Source of the DNA: Branchiostoma floridae
Taxonomy: Eukaryota; Chordata; Leptocardii; Amphioxiformes; Branchiostomatidae
NCBI RefSeq assembly: GCF_000003815.2
Contig: NC_049982.1
Coordinates: 3,927,259 to 3,991,258, forward strand
DNA length: 64,000 nt
Reading direction: 5' to 3'
Part shown: piece by piece, positions 1 to 64,000 of the stretch
Layout: every line of letters begins with the position of its first letter
Numbering within the stretch: position 1 is the first letter of the stretch
Notes under the pieces: model-generated
The model's database searches: none
What the model was told of the DNA's origin: nothing
The model's input: only the letters and a program-made list of their open reading frames with translations
Translations under genes and position numbers: made by a program

Positions 1-10
1 TCCAGACAAC

Positions 11-1141
11 ATGGGCGCTTCCAACAGCAAACACGGCACCATCCGGCAGAGACCCGGAGAGAGGAAGTCCCCGGACAGGATGGATCTCATCATGGAGGAC
101 GCCTGCATCGCCTTACACCTCAGGGTCAAGCAGAAGGTGATGAAGATGTCAAATCTCCCCACCGCCGTGAGGGACAAACACATCAGCATCTTCCTGGAGA
201 ACCTGACCAGCAGTAAGGAGTTTTTCCAGTGGGAGCTGTACCAGGCGTTGCGGAGTCGACTTTCCGTAAAGTACTGGGTCAGGCTGCACACCAAGTTATT
301 CAAGGACAGTAGCGAGAGCCTTGATATCACTGTTCGGCGTATGAACCGGCCGGAGCTAACTGCAGTGGTGGAAATACGCAAGGCTCCGGTCAACGATCGC
401 CTAACGCTTAAGAAAGACCTGGGTCGTTTGAGCTACCTGATAGCGACAGGGAAGGTGGAGAGGGGGTATCTGGTCGTGTACGGGACATTCCCCAAGGGGT
501 TCCAGCCGCCCGTGCTCATGATAGACAAGGACAAAATCCCCCGTTTGGCCAGTCTGGAGGACAACGCACAACAAACGTACAGTGACGACTACCTAGACAG
601 GTCAAAGGTCAGCGTGACGGAGGACACCGATTGGTCGAAAGTTGCGGAGAGGGAGACGGTGGCCGCGGGCGTGGCCAAGTTCTCCATGGACCTCCCGGGA
701 GTCGTCAAACTCCAGCCGGAGAAGTTCCGCATCCGCGTCTACCGCATGGTGCACCGGCCGCGGGACGGCGGGGAAGACGTGGACGACGTCACAAATCCTC
801 CTGACGTCACGGAAGGGGTTACGTCAGCAGTGGCCACGTCAACCCCGCGAAAAGCTGGTGAACCTTCGGAAGGCGCGGGAGATGACGTGATGTCGACCCC
901 GCGGAAAATGGAGCTAGCGCTGAGAGTTGGGACTCCCGTAGATGACGCCACGTCCACGCCGCGAAGCCTGGAGTCCCCGCAGGTGCCCGCGATGGGCTTC
1001 ACGGCGGAGGAGCGGCAGGAGTTCAGGAGAGTGGGGCTGGACCTGTCTCCGCGGAAGGAGACAAGCCCCTGCATTGTAACCCACGAGCCGGAAATCGAGA
1101 TCATCTCAGAATCTGACGGCGAGGCAGATTCCAAGCTTTAG
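11..1141 (+). CDS. Uncharacterised protein, myristoylation-like N-terminus, possible PD-(D/E)XK-like core
   Basis: A 376-codon open frame begins with Met-Gly-Ala-Ser-Asn-Ser, which fits the N-myristoylation pattern (Gly2, Ser/Thr at 6), so membrane anchoring is plausible. Residues about 25-180 look folded. A helix with Glu69 and Glu75 is followed by strands carrying Asp105 and a VVEIRK segment (Glu121, Arg123, Lys124), then a Lys-Asp-rich helix and a YLVVYG strand. That order resembles the PD-(D/E)XK nuclease fold, but this is inference from pattern only. Residues about 255-350 are low complexity, with repeated S-T-P-R motifs (three STPR, one SPRK) that look like proline-directed phosphorylation sites, and the tail is acidic. 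The start lies 10 bases inside the window after a CCAG, so an upstream exon cannot be excluded. I do not recognise the family. Confidence 0.6.
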   Translation: MGASNSKHGTIRQRPGERKSPDRMDLIMEDACIALHLRVKQKVMKMSNLPTAVRDKHISIFLENLTSSKEFFQWELYQALRSRLSVKYWVRLHTKLFKDSSESLDITVRRMNRPELTAVVEIRKAPVNDRLTLKKDLGRLSYLIATGKVERGYLVVYGTFPKGFQPPVLMIDKDKIPRLASLEDNAQQTYSDDYLDRSKVSVTEDTDWSKVAERETVAAGVAKFSMDLPGVVKLQPEKFRIRVYRMVHRPRDGGEDVDDVTNPPDVTEGVTSAVATSTPRKAGEPSEGAGDDVMSTPRKMELALRVGTPVDDATSTPRSLESPQVPAMGFTAEERQEFRRVGLDLSPRKETSPCIVTHEPEIEIISESDGEADSKL

Positions 1142-2057
1142 ATGTACACATGTAGATGTAATGAAATGTATTTCAAAGTGCTTTTTAAAAAGTAAATGTT
1201 GGTCAACTCTTATTTCCGGAAATCCATTTGAATTTCAAATTTACGTTGCGTTACGTTTACACTATTTACATTTATGCCATATAAACCAGCTTTATCAAAT
1301 GATATACAGAAGGTCTCGGAATCTGAGGGCTGTTGTAGACTGAAGAAAATGGACTGTCAACCATCGACTCATTTTCGGCTTAAGCTTATTCCCAATTTTG
1401 TGCCAGATTTAAGTCTCCTATCAACTTTATTCAATTACTTTTGAACAGTGTCTACTGTTTCCTTTTCTGAACTTTCCCAAATTTCTATTGCTTGTAACAT
1501 ACAAAGTACTCGTTGGTGCAAAGTTGATGCGGTTTCTCTATATGCCATGTACATTCCTCAAGTAGTAAATGTAGGCTTGCATTTTTGTTATCTCTTAATG
1601 CTAGTCAACTAACGATAATGGTGATCCTAAGTTAATGTTTATTAGAAGGCATTCCGTTCATTTTTAGAATAGTTTATTGTTTTATCAACTCTTTTGAGTA
1701 ACATCATAGTCTTGTCTTACATTTGTCTCCAACATTTCATAAAATAAAAATCGTTAGAGAAGTACACTTGGCTCTCAGTTTTCTTTTATCATATCTTATA
1801 AAATTGCCTTAAAAAATGTGTAATTTCAAAAACAACACAAGCTTTAAGAATAGGAGTTTATGTTGCTCCCAGACATAAATGTAAGCTGAGTGTTTGCAGC
1901 TTCTGTTGATTTCTGTGCCTGAATCATTGGTATTCCTCATCCCAAGATTGGTTCTGCCTTGAACTTAAAATGAACCTGGGACATGGTAACAAATAGATGC
2001 TCTGACCTAGGGTACACCGAGTGGTAACCACACTCCCCCCTCCCCTGTATCCGTTCA
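1142..2057. other. 3' flank of the first gene, AT-rich, no further gene seen
   Basis: This stretch is AT-rich and non-coding in appearance. A consensus polyadenylation signal AATAAA lies at 1743-1748, about 600 bases after the stop codon, and is the likely 3' end of the first gene. Nothing else was recognised before the tandem repeats begin. Confidence 0.5.
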
Positions 2058-2702
2058 GTTGATGTTCTTTCTGCATCTCATTGAGTAGAAACTCTATTTG
2101 CTGTCACCATATGACAGGCCGTATTGTATCACCTAAGATGATGAAACTTCCTCTGTATCTTATTAAGTAGAAACTGTATTTGCTATAGCCATGACAGACT
2201 ATATTGTACCACCTAAGAGGATGAAATTTCCTTCTGTATGTTATTGAGTAGAAACTCTACTAAATTTTGCTGTAGCCATGGCAGACTGTATTGTATCACT
2301 TAAGTTGATGAGGTTTTCCTTCTGTATCTTATTAAGTAGAAACTCTATCCTGTTGGCCATGACAGGCTGTATTGTATGTCTGACTGAATAAAACTTCCTC
2401 CTGTATCTTATTGGGCAGAAACTCTACCCCGTATCTATGACAGAATTTTATATCCGAAGGTGATGAGGCTTCCTTCTGTACATATCTTATAGAGTAAAAA
2501 CTCTTTTCTGTGGCCATGACAGACTGTATTTCATCACCTAAGTTGATGAGGCTTCCTTCTGTATCTTATTAAGTAGAAGCTCAATCCTGTTGGCCATGAC
2601 AGGCTGTCTTGTATCACCTATTATATAGTAAGATGGTGATACTTCCTTCTGTATTTGAGTAGAAACTCTGTCCTGTAACTATGACAGACTGTATTGTATA
2701 AC
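2058..2702 (-). repeat. Tandem decayed copies of the CCDC59 terminal coding segment
   Basis: About eight copies of a 70-85 base unit run head to tail just beyond the CCDC59 stop codon. Read on the minus strand, each copy matches the end of the coding exon: the segment for about MANRIEFLLNKIQKEAS, the stop region, then a GTGATACAATACAGTC-type spacer. A second partly open copy on the minus strand (2332-2517) still encodes recognisable versions of QKEASS and FLPNKIQ. The array therefore derives from the last coding exon and would lie in the 3' UTR. Confidence 0.8.
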
Positions 2703-4854
2703 CTAAGATGATGAGGCTTCCTTCTGTATCTTATTAAGTAGAAACTCTATCCTGTTAGCCATAACAGGCTGCCCTTTCTTGTTGACCTTTCCCAGTTGGA
2801 CATGTCTCTTCCACCTCTCCTTGTTGTGTTTGGCTGCTGCTTTGATTCTATCTTCCTTTCTCTGCTCAGCTTCCTGTAAAATACAAGAAACGAAAAAACA
2901 GTCAGATACATTTGAGCACTGGACTCATTTTGAATGGCAAGACACCCATGGATTACAAAACCAAGTCATGACTTGAAAATATAGCATTTGTGCTTTAGAA
3001 ACACGAAAATGACTTTGCTACAATGAAATGCTGACAGTACTGTAACTACATCTAAGTTTGTGGGGATTTAATTTTGTAGTTGAAATAAAGGGGGAGGCAA
3101 GTAGAAGACAGGACAAGCATTTTCAAGGTTTCTTTATGTTTGTGGTAAAGATGGAGAGGTCACAACAAAAACCATGAACATAAAACTACTGCAAAAGTTT
3201 CTGCATTTACAGTATGCTTGACGTTCTTGAGGCTAAACATTGCACAACCAAAGCATTATCCATGACTACTACCTTGCCCCCTTTACCAACCTTTATTCTC
3301 TGTTCTTTTTCTGCTTGTTTCTTCTTGAACTCTTGCTGCTGTTTACTGAATGCTGTGACTGTAGGCTTCTTCTTGAATCTGGTAAAAAAAAAGTGCTGTT
3401 ACTTTTAACATTGCTCACACATGTTTGGCTTACAACATACCTATTCTGTACATTCTGTGTATAGAAGGAGCTCACTAGTGATTGTTGGCTATCAAAAGCT
3501 GATATTTCTTTTAAAAACTGAACATTTTAAAAGACTGTGAGAATTTTGATTATTGTGTCCAAGGTTGACTTTTTAGCAGTAAGAATTGTTGAAAACTATT
3601 TGATTTTGATGGCAACTCTCTTTGAAGGAAATCCTACCATAATTCATGAAAGAAATTAAGTACTAGTACCTTTTCTGTTCCTGCCCTTTTCCCTGTGTGT
3701 TACCATCTCCCTTTTGTTCTGAGTACCCCTCCTCCTCCCCTGCTGATCCTGCTGATCCTGTTGTTGTTGTTCCTCCCTTTTTCTTCCTCTCCTTGTTCAG
3801 CAGCTTCCTGTATTCATACATCACCTTCTTCTTTCTCCTGTCTGCAAATCCTTGGCCTGGGAGTTAACAACAGAAAATAAAAATGAAAAACTGAGATGGT
3901 AAACCAAACAAAATTTGTTATCTTACGTTGATGAAGGTTAAACTTAGTTTGACATCCAGCATGTTACTCAAGCAACTGGATAATGTTTGGATTGATTATG
4001 GAGGGTCTGCATGGTCTTTTCTGTAAGGCGTAGGCAGCCTATCTTTATTTCCTGTAACTCGTAGGGAAAACAATCTTATCTACATAATTCGTAGCAAGGT
4101 GACCAAATCTAGCATAATTGTCTTCCTTGATTTAGTGTTACAGTGTGTATATGTAGGGGGTTCTTCTGAATTCATCGTAAATCATTGTTGGGACCCCTAT
4201 GCAGACCCTAATTATTGTGTCCAAAATCTTACCCAGTTGCTTGAGTAACAAAATGTTTTTTGGGGCATAATTTGTCATCTTATCATACATATCATTCATA
4301 ACATTGAGTGGGAGAGACGTCATAAACTGTAGCATCCACAGTAATCCAGACAATACAATACATCACAGCTGCACAAAATGTGAATGACTTTGCATTTGGA
4401 CTCTAAGCCAGGTTCTATGGTCATTGCTGATGAGAACGCACCTTTTGAGATTGAAAACAATCAAATGTTTCAATGGCTAGTAATTAATCCTTATAAGATA
4501 CTTTAACAGCTATAGACATAGATCTTTTTCATTACATATGCTGCGCAGGCTTTTTACATCATACATGCATGTGTGTAGCGTAGCCCCAAAGGGACGGTAT
4601 ATTACACATACCGTCCCTTTGGGGCTAGTGTGTAGCGCAGATGTGTGTTCACTGGGCCTTTATTCTTACCCGTAGCGCCGGATTCTTGAACTCCCTAGAT
4701 TCCCAGCGCACTTACCTGCCTTGACGGGGCGAAAAAACAGCTCCAGAAGCCCCGAGGTTATCCACAGCAGCACAAAAAAACAAAGCTCCATTTTGCCTGC
4801 TACAAACGCCCCTTTCGAGGGAGAAACGGAAAATTTTGCTCCCTGGGACGCCAT
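2703..4854 (-). CDS. CCDC59: CCDC59/TAP26-like (FYV7-family) rRNA-processing protein, four exons
   Basis: Minus-strand exons are 3670-3856, 3291-3378 and 2703-2873, joined in consistent phase, with a less certain first exon at 4716-4854. Exon 2 starts with QGFADRRKKK...YRKLLNKE, matching the QGFA-RRK-YKKLL block of vertebrate CCDC59. Exons 3 and 4 are a Lys/Gln/Glu-rich coiled coil. The C-terminus carries KKGQPVM and a final LLNKIQKE helix, the hallmark of the FYV7/CCDC59 family, whose yeast member acts in early 18S rRNA processing. The predicted length is about 194 aa, shorter than the human protein. The first exon fits in phase (1/2) but encodes a hydrophobic stretch unlike the basic family N-terminus, so the true start may lie elsewhere. 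The gene is divergent from TOP3B. Its last exon is copied repeatedly downstream. Confidence 0.65.
4002..4209. mobile_element. MITE family A, copy 1 (208 bp) in CCDC59 intron
   Basis: The element is bounded by inverted ends AGGGTCTGCAT and ATGCAGACCCT. Its interior matches the copy at 7486-7692 along its whole length. It has no coding capacity and behaves as a non-autonomous DNA element. Confidence 0.75.
4582..4626. repeat. Perfect 19-bp hairpin with 7-base loop
   Basis: AGCCCCAAAGGGACGGTAT is followed, after seven bases, by its exact reverse complement. Both sides are also flanked by GTGTAGCG-like sequence, so this may be the core of a small inverted-repeat element. Confidence 0.8.
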
Positions 4855-5187
4855 GATGGCAGAAGTGCCTGCCGGGAAAATTCACACTCTATCTGTAAAT
4901 ATGGTAGGAGAAAAGTCGTACGGTTTCTCTCAGATTCCGGGAAAAATGTAACATCCTTAACAAACAGCATAACACATGTATCTTTTATAGCACAGCAAAG
5001 CTAAAATATTAGCCTATTTTTGCGTCAAAACTGTCAGATCTCCACTTTTACCTTATTTCACAACCCACTGACATTTTCACCCACAATGCCATTTTCCAAC
5101 ATGGCTGCGCCCTGGTAGTTTGGAGGCGGGTTTCGAAGGTTTTCTTTTTAAAAGTCTCCCGAGAGAGGAGCTTTCGCGTAAGGAATC
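4855..5187. promoter_or_regulatory. Probable bidirectional promoter between CCDC59 and TOP3B
   Basis: The two predicted start codons face away from each other about 330 bases apart, with no other gene between. This arrangement suggests a shared housekeeping promoter. No TATA box is obvious. A CAACATGGCTGCG motif at about 5098-5110 resembles a YY1-type ATGGC element. The promoter itself is inferred from position. Confidence 0.45.
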
Positions 5188-8100
5188 ATGAGGACTGTAC
5201 TGATGGTGGCGGAGAAGCCGTCCCTGGCCCAGTCTATCGCCCAGATCCTCTCCGGCGGCAGTCTCAAGTCCAGGAAGGGAATCAATGGGGCCTGCTCCGT
5301 GCACGAATACACAGGTCGGTTTCGTCCACCAAAAATAAACATAGTATTGCACGACAATTGTACATAGTACAATGCATGGCAACAACTCATTGATGTCAGC
5401 GACTACTACACAAAGTACAAAATAGGTGTATACAATAAGACCTAACATCCTAATTAACATAACAAGAAGGGCTAACATAAGTCTTTGATATAGTGTTACA
5501 CAATCGTGTTGGGCTAACCTCATGATCATGAGTTTCAGTATTCTTTCTAATAGCTAAAGCAGTCTTGATATATTTGCCTATCTTTGCGTTATGGCATCTT
5601 AAGAAATAAACAATAAATACCAATGGGGTGAGCGGTATATGCAGTTAATAGGAAACTCTCTAAACGCTTACTAGCAAGAGATTCTACCATGCAAAGATTG
5701 TTCAAGCCAATAATCTTGTTTAGAGAACTTTCATGTTTCAAAGATTGTTGTAAAAAAGAAGAGCAATAAAGTTATCATTTTATGAGTTGAAAATAAGCCG
5801 TTTCACAGTGATCAGAATGCATGTGTGGCGACAGGAATTATTAGGGTACTAATACAAAGGTAAAGGCCTCAAAAAAGAAAACAGTTCTTGTCTTGACCGT
5901 TGTTTCGATTTGCATAACATTACGGCCAGGCGAATTTTGTTTACATTTTATGGGCCTTTACGGTTTACCTTTGACAATGTAACGTTAATGTTATATCACC
6001 TAGAATTCGTGTCACCGTAATACATTCTGATCTAGGTGAAAGGGCTTATTATAATTATGCATAATGATGAATATGCCCATTGAGGACATCACTTTATATG
6101 AATGTATAGCTCACTACACTCAACTGCCCAAGTTTGGCAAGCCCGTGGTTGAAAAAATGACATGTTTATCTTCAGGAAAGTTCCATGGGGAGTCGGTGAA
6201 GTTCAAGATGACGTCCGTGTGCGGTCATGTGATGTCACTAGACTTCCAGGGTGTATACAACAACTGGGACAGGGTGGATCCGGTACGGTCTCATAATGTC
6301 ATGAAAACCTATTTAACAGTACAGAGCTGTCTTTACTGTATAGATCAGCTGTAATTTCTTAAGTAGAGGCAAAGACATCGTGAGATCGTGTGGCGCAGAG
6401 GCAGCGTGTTTGTATCAGGACCGAGAGGTCTCGAGTTAGAATCTGACTGCGTGTCACTGATCTTGTGTCCTTGGGAAAGGCACTTTACGTGGCTTTCCTC
6501 ACTTTACTCAAGTGAAAATGAGTACCTAACTTTGACTAAGGCCGTCCCTTGGATAGGACGTTAAATGGAGGTCCCATGTCTGGGGAGAGCCATACTCCAG
6601 GCATGTCAAAGAACCCCCACATGTGTGATCTTGCGGTATGAGTGGATAAAACTTACAGTCTTGTGTATGTCTTACGTACCATGCTTTCAGCCCTGAGCTT
6701 AATGAGGTTAAGCACGTATAAAGAAGAAGAAGACTCATAATATAGAGCCTTTCCTTATTCATTTGTATATTAGTCAATTTCATTATACCCAAGTGCTTTA
6801 ATATAGAATTGCTGAGTCACAATGGTGTCAGACACAGGAACGGTCTATTTTACCTGAGTTTATGTTGCATTTACACATGTATCTATAGACTGCATGACTA
6901 CATAAGTCTCCATTATAACTCAACAGGCTGATCTCTTCAGAGCACCAACCAACAAGAAGGAAGCTAACCCCAACCTAAAAATGCCAAAGTTTCTTGAGCT
7001 AGAGGTAAGGTTTTCCCAATTAGTCACATTAGGTGTTCTGTACTCAGTAGATGCTCACAGCCCATTTGCCGCAATTGTTAAAGTTAGCATCTGCCATAGA
7101 ATTTCAGATTCCCATTCTGCTGAGGAGCATAATAGTTAGTTGTGCCCCCAAATTTTTCTATGCACTCAAATTTTTGTTAGTCGCACCAATTTTGGACATA
7201 TTCCTAAAAATACATGTTTGCCCTGACTAGTATTATGTTGCTGTGCTAAAAAGAAAAAAAAAATGTCCTTTTCAGGGGAGAGGAGCAGACATCCTGGTCC
7301 TGTGGCTGGACTGTGACAAGGAGGGGGAGAACATCTGTTTTGAGGTCATTGATGCCGTCAGGCCGAGTATGAACAGGCCCAGGGGCAGGGAACAGGTAAG
7401 ACATCACTTCTTTTTGTTTTCCACATCATTGGTAGCTAGCACAAGTAGCTGAGGTACTTTTGTACTATTTTGAGTACCTTAAGATGAGGGTCTGCATGCT
7501 CTTTTCCGTAAGGCGTAGACAGTCGATTTTTATTTCCCGTAACCCGTAGGGAAAACCATCTTATCTACGTACTGTAATTCGTAGCGAGGTGACCAAATCT
7601 AGCGTAATTGCCTTCCTTGATTTAGCGTAATACGTAGGGGGTTCTTCTGAATTCAGCGTAAATCGTTGTCGGGATCCCCCATGCAGACCCTCTAAGATTT
7701 TTGTAGCACAAAAAGCAACTTACTGTCAAGATCTTGAACTTGCAAAGAAAAAGGAACAATACAATACAAGTACTGTTTTGAAATACTTCTTAGCCACTAC
7801 CAGTCGTGCTAGGTTATCAAAACTTGATATTGCAGTTACTGTCACTCAGTATCAGTGGTGGCATATTTTTTCCTGTGTGAATGGAATATTTTGAATATTT
7901 AGATCAAATGGCAAAACAATCATACAATGACTGCTGCTGACCAGCCATTATGTGCTGAGTGGAGTATGATTTACAATGTATTACAAGTTGATACTTATTG
8001 ACACTAGGCTTCATCCCTCCCCTCTGCTTCTGGCTCTGTTGGGGGCAACCAATTCCCTAATGAAGTGCTTTAACGTTATATGTTATGACAATATACTTGT

Positions 8101-10866
8101 TATCTGTTCATGAGGTATTAATGCCCGTTGCAGTACATCTACCGCAGCAAGTTCAGCGCCATCACGGAGACGGACATCCGCGGCGCCATGATGCGGCTGG
8201 GGGAGCCCAACGAGAACGAGGCCATGTCGGTGGACGCCCGGCAGGAGCTGGACCTCCGGATCGGCTGTGCGTTCACCAGGTTCCAGACCAAGTTCTTCCA
8301 GGTTAGTTCAGGGGATGGTCAGGGATGGTAAGGATTCAAGTTCAGACAAATTTTATAGGAGATTGACCTCAAGGGTGTGCCTTCACAGGTTCCAGACCAA
8401 GTTCTTACAGGTTAGTTCAAGGGAAGTTCAGAAAAGAAGGACTTTCAAGACAAGACTGGGTAGGATAGAAACAAAAAGTCTAGACAAGTTCAGACAAATT
8501 CTACAGGAGCTCGGCCTCAGGATCGGCTGTGCCTTCACCAGGTTTCAGACCAAGTTCTTCCAGGTTAGTTCAAGGGATGGTAGGTGTTCAGGGGAAGATC
8601 GGGGATGGTAGGGATTCAGAAAAGAAGGACATTCAAGTCAAGACAGGGTAGGATGAAAAAAAAAAGTCTATACAAGTTCAGACAAATTCTACAGGAGCTC
8701 GGCCTGGTTTCACCAGGTTTTAGACCAAGTTCTTCCAGGTTAGTTCAGGGGATGGTTGGGTTGTTCATCGACCAGGCTTTGGAAAGGAAGGACAGGGTAG
8801 GATGAATGCTAAAAGTGTGGACAAGTTAAGACAAATTCTACAGTTCAGGGGAAGGTCAGGCTTTGGGAAGGAAGGACGTATGAAAACAACAATAAAAGGA
8901 AGTCTCTGCACAGTTCAGCTTACTCTAGTATCTCATAGACTCATACTCATAGTATACAGCTAATCTTTCATTATTGAAGCATTGAATTTCAGAAAGTGGT
9001 GTAGATGAAAGAGAAAGAAATGTGAACCACAGATTGCGCCATTCTGTTTTGAATACTGCTGTAAGTGAATAGGTGACTGACTGATAACCTTGACACACAC
9101 AAACCTGTGACCTCAGACCCTTTTTTCTAGTATGACTATGACCTTGACCGTTAACCTCTTGAGTTCCAGAGGAAGTACTGTAATTCACTTTGTCTTCTCG
9201 GTACCAAACTTTCACGGTCTGAGAAAATTTAACTTCTTCTCGGAACTAAATGTTCACAATGGCAGCATGTGCACATAAAAAAAGTCTGTGAATTATTTGT
9301 TATCTCTAATGATAAGTTCACGTTACAGTCGTCACAGTGAATACCGTGAACATAAGAGTACAGTGAAAAAATCAGGAATTACAGTATATGGTAACCTTGA
9401 CACACACAAACCTGTGACCTTGGACCCATGTATTCAATTATGTTGACCTTGACCCTTAACCCTTTGTGTTCCAGGGAAAGTATAGTGACCTTGACAAACA
9501 TTGACCCCTAACCTCTTGTGCTCTAGGGGAAGTACGGTGACCTTGACAGCAGCCTGATCTCCTTCGGCCCGTGCCAGACCCCCACCCTGGGGTTCTGTGT
9601 GGACAGACACGACCAGATACAGTCCTTCAAACCTGAGACCTACTGGGTCATTCAGACACAGGTAACAGGCTACAGACTGGGTCATTCAAACACAGATACA
9701 AGGGGTGATCAATAAGTTCTCGGCCTAACCCAGAAACAATAAGCACAACTCAGATTTTGAAGCATAGATGTCAAGTATTAAGTCTTTTATGAATGGGTGC
9801 CAAAATTCAAATTGTTATGATCATTACTTTCCTGGCGACACCCAGTAACGGTAGGTAAGAGAGAACGAAAAAAACATGGACAATTGACCTGACCTGAGGT
9901 GTGCAGGTAAACTTGCTCTCCTGGAAAGTCAGACAACCACTTTTTTCTACTTGAAATAGGAAGGGAATCCTTATCAAACATTTTGACAATGTCCAAGGAA
10001 TTTACTGCATGGAGAACTCAACCCACACATGTCTGATCACAGTTCACCCTTGGAATGCCATTTTGTTCCTAGAAAAAAACCCTGACTGTGAACAATTCAC
10101 TGCTGATGTTTACTAACTCTAAGACTTATAGTTTCCAGTGTAATTTGACACTTATCAAGAATTTGTGTTTAGGTGAGTGGTAAGAACAACTCTCCCCTCT
10201 GGCTGGACTGGGACAGAGTCAGACTGTTTGACAGAGAAGTGGCCCAGACTTTCCTCAACATTGTCAAGGGGGCCAAGGAAGCAAAGTAAGTCTTGTCTAG
10301 TTCGCCTTTTTATGTATCTACTGTTGTTAAAAGAAATGTCACCATGCCACTGCAGCTCTTCTTCATCTGACTAGATAACAATAAAAGGAACAAACAAGGA
10401 CATAAATACACCATCACATCATATCTGTTGGCTACACTCAACAAAACTGCACTACTACAGTTGTATATGCACTTCAGATTAAAAAAAGTGCAGTATCCAA
10501 ACATACAACATAAAGGCCTTTTTTCTTTTAAAAATATGAAAAAATCACCATTCAAGTTATAGAATTGATGTATGTGAAGATAAAGAAAGTTATAATGAAA
10601 AGGTAGTTAATTAGGTTACCGTAACCAAGATTGTTGTACTTTTTCCAGAGTTGTGAGTGTGACTAAGAAAGAGAAGGCCAAGCAGCGCCCCATCGCGCTG
10701 AACACTGTAGAGTTACTGCGTGTAGCGAGCTCGTCGCTCGGGATGGCTCCCCAACACACCATGCAGGTGGCAGAGAGACTCTACACACAGGGCTACATCA
10801 GTTATCCACGTACGGAGACTACACATTATCCGGAGAACTTTGATCTGAAGTAAGTGTGTTGTGTGT

Positions 10867-10897
<31 letters not shown>

Positions 10898-13800
10898 GGT
10901 CAGCATGGTACACACAGGGCTACATCAGTTACCCACGTACGGAGACTACTCACTATCCGGAGAACTTTGATCTTAAGTAAGTGTGTGTATGTTTGGTTTA
11001 AAAAAACACTTCTCACTAAGTCTTCTCACTAGCTATAGATGACGACTAATTGGTATTGATATTGTGGTACATACATGTATCTTTATAGTGTACTATCAAA
11101 CTTACAATGCCTTTCACAGGGGTACCCTGAGACAGCAGACAGGCAACTCTTCCTGGGGACCAATAGTCCGAGAATTGTTGGACAAAGGCATGCAGAAACC
11201 AAGGTAGGGTTGCCATTCTGCCTACAATACTGTTCAAAATATAGTCACCAATGCTAAGATAACTTTTATTTTTCACCAGTGTTGTACTTGTAGGGTTTTT
11301 AGATGACTTTGTAAATGAATTTCCATAGTTTTATTTTTGCAGTATGTTTTAAACTAATGAGTAGTTGAGTGCTTTACTAGGTGTTTGGCTGTTTCTGTAT
11401 GTATGTGCGATGAAGTTCATATTTGAGAAGTGTAGCAATATTTGTTTTGAAAGTTGATGCTCCATCAGAAGCACATCTCAGTGATTCTCACCCCATTGGT
11501 CCCTTTTGAATTCGTACTAACCAATCACAGGAAGGGTAGTGATGCAGGAGACCACCCTCCCATCACGCCCATGAGGTCTGCCACAGAGTCGGAGCTCGGC
11601 GGGGAGGGCTGGAGGGTGTATGAGTACATCACCAGTCACTTCATCGCTACGGTCAGTCTTCTTACTAATACATGTTCACTTCTGAAGCATGCAAGATGGA
11701 ATTTGGTTTATTGCTAATAGGCCTTTCATTCAAATCCTGGAAATAGCTGAGGCTAGAGTCAGGAGAAAACTATTTTAGGGTACAGTAGGCCATGTATGGT
11801 GAATGTATATTAACAAAAAAGATTTTGCTGAGAAATTTAGGTAGATATTAGATGGATATATAGACAGACAGACAAAGCAAAAAAATTAGGACCATATGAA
11901 TATAAAAACTTCAACTATAAGAGCTGCTAAAGATTTAAGTATTTCTCATAGTAAGGTGAATAACTTTTAGACCCTCAAAAAGAATTCTATCAAAGAGATC
12001 GTTTTTGAAAAAAAAAAATAATAATCTTGAAAGAAATAGTTACGTACATTTCAAAATACGATTTTATCATTGTCATATTGGTGTTATTTTTTACTGTTTG
12101 TTACGCACAAAGATACATGTATCTAAATTGAAATGACTCTATATTTTTTACTTTTGTGAAACGTTATTTTTCCCCAGGTGTCAAAAGACTGTAAGTACCT
12201 GCAGACCACAGTGAAGTTTGACGTGGCTGGAGAGAGCTTCAGCGTGACGGGGAAGACTCTGATTGACGCAGGCTACACGGCAGTCATGCACTGGCAGGGC
12301 ATCTCAGCTGAGGAGAGTGTGCCGCACTTCGACAAGGGGGATGTCTGCACTGTTAACGAGGTACTGATTAACAAAAAAAGTTTTTTTTTTTCTAAATTGA
12401 ACCCTAAAGCCTGGTCTTACGCAGCTGGTACGTATTGTAAAAAAACTGGTGTGTTAAGGCCTAAAGGCAGTTTACCAGTTGTGTTTGTTTGTATTGCATA
12501 ACCTGTAAACTGCCTTTAGGCATAACACGAAGTTTGGAACCATAAGTACAAGCTGTGTGAGACCAATTTTTAGGTTTGATCCATCCACATCAGGGAAGAC
12601 CTCTTCTATTTTCGGAAAGTGTGATGGAATCTCTTACATGCTAAAGGTTTGTGTCTAAAGTGTCCATGCATGCCATGTTGGGGACTACTGATGCTACGTT
12701 AGCAGAGTTAAGGCAGGTGTAGTTTCAATGTTGTGACATATTTCCCACAGGTGAAACTAGCTGAGAAACAGACGAGTCCCCCAGACTACCTAACAGAGGC
12801 AGAGCTGATCAGTTTGATGGAGAAACATGGCATCGGTACAGACGCCAGCATACCTGGTGAGGTCGCTGCTGCCTGTTTTATTAACAGCATTAAAACGTAA
12901 TGAACTATGTAATAATCTTCTGTGAAGTGTAATTCAAAACACTGACAGTTAAACTGAATTTTGCTGTTTCCAGTCCACATCAACAACATCTGCCAGAGGA
13001 ACTACGTGACGGTGGGAGGGGGGCGGAAACTGATCCCCACTCCGCTGGGCATCGTACTGGTGCACGGATATCAGAAGGTGAGGGGGAGGGAGTTGTTTTC
13101 CGGAGCTGCGCAGAAAGTGCACGGTGCCTACCCTTAGCCTGTTTCTTTTAGATAATTTTTTTCCCTGGGCAAATTTCGATCACAAAGGTCTATATTTCTG
13201 CAAGAGTGACTGAAGCATGTATATTTTTAAAATCTTGCCAAAAATTGTGACCTTTGGCATGCTTTGACCTATGAGTGACCTTCATATTCATCACTGGCAC
13301 ATGGACTGATCCATTAGGGGAGGGGGTGCAATCCTGACATCATGACAATCATCTGGCTGTAGGTCGTTAAAATGCCGGAGTTGAACTCGGGCTTTTTGAA
13401 CCAAAACAACCTAACAAATCCAGCTTTGCAGTGGGGGTAAAGACTTGAGGTTTGAAATGTAGGTAAATGTGTTTTTAAGTGATTGTTTGACATGGCTTAA
13501 CCATGTAGGGAATGGGCAATTCGATTTAGCAGCCCCTCCCCTGAACTGAATGAAGTGAAATGTATATATTAACCCATCCTCAACTTTTCTATTGTTAGAT
13601 GTGGTAAATCATGTCTCAACATTATCAAGAAGTATATTTTGACCCCATTTGGGGAATGTGGGAGCATTGTTGTGCCTGTTTTTTGTCAAAAGTGTGATAC
13701 CATTGCAATATCCATTATGTACATATAGAGCAGTGTGGAAATGGATGATCAAAGCTGTCAGAAGTGGCTGGGAGAGCTTAGATGAGTGCAAATGTGGTAT

Positions 13801-16800
13801 GGAGTTATTGAAAATGATGGACTAAGTGATTCATTTAGGTTTATACCATACTATTCTTACTCAATGAAGACCTATCAATCAAAAAGTGCCTGCCTGGGAC
13901 TCCCCCCCCCCCCCCCAGCACACAGATATGGTCATTTTAGAGTTTACAGAAGCCAAAACAAGAGGTTGTATTGCCTGATTTGTCCTAAATGTAGTACTGG
14001 CTAGTACTCCAAGTCAAATAAAAAGGATTTGGTGTATGCATGAACTTCCCAGGTGTTTATTTTGGTCTTTTTGTATGTACATGTTGTGGTTTTGCTGGTA
14101 AGGTACCTGATATAAAAGTTGTAAAAACAAGAAAAATTTCTATTGCAAAGTTGAAATTTTACATCAAAGTAGTAGAACAGGATATGGTGAGTGCTAATTG
14201 ACAGTTGTAATCAGACAAGCAACATTGAAATTTGAGAAAAGTCATGTGATCTTAGCAGTGACTGCCCCAGTGACATACAAGTTACAGCATAGGGCCCATT
14301 GGCAGGGTATGGTTCTGGCTCTCAATTCCCAAGGGAACGATCAATGAACTTCATATTTTGGGAATATCATCACACCCCCTCAGTGTTTCAGCCAGGGGGG
14401 TAGAGATCTCTCAATCACCTTGCTTTGCTACCTGTAAGGGGAGGGAGTTGTTTTCCGGAGCTGCGCAGAAAGTGCACGGTGCCTACCCTTAGCCTGTTTC
14501 TTTTAGATAATTTTTTTCCCTGGGCAAATTTCGATCACAAAGGTCTATATTTCTGCAAGAGTGACTGAAGCATGTATATTTTTAAAATCTTGCCAAAAAT
14601 TGTGACCTTTGGCATGCTTTGACCTATGAGTGACCTTCATATTCATCACTGGCACATGGACTGATCCATTAGGGGAGGGGGTGCAATCCTGACATCATGA
14701 CAATCATCTGGCTGTAGGTCGTTAAAATGCCGGAGTTGAACTCGGGCTTTTTGAACCAAAACAAACCTAACAAATCCAGCTTTGCAGTGGGGGTAAAGAC
14801 TTGAGGTTTGAAATGTAGGTAAATGTGTTTTTAAGTGATTGTTTGACATGGCTTAACCATGTAGGGAATGGGCAATTCGATTTAGCAGCCCCTCCCCTGA
14901 GGGGGGGAATTATTTCTGTCAAAACTTCTATCTGTAGCTAGATGATTTGATGATAATTTCAGTCTGTTTTTTGTGACCTTTTGCAAAATAATGACACCAC
15001 AAATGTGTGTTTTGTTCTATTCTTCTTCTTCTTCTTCGTCGCGTCATCACTAAACTTTCCTTGTCCAATTCTATTACTAATGTGCTATAGAGTTGCAAAT
15101 TTATATGTAGAACACCACAAGAAATAAACCTTTCTCCTTCACTATCACTTATGTCCCTTATGTATTCCCTGTTTTTCTCTCCAGATAGACCCAGAGCTAG
15201 TGCTCCCCCACATGCGGTCAGCAGTAGAGACCCAGCTGAATCTGATAGCACAGGGAAAGGCTGACTATATGTACAACACATAAGTCTAAATACCTCACAT
15301 GTATTATACTGATAGATGTTTATTCCTTCCAGATTGACCCAGAGCTTGTGCTGCCCCACATGCGGTCAGCAGTGGAGACCCAGCTAAACCTGATCGCCCA
15401 GGGGAAGGCGAACTACAACGCCGTCTTGCAGCACGCCCTGGACATCTTCCGGCTCAAGTTTCACTACTTCGTGGACTCGGTCTCGGACATGGACCAGCTG
15501 TTCGAGGTGACTTTCTCACCGCTGGCAGCCAGCGGGAAGCCTCTGTCAAGGTAAGATTGCGTGGCGTAATCGGGAGCGCGTAGGGCTCAGGCCCAAGAGG
15601 TCCTGGTTCAAAACTTGCCATGTCACTGATCTTGTCCCCTTGGGAAAGGTACTTTACACGGCTTTCCTTACTTCACTCAGGTAAAAAATGAGTACCTACA
15701 TTTGTAGCTTCAGCTCTGTGTTTGAGATCCTGTGTTTGGGGAGAGCCGCAACCCACGCAAGTGAAAGAACCCACTACACGTCTCGAAAAGAGTAGGGTTC
15801 TTCCCGGTGTGATTGGATCAATCCATTCAAGCTAAATGGGGTAGGGAATTTCCTGAGCAGCTTCGTAACCCCTGCCTTGCCTATTGGGTCAATTAGTCGA
15901 ACTTAGCAAAGCTCAATGTTTCTGACTTGGGGAGAAGAGATGCTGCCACAGTGAGTGAGTTCTTGTGCCTAGAAGTGGTTAATGGCCTTGAGTAAACTCG
16001 TTAAAAAAAAAGGTATTGATGAAAGGACATGAACAGAATATCATCGTTGATTATTATGTTCCTTTTGGATGTGAATTGTAAAGCCTGAGATCCTATGTTT
16101 GAGGAGAGCTGCACCTATTAACATCCCACAACGTTAAAAAAAAAAAGTGGGGTCCTTTCTGGTGTGAGTGGTCAAAAACCTACAGTGTAATGGCCGTCTC
16201 TGGGGCAATTATCGTAAGTTATGACTTAAGGCCTGCTACTGTACCAAAGAAAGTAGCAAGGGGCCCCAATATCTGATATTTGTTTGATACTGGTCAAGGC
16301 ATATCCTTATAAACTCATACCAAATTTCATAACAATTACAGCTTCTGTATCTGTATCTATATCCGCCCTTCAATATAACACACCAGCTTTGCCGGCAAGC
16401 GGTGCGGCAGCAGCTGGTTATATTACACTGAACGATCTGTCACACCTAACTTTTGCACATGTATCTGCAAGCTTTCTTTAAAACCATCCAGCGAAGATGC
16501 CCCTACTGTGCTTGGTGATAACAAATTCCACTGTACGATCACAGTCCTGAGAAAATACAGATTTTTGAACACATCAATCCCTGTTGCTAAAGCACAAATA
16601 AGTGCTACTTTTTGGCCAAGGAAATAAAACATTTACTTGTGTTTTTGCTGCAGATGTGGGAAGTGCCGCAGGTTCATGAAGTACGTCCAGGCCAAGCCCA
16701 GCCGCCTGCACTGCGCCACGTGTGACGAGACCTACAACCTCCCGCAGGGCGGGACCGTCAAGCTGTACAAGGAGATCAAGTGTCCTCTGGACGACTTCGA

Positions 16801-19800
16801 GCTGGTGCTGTTCTCCACAGGGTCAAAGGGCAAGGTGAGAGGGCAAAGGGCATGGGTTAGGATGTATGATTATTGAGAAAGGTAAAGATTCAGTAAATGT
16901 AAAAATTTTAATTAAAAAAGACAAATCAAGCTGTACAAGGAGATCAAGTGTCCTCTGGACGATTTCGAACTGGTGTTGTTCTCCACGGGGTCAAAGGGCA
17001 AGGTGAGAGGGAGGGCAAAGGGTATGGGTTAGGATGTACAAGGAGATCAAGTGTCCTCTGGATGATTTCGAACTGGTGCTGTTCTCCACGGGGTCAAAGG
17101 GCAAGGTGAGAGGCCAAAGGGTATGGGTTAGGATGTACATTCATCAAGGAGATCAAGTGTCCTCTGGATGATTTCGAACTGCCCTTGCCAAACTGGTCTG
17201 GAATGCCGCTTTAAGGCCAGAAACATTATACCAGCATTAAGGCCAGCATAAGGCACTTTAACATGGTGGTTTCGCGCCTATTATAGCTGTCCATGTACCC
17301 CTCCCTCAACTGTCAGCCAGGCAGAGCCTTGAGCCAATTAGTGAGCATTACAAGAGCATTAATGCTCTCTGCCACAGCTATTAGTCACAGTTGACCCTTA
17401 TATTAACAAGTGGTACATGGGTTAATCCCCAGCCACCTTAGCATTGTTTTCCTGTTGGAAACTAGATAGTGACTACAAAGGCCCAGGGTCTCTGACAATG
17501 GGATTGGGAGGAAGGAAAGTAGTTTGCAGTAATCATGCACTTGTTTACATGTAATGTATGTTTTCCTTGTAGTAATGCTTGGCAAATTTGGTCTTAGGAA
17601 CAACTTACTACCATGGTCCTCTTAGAAACCCCAGGGAGTCTGCAGGTTTGAAATGGAGTGCAAGCCTGCAGCTGGCATGGGTTTGTTTACATTATGGTTG
17701 ATAGTTCAACGTGGGTTACAAGATGAAAAAAATGTTTATTGTTATACCTCTTTGACTTGTCGAAGCAAACATGCATGTCAGGGATTTTAACTACATATGT
17801 ATACAGTATAGACTAGCTTGATAGTGTTAAGTGTCAGATAAATTATAATTAATTCATTCCTTTCAATGGTTTCCTCAGACAGGAACCACTATTGTGCCCC
17901 AGGAACCACTATAATTGTAACTACAGTAACTGTTAACCCCTAACTGGAAATTCAGGAAAATCTATTTGGTTTCAGCCCACTTACTTCTAAAGTAGATTTC
18001 ACTACTGAGTGTAAAGAGGGCAAACAGTTGCCTTTGTTCAGCACACTTCTTCGTTCTTAGATTGACTATAGTTCAGACATATATGCTAGTGGCTGTACTA
18101 GGCCAGTCACATGACTCAGCCCTAGGTATGTCACATGATACCCTCCAAGATTCTGGGCCAGGCCAGGCCAGGCTATGTACAAGTAACAGAGCAGGGGAGG
18201 CTAGGTACCTAGAAGGGGGTTTCATGCAGCCTGTACATGGGCTTTCTATATACAGCTATTAGGTACAGGTATGGCAAGGTTTGACTAGGTATGTAGAATA
18301 CAGAAAATAGAAACAAGCATCATTGACACAGATAGCTACACTGACCCACATCTGTCACCATTGGTGTCTGGACTTGAGGATCTCCCTAATTCCCTAATTA
18401 CATGGCTCATCTGGCAGAACTAACTTAAACAAACACAGGATACTACTCCACTACAGGAGGTCATGTCTGTATACTTAGCTGATCATTCCTGGTGCTTCTA
18501 TGAATTGCAATGAGTGGAGAAGTTTTTTGTCTTCAATATTACTAAATATTAGTTGTGGTTCCATTTTGCATGTGCTTTCTGAAATCTTACATTGCAAGTG
18601 TAGGGAAGACACAATTGCATCTTCTATAAGACAATTCCCGAGAGCTGCACACAGGCATACAATGTATGTTGAAGTGCTCTATTGATCAATAGTCCTTCAT
18701 TTACTTAGACTACTAAAACTATTGTTGAAATGAGTCCTCTTTAGTTTACTTAACTGTCACATTGAGTAGGACTTACAATTCCCACAACTCTGTTTTTTTA
18801 TACTGACATTGACAATGGCCCACAGACCCCTCCATCTATGTCCAGTATCTGAACAACAGCAAGAGAGACTCTAGTTTTGACTTTTGGAAGAGATGGGACT
18901 AGTTCCTACCTAAAGCCAAGCCTAAGAGCTTTCAGTGTTTGTTTTAGAAGAACTTCAGTAAGGAGCCATCGCTACTTGGGACACAACAGCCAGTGAAAGG
19001 CCTATGTGCATGTAGTTCCTGGTAATCAATCACTCTAGGAGAAGAGCCTGGCTGCAGCTGGGCAGAAGGTGTTCTGGCCTTATCTGTGGGGCTAACTTTG
19101 TGTAGCATATCAATTATCCACGCACTGCATGCAAGGGGCCAAGCATCATGTACCCCTTTGACACAGTCCTGTTTTTCTCTTCTTCAGTTTTCAACTTGTA
19201 TACTTGTAAGCTGTCTTTTTCTTAAGTTGAATATAAAGTTACCTATTCATAACAGACCAATCCATATAAAAGTGAACTTGAGACATAACCAAGTCCTTAT
19301 TGGAGGAGCTTACAAGTGGAGTACCCTGACAGACCACCTGACATGGTCTAACAAGTAACAGGTCACCTGACTTTCTTACTCCTGACCACCATCTAACCAC
19401 CACTGGCCAACCAAGCTCCCACACCACCATTCCACTTGTACTTGGGCCCACAAAACATGATAAAATGCACTGTTCATGTTGGTAGCACATTGATGAATTG
19501 TGACATTTCAGTTATCAGCTGAATGAATACTTCAAGCACAGATGAACTCTAAACAGCTGTGTCAATTTCAAATCTAACAAAGCATATTAGCATGAAAAGT
19601 GTCTTAAATCTATTCAAAGTCAAACCGACAGTTTTTATGAACAGCTTAAATTACAAAATTGTGAATCAATACACTTTGAAAAGGTTATCGTAACATGAAA
19701 CTCAGAGATTGACACATGTCATTATGCTGTCAGAGATGAATGAAATTTTCATTTTCTCGTAGTAAATAGATATATCGTACGGTAATATATCACTGCTACA

Positions 19801-22800
19801 TTGTACATGAACATGTGCACTGTACAACTGATTTTACAGGTACAGGACCAGTATAACGCCTTATGTGCTGTCAGAATGGATATAGGTAGTACCGGAAAAA
19901 TTTCAACAGAGTAGCCTATTCTGTCTTTGTTTATTTAGACTTATGCCATCATTCTAAACCTAATCACCTTCATCTTAAGAAATAGCCTGATACAGGTCCC
20001 TATCTGTCTGTTCTGAATTCAGCGTAAATCGTTGTCGGGGCCCCCCATGCAGACCCTCTTTCCTTAATGCCCAGCCAGACAATGTTTTTGTCTTTTTTCA
20101 AGTGCTAACTTTTTATATAATTTAGTGGTTAAAATAGATGTACATTTTATAAGTCTAAAGACAAGCTTACATGTGAGTGTAAGTACATAATGATAGTATG
20201 AATCACTGTTTCATTTGGTCTGACTTGATTTTGTTCTCAAAGAGACTTGCTTTTGCTTTTCTCCACATTTCCAGGGCAGCTTGTGTCACAGCAGGACATG
20301 AGGTGAAAGGAAATATGGTTGACCTTTTAGTGACCAGTGCACTGATAGGCAATCCCCTGATGGAGTCCCAGGGAAACATCCACAAACTCTCTACCCAATG
20401 ATACATTTTAGATGGCCCTCATACATGTAACTTCATGAGAAACATTTTGTTAACTTATCAGGGTTTTGTGTCTGACTCATTTCTTAGTTCAAATTCAAAG
20501 TTATGACATGGCAGTCACTTCTTGAAAACAGCAAAAATGTTCATGGCATTCTTCCTAGATTTTTTCTTGGCACAGTCTGATGGCAGGTTTGTAGAACACA
20601 CCCTCCCTCATTGTGCCATTAATTCTGGCCTACTAGAAGGTTTATTTTGCCTAAATCACATAGTTTCATTGTCTTTGAAGAGAAGTAGAAGTAGAAGTAG
20701 GACCGGGAGAAATGTCCTGGAAACAGATCCTGTTTCAGGCACATGTGTTTTGGAAGGGTGGCAAGATAAGTACTCCTGAGGCATAATGTGGCGTGACCAC
20801 CCCCACTAGCTAGCTGTCAGGGGTGGGGTACTGGCCTCTCCTGCACTCAGGGAAAGACCCAGATGATGAGTGATGATTAATGGGCCCGGCCTCAACTCGG
20901 CATTAATGCAATGTCCAGTGGGAAACAACTTAGTGCGGGGTTAAGGCTGAAAATGCTCTGTTGAGGAGCGTATAATGCGGCCTTAAAGCCACACTACAGA
21001 CCAGTTTGGCAAGGGTGGTGTTCTCCACGGGGTCAAAGGGCAAGGTGAGAGGGAGGGCAAAGGGTATGGGTTAGGATGTACAAGGAGATCAAGTGTCCTC
21101 TGGATGAGTTTGAATTGGTTATGTTCTCCACGGGGTCAAAGGGCATTGTGAGAAGTAATGATTTAGTCTAGTGACCTTCAGGTTGTTGGGGGGACAAATT
21201 CAAGGGCTTTTCTATCTCTTGCTATGGATTTAAGTCTTTCCAGCAAGTTTAGGGTTATCCACTCTACAGTGTTGTGTTGGCAAAGGGCTTTAAAAGCTCC
21301 TTTGTGCAGGGGGAATTATGTTTTAATGAAAAATGATAAGAGTTAGTTTTTACGATTGATTGATTGATTTTTTTGTTCATATGCCAATACTTTATCAATC
21401 TTCCGGGTCGGTGGTTGAAAATATGTCTTCCAAGGTAAAGCTAAAGTTTTAGCTGTATTAATGAACAAACTTCATGTAAGGGCATCATTTATCATTTGGT
21501 AATTACCATGCATAATTTGTTGCCCCCTCCACCTCATCTCTGTTTCAGACCTACCCCCTGTGCCCCTACTGCTTCAACCACCCCCCCTTCCCAGACATGA
21601 AGAAGGCTATGGGGTGTAACCAGTGCACACACCCCACCTGCACCCACTCCCTCATCAACAATGGAGTGGCCCAGTGTGTGGAGTGTGAGGATGGGGTGCT
21701 CGTCATGGACCAGACGTCAGCACCCAAGTGGAAAATGGCCTGCAACAAGTAAGGATTTGTTTGTTTGTTTGTTTGAACCTTTGTTTATAAAAAAAAATAA
21801 AGGATGGATGACTAAACTGAACTGAATTCTTAAAAGCTCAAATTGGCTTAAAGACTGCTTTTCATTGAGGTCATGAGGGTTAGACCAAATATATAACAGA
21901 GATACAGTTTACATCATTTAAAGTCCTAATGAATCTTACAAATGTACAAGTCTGTATGCACAATTTTTACATAGTATTACATGGTACAAAATACATGAAC
22001 TGGATGAATTGGAGGACATTTATACGTGATAAATGTAAGATCTACACTGTGTGGAGTGCAAGGGTAGGGTAGGGTAATTGTCTTGGACCAGACATCTGCA
22101 CCCAAGTGGAAAATGGCCTGCAACAGGTAAGCATGAATTCGAGGACATTTACGCTTGATGAATGAAAGATACGCACTGGAGCAAGGCTGTCTCCAGGACC
22201 CATTCTTCTGTCCCGGGACAGAAATTTGCTTGTTGGGACGGAAAATAATTTTACCCCATCTGTCCCAAAAATTACATGAAACTGTTGAAAATTTACTTTT
22301 ATAAGCTTACAAAGACATATTTAACCAGGAAAATCAACAACATTGGCTCATAAACAATGAGTGGGACAGGAAAAAATTAAAGCTGGAGACAACCCTGCAC
22401 TGGAGAGTAAGGGTAGGCTAGGTTGCTGGTCATGGACCAGGCATCTGCACCCAAGTGGAAAATGGCCTGCAACAAGTAAGGCCATGTTGATTTGATTTTA
22501 TGATTGATATCCTCTGGGAACCCGGCCAAACTGCATGGTGTGAATGTTTTGCCAAAAAAAAGTTGCTTTCTTTCATTATAAAATCTACAATGTCATGTAC
22601 TGTACATCTGTGACTGGTCATGCCTGTATAACACATGACTGAACAGCGTACCAACCAATGGATTCTTTATTGTAACAGTTCTTTCACATATTCTTGTTTG
22701 ACTTTGGGACTGACTTTGGCATTCTATGACATTAGTACCCATTGAAAAAATTTGGTTGTTGCAATTTACAGCATATATTTGCTACTTTTGTAGCTGCTTT

Positions 22801-23996
22801 GTATGATTTACAGTATGGTTAAAAATCTTTTTTTTGAAACGGTCAAAAAATTACAGCCAGATTTCACACATGATGAATACAAGATACCATTTGTGTGGAG
22901 TGTGAGAGTATTCTAGGGTGCTGGTTCAAATGTCCACTTGGAAAATGGCCTGTAGCAAGGAAGGGCCCAGTCGCATTTGCCACATGATTGTAGCTGTACA
23001 GTAGACATACAACATCTCATGTGTCTTCTATCCATATTGTATATCTTAGAATCTATGTGTCAGATTTGTCAATGAAGGTTAGACATCCAGGTAAAAAGCC
23101 AATTGCCAAACAGAAGTCACTCGAGCCACAAAATCAAAGTGCTTTGAACTGAAATGAATTGCACAGTACCTTCCCTTGACTTGCCTTGTACGTTTATGTA
23201 TTTTCAGGTGTAACGTTGTAATCAACGTGTTTGAGAACGCCCACAAGGTAAATGTGTCGGCCTCAGAAGACTGCGAAGAGTGTGGAGCCTCCATTATTGA
23301 TGTGGACTTCAATAAGGTATGCTTATGTGTCATTCAAGAAATTTCAGAAATTTGGCAAGTTTACAAAGTCACTCTGACAATCTTAAAGAGCAATTACAAT
23401 TCTCTTAAAATTACAAGAAACCTTACAATTTTTAAATAGTTAGCTACTTTCAATACCTACTCATACATAGAATATGCAGTACTACTGGAAAAAGCATTTT
23501 TTCTTTTTCTTTACGTTGTAACATCAGTATACTTGTCAGTATTTGTATGGGCTGCATTATCATTATACTTGATTAGAAAAAAAAAAAACACTTGGTATTT
23601 TCTACCCCCACCTCCACATTGGAAGGGGGAGAGATGCAGCATTCTGTCACGGGGGTGGGAGTGCTATTATTGCCTAAGTCCCAAGTGCTGAAAAGTTCCA
23701 TACATGCATTGTAGGCCTCCTAGTAGTAGTATAGAACTGTAACTAACACTTGGTATTTTCTACTCCCATCTCAGGCCAAGTCACCACTAGAAGGGGGAGA
23801 GACACAGCACTCCGGGTGCATCTTCTGCGACCCCATCCTCACACCTCTTATCGAGAAGCACTACGCGGCCACCAGACACCCAAAGTTCAAGGGGGGAGGG
23901 GGTCGAGGTCGTGGGCGGGGCCGGGGGAGGGGCAGAGGGCGTGGGAGGGGGAAACCCAAGAACAAGATGGACCAACTGGCAGCATACTTTGTGTAA
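5188..23996 (+). CDS. TOP3B: DNA topoisomerase 3-beta, 18 exons, complete
   Basis: Exons: 5188-5314, 6176-6282, 6927-7004, 7276-7395, 8134-8301, 9527-9661, 10173-10285, 10649-10849, 11120-11203, 11531-11651, 12178-12360, 12751-12856, 12974-13077, 15333-15550, 16654-16834, 21549-21748, 23208-23316, 23775-23996. All junctions keep frame, giving 858 aa (human TOP3B about 862). The protein is a type IA topoisomerase that passes single DNA or RNA strands through a transient 5'-phosphotyrosyl break. The N-terminal TOPRIM domain shows [12 protein letters not shown] and DCDKEGENI (Asp116, Asp118). The active-site motif SYPRTET contains Tyr335. Exons 15-18 encode Cys-pair zinc ribbons (CGKC, HCATC, CPYC, CFDP-like CDP). 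The last exon encodes an Arg-Gly (RGG-type) tail, the region that binds RNA and TDRD3 in animals. Seven exons have partial copies in neighbouring introns. Confidence 0.96.
6372..6735 (+). mobile_element. tRNA-derived SINE in TOP3B intron 2
   Basis: The left end looks like a tRNA promoter (GTGGCGCAGAGGCAGCG as A box, GGTCTCGAGTTAGAATC as B box). The body holds the shared CTTGGGAAAGGCACTTTACG block, and the element ends in a GAA-rich tail. The same body recurs at 15556-15870. Confidence 0.7.
7486..7692. mobile_element. MITE family A, copy 2, with target-site duplication
   Basis: The ends are GAGGGTCTGCATG and CATGCAGACCCTC in inverted orientation. TAAGAT flanks both sides directly, consistent with a 6-bp target-site duplication. 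It lies in TOP3B intron 4 and matches copy 1 throughout. Confidence 0.8.
8363..8738 (+). repeat. Three echoes of TOP3B exon 5 end with donor site
   Basis: The last 35-55 bases of exon 5 plus the first bases of the intron recur with the exon-intron boundary at 8410, 8563 and 8738 (true boundary 8301). The second echo still encodes [15 protein letters not shown] without change. All three retain the CAG/GTTAGTT donor. Confidence 0.85.
9092..9500 (+). repeat. Two echoes of TOP3B exon 6 acceptor region
   Basis: Segments at about 9092-9187 and 9390-9500 repeat the sequence before and across the exon 6 acceptor. Each has TTGACACACACAAACCTGTG, a TTCCAG acceptor-like site, then GGAAGTA as in the start of exon 6 (9527). 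Confidence 0.75.
10851..10900 (+). repeat. GT/G simple repeat at exon 8 donor
   Basis: A (GT)n tract followed by a G run lies directly after the exon 8 donor and separates the exon from its echo. Confidence 0.9.
10909..10976 (+). repeat. Echo of TOP3B exon 8 active-site segment, amino acids unchanged
   Basis: The final 68 bases of exon 8 are copied with a GTAAGTG donor. The copy encodes the same residues as the parent, including SYPRTET with the catalytic tyrosine. All four base differences noted (TAT/TAC, ACA/ACT, CAT/CAC, CTG/CTT) are synonymous. Confidence 0.85.
12451..12528. repeat. Imperfect 23-24 bp inverted repeat in TOP3B intron 11
   Basis: Arms around AAGGCCTAAAGGCAGTTTA and TAAACTGCCTTTAGGCATAA face each other across about 30 bases. 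It looks like a small foldback element. Confidence 0.75.
13081..13544 (+). mobile_element. 464-bp element copy 1, adjoining exon 13 donor
   Basis: This block is nearly identical to 14437-14900 and of the same length. It starts with AGGGG(G)AGGGAGTTG and ends CAGCCCCTCCCCTGA, so the ends are inverted G-rich and C-rich sequence. It begins within four bases of the exon 13 splice donor. Confidence 0.75.
14437..14900 (+). mobile_element. 464-bp element copy 2, same intron
   Basis: Direct repeat of 13081-13544 with only one or two indels seen by eye, which implies recent duplication or two recent insertions of the same family. No open reading frame of note. Confidence 0.75.
15185..15283 (+). pseudogene. 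Truncated duplicate of TOP3B exon 14 (pseudo-exon)
   Basis: A good acceptor (TTTTTCTCTCCAG) leads into 28 codons homologous to the start of exon 14 (15333). It then runs into a few unrelated codons and TAA at about 15281-15283. Against the true exon there are about eleven synonymous differences and a single replacement (Asp in the copy, Asn in the exon). The copy keeps the KADY form found in vertebrate TOP3B. Inclusion would truncate the protein. Confidence 0.8.
15556..15870 (+). mobile_element. SINE copy 2 in TOP3B intron 14
   Basis: Shares the tRNA-like head and the CCTTGGGAAAGGTACTTTAC body with the SINE at 6372-6735. A further tail-only fragment of the same family lies at about 16080-16215 (GAGATCCTATGTTTGAGGAGAG). 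Confidence 0.65.
16928..17181 (+). repeat. Echoes of TOP3B exon 15 end
   Basis: The exon 15 segment from LYKEIKCP to the GGCAAG/GTGAG donor is repeated at about 16931-17003 and 17037-17106, and begins a third time at about 17148. The first echo differs from the exon at four positions, all synonymous. The third is cut at 17181 by the 3.8-kb inverted-repeat element. Confidence 0.85.
17182..21015. mobile_element. 3.8-kb non-autonomous DNA element with 37-bp inverted ends
   Basis: Left end 17182-17218 and right end 20979-21015 are inverted copies of each other. Both begin CCCTTGCCAAACTGGTCTG, both finish GCTTTAAGGCC, and they differ only in a short central stretch. The element sits inside an exon 15 echo: GAACTG lies on the left, and the echo resumes at TGGTGTTCTCCACGG on the right, with TG possibly duplicated. 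No transposase-like frame was seen inside. A partial MITE family A end lies within it at 20011-20057. Confidence 0.8.
21016..21160 (+). repeat. Continuation of exon 15 echoes after the inserted element
   Basis: The interrupted echo resumes here and is followed by one more, more diverged copy at about 21079-21150. In that copy Asp becomes Glu, Leu becomes Met, and the donor context is damaged. Confidence 0.8.
22046..22962 (+). repeat. Three echoes of TOP3B exon 16 end
   Basis: Copies of the segment encoding about [13 protein letters not shown] with its donor occur at about 22046-22129, 22396-22474 and 22894-22962. The first two keep a GTAAG donor; the third is degraded. The parent exon ends at 21748. 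Confidence 0.8.
22485..22860 (+). repeat. Dispersed repeat, also at 60022-60365
   Basis: Shared landmarks are GGCCATGTTGATT at the left, GGCAAAACA/TTGCCAAAA-type central sequence, and a TATGGTTRAAAATCTTTT then GAAACGG right end. The two copies are diverged but collinear. Confidence 0.5.
23589..23665 (+). repeat. Echo of TOP3B exon 18 acceptor region
   Basis: ACACTTGGTATTTTCTAC and AGGGGGAGAGA from the true acceptor and exon start (23745-23815) recur here about 155 bases upstream, with the coding frame already disrupted. Confidence 0.75.
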
Positions 23997-25157
23997 AGCC
24001 TCAGTCACACAGTCAAAGAGCTTCCACCATATTTAGGTTTTTTAGTTTTGTTTATTTGTTATTTTTAGGCACACAGTATTTCATGGCCTATGTACAGAGT
24101 GACAATAGATTCTCCAAAACTTGCTCGTAGAGAAAACGCCCGAGTGGGACAAGAGCCTAACTGTGTTATTCCCAGACACCAGGAGGCGAGCTGCAATGGA
24201 ATGTGTCAGCTTACGCCTCCTGACATCAAATGTATTAACATTGTATCTGCACAGAGTCAGCTGTTACTGCTGGACCTGTATTTGTTTATTTCTCGTTTTA
24301 TTTTGTAAAAATCTTATTAGTCATAGTTGCTGATCACCATGCAGAAGGTGGCTGAATGGAAAAAAAGATCACGAGTATATCAATTTGTGTTTCGAAATTA
24401 CGTATATATTACAAATTTTGTACTTGACAATATTTGCTGATCTATACTGAAACATGTAAATATAAAGTTTTTCAGTAGTACATGTGTGGTAGTATAATAT
24501 AATTGCAGTGCAAGTCCAGATACTAATAGTGCTAACTTAAAGTATATTACAAATTCATGCCCGACGGCCAACTGAAAGTACATGTAACATATAGTAATTA
24601 TGAGTGAAAATTGAATGATATCAAGAACTAGTTCCTACATTATACTACATTCTGAAATATACGTAGTCTTGGTAGTTAAACCAGTCAGAATTGCCCTGAG
24701 AATGGTGACAGACGGTCACAGAAACGTCGGAGAAAATAAAATTGTGGTTGTTTAAAAGAGTCTCTTTATCCGTCCTGTCATCAGCAGTGAAAGAAACTGT
24801 CCATTGTCATTAAACATATTATGACAATGGCTGCTGTCTTTTAGAACCTACATAGAACGTAATGTTGTCTCAGGTTGGTTTTTGTATCCTGGATAGATCT
24901 GAAAAATCCAGCAATAGAGGTATTTTGTAGTTGTTGACAATATTGGCTAATTATAATTTTTGAATCTTGTAGCGGTATAACTACACACGTCAGCATCTGA
25001 ATACGTCATCCTACCATAGTTGACACGACAACACACAATACACACACAACACAACACAATATATAATGTAGCATAAAAACCACGAGGCCTTGCAGCATGC
25101 CAAGTGGCACATCCGCATGCTAACGATCATGTACCCGTTCATCAATGACAGGCTAAC
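23997..25157. other. 3' flank of TOP3B, convergent with the channel gene
   Basis: No further gene is seen. A candidate AATAAA polyadenylation signal is at 24735-24740. The sequence is otherwise AT-rich. TOP3B and the channel gene end facing each other about 1.8 kb apart. Confidence 0.5.
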
Positions 25158-25420
25158 GTCACATTTCCAAACCGGGGCCCGCCTGGGCTGTTTGTGCAAA
25201 CGAAAAATAGACATGTATCCGTAAATATATACACAAATAATGCCCACGGCTTTTCTCTTTACGTATCGTGTATTTTGGTGTCTTTTATACCATACAGCTC
25301 TGCATCTTCACGTCTACCTTATCCCCCAACGACCAGGAGGTCAAGGGACTAGGTAGGTAGATATATCATACTTTTCCTTCCCGAAAGCTGCCCGGCCGGG
25401 CGTTGGTGTGGAAATGTGAC
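25158..25420. mobile_element. MITE family B copy (263 bp)
   Basis: Inverted ends GTCACATTTCCAAACCGGGG and the matching CCGGCCGGGCG...GGAAATGTGAC. Related copies lie at 34026-34135 and 43471-43658, all within or beside the channel gene. Confidence 0.7.
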
Positions 25421-25427
25421 GTAGGCC

Positions 25428-25790
25428 CTAACCGATATGATACACTATAGGAACCGCTAGGACTATGGCCCCCCGGTACACCACCAGACACAGCCTGTCC
25501 AGCACGTGGGACAACATCATCCAATCACTCTCCGTCTGTACGATGCTGTACAAATCGTCCTTTCTACAATGCAAACCAGTCTAGCTTCTCCCAAATTACT
25601 ACTCATCAATGACTTAACCGATGTGGTACACTATGGGAACCGCCAGGACTATGGTCCCCCGGTACACCACCAGACACAGCCTGTCCAGCACGTGGGACAA
25701 CATCATCCAATCACTCTCCGTCTGTACGATGCTGTACAAATCGTCCTTTCTGCAATGCAAACTAGTCTAGCTTCTCCGATAACTACAACT
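25428..25790 (-). repeat. Two echoes of the channel's TM4-encoding exon end, stops included
   Basis: Two tandem copies (about 25428-25600 and 25614-25790) lie just beyond the true stop codon at 25811. On the minus strand the nearer one still reads TESDWMMLSHVLDRLCLVVY, then an Arg in place of Leu, and ends VYHIG and stop like the parent. Most differences from the parent exon are at third positions. Confidence 0.85.
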
Positions 25791-25810
25791 CATCAACGCT
25801 CGTCGTTGAA

Positions 25811-28800
25811 TTAACCGATATGGTACACTATGGGAACCGCTAGAAATATGGTCCCCAAATACACCACCAGGCACAGCCTGTCCAGCACGTGGGACAATAT
25901 CATCCAGTCGCTCTCGGTCTGCACCAGGCTGTTCTGCTCGTCCTGCCTCTTCAGCCAGCCGTTGAGGCTGTCCAGGCTGGTCCGGATGCCGTCCATGCTG
26001 TCCTTCAGCCCCCACATCACGGCGTTGATGCTGGCCAGGACACGCAGGTGGTTCCGGCGCCTGCAAAAGTAAAAAAACAACGAAGTGATATCGATCCAGC
26101 TTAGCTCACTGAACAGATTTTCTTCTACCGATCATGACAGAAAAGTTAGACGCAATGTATTTTTACAGGTTCCCTAGCTCATACAGATTCCCCTAGTCTT
26201 TTATTTCTTAGAGCCATTTTTCACCGATTATGACAGAAAAGACAGACGCAAAATCACCCAATGTAACGTTTTGTTTTTACAGGTTCATTGTACCATGGTT
26301 GCACAATGAATCACTGCTAATTAACGACCCGCCATAAGGACTGCAACCCTTTCCGGTAGCATGTATGCTATGTCGGGTGAGCGTTCGGCTTCTAATTCCA
26401 TAGTAAGGGCCGCTAACCACTGGACTACACACGCTACCGGACTAGACTGGGCTACCCACACTGAACTATGCACGCTACTTGAATAGAGTCGACTACGCAT
26501 GCTACCTGCGGGGCATTTCCTCGTCGTCCTCCGCGATGTCCACGGGAGGCGGGAACGGCTGGTGGAGCGGGTTGAACCTCATGATCATGACGTCCTCGGT
26601 GAACGATGGCGTCTCTTTCTTCACGCTGCATCGGGAAATGTGCACAAAGATGATATCTGGTTGAGAGGGTTCTTCATTGTGTACAGCACGAGTATCATAA
26701 TTGTGTACAACATTAAGATATTGTCCGTGGCATCCGTTGGCCGACACTGCCTTTTCCTACATACTAACTATTCTGCCACCGGAGGATCTGCGTAGAGATT
26801 ATACAACATCTGGAATATACAGGCTATCGAATCCCGAAGCAAATCGTCTGATGGTTGCTGCAGTCTGTATCAAATTTGTGCAGGTGAAAAAATTGAAATT
26901 CTTACTCTCGTTTCTTGGTCATGACTCCCAGCAGCATCGCCATGGCCATTATTGTCTGTGATCATTACTCTTCCTCTGTACATGTATCAAAGTTGTGGAG
27001 GTAAAGAAAAAGAAACCTTACTCTCTTTTCTGTCTCCCAGTAACATCGCCGTGGCCATTATTATTCGTGATCATTATTATTCCTATCAAAGTTGTGGAGC
27101 TAAAAATGAAACCTTACTCTCTTTTCTTGGTCATGTCTTCCAGCAACATCGCCTTGGCCATTATTGTCTGTGATCATTACTCTTCCTCTGTACATGTATC
27201 AAAGTTGTGGAGGTAAAGAAAAAGAAACCTTACTCTCTTTTCTGTCTCCCAGTAACATCGCCGTGGCCATTATTATTCGTGATCATTATTATTCCTATCA
27301 AAGTTGTGGAGCTAAAAATGAAACCTTACTCTCTTTTCTTGGTCATGTCTCCCAGCAGCATCGCCATGGCCATTATTGTCTGTGATCATTACTCTTTCTC
27401 TGTACATGTATCAAAGTTGTGGAGCTAAAAAAGAAACCTTACTCTCGTTTCTTGGTCATGTCTCCCAGCAGCATCGCCATGGCCATTATTGTCTGTGATC
27501 ATTACTCTTTCTCTGTACATGTATCAAAGTTGTGGAGGTAAAGAAAAAGAAACCTTACTCTCTTTTCTTGGTCATGTCTCCCAGCAACATCGCCATGGCC
27601 ATGTACTTGAGGAAGAAGACCACAGCCCAGTCCGGCATGTCCCCCTCCTTCCCGGACAGCGCGATCACCACGGTGGTCAGCCACATGAACAGCCCCGCCA
27701 ACGTGATGGCCACGATGGTCAACACTCCTACATGGACGGAGAGACAATTATGTGTTAAACTATTCACCTTTTTGCTGATTATTTGAATGACTGTTTTGCT
27801 AGAAACTAAAATTAAGATATGATTGAACTATGACCTGTTTTACTGGAATATCATTATCTAATGATGGCGACAGTAGAGAGAGTAGGTCAGGAAGTGAGAG
27901 AGTGAGTGAGTGAGTGAGTGAGTGAGTGAGTGAGTGAGTGAGTCAACACTCCTACATAGACGGAGAGGGAAACTGCAGCTGTGAAAACTGTATTCTGTGT
28001 GGTCATCATGCCCCACAAACAAACTGACGTGCGTCTGTTGTTCATCATTTTGTTAAGTTATCAATTTGTTTGCCTGTTGTGAAGCTGGTGTATTACGCCG
28101 AAGGGTGGTTATACCGGTTGTATAGATACCGTTACAGATACGAAAACAATAAAACTTACCAAAGAGCGGGAAGTGCCCCGTTTTCGGCAGGTAGTCGCTG
28201 ATGACGACCAGCGACACGAACATGGAGAGCAGGATGCTCATGCCCCAGGACAGGCGGTCGCCCTTGTCGATGGGGATGAAGAAGGTGATGCACATGAGCA
28301 GGACCAGCACGATGGACGGAGAGACCGTGGTACACATGTGGAACGTCGGGTCACGCACCAGCTTCATGGACAAACACGCCTGGACACACGGGAATGAATG
28401 AATGGATGAATGGATGAATGAATGGATGGATGGTTTATTTGATCATTGTGATCATATAGAAAAAATGCATCGCAGCCATAGGCCCCCCAATAGATAGTAC
28501 TAGTATCTTAAAATAGCATCTGCGGTTTAAAGGGTTTCTGTGTATGTACAATACGTGGTCACAATTAGCATACAACTGATAAATGTTGTAAGCTTACAAT
28601 TGAAATGAGGTAGATCATAATTTGGTACATTGAGTCTTCGGACCACATCGACTCTGTGGAAGTGGTCAGCGTTTTAAACAGGGAACCCGACTTCTTTATG
28701 AAATGAGTGAAGGAAGTCATCTACGTCAGGGCACACCAACCTTCTTTTATTTCCGAAGACCTTTGACACAGTGCTGACGTCACGCGTGCCAGCAAATCAC

Positions 28801-31800
28801 GTGTCTATAACATTCGGGTCAGTGTCCAATAGCCATTATCTGGGACTATTGGACACTGCTTGGTCCGCTTTTGTGCTGTTTTAGGCTGTGATACTGTCCT
28901 ATACAACCAGTAAATCTGCTTGGAGATTAACATGATGTCAAAACCGATTCACCGTACTTTGCGTCTGTCCGACACCGTCATGTTGACCGTGGCCGTCCAC
29001 TCGCCGCTCTTGAGAGTCCTGGGATCGTGGCAGCCGTGCACCTCGAAGAAAAATGAAGAAGACAGTTATTTACAGATCCGTGCTCATATGGGACAGTCTA
29101 CCACAGGATATACAGTCTGCCAGCAAGTGCAGGTTTAAACGGGAGCTCACTGTGTATGTAAATTAATAACTGTATCTGCATTTTATGTAACGTTACAATT
29201 TTAAGACCTCATACCTTCCGTACACAAAATAAAGCCCATACCAACAGGCTTTCGATCAGTCCTCAGATCCTTATCGAGTTATTACTAGTAGTTTGTCCTA
29301 TTTTTAATGTCCCAAAGTCCAGGAAGATTAGCTATCTACATTGTAATGCATGGCAGCTAATGGGATGAATAAAGTTTCCAAGTTACCTCGGCAGTCGTCG
29401 TGTTTCCCGAGCAGATGAGCTCCTCTTCGTTCTCCACGTCCGTGTGCAGGCACACCGGGCACGTGATGGTGTCGAACGGAAACAGGAAGTGGTTCAGGTC
29501 ACACGTGGTCACGATGATGTCCTCTGGAAAATTACATTCAGGATCAGCAGTAGGCAATTGTCAGTCTCTTGCCAGTAAGACTATGAATAGTACGTTTTCT
29601 ACACAATTTACTTATTTTTTGTACGCTTTGTACGTCTGAGGCAAGTTTCTGCTTTTCCAGGTCACATGTGGTCACGATAATATCCTCTGAAAAACCGAAG
29701 GAAAGCTATCAGAGGCCAATATTTAGCTCTTAGCTAAAGGATATGGACGAAGGACTGAAATCCCCTTTAGCTGCTGGCTAAAGAATAGCAGAGACATTTC
29801 CGTTTCAATAGCTGATGTTAACAAAGCAAATCAACAGTGCATCTGTTTGTGGTGCTGAAAACCGGATTGCTGTAATTTTTCTGATCTATTCAACTAATAC
29901 AATCTCTATAAAGCTACTGAAATGTTATACACTAACAACCCTCGGTGACGATATAGTAATCATATCTTACCGATTATCCATGTGACTTGGCCGGTGTTAA
30001 ACATGGTCAGGTCTGCCTTCGGAAACCCGCCGAAGTCCTTGTCCGCACTGGAACGGACACAGGACAACACAAATCATTCCGTTAGTATTCAAGACCTTGA
30101 TATATTGTGGCTGAGATGTTTTGTAGTTAGAACAAAGGAACCTGCGCAATCTCATTATTTTTACGTATGCTACGGTACCGTTTCGAACAAGGAGCCCCAC
30201 CGGATAGCGCACGGGTTGCACTTTCAGGCGTGATTCCTACGTGACCCCATGGGACAACCTGCGGCTACCAGTCTTTTTTAGGACACGGCAGGACCCTGGC
30301 CTTGTTTTTTCAATTCGCAGTTAAAATCTAACCGGGACCTGGCGACGCCGCGACCTACTCGTGAAAGCAACGAGAGGCACTCCCACCCCATCGTATCCTG
30401 CAGTCAATTGTGGCGTCGGAGATCGACGGGAGCTACACTACCTGTGTACATGGGACCGCAGCATTACGCTATAATAATAATATAGGGTGTATTTTGCAGC
30501 CAGTAGGTACCCAAAGTGTGGGTAATGAGGCTGTTTAACGTGGTCGAGGCACCTCCTCGAGTGCGGGACCCCTATGAATAGCGTATGGCGAGGACATAGT
30601 CTATACTACGCAAAATCTTAGCGGTAAAGCAGGTGCCATTCAGCTTTGCCTGCACCAGTGCAGTGTAACTATGAAGAAAGGCTATATCGAGTCTGGCCAT
30701 GAGTTACCTCCGTAGCAGTTTGAGTGTCGGTTTCCAGACAGTGTCGTGGTCAACCCGAACTTTGGAGACGCCGTAATGAAACACGTCCCAACTCAGCCGC
30801 TGGTCATGCCACGTCTGTTTAAACAAACAAACAAACAAACAAACAAACAAACACACAAATAAGCAAACACACGAGTAAGTGGTTGTGCTCATGAGCTTTG
30901 CGATACATGTAATCTTCAATTCACACACACACTTTTGTAGAAACAGTTTGTGTGTCCCACAGAATATATCTGCTCTCATCCCTGGAAAAGCCTATACTAA
31001 GGGCAGGAACTTAGAAACACGGCATGCAAACAATCAAATATTCCTTACCAATCCGACTCGAAAGGCTGTGGTGACGGTCTCTGTTGATTCGTCCTAAATG
31101 GAAAAATAACCAAACAACGTAGAAGCCAAAGTCATACCCAAAGTCAAGAAGCCAAATCGTCTCTAGATTACCATTTTACAATGCGTAAACAATCTTAATG
31201 ATTAAAGAAGTTATTACCATTTACAAATATTTCTTGACATAAAATTTACTATGTGCGGTTGTAGAGCAATCAAGTTCATATCAATACCTCGTCAACATAC
31301 TAAGGGTTAGGATTGATTTGATTTGATTTGATTCATTAAGATTGGAAACGGTACAATACAAGTGGGTCACAGGCAGCCGTATGCTGGTGTCGTGGCCCAC
31401 ACATCAATACATACATATAAATGGACACACTGGGAGACAGACAACAGAAAATCATTCTGTTGTATTCCGAATGAGCTCACCAGATTGATAATGCTGACAA
31501 TACTTCCCGCGATTGTGATGTTGACGACCCCCACCGTCGGGGAGAGGGTCGGGGAGTACTCGCCTTCGATGAACTTGTCGTTCAAGAGCCGCTCCCTCGA
31601 CTCCACTGGAGGAACGAAGGAAAAAAAATGCCCATCATTACCAGTATTTGATATCTTAAGGCCCGTTATGGACCCAGCGGGAGTATTCCGCGTATAGATG
31701 ACATAGCACGTCCTTCCATGATACTGACCAGGTACTGCGATTTGAAAAAAAAACGACTGCCGTGTTCACTGTGACGTCACCAAAGGAACTTCATTTGACT

Positions 31801-32214
31801 ACCTGGAGGCAGGACTCTGTGCAAACGTCTAAATTCAATGAATTATACTCATTGTGATTGGATGAAATGGTGTATGTTGATTGTTAGTTTGTTTTATTGC
31901 GATCTCCATTAGTGTACATCATAAAATCATGCCACTACTCTTCCTGGAGTCATAAATGATGTCATGAGGACTTCAAAACAGATAACAATTAAGTACCTTT
32001 GCATATCGGTGCCTCAGTGTCCCATATGTGGTTCCCCAGACACCTGGCCGCAGCCGACCCCAGCAGCGTGTACCCCTGCACGCAGCTGTACGACACCGTG
32101 TCTCCCCGGGAGTAGAACTGGCGCACAGGCTTCATCAGGACTCCCCGCTCCGACCCGCGGTCTCGGCACAGGAGCGACTCTGGAAGGGAAGGTGAATCAA
32201 TCAATCAATCAATT

Positions 32215-32246
<32 letters not shown>

Positions 32247-35200
32247 CGACTGTGTCTCTTGGGAAAAAAACTGTCGCACCGGCTTCATCAGAACACCGCG
32301 GTCTCGGCACAGCAGGTACTCTGTATTGGAGGAGCAATCAATCGATCGATCGATCAATTAAGCAATAAATCAATCAATCAATCAATCAACATTCTTTATT
32401 ACACAACAGTTGATCCAGCTGGGAGTAGAACTGTGGCACAGGCTTCATGAGAACACCCCGCTCCGACCCGCGGTCTCGGCACCGGAGGGACTCTGGGGGT
32501 AGGATCGATCAATCAATCAATCAATAATCAATTAATTATAAATCGATATATCGATCTTGCACAACAATTGTAACGGGTATACTGCATGGCGAATTATAGA
32601 GCAGTCCAATGTATAAGACATCAAGAATAATATCTACACATTAGCTTTTAAAAATTAATAAAGAGTTCGTTATAACTAAAGGTAGTCTGCTACTTTATCT
32701 AAATTATTCATTCTACAACAATGAGAATGAGTTACATGACAATGTTCTGGATACAAAGTTAGCATCAATTGTGAACGCCAAATATGTGTGTGTGTGTGTG
32801 TGTTTGTGTGCTTGAATGAGTCAGTAAACCTGTCAGTCAGTAAGTGAGAACTGCCATCACCATCACAAGGCTTGACGCTGCAGAACTCCCATCCCCCGGC
32901 CTGATCCACGTAGCACCAGGGCCTGTCCGTGCCGTCGGGGTTGCGGCAGTAGTTGTCCCGCAGGTGCGCCCAGGGGTACTGCTGCAGCTCCAGCGGCTTC
33001 TCCTCCCACCGGTAGCACGACTGGCCCGTCCCCGCCACGCTCTGCACGCCGCGGTAGTTCTCGCCGTTACCATGGTAACAGTCTGAGAGATACGTCGATG
33101 ACGGTTAGACATCCAGGTAGTAAGATGCGCCAAAAAGCAGTTACTCAAGCAACTGGGTATGTTTTTGGAAACATTTCCGGGACGTTTCAAACAATATCCG
33201 TTGTTTTTGTCAGTGACACGGACTAAGAGATAGACGTTGTTTACGAAAATAATTTCATCATGTTGGTAGAATATATGAATGAGTGAATGAAGACCTTTAT
33301 TGTACATGCATACCCACTGGGTTAGGTACAGGTCGCAACAAAAGATTACAGTTGAGATACATGAAATATATACAGTGTCAACCAACACAGATGAACTTTC
33401 AAAATGAACAGCCAAAGTGTTCCCCAAACCTGCAGGGGCTCCGCTCCAGCAGTTAGTGTTGGCGAAGGTCCTGCCGTCTGGACCTGGGACTAGCCAGGCT
33501 CCGCCCCACAGGCGCCCTCAAACGAGACGGGAGTTGTACCGACTTTCGACGAACTTTGACCCGATACGTGCATTAGCGGAAAATTCACTCAAAGAAAGGT
33601 AAAAAAAAAAATGTTCCCCAACCTGCAGGTGCTCCGCTCCAGCAGTCAGTGTTGACGAATGTCCCGCAGTCCGGCACCTGTGACCAGCCTGTCTCCGTGC
33701 CGCAGGCTCCTTTCAGCTCCTCGCACCAGGACCGGCACGGGGGGTCCCGAGTGACGGAGGAACATGGGGGGACTAGCAGGTAACACACAAAATCTTGGAT
33801 CTGAGAAAGTAGAGAGATGAAAAAGTAAACCTATGTGTAGATATGAATTCAATCGTTACTCTAACTAGCGGGGAAAAGAGAGAGAGGGTCATCGAGTGGG
33901 AATTTGTGAGTGAGTGACATTGAGTGAAGAACCACCAGGTAACACAAGAAATCTTGGATCTGAGAATTTAAGGAAATTAACGAATAAAACAAAGGTTACG
34001 CCAAATAAAGCACGGATAGGCTTATGTCACATTTCTAAACCGGGGCCCGGCCGGTTTGTAATGACCTTTACGTATAAATTTATCTATTTTCGTTTCCACA
34101 AACAGCCCGGCCGGGCCCAGGGTTGGAAATGTAACGAATGAAATGCAATAAATTAATGAAATCCAATAAATCAGCACGAGTCAGTAGAGTTTGCTAGTCC
34201 ATGTGCCAAAACTAACTTGTTGGTGACAGGTTTTACTAGAAAGCTGCTTTATTCCGAGAAACCCTTCCCAGTTTGTGACATCTGCCTCCGACAGGTGATG
34301 GAGAAAGTTTGGGAAGGCGGTGTACTCCTGCGGGGAGCACATGTCGCGGAGAGCCCCCTCAGGGATAGTACGGCACTCTGCGTAGAACAACAAACAAACA
34401 AACAAACAAACAAACAACGCATTAGTTCTCAAAGTGTTTAAATCTATGGATGATTGAGATAATTTAGTAATTACTAATACAAAATACCACAACTTGAGCT
34501 ATCATTGGAATGTTGATACTGTGACAGCAAAGTTTTCTAGACAGTCATCATCAGCCTCCACCAGGCACGCAGAATAAACCTAGGAGAAACTTATACTGCT
34601 GTATTAGTTTATTTGGTTGGTATTATTTTCTTCCCGCTGTAGTATTGTTATCTATTTTTGGATCCGTGGTTTATGTTTATGTTTTGTCTCAGTTATTGTC
34701 TCCATCTCTATTGTCATTATGTATTCTTCTGTTATTTCTGTTTATTTGAAATGCAATAAAAAAAAAAAAAAAAAAAAAAAAAAACCTAGGAGAAACTTGA
34801 TGAAGTGCATAAATTATCAGAAGATTCAGTCCCTAGAAAACCACAAATATGAATGGCAAATGAACCCATTGGTAGTTTAACTTCTCTACCAAAATAATTC
34901 TCCTATAGCTAGTGTAGTTAGTATGGTAGAAACTATGTCATCACAGAATACAGCCCTCGAGCCTCTTGTAGATAACTTACGCTTTCTCTTTATAAAAAAT
35001 ATCAGAAACACGATGCATGTACAAGGGTTACTGTTGACAATACGAGAATAATATGTGTTAGGGAGTGTGACTCGCAAAAACTAAACAGCAAAAAGATACC
35101 TTAGTACTATTATAGATGCGTTACTACTCACCACAGACAGCCTGGTCGCTCCCGTCCCAACACTGAGCAACACCCTGACACATCAGGCTCAGCGGGACGC

Positions 35201-38200
35201 ACTTCTTTACGTCTCTGCACGAGAAGTCTGTCCCTGTGCATCGTGCTGATGGCGACAAAGACATGTCACTGATAAAGGTAAAGGTTACGCACTCATCTTC
35301 AGCTGAGGTGAGGAATGATGCTTTCAACCGAAAATAATTTCATCAGGTTGGAAGTTATAGGATGCTGGAGTTTTCTTTTAAACAGTCAATAATCAGGCAA
35401 TGTCTCTCACCTACTTACGTTTCGATGTCTCGCAGAGTTCGAGGCCATGGATCAATGGAATTCAGACAGATTGCTGCGAGAGGCAATGTGTGCAGACCAG
35501 GCACACAGGGCAACACACAAACATACAAACAAACAAACAAACCGTGTTGACAAATCTTACCTTTTGGTGCACTTGTGTACTTTGCAGATATGACGGCCGT
35601 TTTGTCCGTTAATGACGTCACGTGTGACGTAGAAGCGACGTAGACCCCGTACACTACCACTGTAAGCGCGGAACTGTTGGAGTATATCGGGCTGGTGGGG
35701 CCGCTGCCACAGAAGGTACCTTCAGCGGTAATAACATGGGTAATGGTCGACATGACTCATGTGCGTGCCACAAGGTGGAGGTAGACGTCTTGGCGCAAAG
35801 TGATCGACTTCAAATAAATTATGCAACCCGACTTTGGGCAACATGTTTTGCATTTTCAAAAGTTTAAATAGTGCGATAAAAGACGGTAACAACGCCTATG
35901 ATAGTCTCCATCTCGGCGCGCTGACGTTTATATTGATTAGGAGGGGAGAGCGTAGATTCAAGAGTTTCAACATGGGGCGCTTTATAATATGCTGAGAAGA
36001 TCCTTTTTGGGGGCCTAGACGACTTCCCCGACAATAGAGAACTTCAGGCCCATGTTAAAAATCTACAACTAGGGCCTCTCCCAGAAAGATAAAGTTTAGC
36101 ACATATGGAAAGTTGTGAAGTAGAACAACCTTTGAAGAGAAAGAGGTGATGCTGTGAGGGATTATTTTGTGTCGCTAAACGAATATGTAGCATTCCCAAT
36201 GTTTATGCTCACTCTCTATCAGATTCGCTGACAGAATAATACATCTCAAATTGTTCATACTAACAACAGGATGATGAAAAACAAATGTTTGTCATGCCAT
36301 ATCCTGATTTTTTGTTGGAAAGTAACTTTGCGGAACATTTTAATTACCTTTGACTGTGTATTGTCCATCCGGCCAGTTCCCTTCGATGACGTGTATCCGG
36401 TCCTCCGAAGATTATCTTTGACATCATTAGATATATTCTTATGTGTCTTGTGTTCCATGGGCAAGATGATTTGTTTGTTTGTTTGTTTGTTTGTTTTGAT
36501 TAGTCTTTTATTTGATATGTTTGTCAGTTTGTCGGCTTATTTAACAACCCGGTGATTTTTTCAGATCATCATCATCATCATCCGGGCGTGCTGGTTGCAC
36601 GGACGGCCATGACTCTCTTCCTCCATCCTTCCCTATCCCTAGCCTTGGGCAGTTCTTCAGCCGAGCAGCCAGAATCATCAAAGATGATGTACATATGTTT
36701 TGCGTGGTCTTGCGAGATCTTGCGAACTCTTAATATAACGAATTGCAGGGAACCTTATAAATTTCAATATGATTCAATATAGGTTTCTTTGCCGATGGCT
36801 GGTCTGTTGTGGCAAGTCACATTACAATGATCAAGCCATCATACAGTCTCTAGAAACGTCGGTAGAACATTAAGATAAGGCGTACCTACTAAGGAAACTG
36901 AAATTGAATTGATTTAACAACGTGATGTAAATATTTACATATTTCAAAATAACGATAACTATCAGTGTCAGCGCGGACGTATATCGTCATTAATCATCTG
37001 GACATACCGGTAACTTCCACTCGCAGTGGTAGTCACGGGTGTTGCTGTAAGAGAAGTCACCGTCCAACTCCAAACTGCAACTCTCTGTTTCAGACTCGTC
37101 CGAAGGTGTTCCAATGTCTGAAAGCAGGAACTTAAACAGGTTATGCGAAATCCCATCAAAGTTATTTGCATATCCAAAATTGGAACCATGTACAGAAAAG
37201 CTAGAAATGAAATTCCTTTTAGATACAAGCCTTGGGTCTGGTGTGCCATATTCTACTGATCGGCAATCGCACTGCAATATCGCCACGACCTGATTGGATT
37301 TGCGAGACCCCTGATGATATAATGCAAAATCTAAATGTATGTCTGAAAAGACGGTAAGACACAAAAAGCATAAAAAGTTCGTTTTTATCTATGAAATTTG
37401 TTAAACGATTTGTCAAATATTAGACAGGGCGCGGGGTGGTTGCAAAGAGCACCACCCACAGGAATGGGGGTATTACATAGGATCCTAGACACGGCAAGCA
37501 ATACTGATAGAAACGACGAAAACCCTACTCACTGTTGCAGAGCGGAACGCTACAGTACTGTGCCTCCAGAAAGCCCATGGTGTTCCGCACAAAGCACATT
37601 GGTTTGTCCTGGTAGGCGTACACCTCTGCATGGGGGCTGGCCAGCACGCGACAGAAGTTCCCCTCAAGGTTGTACTCACCCATGGGATCCGCATCCCGGA
37701 AACCCCCTAAAGACTCCTTCAGTGCTGAGACCTAGGAAAACAACATTGTAACAGGTCATATTACCAAACAAGCTTAAAATGTAAACATGATATCTAGAAT
37801 GTTTAACTCATCAAAAATACTCCGATGTTTCTTATACTTTTTCTGGTATCAGATCATTGCTGTGTAGTTTTGGAACGAACCATTTGTACATATCATGTAT
37901 TATGCTGCATGATAAAAGAAAAGTCACTACCTCGTTGACAACTGCAGTCCACTCCTCGCAGGCCTGACCCAACTCTGTCATGTCCCAGGTACCACGGTAG
38001 TTGTACCCACGCCCGTAGTAGCAGTCTGTGGTGACATAAACATGTTTACGGAAAGTTGAAAAGATTTTTACTTGACTCAATTTTGTTTCCAAGAGTAACA
38101 GAACAGATATGCAGATAGGTGCATTTAAACCTGCACAAGTGACCACATGACTGTACAGGGCCCACATAGACGATCGGTGGCTCCATAGGCTATTTTGCTG

Positions 38201-41200
38201 ACTGAAACAATGTGTATCTATAGGCCACCTCTTTTCTGTTATCGATTTCATCAAGTCCTTTTGAGTAATCGATTCTTCAATATGCGCAGATTTGACTGTC
38301 TATAATTGAAAATTATGCAGACGCAAGTATTTGAGGTCTGCCAGGAGAAAAATGCTTATGAAAATTGCACCATCTTCACAGTAACAACGCTAGTAGGAAA
38401 CGTTCACGGATCGACCTACCGGAAAGCGGGAATTCACAGATGAACTTCATGTTGGCGTCACACGAGGACGCCTCCCATGCCGTGCCCGGGCTACTGTCGT
38501 CTGCCAAGTTGAACGAGGCGCAGCTCCTTCCGGACGAGTGTTTCGGTTCGAGAATCTTCCAGCTGTGGAAGGTGCCGAACCTGAAATATGCATGTAACAG
38601 GTTATCCATTGTACTCGAAACTGACTGAAATATGTGTGTACCTGAAATATGTACTGTTTTATCGACTGAAACATTTATGTACTCACTGAGTACTCAATGA
38701 CATTGCACTTAAAGCTGGAAATAAACTCGTTAAAAAGAAAACAAGTGTCCATGCAAGTGAAAATAGTTCGATAGTAAAAGTGAAACGTGGTATCCAGTGA
38801 CTGTAGTTTTCAACTTGGTAAATGATGCCAGTCTACCACACTAGTGTCACTTAGTCACTTCTTGAATACGGAAAAAAATATTTGACGGATATTATTTGGA
38901 AAAAAAAAGGTGCCGAACCTGCTTCCATCTGTCCACGTCCAGGAATCCGGTCCCCCTGCTTCTGGACCCACCAGGCCGAACCGTACAGGCTCATTTGCAT
39001 GTTCGGGATCATTCAGGATGAGGTTGAAGATGAACTGGTTGATGTCCCGGTTTTGGGGCAGGGCCAGACTCCCGCCCAAGGATTCGCACATTCCCAGGGA
39101 CTCGTCGTAGGTTCGCTTTTCTTCAAAGATCTTGTAGAGCTTGCCATTACACTGCTGGTAGCCACTCAGTTGCTCTAACGAACACAAAATATAAAAAAGG
39201 CCATGAGAAAAGATTTGAGTGTTGATATATCCATATAAAAAGTCATGTCTGTTTATCTACCTATCTATATCTATATATCTACATATCTATCTATCTATCC
39301 AAGATGAATCTTTCTGCGATGGATATAAGGTTTTCAAGCCTAGCAGAGCAACATTGCAGAATGGTTCTCTCTCATCTCCCTGCAAGAAAGACTGACCCTG
39401 GCGAGGGATAGACAGGCCTGGAGACAGCTCTCTATCTTCATATATTTCTAGGTAGATAGGTAGGTATATATAAGGCTTTCTTCGAGTTTTCTTCACCTTC
39501 GATTCGCTCAGGTTCAAAACACTCCGTGACTGGCAGATCGTCGCAGTAACCGCTTTTGAACAGGACCTTCTCCTCTTCCAAAAGGGTGTCACAGTAGATG
39601 TTGGTCTCTACGACATCTTTGCACCATGCCCAGCACACAGGCTCTGCTACTGAAATCGTACCTCTAATGCGGAAAGAAGAGTAAACGAGCCGTCAATATA
39701 CCGTGAACCAACTGGATGTACAGACAATTGTTTGCTGCATTTGCAAGGGATGTAGCCCTGGTCAGGCTCCCGGGAGCCGCAGGGAATACCAGGTTATACA
39801 CACAAAAAAAGCCTGTGAACTGCCCGACAGAACCTCCTTTTCAATTGGGACCGTAGCATTTAGCGCGTAGAATGGTGGGAAATATTTGTGGGGTACGAGG
39901 GCTAATCTTCAAGCAGATCCTACGGTAGTATAAGATAGTATCAAAGCCTGGCATAGGGGTTTAGCCGACCTCCGGTAGCCAATGCTCACACCTAGGTCAT
40001 CTAAACTCATTTGCCGGCTTTTGATACATTTACAAAGTATCTTTTAGCTACCATAGGATGTGCTTGGAGATGAGGCCTGACCATTGTTCAACGTACCTAT
40101 CTACGCAGTTCGGCGCCAGCATCGCACAGGCAAACGCCAGGCTCTCGGCGTGGCAGGTCGAGGCGGGCTGGCTGCGGAGGGTGCTGGTGGCGTTATACTC
40201 GGCGGAAGCGAAGATCTCTTCGGCCGTGAAGTGCCCTGCGTGGTTGGGGAGGTAGACGGAGGCGGAGAATCCCCTGGCGGCGTTGCAGAACTGCAGCTCT
40301 GGTGGTACCTCTTGACATTCTGCGTCCAAAAGATAACAAAAGTATGAGCAGTATCATAGGTACCATGTAGCAACTCTCACATATGTCAACTGTGGATTCA
40401 AATGTCCATCATGTGGTATAGTATTATTCTTAGACTTAGCTGGTAGTTGTTGACAAGTTGCTATCAGGACTTAGTCTAGAAGATAATATTGTCTCCATTT
40501 TGTTCCCTGACAGAAACAGTCAACGGTGTTTATGTTTTAGAAAAATAAATTCATAATTTACTTGAATACAAATTCTTTTGTTTAGAAATAGATAGCTTAG
40601 CATAGGTGGTTGACAGAAGGAGTAGGACGAAACGTATATTGTCCCTGTCCCTTTGTCCGACTTTTTTCGTGGAAAGGAAACCGCTTACCGTAAGGACACT
40701 GCCCCTCCGTCAACGTGACGTCATCCAGGGCAATGTCTCCAAATTGATTATCACCCCTCGTTGCTTCAAACGACAGCTGAAATAAAGGTGCAAAATATAC
40801 TTTTTCGATTTTTGACAGAATATGAGAGAGTGGTGCCTATCCATTCACGACAGGTACATTGTAACATGAGCTGACAGGTAAAATGTCAGGTGTAACATGA
40901 GTTCAGGTAAAATGTCAGGTGAAACATGAGTTCAGGTAAAATGTCAGGTGTAACATGAGTTCAGGTAAAATGTCAGGTGTAACATGAGTTCAGGTAAAAT
41001 GTCAGGTGTAACATGAGTTCAGGTAAAATGTCAGGTGTAACATGAGTTCAGGTAAAATGTCAGGTGAAACATGAGTTCAGGTAAAATGTCAGGTGTAACA
41101 TGAGTTCAGGTAAAACGTCAGGTGTAACATGAGTTCAGGTAAAATGTCAGGTGTAACATAAGTTCAGGTAAAATGTCAGGTGTTACATGAGTTCAGGTAA

Positions 41201-43831
41201 AATGTCAGGTGTAACATAAGTTCAGGTAAAATGTCAGGTGTAACATGAGTTCAGGTAAAATGTCAGGTGTAACATGAGCTGACAGGTAAAATGTCAGGTG
41301 TAACATGAGTTCAGTTAAAATGTCAGGTGTAACATAAGTTCAGGTAAAATGTCAAGTGTAACATGAGCTGACAGGTAAAATGACAGGTGTAACATGAGCT
41401 GACAGGTAAAATGTCAGGTGTACATGTAGTTAATTAAATAGTGTTATATTGAAGGGTTGACTCCAGATATCCAGATTGACCAGCAACTGTAAGCCCTCAC
41501 ACGTTTCCAGGCCGCACAAGCAAAACATGGCAAGACTTATCACCATCGATTGAAATAAGGCTGAAGTTGAAACATAAAGAACTTGCTGCTGTTGCAAGTA
41601 TTTTTCCGTTACCTTGAAAGATGGGCTGAAGGTAAGAAACGTTACTGAGCCCAGCTGCCACGCGTCGCCCTGGTCTCCCTGCCGTTGCCAAAGGACCAGT
41701 TCAGCGTCTTCGTCGAGAATTGCCGTGAGTGTGCCCACGCCGGACCCGTACATGTGGTAGTACCACATCAGACACTGCTGCCCGGGGGGTCTGGTGATGG
41801 CTGTGGAGTTTAGATGGGCCCTCCAGCCGCCCCTGGCTGATGAAGCTTCGATGTAGATGTAGGAGCCTTATCAAATGGAACAAAGCATGATCATTATCTG
41901 TCTTTATCTATATATATTGTGTTTGCCTGTGTGTGTCTTTATGTACCTGTGCTACAAAAACCATGCGTGCTACCACCCTCATTTAATAAGAACAAACTAA
42001 AATTACTGCAGAGATCATTTTCAAATTCTTCTTTTTTTGTTATCGGAGATACATGTATTTCATTCCCCTACCAGACCCTGTAGTCCTGTCCCCCGGTGGG
42101 CCCGTGGACTGCGAGCTGGTGGGACCGGAGATGTGTGTCCAGTCGAAATCGTCGTCAGGGCTCTGGAAGAAGCTGCAGAGGTTCACGTCGAAGTCACAGT
42201 CCGCCTCCGCGTCGCCTGGCAGAGGGTCGATATCAATGTGATCAATACAGGGCAGGTTTAAATAAGTATGTCTTTCTCTCCTATTCCGTAGTCTCTACCA
42301 GACTGACTACGCTGGCTATTATTACAGGAATAAGAATTTACCGGGGGAGTTTTGCAAACAGAGGAGTTGGTCGGCCAGTTGTTTGGTTGGTCGGTCGGCC
42401 GTTGGTCCAGACCTCTCCGGAGAAGAAACATGCACCTACATGTAAGCGTGGACTGAATTCCTTTGTCAATTTCCCGATTTTTTGGCCGAATTCTACGATC
42501 CCTGTCACCTCGTAGGAAGGCCTGATGGAAGCTACCAAGTCCGTTCATCTTGATAAAAAATCATTGGAGTATCTATTTACTGAATGAATTCTTCCCTCTA
42601 GACCAGCGTGTTTCTAGGACCAAACGAAAGATCAGTACACAGTCATTATCCGCCTTATTCTGAAAATACAGGTAAACTTTCAAGCAACCTAGTATGATGT
42701 TGTACACGTATCGATGTACATGTAGAAGACCTTACGAAAGCTGCTACATGTATGCTTTTGTTGTTTCAATAAAGATTACTCTGCGTATACACATAGGCAG
42801 CTGTAGCATGATTTATTCTGAAAACGCAAAGAAACTTTCCTGCTTACCTATAATCTTGTACACATGGTTTGCCTCCGGACCCCCTCTCCCGTTGTAGCCG
42901 CACCCAGTGGAGGCCCCGTACATCTGATATGTGACGTGTGAAAACAGCGACGTGCGGCACTCCCCGCCGTTCTGCACCGCAAACACAGTGAAGTTCTGTT
43001 CCAGTGCCACCGCGTAGCACTCGTCGACGGCGTCGGCTCGGGTCGCCGGATCCCTCGTCAGGGCCGCGTCCACACCTTCCCGGCTCGGCATGGCCACGAT
43101 GCTGCCTGTGTCGGCCCAACAACCGAGGGTACGGTATGGTTTCGGCGCTGAAAAACGGCAATATTGTTTCACTGTTATTTGTTAACAAGTAAGAGAACTG
43201 TTCTATCAAAAGCGAATTAAACTTGACAACTAGATTACGTAAAAGGCAAAGCCACAACGATGATAAAAAAAGGTGCATTTAAATAACGTACATTTTCAGA
43301 ACTACTCTTGCATTGCCCATTTCCTGAAAGGTGCTGATTGAGGAATCTTATGCATTATAATATGTGCGTCGAAGACATTTCAACAAGTTACCATTGTGTT
43401 CATTACAAGCTGTAATTATATACAGAGTTGCACAACTTAATCTAACAGTAGAATCTCTCCATATGATTAGGTCAAGTTTCCAAACCAGGACCCGGTTGGG
43501 CGGCTTTCGGGAACGAAAAAGTGTAATAGAAAAGACAGCAAGGCACACAAAGCGCAATTAAATTAGTCATAAGAATAACTCATGTATATTCCATGATAGA
43601 CACTTTCATCTTTCGTTTCCGCAAACATCCCGAACGGGCCCCGCTTTGGAAATGTGACTTAAGTATTAAGGTGTGACAAAGGGCTTTTAAAGAGACACAG
43701 TAAAAGTCCCTGTCGACTCACATGTCGGCCGTTCACACATGTAGTGTCTCTTCTGTCCACATGGCTTCCCGTGCCAGCCTCGGTTGTTTTGCCCCACGCA
43801 GTCTGAAGAGCTCTCGCCGTCAAACCAGTTC
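25811..43831 (-). CDS. Chimeric Cys-loop ligand-gated ion channel with eleven extracellular modules (5' end missing)
   Basis: Minus-strand exons, 5' to 3': 43722-43831, 42848-43147, 42072-42215, 41613-41866, 40689-40776, 40097-40319, 39497-39649, 38919-39174, 38420-38580, 37931-38025, 37533-37731, 37008-37117, 36348-36402, 35561-35719, 35132-35245, 34217-34377, 33623-33800, 32861-33082, 31997-32179, 31481-31605, 31049-31093, 30708-30814, 29971-30047, 29387-29523, 28958-29041, 28160-28379, 27559-27727, 26506-26625, 25811-26060. Order: C-type lectin end, WSC-like, MAM, Frizzled CRD, C-type lectin, kringle, CUB, LDLa, Frizzled CRD, kringle, Sushi, neurotransmitter-gated channel. It should be a plasma-membrane channel subunit with a very large ectodomain. 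Junction phases agree throughout except between the two exons of Frizzled domain 1. The CUB middle looks short, so a small exon may be missed there. Upstream exons for lectin domain 1 and the signal peptide were not found. Confidence 0.85.
26890..27540 (-). repeat. Array of echoes of the TM3 exon donor end
   Basis: About six copies of the last 40-50 bases of exon 27559-27727 with its GTAAGG donor (ACCTTACTCTC on the plus strand) recur downstream in the intron. They are spaced alternately about 96 and 116 bases apart, giving a 212-bp higher-order unit. Several still encode MLLGDMTKKR. Confidence 0.8.
27893..27975. repeat. (GTGA)n microsatellite and echo of TM3 exon acceptor end
   Basis: A GAGT/GTGA tract is followed by GTCAACACTCCTACATAGACGG, nearly identical to the acceptor end of the TM3 exon at 27717-27742. 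So this exon is echoed on both sides. Confidence 0.75.
29645..29693 (-). repeat. Echo of the Cys-loop exon acceptor end
   Basis: Plus-strand CAGGTCACATGTGGTCACGAT and CCTCTGAAAA match the 5' end of exon 29387-29523 and its acceptor at 29486-29530, with a few substitutions. Confidence 0.75.
31997..32179 (-). other. Sushi (CCP) domain exon
   Basis: Encodes a single complement-control-protein module: cysteines in LLCRDR, SYSCVQGY, ARCLG and APIC, with the conserved Tyr/Gly after the second Cys and a Trp (HIWDTE) before the last. It is bounded by phase-1 introns and directly precedes the channel domain. Confidence 0.85.
32255..32505 (-). repeat. Two echoes of the Sushi exon acceptor end
   Basis: Plus-strand copies containing GGCTTCAT(C/G)AGAACACC and CGGTCTCGGCAC occur at about 32262-32325 and 32411-32500. 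They match 32110-32182 and are separated by ATCA/ATCG simple repeats. Confidence 0.8.
32861..33082 (-). other. Kringle domain 2
   Basis: One exon encodes a complete kringle with six cysteines: CYHGNGENYRG at the start, SCYRWEEK, YCRNPDG, PWCYV, FCSVKPC at the end. All consensus aromatic residues are present. Phase-1 introns bound it. Confidence 0.95.
33421..33515 (-). repeat. Echo of the Frizzled-2 second exon donor end
   Basis: The plus-strand block CCTGCAGGGGCTCCGCTCCAGCAG onward resembles the donor end of exon 33623-33800 (broken here to respect length). The coding frame in the echo is disrupted by a stop and a shift. Confidence 0.75.
33921..33968 (-). repeat. Echo of the Frizzled-2 second exon acceptor end
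   Basis: CAGGTAACACAAGAAATCTTGG and following bases match the acceptor end of exon 33623-33800 at 33777-33808. The exon is thus echoed on both sides. Confidence 0.75.
34026..34135. mobile_element. MITE family B, short copy
   Basis: GTCACATTTCTAAACCGGGG at the left and GGTTGGAAATGTAAC at the right are inverted, with the CCCGGCCGGG core on both arms. Confidence 0.7.
34576..34798 (+). mobile_element. Recent poly(A) retroposon with 17-bp target-site duplication
   Basis: AAACCTAGGAGAAACTT occurs at 34576-34592 and again at 34782-34798. Between them lies about 190 bases ending in AATAAA (34755-34760) and an uninterrupted poly(A) tract. This is the signature of LINE-mediated insertion of a transcript 3' end. 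The source transcript was not identified. Confidence 0.85.
35132..35245 (-). other. LDL-receptor class A module
   Basis: One exon with six cysteines: RCTGTDFSC, CVPLSLMC, QCWDGSDQAVC. The DGSD calcium-binding motif is intact. Phase-1 introns on both sides. Confidence 0.9.
35561..37117 (-). other. CUB domain (three exons)
   Basis: Exons 37008-37117 (CSLELDGDFSYSNTRDYHCEW), 36348-36402 (DRIHVIEGNWPDGQY) and 35561-35719 (GTFCGSGPTSPIYSNSSALTV). The middle exon has a weak acceptor, and about 20 residues usually found between its parts and the first exon are not seen, so a small exon may be missing. Phases agree at the last junction. Confidence 0.7.
36548..36690 (-). mobile_element. Possible LINE open-reading-frame remnant
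   Basis: On the minus strand a short frame reads AEELPKARDREGWRKRVMAV, which resembles the C-terminal W-rich end of non-LTR retrotransposon polyproteins. This rests on pattern memory only. Confidence 0.35.
37533..38025 (-). other. Kringle domain 1, divergent (two exons)
   Basis: Exons 37931-38025 (CYYGRGYNYRGTW, CEEW) and 37533-37731 (NFCRV, PMCFV, YCSVPLC). The first half follows the kringle consensus closely. The centre is longer and less regular than kringle 2. Internal intron phase 0, outer introns phase 1. Confidence 0.8.
38420..39174 (-). other. C-type lectin domain 2 (two exons)
   Basis: Exons 38919-39174 and 38420-38580. The order is CNGKLYKIFEEKRTYDESLGMC, split here as CNGKLYK, then MCESLGG; RFGLVGPE; SWTWTDGS; then SWKILEP; SCASFN; AWEASSC and KFICEF. 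The WxWxDGS element is intact. The usual EPN/QPD sugar-specificity triplet is not obvious. The intron between the exons is flanked by a 15-bp direct repeat. Confidence 0.85.
39497..40319 (-). other. Frizzled-type cysteine-rich domain 1 (two exons)
   Basis: Exons 40097-40319 (ECQEVPPELQFC, SVYLPNHAGH, FACAMLAPNC) and about 39497-39649 (VCWAWCKDV, YCDDLP, ECFEPE). Ten-cysteine pattern and YLPN core fit the family. The first exon ends in phase 2 while the best acceptor of the second needs phase 1. Either the boundary is different or a tiny exon lies between. Confidence 0.75.
40689..42215 (-). other. MAM domain (three exons)
   Basis: Exons 42072-42215 (CDFDVNLCSFFQ), 41613-41866 (GSYIYIEASSA, CLMWYYHMYG, GTLTAIL, TFSPSF) and 40689-40776 (FGDIALDDVTL, GQC). 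All conserved MAM elements are present in order. Confidence 0.9.
40862..41425. repeat. 29-bp minisatellite, about 19 copies
   Basis: Unit close to ATGAGTTCAGGTAAAATGTC plus AGGTGTAAC, repeated head to tail with few substitutions inside a MAM-domain intron. A GAGCTGACAGG variant recurs at both ends of the array. Confidence 0.95.
42848..43147 (-). other. WSC-like / apple-like module
   Basis: One exon with TLGCWAD at the start, DECYAVA and FAVQNGGEC in the middle, and CGYNGRGGPEANHVYKI at the end. The GC-D, FA-Q-GGEC and GxGGxxxNxVY pattern fits the WSC family of putative carbohydrate-binding modules. Phase-1 introns on both sides. Confidence 0.65.
43471..43658. mobile_element. MITE family B, diverged copy
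   Basis: GTCAAGTTTCCAAACCAGGA at the left and GCTTTGGAAATGTGAC at the right, inverted, with CCGGTTGGG / CCGAACGGG inner arms. Confidence 0.6.
43722..43831 (-). other. C-type lectin domain 1, last exon only
   Basis: Encodes NWFDGESSSDCVGQ, WHGKPCGQKRHYMCE, the C-terminal half of a C-type lectin fold. Starts in phase 2 and ends in phase 1, so at least one earlier exon is required. It was not recognised between here and the next gene. Confidence 0.7.
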
Positions 43832-44229
43832 CTAGGTCAAGTCAAGAAGGGGTTCACTTGTGTATTGAAGATGCATGCACTGAACTTATATTTACCTTTG
43901 CCAGAATGGCTAAGGTTATGTTTTAGGCTTGTGAGTCTGTGTGTCTGTGTGTGTGTTAACAGCATAACTCGAGAAGCCTTTGATGGATCCCAATGATATT
44001 TAGTAGGTGGGTAGAGGTCGGGAAAACAAAGGTCAAGTTCGATAATGGGCCCCCTAGCGGCTTGCTAAGGTACTGCAGCAGAACCTCAATTTTTTATATC
44101 TCGTGTTCTGGACATGCTGTGGTCATGATTTTTGACTGGTAGATAGCCCTTGGGGCAGAGAGTAAGTGCAGTGAGTTTGGACCCCCTAGCGGCTTGTTTG
44201 GAACTGCAGGCGCCGGTTTCCTTTCAAAC

Positions 44230-45065
44230 TTTGGACGAGAATAACTCTACAACGTGTTGACGGATCGTCATGATTTTTGGTATGTAGATAGAATGAGTGA
44301 TGACTTACATAATGATATACTAATTTTGCAAATCAACAGCTGATTTGCATAATTAATGAGAAAAATTTATAAATCCACTGCATTCCATGATAGGACTTTC
44401 AAACTTGTTACATATGTAGCTGGGAAGGAGAGAAAAGTCGATGGATATCAATTATGCAAATGATGGCCTCATTTGCATAATTAATGAGAAAATAAGAACA
44501 TGTTGACAGATCATCATGTCTTTTGGTATGTAGGTAGCGTAAATGAAGACCTACATAATGAGATACCAATTATGCAAATCAACAGCTAATTTGCATAATT
44601 AATGAGGATATTTTATAAATTCAAACTACATTCCACAATAGGACTTTAAAACTTGTCACATATGTAGCTGAGAAAGAGAGAAATGTCAATAAATGTTTAT
44701 CATGCAAATGATGATCTCATTTGCATAATTAATGAGAAAATATGAACGTGTTGAAGGATCGTCATGATTTTTGGCATGTAGATAGCCTAAGTGAAGACTT
44801 ATATAATGTGATACTTATTATGCAAATTAACAGCTAATTTGCATAATTAATGAGGAAAAGTTCATAAATCCACTGCATTCCATTATAGTACTTTCATCAA
44901 AGTTGTCACATATGTAACTGAGAAAAAGGGAAGAGAAAAAGAGGTGTATTTAAAGACTTTGAAAGAGAATAAGTCAAGAATGGATCAAAGGATCATCATG
45001 ATTTTTGGTATGCTGATAGATATCGTAAATTGTAACTTGAGATCTAATTTGCATAATCAATGCCG
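44230..45065. repeat. About 245-bp tandem repeat rich in octamer motifs
   Basis: Units begin near GATCGTCATGATTTTTGG at about 44264, 44509 (diverged), 44758 and 44991. ATTTGCAT occurs at 44343, 44471, 44589, 44719, 44837 and 45047, usually followed by AATTAAT. The reverse octamer ATGCAAAT occurs at 44454, 44572, 44702 and 44820. Confidence 0.8.
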
Positions 45066-46879
45066 CAATTTTATAAACCAACTCCAAGCATACAATTATA
45101 AAGAAAATGAAATGAGTAATGCATTTGTCTACAGACATCATTCTACATAACAAACCTGGTTTATTTGGCAAAGGTATGTGTTCGTGGAACTCTAGTTGTA
45201 CATATATTTGATATGGCACGTCCCCACCATACATTTGTGATATTTTTAGCTCAGGAACGCTGCCAGACGATGACAAATCACAAGGGGCATTTCTAAATGT
45301 CATGGAAAGTAGAATCGTATATGGCATTAATAATTGCATATGGCCAGTTTTCAATGTTGATTCACTGAATGCTTGTCAACTTCAAGAGGTGCAGTATTTG
45401 TCTCAAGTAGTAATTGATGGCATTTTCCATCAAGACGTCCATGTATTTATTGTTGTCCTATTTAGCGATAGCTTGCTAGTATTCTAAACATTTCAGACAA
45501 CATAGAAAAGTTAAAGCTAAAGCATTTCCTTGGAAAGGATAGGCATATCTAGTGCCTAAGAATTGTGCGACAATTAGAACTGGTACTGTTATTCATAGTT
45601 AATGAACCACCCCAACTCTTACCTCAAACCTAGATATTCTCATTTGAATAAACCCATCATCTTAGATACACGAGTATGGATGTTTTTTTATATCTCAACC
45701 ACCCGAGACAATCTTACGTACGTAAAAGTGAGTGAAGAAAAAATTGTAATTGAAGGAGACCTAAGCTACTAGACCTAATAAGCTCTGTAGTCAAAGTTAT
45801 CCGTATCTTGCGTTGTCTGTATATTAACCTAGTTAGAAATACAAACACCAACGTAGTGCTGTTATTGTGTATTGAATTGTTACCAGGGCTGGCTCTTGAT
45901 AATAACCTCCGGCTAGTTGGGTACCCTTAGCAGTATTTCTCACTATACAGCCGAATAATCAAATCTAATCAAATCAAATCAAGTCGTTTTGTCGAATCAA
46001 ATAGCCTGGTAAGCAAATGTTGCAAAAATGTACAGATTTTTACTTGCCATTAAAATCAGGTAGAACGTAGTGTATTCAGCCTGGTTTTATACCCATGTCA
46101 AAAAATACCATTCAATATTACAACAAAACACGATACAAGACACGTTCACTACACCAGACAAGTTTCATCATATGAACCACTCCAGTAGCGCAGCCGATGG
46201 GCGTTATGTGGAAATAAGTCAGGAGGTAAGAGTTCTGTCGGAGTCAGGAAGCAAAAGATATCCAGAGCCTTGGGGAACCGCCCGGTCTACCTCACATGAC
46301 GCATGACACGCGCTGCGTTATCCATACCACAGAATATTTTTTTATTTTTCCTTCGAAATCATGAATATAGTATCACAGAGTGGTAACGCAATAAATGCTG
46401 ACAGCTAGTATGAGAAAATTAGTCAACGCAATAAAGAGTTATTCACAACAAAGCTCCTAGCTATTCGCAATGTACTTTAAAAAACTTTGGTTAATTCTCT
46501 TAAACTTTGCAGTCACATGTGTAATAGTATATCAGCGGTGGTTCAGATCATGTTTTTTGCGATGAAGCCTGCCAAACGCTAATAAAGTTCTTTTGACATT
46601 TTGACTTCAGTTTTGACTGAGTTCACTGTCTCTAAATATGCATTGACGTTGTCAAGACTTTTCCCGTGAACTTCATTCCCATCTCATACCTTATTCATGC
46701 TACAGCACATATATTAGCACGTATACTTCTTCAAATACTCGAAAGACAGACAGACACCGCTGCACTGACGTGACGTCGATCCGCTGCTAGTCTCATCATG
46801 CTACAAGGTTAGTGCCAAGTGTTCTCAAAAATCATGGTGTATTTAACGATCATGTGTGGTGACATCGGAGAGTACTTTG
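45066..46879. other. Spacer between channel gene and LRR cluster
   Basis: No gene is supported. A block at about 46165-46330 (GCAGCCGATGGGCGTTATGTGG and GTCAGGAAGC) is homologous to the flanks following each LRR gene (about 50650, 55200 and 59270). The tandem unit therefore once extended this far left. Confidence 0.55.
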
Positions 46880-47000
46880 AACCTTTATTGAGACTTAATT
46901 GAGACTTTATTGAGGCTTTGCGACATGGATATGGACAGAACCCCATAATTTACTGAGACTTTATTCAGAACTTATTGAGACTTTATTGAGACTTTGAGAC
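46880..47000 (+). repeat. Tandem duplication in the leader of LRR gene 1
   Basis: TTGAGACTTTATTGAG units and the block GACATGGATATGGACAGAACCCCA are each present twice (about 46923 and 46998). The upstream ATG copy is followed by a stop-containing frame. Confidence 0.75.
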
Positions 47001-49862
47001 ATGGATATGGACAGAACCCCACCCACAGAAATGATGTTTCTTCTGATCCTGGCGACTATCTCCATCTCTTTAGGTAACCCTTGTCAGCCCCCGTGTAATA
47101 GAGCAGGTTGGTCACAATGTGTTAATCGCAGGGTGATTACAACGCAATTTTTTGACGAATCAGGCGTGTGTATCGTATGTGAAAAAATGGAAAGCGTTGT
47201 TTCGAGTGTTACCCCTGCTTCTACACTGTCCTGTTTGCTCGACACGCAGAGACTGGCGATAACAGGCTACCCATTTCATTTTCTATCTGCAAAAAATCTA
47301 CCGGTCCGTAAGCATTATGCAGTGCAAACCTTATTTCTTATTAATGATGAAATCGCCGACATAGTGAAAAACACTTTTAGTGGGTTTTCAGATCTACACA
47401 CGTTAGGTCTGGATTTCAACAACTTGACTTATGTCAAAAAGAGTTGGTTCACTGGCTTGACGAATCTCCACTACCTAAGCTTGTCCAAGAACAAAATCGA
47501 GCAGATAGACCCTGGTTGCTTTAAGAACCTGCCAAATCTCCACCTGGACCTTCAGCACAATCTGTTACAGGTCATAGACCCCGTTTGGTTCTCCGGCCGA
47601 CGCTATCTGTCGTACCTATACTTGGGGTATAACAGTATTAGAAGCATTCCTTCCCGGGCATTTCAGAACATTACTTTATCTGATGTATACCTGGAGAAAA
47701 ACGCTCTGTCTTGTCTAGACTGGGGATCGATGCAAGGATTAAAGTATATGAAAACCTTTGCTGTCGGTGGTGACAGCTTGACTACAGTTCACGATGAAGT
47801 GTCCCACAGAATGGCATGGAGCCTGGCAATCCAGGCAGACAGTCGTCAGACCATAGCTGTCGATGTACCAAGGTTCTATTTGTGTGTCAAAAATGATCCC
47901 GAACGAAATGAAAAATCAATTGGATGGAAGTTTGATTCAGATGAGACTGTGCCCCGCCACTTGCCCAAACACGCCCGTGGCCCATGTTTCGAACATGAGT
48001 GGGAAAGCAATCTTGCCAGTGAGCCACCCTTTGTCATTATTGCTACCGACGAAGCAGGACCCGAAGAGAACCGTCACTACCCGGACATGTGCAGACAGGT
48101 ATGGAAACACAACCTGGGCATCACGGTGGCATTGAAGGGTGGTACAAGCTTACAACTGGTTTCTATGGGCGAAGGGAGTACGGGCATTGGGAACATTGGT
48201 ATTATGGTTGTCAGTACGCAAGACAGTAAGGGAGTGAGTAGCATAGATGAAAAAGAAGTTACAATCGGCACCATTGATAGAAGAACTACCGAAGCCAAAA
48301 ACATGACCTGCATTCTGCTATCTAAAAACAACCCGTCTCCCATTTATACTGACATCCCCCAAGTCCAACAGAAAATTAACAGGGTATGCCCTGTGCACAA
48401 TACTGATACAGACCAGGCAAGTTATTTAACATCCAGTCCAAAGACCAGACCAAATACAGAAGAGTACAGATTGCGCACACCGATGTACCAGACCACTAAG
48501 TCTAACCAGTTGATGTCCACAATACAAGTAAGCACCCTCCAGACCAATCACGTGCAAAACACACCAGCACCGAAAGATTATATCACACCAGTTATTGCCT
48601 CAACTGTTGGGGTTCTGTTCTTTTTACTTTTTGTAGTACTTTTGCTGAAGAAGTATCTGCAAAGAAGCTACATTAATCCCAACGATGCACACGTTTGGAC
48701 GCTTCCACCGGGTCTTGCCTTTCCGGGCTTGTTTAGATCTGCTTCCCTCCCTGACATGTCGTCACCAAGAGGCAGAAAAATGCCAGACGACTCGGTCTCC
48801 TGTAGATCCTTGCCTTCTGTCCTCCAGCACACGTACTGTGAGATTCCGGACAATATAGCTGCCGCACAGCGACCGCTGCCTGTCCTACCGCACACATACT
48901 ATGAGATCCCAGACAACATAGCTGCTGCACAGCGACCTCTACCTGCAATTCCACACAGGGTCGAAGATATCCCTAATAATATTGCTTCCGGGCGGCCGCT
49001 GCCTACTCCCTCTCATAAATACTGGGGGCTCCCAGACCATGCTGTGTCTAGAACGAAAATGCCAGCCGTCTGTAACACAATTCTTGCAGCGTCATGTAGC
49101 TCACTGCCAGCTTCTCTCAACTTCGTCGAAGCTACAGAAAATGGCCAAGTAACCAATGCTGAAAGACGTGCAGTCGCATATGGAGTGCCGGGCAAAGTCA
49201 GACACAATTCGTTCAGTGCGTACAGTCCATGGAAACTCCAGGAAAAGGGCCAAGTTGTAAGTAACATGCACATGGCAGCGTCCTGCAGGTCTCTGCCTTC
49301 TGACCTCTATTTCGTCGAAGCTACAGACCGCTTCGTGTCAGAAAACGGCCACGTAACCGAAGTTGAAAGACGTTCAGTCGCATATGGAGTGACTGGCAAA
49401 GCCAGACAGAATTTGTCCAGCTTGTACAGTCCATGGAAAATCTCAGAAGTTGTTAGTAACACGCACCTGGCAGCGTCCCGCAGGTCTTTGCCTTCTGACC
49501 TCTATTTCGTCAAAGCCACAGAAAGCTTCGTGTTACAAAATGGCTGCGTAACCGATGTTGCAAGGCGTGCAGTTACCTATGAAGTAGCGGGCAAAGCCAG
49601 ACACAATTCTCTCAGTGTGTACAACCGATGGGGTTTTCTAGAGAATGGCAACCAGAACACAGCGCGACGAGGATCCCTCCCCACCCTTCCTAAAACGTAC
49701 TGGTCATGGCCTATGCCAGGAGAATATTCACAAAACACAGCAGGGTGTCAAGAGCCTTTATCATTATTACCAAACACTTACTGGCCATGGGAAATTCCGG
49801 CTAGGGGCACACAAAAAGCAAATCGAAGAAGATCCCTCCCTATCATCCCTAACACGTGTTAA
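47001..49862 (+). CDS. LRR single-pass receptor 1, intronless, 953 codons
   Basis: The signal peptide fits best if translation starts at 47031 (MMFLLILATISISLG), because both paralogues begin there. A Cys-rich cap (CQPPC, VCIVC) is followed by about six leucine-rich repeats (residues 105-245) and a conserved ectodomain of unknown fold. A transmembrane segment lies at about 527-550. The cytoplasmic tail has YCEIP (612) and YYEIP (633) motifs alternating with RPLPVLP (624) and RPLPAIP (645). It ends with RRGSLP, NTYWPW and RRRSLP repeats and stops at the NTC codon. One Leu of repeat four (LPNLHLDL) is missing relative to paralogue 2. The single-exon structure and tandem paralogues suggest an expanding receptor family. 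The ligand is unknown. Confidence 0.9.
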   Translation: MDMDRTPPTEMMFLLILATISISLGNPCQPPCNRAGWSQCVNRRVITTQFFDESGVCIVCEKMESVVSSVTPASTLSCLLDTQRLAITGYPFHFLSAKNLPVRKHYAVQTLFLINDEIADIVKNTFSGFSDLHTLGLDFNNLTYVKKSWFTGLTNLHYLSLSKNKIEQIDPGCFKNLPNLHLDLQHNLLQVIDPVWFSGRRYLSYLYLGYNSIRSIPSRAFQNITLSDVYLEKNALSCLDWGSMQGLKYMKTFAVGGDSLTTVHDEVSHRMAWSLAIQADSRQTIAVDVPRFYLCVKNDPERNEKSIGWKFDSDETVPRHLPKHARGPCFEHEWESNLASEPPFVIIATDEAGPEENRHYPDMCRQVWKHNLGITVALKGGTSLQLVSMGEGSTGIGNIGIMVVSTQDSKGVSSIDEKEVTIGTIDRRTTEAKNMTCILLSKNNPSPIYTDIPQVQQKINRVCPVHNTDTDQASYLTSSPKTRPNTEEYRLRTPMYQTTKSNQLMSTIQVSTLQTNHVQNTPAPKDYITPVIASTVGVLFFLLFVVLLLKKYLQRSYINPNDAHVWTLPPGLAFPGLFRSASLPDMSSPRGRKMPDDSVSCRSLPSVLQHTYCEIPDNIAAAQRPLPVLPHTYYEIPDNIAAAQRPLPAIPHRVEDIPNNIASGRPLPTPSHKYWGLPDHAVSRTKMPAVCNTILAASCSSLPASLNFVEATENGQVTNAERRAVAYGVPGKVRHNSFSAYSPWKLQEKGQVVSNMHMAASCRSLPSDLYFVEATDRFVSENGHVTEVERRSVAYGVTGKARQNLSSLYSPWKISEVVSNTHLAASRRSLPSDLYFVKATESFVLQNGCVTDVARRAVTYEVAGKARHNSLSVYNRWGFLENGNQNTARRGSLPTLPKTYWSWPMPGEYSQNTAGCQEPLSLLPNTYWPWEIPARGTQKANRRRSLPIIPNTC

Positions 49863-50619
49863 AAACGGCCAGGGCACCTAGTGAGGGAGTAAAAATATAT
49901 ATTATGTCAAGAACAGTATTGTCAAACACCTACGTGCCACGGGACATCGACGAAAAGAGCGTTCCAAACGTAAGAAGACAAAGATAGCTCTCCATCCTTC
50001 CTAACTAGTATAGGCCTATTTCAGAAAAAGCACCCAAAATACAGCATACCTTGGACCTTCGATTCCAATATTACCAAATACAATTCGGTCTTGGCAGACC
50101 CCAGCAAAAAGCACCCCAAAATATCTTGACTGACTAAACCAGCATCTGCGTAGTATCCTTATAGCAATATCTTGGATTCGGTTCATTTCATTATATTAAG
50201 GCATCAGATTGAGCAAAACAACACACATACGCCAATGTGGTTAGTTCAATAAGTGTGATCTGGGTGCACTGAATCGGTGCTGGTTAAAAATGGATGGGTT
50301 GAAATAACAGGGTTACATGTAATTTTTCAAGATATAAACCCGGCGACCAGACTATCAGATTTGATGAATTCACACCAGAAAGGACCCCCGCTCTTTTTAA
50401 CGTGTGGCTCTTTTCAATCACGGGAGAATCACACATTCAGCGTCCTATCAGAGGGACCGTCCTAACTGAAGCTAGGATCTATTTTCATCATAGATATGTG
50501 AGTTAAGTCGTGTAAAATGCACAAGATCGGAAGCGAATTCGAACACAGAACCTCTTTGTTATGGGTCAAACACCCTGCCGTTACACAAGACCACACATTG
50601 TTTCGAAATCATCAATAAA
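49863..50619 (+). pseudogene. Decayed tail repeats and shared polyadenylation site after LRR gene 1
   Basis: Sequence to about 50110 is collinear with the LRR gene 2 tail (SNTYVPR, then RRRS/LPNT-type repeats) but carries stops and shifts, so gene 1 has lost the distal tail. AATAAA at 50614-50619, inside CATCAATAAAACAA, is conserved after all three genes. Confidence 0.7.
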
Positions 50620-51704
50620 ACAAAGGCGACGTACACCTACAGGCCACGCTAACTACGCCGGCAGCCCAGCTGACGGATGTTATATGTTATGTGGAAATGA
50701 GTCTGAGAGTTAGGAAGCAAGGCTCCTCATCAGCCCTGAGGCACCTAATGGCTTGATTGCATGTTGGTAGCATTCGCTCCTGTGTGATTATGAATTGAAA
50801 AAGAAAAAATCACTTCTCCTATCATGGTTATGAAATTAATGGGGTCTGTAGCTACAGGATTATCTTTTTTTCTTTCTTGACCCAACAGATACCGTATCAC
50901 CATTTTAATTGGAATGCATCCGTAACGTTACTTAGGTATGACATAAGGCCAGGTATGAACAAAGAAATACTACACATTCTTACATCACCTGTTCAATGCT
51001 ACGTCTGTTCACAGAGTGTGCGATACAGGACGTCTGTTTTGAATTTCATGGTTAAGGTGAAAAAATAAGAGATCTTAATGCTCTTGTCAGCGGCCAACAC
51101 AAAAAAAAGGGTTTTTGCAAGGGTCGTTCGTGTACCTGGAACCACATTTTTAGGAATAACCACAAGTCAGAATGCAAAGAAAAACGGACTAGGCAGAAGC
51201 GCGTACTCAAGGTTACATAAACTGGTGAGGAAAAAGAAAGTTATACGCTTGGGCATAATTTGCCGTGTGCACCATCCGACCATCCGCACCCACCTTAGGG
51301 CTTACAGGTAGCGACTGGAAATCAGTCCGAGAGTCAGGAAGCAAGTTAGAGGTCTTCACTGCCCCCAAGCATTGACGTCGCCAAAGATTTTTTAAACCAA
51401 AGGCATTGGTCGCGTGCATTATCCATATTGCAACGGACGACGTGGTCACGTGTATGGGTCTTGAATAAAGTCCTGACAAAATACGGACACCTCTGCACCG
51501 GTTATTACGTTTCTAATGTGGCTTTACAAACATGAGGTCTACGAAGGCTGCCCTCTGTTGACAAGCAGATGCCTGGTCATGAATCTGCTGCTCTGCAAGC
51601 GGTACACTAATAAGGTTAGTGTGAGGTGCAATTGTGTTTTTCCACAAATCTTTGAGTGTTTTCTGGTCATGAGAGGCAAATTGGAGATTTGAAAAAATGC
51701 CATC

Positions 51705-54700
51705 ATGGCAGTGTTCTTTCTTCTGATCCTGGTGACTTTCCCCATCTCTTTAGCAAACATCTGTCTACCTCCGTGTAGCTTGAAAGGTAGTTGGTTCGAT
51801 TGTGTGGATTACTCGCTGACAAAACATTTTTGGGACCAATCAGGTGTTTGCATCCTATGTCAGGAACAGAGAGGCGTTGCTGTGGGTGTTACAACTGATC
51901 CAACGGTACCCTGTAATCTAAGCCTTCTTGACACAGACAAACTGGCAATAACAGGCTACCCAATTACGGTACTATCTGCCAAAAGTCTACCGGTCTATAA
52001 CCGTTCTGAAGTGTTTACTTTACTTTTGTTAGAAGCTCAAATTGAAGACATAGAGGAAAACACCTTCAGTGACTTTTCAAATCTGGGCACATTAGGCTTG
52101 GATTTCAACAGTCTGACACATGTCAAACAGAGTTGGTTCCCCAGATTAGAGGAGCTTAGCTTCTTGACCTTGTCCAATAACAAAATCGAACAGATTGATC
52201 CCGGGTGCTTTAAGAATCTGCCGAATCTTCTCCACCTGGACCTTCAGCACAACCTTTTACAAGTCGTGAACGCCGCTTGGTTCTTTGGCCAATTCAATAT
52301 ACGGTATTTGCACGTGGGGTATAACAATATTAGAAGCATTCCTCCTAAAACATTTCAGAACTTTGACATCTTTGAAATGTACCTGGAGGAAAACGCTCTG
52401 TCTTGTCTAGATTGGGAGTTGATACGGGGAATGACCCTAATGAGTATATTTGCAGTCGGTGGTAATAGCTTGATTACAGTGCACGAAGACGTGCCACACA
52501 GAATGGCATGGGGTCTTGAGATCGTCGGAGAATTGACCCCCCAGCGTCAGACTATAGCTGTCGAAGTACCCAACTTCTATTTGTGTGTCAAAAAGTATTC
52601 CAAACGAAATACAACATTGATTGGATGGAAGTTTGATTCAGAAGAGACTGTGCCCCGCCACATGCCAAAACACGTCCGTGGTTTATGTTTTGAACATGAG
52701 TGGGATAGCGCGGACAGCAATATTGCCAGTGAGCCACCCTTTGTCATTATTGCTACCAATGATGTAGAACCCGAAAAGAACCGTCTAGACCCGGACATGT
52801 GCAGACAGGTATGGGAACACAACCTGGGCATCACAGTGGCATTGGAGGGCGGTACAAGCTTACAACTGGTTTCTATGGGCGAAGGGAGTACGGGCATGGG
52901 GACTATTGGCATAACAATTGTCAGTACGCAAGACAGAAATACAGTCAGCAGCACAAAAGAAATTCCAACCGGCACCATTCATCAAAGATCGACCGAAGCC
53001 AAAAACATCACCTGCATTCTGCTCTCTAAACACAACCCGTCTCCCATATATGCTGACATCCCCAGAGTGCAAAAGAAAACGAACAGGATGTGCCCTGTGC
53101 ACAATACTGACACAGGCCAGGCAAGCCCTAGCCCAAGTATTAGACCAAGTACAGAAGGATACAGATTGCAGACACCAACAGGCCAAACCACTAGGCCGTT
53201 GATGTCCACACTACAGGCCAGCACCCTCCAGACCAATCATGTGCAAAACACACTAGAACCAAAAGCTTATATCATCCCAGTTGTTATCGCAACGGTGGGA
53301 GTTCTTTTCTCTTTACTCACAGCAGGTCCCCTGCTGAAGAAGTGTCTGCAAAGAAATACCAATGATCCCAACGATGCACACGTGTGGACGCTTCCGTCGG
53401 GTCTTGCCTTTCCCGGCTTGTTCAGATCTGTCTCCGTCCCTGACACATCGTCACCAAGAGGCAGGAGAATGCCGGACGATACGGTCTCCTGTAGATCCTT
53501 GCCTTCTGTCCTCCAGCACACGTACTGTGAGATTCCGGACAATATAGCTGCCGCACAGCGACCACTGCCGGCCCTACCGCACGCGTACTATGAGATCCCA
53601 GACAACATAGCTGCTGCACAGCGACCCCTACCTGCCTTACCACACAGTTACGAAGAGATCCCCGATAACATTGCTTCCGGGCGGCCTCTATCTGCTCCTA
53701 CTCACACATACTGGGAGATCCCAGACTATGTTGTGTCTGATACGGGAAGACCAGCCGTCTGTAACACACATATTGCAGCATCATGTAGATCTTTGCCTGC
53801 TGCTTTCTATTTCGTCGAAGAGCTCTCCGTGTTAGAGAATGGTCACATAAGCGATTCCGCAAGGCGTGCAGCAGCATATGGAATGCCGGCAAAAGCCAGA
53901 CACAATTGGTTAAGTGCGTACGGTCCATGGAAAACCCCAGAAAAGTGTCACAGAAGCATAGTGCGACGAGGATCCCTTCCGCATCTTCCTAACACGTACT
54001 GGCCATGGCCTATGCCAGGGGAGGAATCACAAAGCACAGCAGGGTGCCAAGAGCCTTTGGTTTCAATATTACCAAACACTTACTGGCCATGGGTGATTCC
54101 TGTAAAGGGCAACCAAAAAGCAAATCGACGAAGATCCCTCCCCATCATCCTTAACTCGTATGGGCCACGACCAAGGCCTTTGGAGGGACTCCAAAATGGA
54201 TCATGCCAAGAACCATCGGTCCCAGTAGTGTCAAACACCCACGTGCCACGAGACATCAAAGAGAAGAGCGCCCCAAACGTTAAAAGACGAAGATCACTTC
54301 CCATTCTTCCTAACACGTACTGGCCATGGTCGATTCCAGGGGAAGCACCCAAAATTACAACATACCCAGGACCTTCGATTCCAATATTGCCAAATACATA
54401 TTGGCCATGGGTGATCACAGCAAAGGATACCCAAAACGTAAAAAGACGACGATCTCTTCAATCCCTCCCTAACACATATTGGCCCTGGCAGATCCAAGGA
54501 GGACTGCAAACTAATACGAGTACAGAGCGTCCGATTCCAACATTGCCAAATACCTATTGGCCTTGGGCGATTCCAGCAAAGAGCACTCAAAAAGTAAAAA
54601 GACGACGATCTCTCCCCTCCCTCTCTAACACACATTGGCCGCAGACCCAAGTGGAAGGGATTCAAACTACTGTGAGTGTAGAGCGTCCGATCCCAACATT

Positions 54701-54899
54701 GCCAAATACCTATTGGCCTTGGGTGATTCCAGCAAAGAGCACTCAAAAAGTAACAAGACGACGATCTCTCCCCTCCCTCCCTAACACATATTGGCCCTGG
54801 CAGATCTCTAATGGGAGTCTAGAGCCTTCTATTCCAACATTGCCAAATACCTATTGGCCTTGGGTGATCCCAGCAAAGCGCGCCCAAAAATTAGATTAA
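51705..54899 (+). CDS. LRR single-pass receptor 2, longest tail, 1064 codons
   Basis: Signal peptide 1-17, Cys cap (CLPPC, VCILC), leucine-rich repeats about 104-232, ectodomain to about 520, and a transmembrane segment at about 522-546. Tail tyrosine motifs are YCEI (608), YYEI (628), YEEI (649) and YWEI (669). They alternate with RPLPALP (619, 640) and RPLSAP (660). YEEI is the optimal Src-family SH2 ligand and RPLPxLP a class I SH3 ligand. From about 754 to 1060 there is an array of nine exact TYWPW units with RRRSLP sites (809, 862, 968, 1019) that match PKA and 14-3-3 consensus. Many SLP motifs precede each unit. A frameshift after KLD ends the frame while repeats continue. It is intronless. 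Confidence 0.92.
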   Translation: MAVFFLLILVTFPISLANICLPPCSLKGSWFDCVDYSLTKHFWDQSGVCILCQEQRGVAVGVTTDPTVPCNLSLLDTDKLAITGYPITVLSAKSLPVYNRSEVFTLLLLEAQIEDIEENTFSDFSNLGTLGLDFNSLTHVKQSWFPRLEELSFLTLSNNKIEQIDPGCFKNLPNLLHLDLQHNLLQVVNAAWFFGQFNIRYLHVGYNNIRSIPPKTFQNFDIFEMYLEENALSCLDWELIRGMTLMSIFAVGGNSLITVHEDVPHRMAWGLEIVGELTPQRQTIAVEVPNFYLCVKKYSKRNTTLIGWKFDSEETVPRHMPKHVRGLCFEHEWDSADSNIASEPPFVIIATNDVEPEKNRLDPDMCRQVWEHNLGITVALEGGTSLQLVSMGEGSTGMGTIGITIVSTQDRNTVSSTKEIPTGTIHQRSTEAKNITCILLSKHNPSPIYADIPRVQKKTNRMCPVHNTDTGQASPSPSIRPSTEGYRLQTPTGQTTRPLMSTLQASTLQTNHVQNTLEPKAYIIPVVIATVGVLFSLLTAGPLLKKCLQRNTNDPNDAHVWTLPSGLAFPGLFRSVSVPDTSSPRGRRMPDDTVSCRSLPSVLQHTYCEIPDNIAAAQRPLPALPHAYYEIPDNIAAAQRPLPALPHSYEEIPDNIASGRPLSAPTHTYWEIPDYVVSDTGRPAVCNTHIAASCRSLPAAFYFVEELSVLENGHISDSARRAAAYGMPAKARHNWLSAYGPWKTPEKCHRSIVRRGSLPHLPNTYWPWPMPGEESQSTAGCQEPLVSILPNTYWPWVIPVKGNQKANRRRSLPIILNSYGPRPRPLEGLQNGSCQEPSVPVVSNTHVPRDIKEKSAPNVKRRRSLPILPNTYWPWSIPGEAPKITTYPGPSIPILPNTYWPWVITAKDTQNVKRRRSLQSLPNTYWPWQIQGGLQTNTSTERPIPTLPNTYWPWAIPAKSTQKVKRRRSLPSLSNTHWPQTQVEGIQTTVSVERPIPTLPNTYWPWVIPAKSTQKVTRRRSLPSLPNTYWPWQISNGSLEPSIPTLPNTYWPWVIPAKRAQKLD

Positions 54900-55170
54900 G
54901 ACGACGATCTCTCCCCTCCCTCCCTAACACATATTGGCCCAGATCCAAGTGGAAGGGCTGCAAACTATTGTGAGTCTAGAGCATCCGATTCCGATATTGC
55001 CAAACACCTATTGATCATAGGACATCCCAGCAAAGGGCACTCAAATGCATTCCCAAAGGACACAAGATCCGTAGCATATCAGCGGATTCGAACTCACAAC
55101 CTTTAGTTCTGTGCAAAAAAAAAGTCGTTACACAACACGTCCTCACATGTTTTCGAAATTCATCAATAAA
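54900..55170 (+). other. Out-of-frame continuation of tail repeats and polyadenylation site
   Basis: RRRSLPSLPNTYWP is still encoded at about 54899-54945 in another frame, and an NTY-type unit at about 55000. AATAAA lies at 55165-55170 in the same context as after genes 1 and 3. Confidence 0.7.
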
Positions 55171-56267
55171 ACAAAAGCGACGTACACCGACAGGCCACGC
55201 TACCTACGCCGGCAGCCCAGCTGGCGGATGCATATGTTATGTGGAAATGAGTCTGAGAGTTAGGAAGCAAGGCTCCTTATTGGCCCTGAGGCACCTCCTG
55301 TCCAACATGGCCCAAATCGTTTACACAAGCCACGTGTACTATCCTGTTCTATCTACCTGTAGGGCCCTTTGTAATGAGTCAGGCAGTAAGGAAATAAGAG
55401 TTCTTTATTGCCCAAGGCATTGACGTCGTCAACATTTTTTTTTCATCAAAAGTATTGGTCTCCTGCTCTTAGGCCATAGCAAGTAAATTTTATGGTTGGC
55501 CTCATCGGCAGGTTGCAGAATGATAAGATATAGAGGGCAAAAACACAGATGGTTAAAATGACAAGATGGCTATAGATTTGAAAATAGGCACCATAAACGT
55601 TGTAATAAGAACTGAAGTGACAAAACATGGTATCACAGACAACAAACCTTTTATCACTTCATTCTAGAAGTGAACTAGTAGTAAAAGTGACACTGGTGGG
55701 GTACACTGGTATCACTTATTCAACAAGTTCCAATTATCCAACTACAGTCATGGCTACCTCGCTAGTGTCGCTTCTGCTAGGTTTCAACACAACATATGTT
55801 CCAATTTCGGTACTCATCATGATGACCATCTCCGAAGAAGAAATAAATAGTTTTTTTTTTTCTTCTGAAATCAGGCAAAACTTGGAAAAGAATGTAAGTA
55901 TACTGATGTCATCCATAAAATTTACTTGTTGTGGCCTTATAACCCTGAGTCTAGCCTGCTTGTTCGCTTTATTCCGCTCCAGAAGGTGGCGAAGGTCGCA
56001 ACCCGCTGCCAATTGCCCTATAGCGGATTGTCTGGTCATGTATCTGGATCTTAGCTGTAGTGCGGACAAAATAGGGCGCCGCCACTGCAGCGGGCGGTCG
56101 TGGGTTCTCTGACGGTAGAAACTATATAATCTGCAATGGGTACGCGCCTGCATGTAGACATCCGAAGCCTGGTCATGGATCTGTTGCGCGGTGCACCAAT
56201 CAGGTTAGTGTGAAGTTCTATCTCATAGTGTGTTTTATGGTCATGAGAGTTTAATCTAAAACTTTCC

Positions 56268-58673
56268 ATGGCAATGTTGGTTCTTCTGATCCTGGCGACT
56301 GTCCCCGTCTCTTTATCCAACCCGTGTCTGCCTCCGTGTAAGAGTGCAGGTTGGTTCCAATGCGTCGACCACAGACTGACGACACATTTTTGGGACCGCT
56401 CAGGCGCGTGTATCACATGTAAGGACCAGGGAAGCGTTGCTGTGAGTGGTACTCCCGTTTCTACCTTATCCTGTTTGCTTGACACGCACAAACTGGCAAT
56501 AACGGGCTACCCATTCCATTCACTATCAGCTAAGAATCTACCAGTCTTGAACCAGTCTGCATTGGAAGCGTTATTTCTGATAGAGGATGAAATCGCAGAC
56601 GTAGTGGGAAACACATTTAGCGGGTTTTCACATCTGCACACGTTAGGTCTGGATTTCAACAACTTGACTCATGTCAAAAAGAGTTGGTTCACAGGCTTGA
56701 TTAGTATCAACTTCCTGAGCTTGTCCAATAACAGAATCGAACAGATTGATCCGGGTTGCTTTGGGCACTTGAGAGGGCTTATCAACCTGAATCTCCAGCA
56801 CAACCTTTTACAGGTTCTAGACACACTTTGGTTCGCTGGCAGACGTTTTCTGTCGTTTCTGTATTTGGGGTATAACAATATCAGAAGCATTCCTACCGGG
56901 GCATTTCAGAACATCAGAATATCCGAATTGTATTTGGAGGAAAACGCCATGTCCTGTCTAGATTGGGAGTTGATGCAAGGAATGAAGCATGTAAGAACCC
57001 TTGTTGTCGGTGGTAATAGGTTGATTACAGTTTGTGATGGTGTGTCTCACAGAATGGCATGGGTCCTTAAGATGTATAGAGAAATATCTTCCAAGAGTCA
57101 GACCATAGCTGTCGAAGTGCCAAACGTCTATTTGTGTATCAAAAATTATCCCGAACGAAATGACAAATCAATTGGATGGAAGTTTGACTCAGAAGAGACT
57201 GTGCCCCGCCGCATACCAAAACACTACCAAAGCCCATGTTCCATGCATGAGTGGGATAGCGTGAAAAGCAATCTTGGCAGTGAACCACCCTTTGTCATTA
57301 TCGCTACCAACGACGAAAAATTTGGGGACGATCGTCATCATCCGGACACATGTAAACAGGTATGGGAACACAACCTGGGCATTGCAGTGGCCTTGAAAGA
57401 TGGCTCAAGCTTACAATTGGTTTCTATGGGTGAAGGCAAAACGGGCACGGGAACCATTGGCATAATGTTTGTCAACAGGCAAGATAGAAATGTAGGCAGC
57501 AGCAAAGACGCAAAAGAAATTCCAACCAATATCATTCGTACAAGAAATGCCGACTCCAAAAACATCACCTGCATTCTACTCTCTAAGCACAACGCAAATC
57601 CGTTATTTTTTAACATCCCCAGAGTCCAACAGAAAATGAACAGGGTATGCCCTGTGCCTAAAACTGATACAGACCGGGCAAGCTCTCTGACATCCAGCCC
57701 AAAGACCAGACCAAATACAAAATATTACAGATTGCGTACACCGATGTACCAGACCACTAAGTCTAACCAGTTGATGTCCACAATACAAGTCAGCACCCTC
57801 CAGACCAATCATGTGCAAAAATCATCAGCACCAAAAGATTATATAACCCCAGTTGTTGCCTCGATGGCGGGTGTACTCTTGTCCTCGCTCTTTGTAGGGC
57901 TCCTTTTGAAGAAGTGCCTGCAAGGAAACAACATCGAGGCCAATAATGCCCACGTGTGGAGGCTTCCATCGGGGGTTGACTTTCCCGGCTTGTTCAGATC
58001 TGCTTCCCTCACTAACACGACATCGAGAGGCAGGAGAATGTCAAACGACAGGGTCTCCTGTAGATCGTTGCATTCTATTCTCCAGCACACGTACAATGAT
58101 ATCCCAGACAATATAGCTGCCGCTCAGCGACCTCTACCTGCAATTCCGCACACCTACGAAAAGATCCCCAATAATAGTGCTGCTAGGCGGACTCTGTCTA
58201 CTCCCTCTCATACATACTGGAAGACCCCAAACCATGCTTTGTCTAGTATGGTAAGGCCAGCCGTCTGTAACAGGGGTCTTGCAGCATCCTGTAGCTCGTT
58301 GCCTGCGGCTCTGTATTTCGTCGAAGCCACAGACAGTTCAGTGTCAGAAAATGCCCACGAAACCAATACCGAAAGGCGTGCAGCTGCATATAGAGTGCCG
58401 GCAAAAGTCAGACACAACTCGATCAGTGTGTACAACCGATGGGAGTTTCCAGAGAATAACAACCACAACATGGTGCGACGGGGATCCCTTCCGCCCCTTC
58501 CTAACATGTACTGGCCATGGCCTATGCCAGGAGAGGAATCACAAAGCACAGCAGGCTGCCAAGAGCCTTTAGCATTATTACCAAACACTTACTGGCCATG
58601 GGAAATTCCGGCTAGGGGCACCCAAAAAGCAAATCGGCGAAGATCCCTTCCTATTATTCCTAACACTTATTGA
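56268..58673 (+). CDS. LRR single-pass receptor 3, 801 codons
   Basis: Signal peptide 1-17 (MAMLVLLILATVPVSLS), Cys cap, leucine-rich repeats about 100-228, ectodomain, transmembrane segment about 525-548. Tail motifs are partly degraded: YNDI (609), RPLPAIP (621) and YEKI (630) remain, and later units are lost. It ends RRGSLP, NMYWPW, NTYWPW, RRRSLPIIPNTY, stop, where a TGA replaces the Trp codon of the next repeat. It is intronless and closest to gene 1 in the ectodomain. Confidence 0.9.
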   Translation: MAMLVLLILATVPVSLSNPCLPPCKSAGWFQCVDHRLTTHFWDRSGACITCKDQGSVAVSGTPVSTLSCLLDTHKLAITGYPFHSLSAKNLPVLNQSALEALFLIEDEIADVVGNTFSGFSHLHTLGLDFNNLTHVKKSWFTGLISINFLSLSNNRIEQIDPGCFGHLRGLINLNLQHNLLQVLDTLWFAGRRFLSFLYLGYNNIRSIPTGAFQNIRISELYLEENAMSCLDWELMQGMKHVRTLVVGGNRLITVCDGVSHRMAWVLKMYREISSKSQTIAVEVPNVYLCIKNYPERNDKSIGWKFDSEETVPRRIPKHYQSPCSMHEWDSVKSNLGSEPPFVIIATNDEKFGDDRHHPDTCKQVWEHNLGIAVALKDGSSLQLVSMGEGKTGTGTIGIMFVNRQDRNVGSSKDAKEIPTNIIRTRNADSKNITCILLSKHNANPLFFNIPRVQQKMNRVCPVPKTDTDRASSLTSSPKTRPNTKYYRLRTPMYQTTKSNQLMSTIQVSTLQTNHVQKSSAPKDYITPVVASMAGVLLSSLFVGLLLKKCLQGNNIEANNAHVWRLPSGVDFPGLFRSASLTNTTSRGRRMSNDRVSCRSLHSILQHTYNDIPDNIAAAQRPLPAIPHTYEKIPNNSAARRTLSTPSHTYWKTPNHALSSMVRPAVCNRGLAASCSSLPAALYFVEATDSSVSENAHETNTERRAAAYRVPAKVRHNSISVYNRWEFPENNNHNMVRRGSLPPLPNMYWPWPMPGEESQSTAGCQEPLALLPNTYWPWEIPARGTQKANRRRSLPIIPNTY

Positions 58674-59226
58674 ACACGGCAAGGGTCCAGGGAGGGACTT
58701 AAAAATGTATCATGCCAAGAGCCTTTGGTCCCAGTATTGTAACCACGTGCACGTACGTGCCACGTCAGATTGAAGAAAAGAGCGACCCAAACGTTAGACG
58801 ACGAAGATCACTCCCCATCCTTCCTAACACGTATTGGCCGTGGCCGGTTTTAGGGGAAGCACCCAAACATACAACATACTTTCTGCCTCAAATTACAAGA
58901 TTGCCAAATACCTATTGGCCCTGGGAGATCCCAGCGAAGGACACCCAAAAAGCAAGAAAAGGCGAAATTCTCTCCCCACCCTTACTAACACGTATTGGCC
59001 CCGGCAGGTTTCAGGTTAAGAACTTCAGACTGCTGTTTGCCCAGACCCTTCTATTCTATAATTGCCAAATACCTATTGGCCATGGGAGATTTCAACAAAA
59101 GGCACTTAAAGGCCTTTCCAAAGAGCAAAAGATCCGTAGCATATCAGCGAATTCTAACCCACAACCTTTGGGTTCTGGGAGCAAACACCTGTCGTTACAC
59201 AATACGGCCACATATTGTTCAATAAA
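58674..59226 (+). pseudogene. Relic distal tail of LRR gene 3 and polyadenylation site
   Basis: Downstream of the stop an open stretch still encodes RRRRSLPILPNTYWPW and TRLPNTYWPWEIPAK before further frame shifts. It is collinear with the gene 2 tail. AATAAA is at 59221-59226. Confidence 0.75.
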
Positions 59227-59584
59227 ACAAGCGCGACGCACATCATCAAACCATGCTAGCTAGCTACGGCGGCAGCACGGTTGACGGGTGTTATGTGGAA
59301 ATGAGTCTGAGAGTTAGGAAGCAAGGCTCCTTATTGGCCCTGAGGCACCTCCTGGCCAACATGGCTTGATTGGTAGCACTGGTTCCGGTGCCATAAGGAA
59401 TAAGAAAAATCTAATCTCCGAACATATCCTAAGGTGCCATGAGATACTAGTAGTATTAAAGGTGGCCAAGGAGTATATATAGCCACCAAAAGGGAGTCTA
59501 GACGGGCATGAAAATAAAGGAGGGGGGGGGGTAGCTATGGGATTCTCTTTTTGTTTATCACTTTTTGTTATCCAACAGATATCG

Positions 59585-59951
59585 TTTGGCCGATTCAATG
59601 TAGAGAACTTATACTCTTGGTATTACAATGCAAGAAGCATTTCTTCTAAAGCATTCAGAACACTGACATCTTTTAATTGTACGCTCTGTCTGGTTTAGAT
59701 TAGGAGTTGGTATAGGGAATGAACCAAGTGAACATATTTGCTGTCCGTGGTGATATTCAGCTTGATATCAATGCACGATGTGCCCGCAAAATGGCATGAA
59801 GTGTTGCGATGAACATAAAAATAATCCGCAATAGGCAAAACCATACAGCTGTTGAAGTACCCAACTTCTATATTTTGCCAGGAATGTAATGTAATTGGAA
59901 AACTGATATTGAGCAGCACATCTACAAAGTCATTTATTATCTCTGCCATTT
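59585..59951 (+). pseudogene. Fourth LRR receptor copy, fragment
   Basis: The segment is collinear with 52281-52760 of LRR gene 2: GATTCAATGTA, AGAAGCATTTCTTCTAAAGCATT, the CTGTCTGG...GATTAGGAGTTGG block, and CTGTTGAAGTACCCAACTTC. It contains stops and deletions and lacks the 5' third and the tail. An acceptor-like TTATCCAACAG precedes it. Confidence 0.75.
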
Positions 59952-60021
59952 TCATCAAACGAAAAGTGAAAAGAAGTTAACTGAAACAGACTGAAATCTC
60001 ATGAATTGACGTCATTATTAG

Positions 60022-60365
60022 GCCATGTTGATTCGATTATATGGATGAAATCTTCTGGAAATTCTAAAACTAATGCAAATGGACGAATAAAAAAAGCTTG
60101 GCAAAACAAGTTGCCTTCATTATGAAATTTAAGTGGTCTGGAAGGTTGAACAAATGACAAATTTAGTATGCAATACTGAACAATAGATGCTTCATTTTCG
60201 TTTTCACAGTCTTCTACTATGACAATGGAATTGACGTTGACATCAGTAGATGTTTAATCTACGACATGTATTAACTCTTTTTGCAAATGCTTTGCACGAT
60301 TCAAAGTATGGTTGAAAATCTTTTATTTTATTTTTGGAAACGGACGAAAATTTATGCGCGCACGG
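60022..60365 (+). repeat. Dispersed repeat, second copy
   Basis: Collinear with 22485-22860 in TOP3B intron 16: GGCCATGTTGATTCGATT at the left, GTATGGTTGAAAATCTTTT and GGAAACGG at the right. Confidence 0.5.
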
Positions 60366-60500
60366 ATGTCATCCATATAATCAAATCAACAGTCCGGCGG
60401 GATCCATGTCTGGCGACAGGTGATCCGCCGGTCCCGGGGGTGCGTGTACCCGGGCTCTTACCGTTACAGGTGACTAGAGAGAACACTAGAGGCCGACCCT

Positions 60501-60625
60501 GCTGTTTTTTAAAACGTTTTTTTAGTCGGTTTTACCGGGCTTTCTATTTTGTATTTTATCTTGCTGTGTCAGAATACAAAATAGAAAGCCTGATAAAAAC
60601 GACTAAAAAACGTTAAAAAAACAGC
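60501..60625. repeat. Long imperfect hairpin, about 50-bp arms
   Basis: The left arm from GCTGTTTTTTAAAACG to CTATTTTGTATT pairs with a right arm from AATACAAAATAG to CGTTAAAAAAACAGC across about 15-18 bases. Confidence 0.85.
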
Positions 60626-60639
60626 CAGAGCCTAACCTC

Positions 60640-61090
60640 TGCTTGGAGAGTACATTGAATGTCCAACTGGATGCTGTCGTCGCCCCGGTTTGAAGCCTGA
60701 CCAGACAACGACGCCCTTTGTGGGGTTGGTGTGAGTTTGGGTGGGATTAGGTTGGGGTGGGGGTGCAGGGTATAGAGCGTAGCTTGAGAAGAAACCTGTT
60801 AGGCTCAGGTCCCAATGCACCGGTGCCCGTCAGGGATGTAGCCCCGACCGGCGGGTGCCCCGAAGCCACAAATCCGCACCGGTGTACTGCCGGATACAGG
60901 GGGCACCATCGGCGTCCCCCACGGGTAAGTCATGGAGTCTATTTGGTACAATGTTCGTGGGTAAATTTTAAGTCCAACTTGAGTTCAACCCGGTGCCTGA
61001 CCAGGCCCAAAAATACTCCAGGCGCCCTGAGGTGTCCCAGGTGGCCACGTAAGGACATCGCCTGATCATGAAAGAACAAAAAAAAAAAAC
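60640..61090 (+). mobile_element. GC-rich retroposon-like block ending in poly(A)
   Basis: A GC-rich segment (GTAGCCCCGACCGGCGGGTG region) ends CGCCTGATCATGAAAGAAC followed by a run of about 12 A. This looks like the 3' end of a retroposed element. The family was not recognised. Confidence 0.4.
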
Positions 61091-61261
61091 GTGAACTGCC
61101 TTTTAGAAATGGGACCTAAGCCTGAACAGGACGTCTCTAGCGTCGCATGCGCAGCGGAATACAGACATTCTGTATCTCTCCACTCTTGTCACTGCCATAT
61201 GTGATGTGGCAAACAAAAAGATTATTCATTACACATACAGAAACAAACAGCATAATTGGGA

Positions 61262-61600
61262 CACATTCATGTGCTCTGCGCGGTAATTAAGAATATAGAT
61301 TGATACAGGAAGTCTCTGTCAACAGCCAACTTTCGCATTTTGGTTTCTGCACTTTGTGCTGTGTTACTAAAATTCATATAGATTATTGATCAACTAATGG
61401 AGTTACATTAAGAAGCAAAAATGTTGAGTGTACAGAAATTTGGAATTCTCTGTTTGAAGTAGCAGAGAAATTCGCGTGCACTGCGCGGTAACTAAATTAA
61501 TTATAAAAGTGAAGTGATACAGGACATCAACGGTCAGCATTTGCATCTTAGTGCTCCCCTTCGCACTGTGTTAATGAAATTCATATAAAGTCAAAGATTT
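61262..61600 (+). repeat. Diverged direct repeat, about 200-bp period
   Basis: Landmarks CTGCGCGGTAA, TGATACAGGA, GCACT(T)TGTG...GTGTTA and AAATTCATATA occur in the same order at about 61275-61385 and 61475-61590. Confidence 0.6.
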
Positions 61601-64000
61601 CATCAACGTCGCAAAAGCCCATCCGGTGATTAGCCTGGTATTCAACCTACCTCCGACTTGCTCCTCTGATCACTTTCCCGCAAAATGCTAGGCAAGGCAA
61701 CCGATTGGTAGACCGGAGCAAGAGTAGAAGGCTTCCAGGCTAAACCTATTTGAACCTGAGCGACGGGTCACAATTACTACATGGGCCAGAGGAAAAATCG
61801 GTACCTCCGGGGTGGCAAATTCTCCTTGCGATTTTTAAATAGTACAAGGACTGTGGTAAATATTCTGATGTGATGGCCATTCTGGTATGGTAGCTTTATG
61901 CAGGCTATCAGCCTTCAAACCTATCACCACGTAAATGATTCAGAATTTTACGCCTTAAACAAGGGGGAGCGGCAAAGAATAAAACATCAATATCTTTCAA
62001 TGAAAATTTACAGGCTAGTAGAACCTGTTAAGAGAATCACATAAAAAAATCAATTGATAGAGAGCACGATTCGTAAGGTTGTGATACATGGATAAGACTA
62101 CAAAGTCTAACGTATAGTAATATGCACAGTTTCAACTTCTTCTCGCTTCTTAAGACAGTTGTAGATGTAATGGCAGGTTAATGCCCGTGCTTAGAGAAAC
62201 TCAGGTGTCTGTGTGAGGTGTCCCGTGGTGTCAGGACAGGATACTCAGCCACTAACCGAGAGCTGGCGGGGCGTGAGGGAGGGGGAGGACGGGGGAGTCG
62301 TTGGTCGGGAAGTCGCAAGGGGACGTGTTCTGTTCCTTCTCCAAATGGTTTGAGATGACGCAGGGTTGCTATTGTAAAATCACAACAGTGACTACAAAAA
62401 AAAGAATGGAAAATACAAAGATACAAAGGGAGAGAGAGAGAGAGAGAAGCATACCAAATATGAAAGTCATGCGACGTTGAGCTTGCCCATCCTGTAATAC
62501 TGCCGAAGCGAAATGCTAAACCAGTCGGCTCGAGGGGCCGTAGCGAGGCGGAAAAATACCACACGGTCCTAGTAGCCGACAGTGAACTAGGGAGAGGCAG
62601 GGATCGGAGCGGATATGACCGTTAGATCTCCTCTCGTGGTCCGGCTGATGCCGGTAAAAGGATGAGGCATCATGGGGAAGTGAAAAGTTCCTCCCCCGTG
62701 AAACTGTCGCCTGTGACTTAACATGCTGCTGTATTCTGTTCTGGCGGTGACAGTAGAACTTCACCTCTATCTCCAAAATGTACAAAATGTGATAGTTTAT
62801 TTCAATCTATGAAAACTCTGACTGAACTGGTCATCCATGGCCGGTTTCAGCTTGACTTTACCAAATTTGCAAAGTTTTTTTTTGAAATTCTAAAAATAAG
62901 GAGGAGGCATCTTGGAGAATCATTCACGACCATCCTCGAACTGAACACGCTTTGCCACATCCGCCAATGCGCTCTACGTCTGCAACCCTTCTCATGCGCA
63001 ACGCTGATCTCGGTTTTCTGTTGAGTAACAAACCCGAACTTAACTTGGGACTGTCAGAACAAAACGGTGTGCATGTGTCACGTGACACGATGCCTGAGTG
63101 GTCAAAACAATACTGGTTTGTCTTATTCTGCGTTTGTTTGAATTGTGACAAAAGCTTACCGACGACAGTGCGCGTCGTCTTGTTGTTTAATGCACTGTGA
63201 ATAAAATTAGGTATCACAAAAATTCCTTGTGAAGTGAGAATTAGAGGCTGATTAGCTTGCAGCCAGTTGGTCATCGTTAGCTGATAACTGTGTGGATTGT
63301 TTGCGTTGTAGCTGTATCATAAAGTTTTGGATGTGAAATCTACATCCTAGCTGTATCTTAAAGAAGTAGTTGTGTTTTGTGTTAAACATATGTTGGGATA
63401 GAGCAGGGAAGATGTAGAAATTTTAAAGTACTTTTTTGTGTCAAACGTTTGTAAAGAAAGACCTAGAAAGATTTAGGAGTGAGAACTTTTTTTGGAAGGT
63501 GAGTTACGAGTAACATATGTATTTTGAGTATGTCATTGTTTTTTTTTCGCATTAATTTCTTTGTTCACCCTAACCGGCAGCACCGTCTTTGTGAACTTCA
63601 GATAATGCATGACCACAACACGCTCCTCATTATGGTGGTTTTTTTAAAAATTAACACTTTCATTTTGTAACGTAACCATCATGTTAGTTTCACCAGTCTG
63701 TTAGAAAAGTGACTTTGAAAATAGAAGTGCCGTGAAAACTCAAACAGAAGTACCAGGCAATCCTCAACTCTCAAGCTGGTTCTACCCCGCATAAGTAGGG
63801 ACTGAGTAAGAAGATCTCTGATTGCATCCGGTCCGGCTACCTGGACTGACATCCTGGAAACTGTGCGGAGTGCTCGTTAAAACTAAAACTCTCAAACTTT
63901 CAGACATAGCATGGTGACAAATTTGAGTTTGAATTCTTTGACAGCTTTGATTGATTTGCGGACCCGACTACCAAGACGATTTTGAAATTTAAGTTATTAT
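61601..64000. other. No gene supported; repeats only
   Basis: Short open frames on both strands here are not convincing. A (GA)n tract lies at about 62430-62447. The block 62500-62790 is less AT-rich and could be a first exon or promoter of a gene to the right, but nothing in it is diagnostic. Confidence 0.4.

Follow-up and report, generated by a model that had tools for sequence, protein, structure and literature searches.

A stretch of the Branchiostoma floridae genome 64,000 nucleotides long (the window, by which we mean the whole stretch analysed; C4:3927259-3991258 in a searched genome of 513 Mb and 431 contigs) holds exons for a series of adhesive extracellular modules and, on the same strand, exons for a Cys-loop ion channel subunit. 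This arrangement raises two questions: (i) whether the tower of modules and the channel form one gene or are two neighbors read together; and (ii) what a channel subunit with a tower on its N-terminus would do. An earlier note on the same DNA had proposed a single fused gene with eleven modules ahead of the channel.

Pfam scans and an exon search placed a tower and channel gene on the minus strand, running from 43831 to 25811 through phase-compatible exons. From N- to C-terminus the modules are the last part of a first C-type lectin, a WSC-like domain, MAM, Frizzled (Fz), lectin, kringle, CUB, LDLa, Fz, kringle, Sushi, and then the Cys-loop subunit (Table 1). The exon search was a dynamic programming procedure combining splice scores, codon scores and phase matching. 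Under the phase constraint it selected 25 exons that form a stop-free chain between 43831 and a stop codon at 25811, in agreement with the consistent joining of phases claimed before; the codon scores were trained on 18 of the 25 chain exons, and the chain is to be read as support, not as independent proof of coding. The chain omitted the CUB exons and a 45-nt exon of the ligand-binding domain (LBD), both of which were recovered by comparison with two paralogs. The small CUB exon that the earlier note suspected had been missed is among them; its donor is strong and its acceptor weak, and its phases match those of the neighboring exons. As joined, the CUB domain scores 15.6 bits, under the Pfam cut-off of 21.4, and about 20 of its residues are unplaced. 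The 45-nt exon was also picked unaided by the exon search on the C2 paralog, and the phases of the first five LBD exons are identical; we take its position to match that of the short third exon found in nAChR genes.

Table 1. Exons of the tower and channel gene in the window, listed from the 5' end (positions in the window; phase given as entry>exit).
Feature	Position	Strand	Phase	Evidence
C-type lectin 1, last part only	43722..43831	-	2>1	Lectin_C 16.4 bits, cut-off 22.6
WSC-like domain exon	42848..43147	-	1>1	Pfam WSC 16.4 bits, cut-off 27.8
MAM exon 1	42072..42215	-	1>1	Pfam scan, exon search
MAM exon 2	41613..41866	-	1>0	Pfam MAM 62 bits, E 7.6e-17
MAM exon 3	40689..40776	-	0>1	Pfam scan, exon search
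Fz domain 1, exon 1	40097..40319	-	1>2	Joined Fz1 36.2 bits, cut-off 32.1
Fz domain 1, exon 2	39497..39663	-	2>1	Exon search, joined Pfam; no single-exon Pfam match
C-type lectin 2, exon 1	38919..39174	-	1>2	Joined 39.2 bits, cut-off 22.6
C-type lectin 2, exon 2	38420..38580	-	2>1	Exon search, joined Pfam
Kringle 1, exon 1	37931..38025	-	1>0	Joined 39.5 bits, cut-off 34.3
Kringle 1, exon 2	37533..37731	-	0>1	Exon search, joined Pfam
CUB first part	37008..37117	-	1>0	Same-phase counterpart exon in C2 paralog
CUB small exon	~36348..36402	-	0>1	Conserved in both closest paralogs
CUB last part	35561..35719	-	1>1	Paralog comparison
LDL receptor class A	35132..35245	-	1>1	Pfam 30.3 bits, E 4.9e-7
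Fz domain 2, exon 1	34217..34377	-	1>0	Joined Fz2 39.9 bits, cut-off 32.1; no single-exon Pfam match
Fz domain 2, exon 2	33623..33800	-	0>1	Single-exon Pfam E 7e-7
Kringle 2	32861..33082	-	1>1	Pfam 71.8 bits, E 6e-20
Sushi/CCP	31997..32179	-	1>1	Pfam 32.7 bits, E 9.7e-8
LBD exon 1	31481..31605	-	1>0	Exon search, joined Pfam
LBD exon 2, 45 nt	31049..31093	-	0>0	Conserved 45-nt exon in both closest paralogs
LBD exon 3	30708..30814	-	0>2	Exon search, joined Pfam
LBD exon 4	29971..30047	-	2>1	Exon search, paralog comparison
LBD exon 5 with Cys-loop C-x13-C-x2-C	29387..29523	-	1>0	Pfam scan, motif search
LBD exon 6	28958..29041	-	0>0	Exon search
TM1 and pore helix TM2	28160..28379	-	0>1	Exon search, joined Pfam
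TM3	27559..27727	-	1>2	Exon search, paralog comparison
TM3-TM4 loop	26506..26625	-	2>2	Exon search; splice sites weak
Intracellular helix, TM4, stop codon	25811..26060	-		Exon search, paralog comparison

The modules named in the earlier note are present on the minus strand: MAM, two Fz, lectin, two kringles, LDLa, Sushi, the LBD and the membrane region pass Pfam. A domain search of the joined exons, which the note had suggested, put the LBD, the membrane region, Fz1, Fz2, lectin 2 and kringle 1 above their cut-offs. Counting the lectin-1 fragment and the WSC-like domain, there are eleven modules, as the note had it; these two and the joined CUB lie under the Pfam cut-offs. The lectin-1 fragment has a paralog counterpart (E 6.5e-5), and the WSC-like exon is 50 and 41% identical to exons of two paralogs; searched against the PDB, this domain gave no convincing match (best E 0.96). 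By eye, Fz domain 1 has ten cysteines, and no modules were seen on the plus strand in open frames of at least 38 aa starting at 18000-44600.

The window also contains several repeats and partial exon copies. A 29-base satellite of 19 copies occupies 40860-41431, within the intron that separates MAM exon 2 from MAM exon 3. Tandem 186-base repeats (2.6 copies, 25429-25932) contain the end of the TM4 exon, and beyond the stop codon of the gene there are two further partial TM4 copies; these extra copies are possibly alternative last exons or signs of decay. Tandem 212/113-base repeats at 26868-27602 hold pieces of the TM3 exon, and introns carry a partial copy of the Cys-loop exon (29547-29705) and a partial start of the Sushi exon (32244-32512). 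Past the 5' end of the channel gene, three long leucine-rich-repeat open frames (954, 1068 and 808 aa) lie on the plus strand at 46998-58670.

We compared the window with four paralogous loci, of which one shares its contig at a distance of 15 Mb and the other three lie on different contigs. They were read by local phmmer with the window modules, by comparison and partly with Pfam. The C4 paralog (C4:18.90M) has five EGFs, lectin, WSC-like, MAM, Fz, lectin, kringle, CUB, LDLa, Fz and channel, its last Fz exon and LBD exon 1 being too close together to accommodate another kringle and a Sushi. The C2 paralog (C2:14.71M) has CUB and LDLa repeats, followed by Fz, kringle, CUB, LDLa, Fz, kringle, Sushi and channel. 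At C230:275k a signal-peptide-like ORF, recognized by eye, precedes CUB (64.7 bits), LDLa (34.7), Fz (first half 38.9), kringle (52.5), Sushi (21.2, cut-off 20.7) and channel. C16:2.73M has WSC-like (21.9, under cut-off), kringle (91.6) and LDLa (39.9), followed by Fz (first half weakly), kringle and Sushi, these three by phmmer only, and by the channel; no CUB was seen there by phmmer or Pfam. LDLa-Fz-kringle-Sushi-channel is thus common to C2, C230, C16 and the window, and the outer modules differ. Over the matched exon the channels at C230 and C16 are 46% and 51% identical to that of the window. The exon search returned 3 exons on L043 and missed several module exons on the C4 and C2 paralogs; the modules of these loci come from phmmer, comparison and Pfam. 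In the C4 paralog the first half of Fz, EGF and the channel membrane region passed Pfam, and half-exons of kringle, LDLa, WSC, the second half of Fz and lectin often fell under the cut-off. At L045, around 1662-3580, open frames that by eye look like the endonuclease or reverse transcriptase of a retroelement lie between the WSC-like and kringle exons.

The channel protein had 108 exon matches in the genome, from which we picked 67 TM1-TM2 loci by hand, window included. We left out rows matching other exons, rows of 19-31% identity that resemble ordinary channels, and two single loci, C7:6334279 (33%) and C13:10766061 (43%). An Fz exon lies upstream on the same strand within 20 kb (at 4.5-11.6 kb) in at least 19 of the 67 channel loci, a lower bound because the Fz list comprised the best 150 of 230 candidates and did not include the window's own Fz exons. 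By comparison, Fz exons lie downstream on the same strand at 4/67 loci and on the opposite strand, on either side, at none; in 2000 random shifts the mean was 0.04 and the maximum 2. The corresponding kringle counts were at least 6/67 upstream and 1 downstream on the same strand, and 0 upstream and 1 downstream on the opposite strand (shifted controls: mean 0.108, maximum 2), a weak test and a lower bound, as the list comprised the best 150 of 528 candidates. The upstream Fz match is absent at 48/67 channel loci when the best 150 of 230 Fz candidates are considered, and some channel loci may be without a tower. One divergent member, L011 (C19:1374369), with 37% identity over one exon and an FPVD Cys-loop, has an Fz exon 4.5 kb upstream. 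Elsewhere, Fz exons are densely clustered at C4:10.19-10.23M, C3:2.02-2.07M, C3:12.86-12.88M and C290, away from all of the 67 channel loci, and are perhaps a separate expanded Fz family. LBD-like exons scattered over C5:24.39-24.72M and many single sites, whose matches cover only about positions 45-120 of the Pfam model, are perhaps a further divergent channel family.

The order of the shared modules is kept in four paralogs, which would not be expected of chance neighbors. Together with the same-strand upstream Fz exons in the family, this order leads us to conclude from the genomic sequence that tower and channel are one fused gene, as the earlier note had it; a single transcript would span both. 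Three points go beyond that note: the family is large, the residues of the transmitter site have been lost, and no 5' end was found for the window copy.

The second question concerns the channel itself. In the joined exons both of its parts exceeded their Pfam cut-offs (LBD, PF02931, 91.2 bits against 26; four-helix membrane region, PF02932, 60.4 bits against 28.1), and a motif search found a C-x13-C loop with FPxD in the window exon. The best PDB match was muscle AChR alpha (E 1.3e-29); among the 60 PDB rows listed, the top 18 were nAChR subunits (one a chimera), followed by 5-HT3A. TM2 of the window has Asp at -1', a basic residue at 0' and Leu at 9'. The gene resembles nAChR subunits, the muscle type most closely, in its LBD and four-helix region, its FPFD Cys-loop, its acidic -1' and its Leu 9', but differs in its N-terminal tower, in its transmitter site and in an extra cysteine after the Cys-loop. 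In a by-eye reading of the PDB alignment, the loop A Tyr, the loop B Trp and the loop C Cys pair and Tyr are absent in the window; the loop B Trp is kept in 8/8 ordinary channel loci. For a wider sample we took 30 loci fetched by the channel search, which came to 27 distinct loci after removal of three extra windows of the same gene. Position -1' is acidic in 25 of the 26 TM stretches found, and 9' is Leu in all 26. The pattern C-x13-C-x2-C, with the extra cysteine three residues on, occurs in 24/24 Cys-loops found among the 27 and in 0/8 ordinary channel loci. Median dN/dS over 65 codons of TM1-TM2 was 0.109 in group B (54/55 pairs usable), 0.195 in group C (36/36) and 0.272 in group A (5/6), to which the window belongs. 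In a tree of 36 rows on a 73-column alignment, a branch with 100/100 support separated 28 rows of the window's channel type, chosen by channel and not by tower row by row, from 8 ordinary rows, which are a partial sample. The locus probably encodes a cation-selective channel subunit of nicotinic descent. Judged by residues, the window channel has lost the transmitter-site aromatics, and the pore is conserved in nearly all loci sampled.

We propose that the product would be a subunit of a pentameric channel of nicotinic receptor descent, with the adhesive tower on its N-terminus. The N-terminus of the pLGIC fold sits on top, away from the membrane, so a tower could stand on each subunit. The transmitter pocket would be dismantled in the tower-bearing subunit, and the tower would bind matrix, glycans or partner proteins, which would hold the subunit in place and cluster the channel; it may additionally bias channel opening. 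We regard such a built-in anchor and clustering tower, with a possible influence on opening, on a cation-channel subunit of nicotinic descent as the most likely reading and hold it with moderate confidence, because the pocket aromatics are gone while the pore is under constraint. The fused order in the gene and its paralogs, the family, the conserved pore and the lost aromatic agonist residues can all be read from the DNA, and a single transcript, a pentamer, its conductance, clustering and any gating are predicted on that basis.

Several other readings were weighed. One, compatible with the rest, is that the family is real but the window copy is decaying and truncated at its 5' end. The earlier note's tower from lectin to channel stands for the modules through TM4; toward the N-terminus, the window yielded no more of lectin 1 than its end (E 3e-5 with the paralog query). 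The EGFs and the opening half of lectin 1 from the C4 paralog, searched against the window, gave nothing better than E 0.15 upstream of that fragment, and no signal peptide was recognized by eye among open frames of at least 30 aa at 43850-47200. With neither a recognized signal peptide nor a first half of lectin 1, the window copy may be 5'-truncated, although the located exons are intact. A 5' end not found in the stretches searched and partial duplicates of the TM3, TM4, Sushi and Cys-loop exons close by would suit decay, but the chosen exons from 43831 to 25811 are open and phase-compatible, and against the C4 paralog TM1-TM2 has a dN of 0.155 and a dS of 0.57. We consider decay unlikely, if the strongest of the competing readings.

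Slightly less probable, in our estimate, is that the tower gates the pore directly, so that binding to or pulling on the modules opens an adhesion- or matrix-gated cation channel. Loss of the agonist aromatics beside a still conserved pore fits this idea, but is equally expected for a structural subunit in a heteromer. The broader form of the idea, that amphioxus has dozens of nicotinic-derived cation channels which abandoned transmitter gating and are opened by ligands of exchangeable towers, a repertoire built by exon shuffling for recognition of cells, matrix or microbes, we offer only tentatively. An accessory, non-gating subunit or adhesion receptor, which would anchor ordinary nAChR subunits or have a pore that no longer conducts, seems to us more doubtful again: it would account for the lost aromatic site, and many ordinary Cys-loop LBD matches in the same genome could be its partners, but retention of the acidic -1', the basic 0' and Leu 9' at almost every locus examined, together with the low TM1-TM2 dN/dS, points to a conducting pore. 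Two adjoining genes, one for an adhesive protein and one for a channel, misread as one, the case that by the earlier note would undo the fusion, we reject as very improbable, given the order in the paralogs, the phases and the absence of any suitable start from Sushi to LBD exon 1: a methionine-led hydrophobic stretch does overlap, in a different frame, the end of the Sushi exon, but it has no usable donor, no ATG-led piece at 32050-31606 reaches a donor in the phase needed by LBD exon 1, LBD exon 1 has no methionine upstream in its reading frame, and at C230 the signal-peptide-like ORF stands ahead of the CUB.

The anchoring and clustering role that we favor has partial counterparts among known proteins. 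DeCLIC, a bacterial pLGIC, likewise has extra domains ahead of its subunit, but there they are two beta-rich lobes and here eleven animal extracellular modules. LEV-10 and NETO (CUB, LDLa) and LEV-9 (CCP) bring CUB, LDLa and Sushi/CCP modules to ion channels, but as separate proteins acting in trans, whereas the window gene has such modules, CUB being located in part, fused ahead of the subunit. LEV-10 has one LDLa and five CUB domains and LEV-9 eight CCP domains; LEV-9, LEV-10 and the worm acetylcholine receptor need one another for clustering, and the LDLa of LEV-10 is dispensable (PMC9083331). By analogy, the tower may drive clustering of its channel as LEV-10 and LEV-9 do in the worm. ROR and non-mammalian MuSK also combine Fz and kringle, and ROR2 was among the kringle matches. 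In ROR, Fz and kringle stand in that domain order. These proteins are single-pass receptor kinases, unlike the window gene, where Fz2 and kringle 2 lead into Sushi and the LBD; a Pfam scan of the window exons found no tyrosine kinase. In non-mammalian MuSK the kringle lies between Fz and kinase (PMC3927609).

Lancelet-specific nAChR expansions have been described, including a clade of nine and four CHRNA1-like genes, and the sections of that account used here make no mention of towers (PMC6354393). In the literature searched, mostly open-access and without bioRxiv preprints, we found no report of such a fusion of tower and channel; database gene models for tower channels may well exist already. 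A 2022 PNAS paper states that N-terminal domains before the binding domain have not been observed in any eukaryotic pentameric channel (PMC9897478). The amphioxus family of tower channels runs against that statement on eukaryotic homologs. Module kinds that elsewhere sit on separate AChR-clustering proteins (CUB, LDLa, CCP, Fz and kringle) are here in one chain, which makes the interplay of clustering scaffold and channel accessible to tests on a single polypeptide. Gating by the tower, if it occurs, would be a new mode of opening for a Cys-loop channel.
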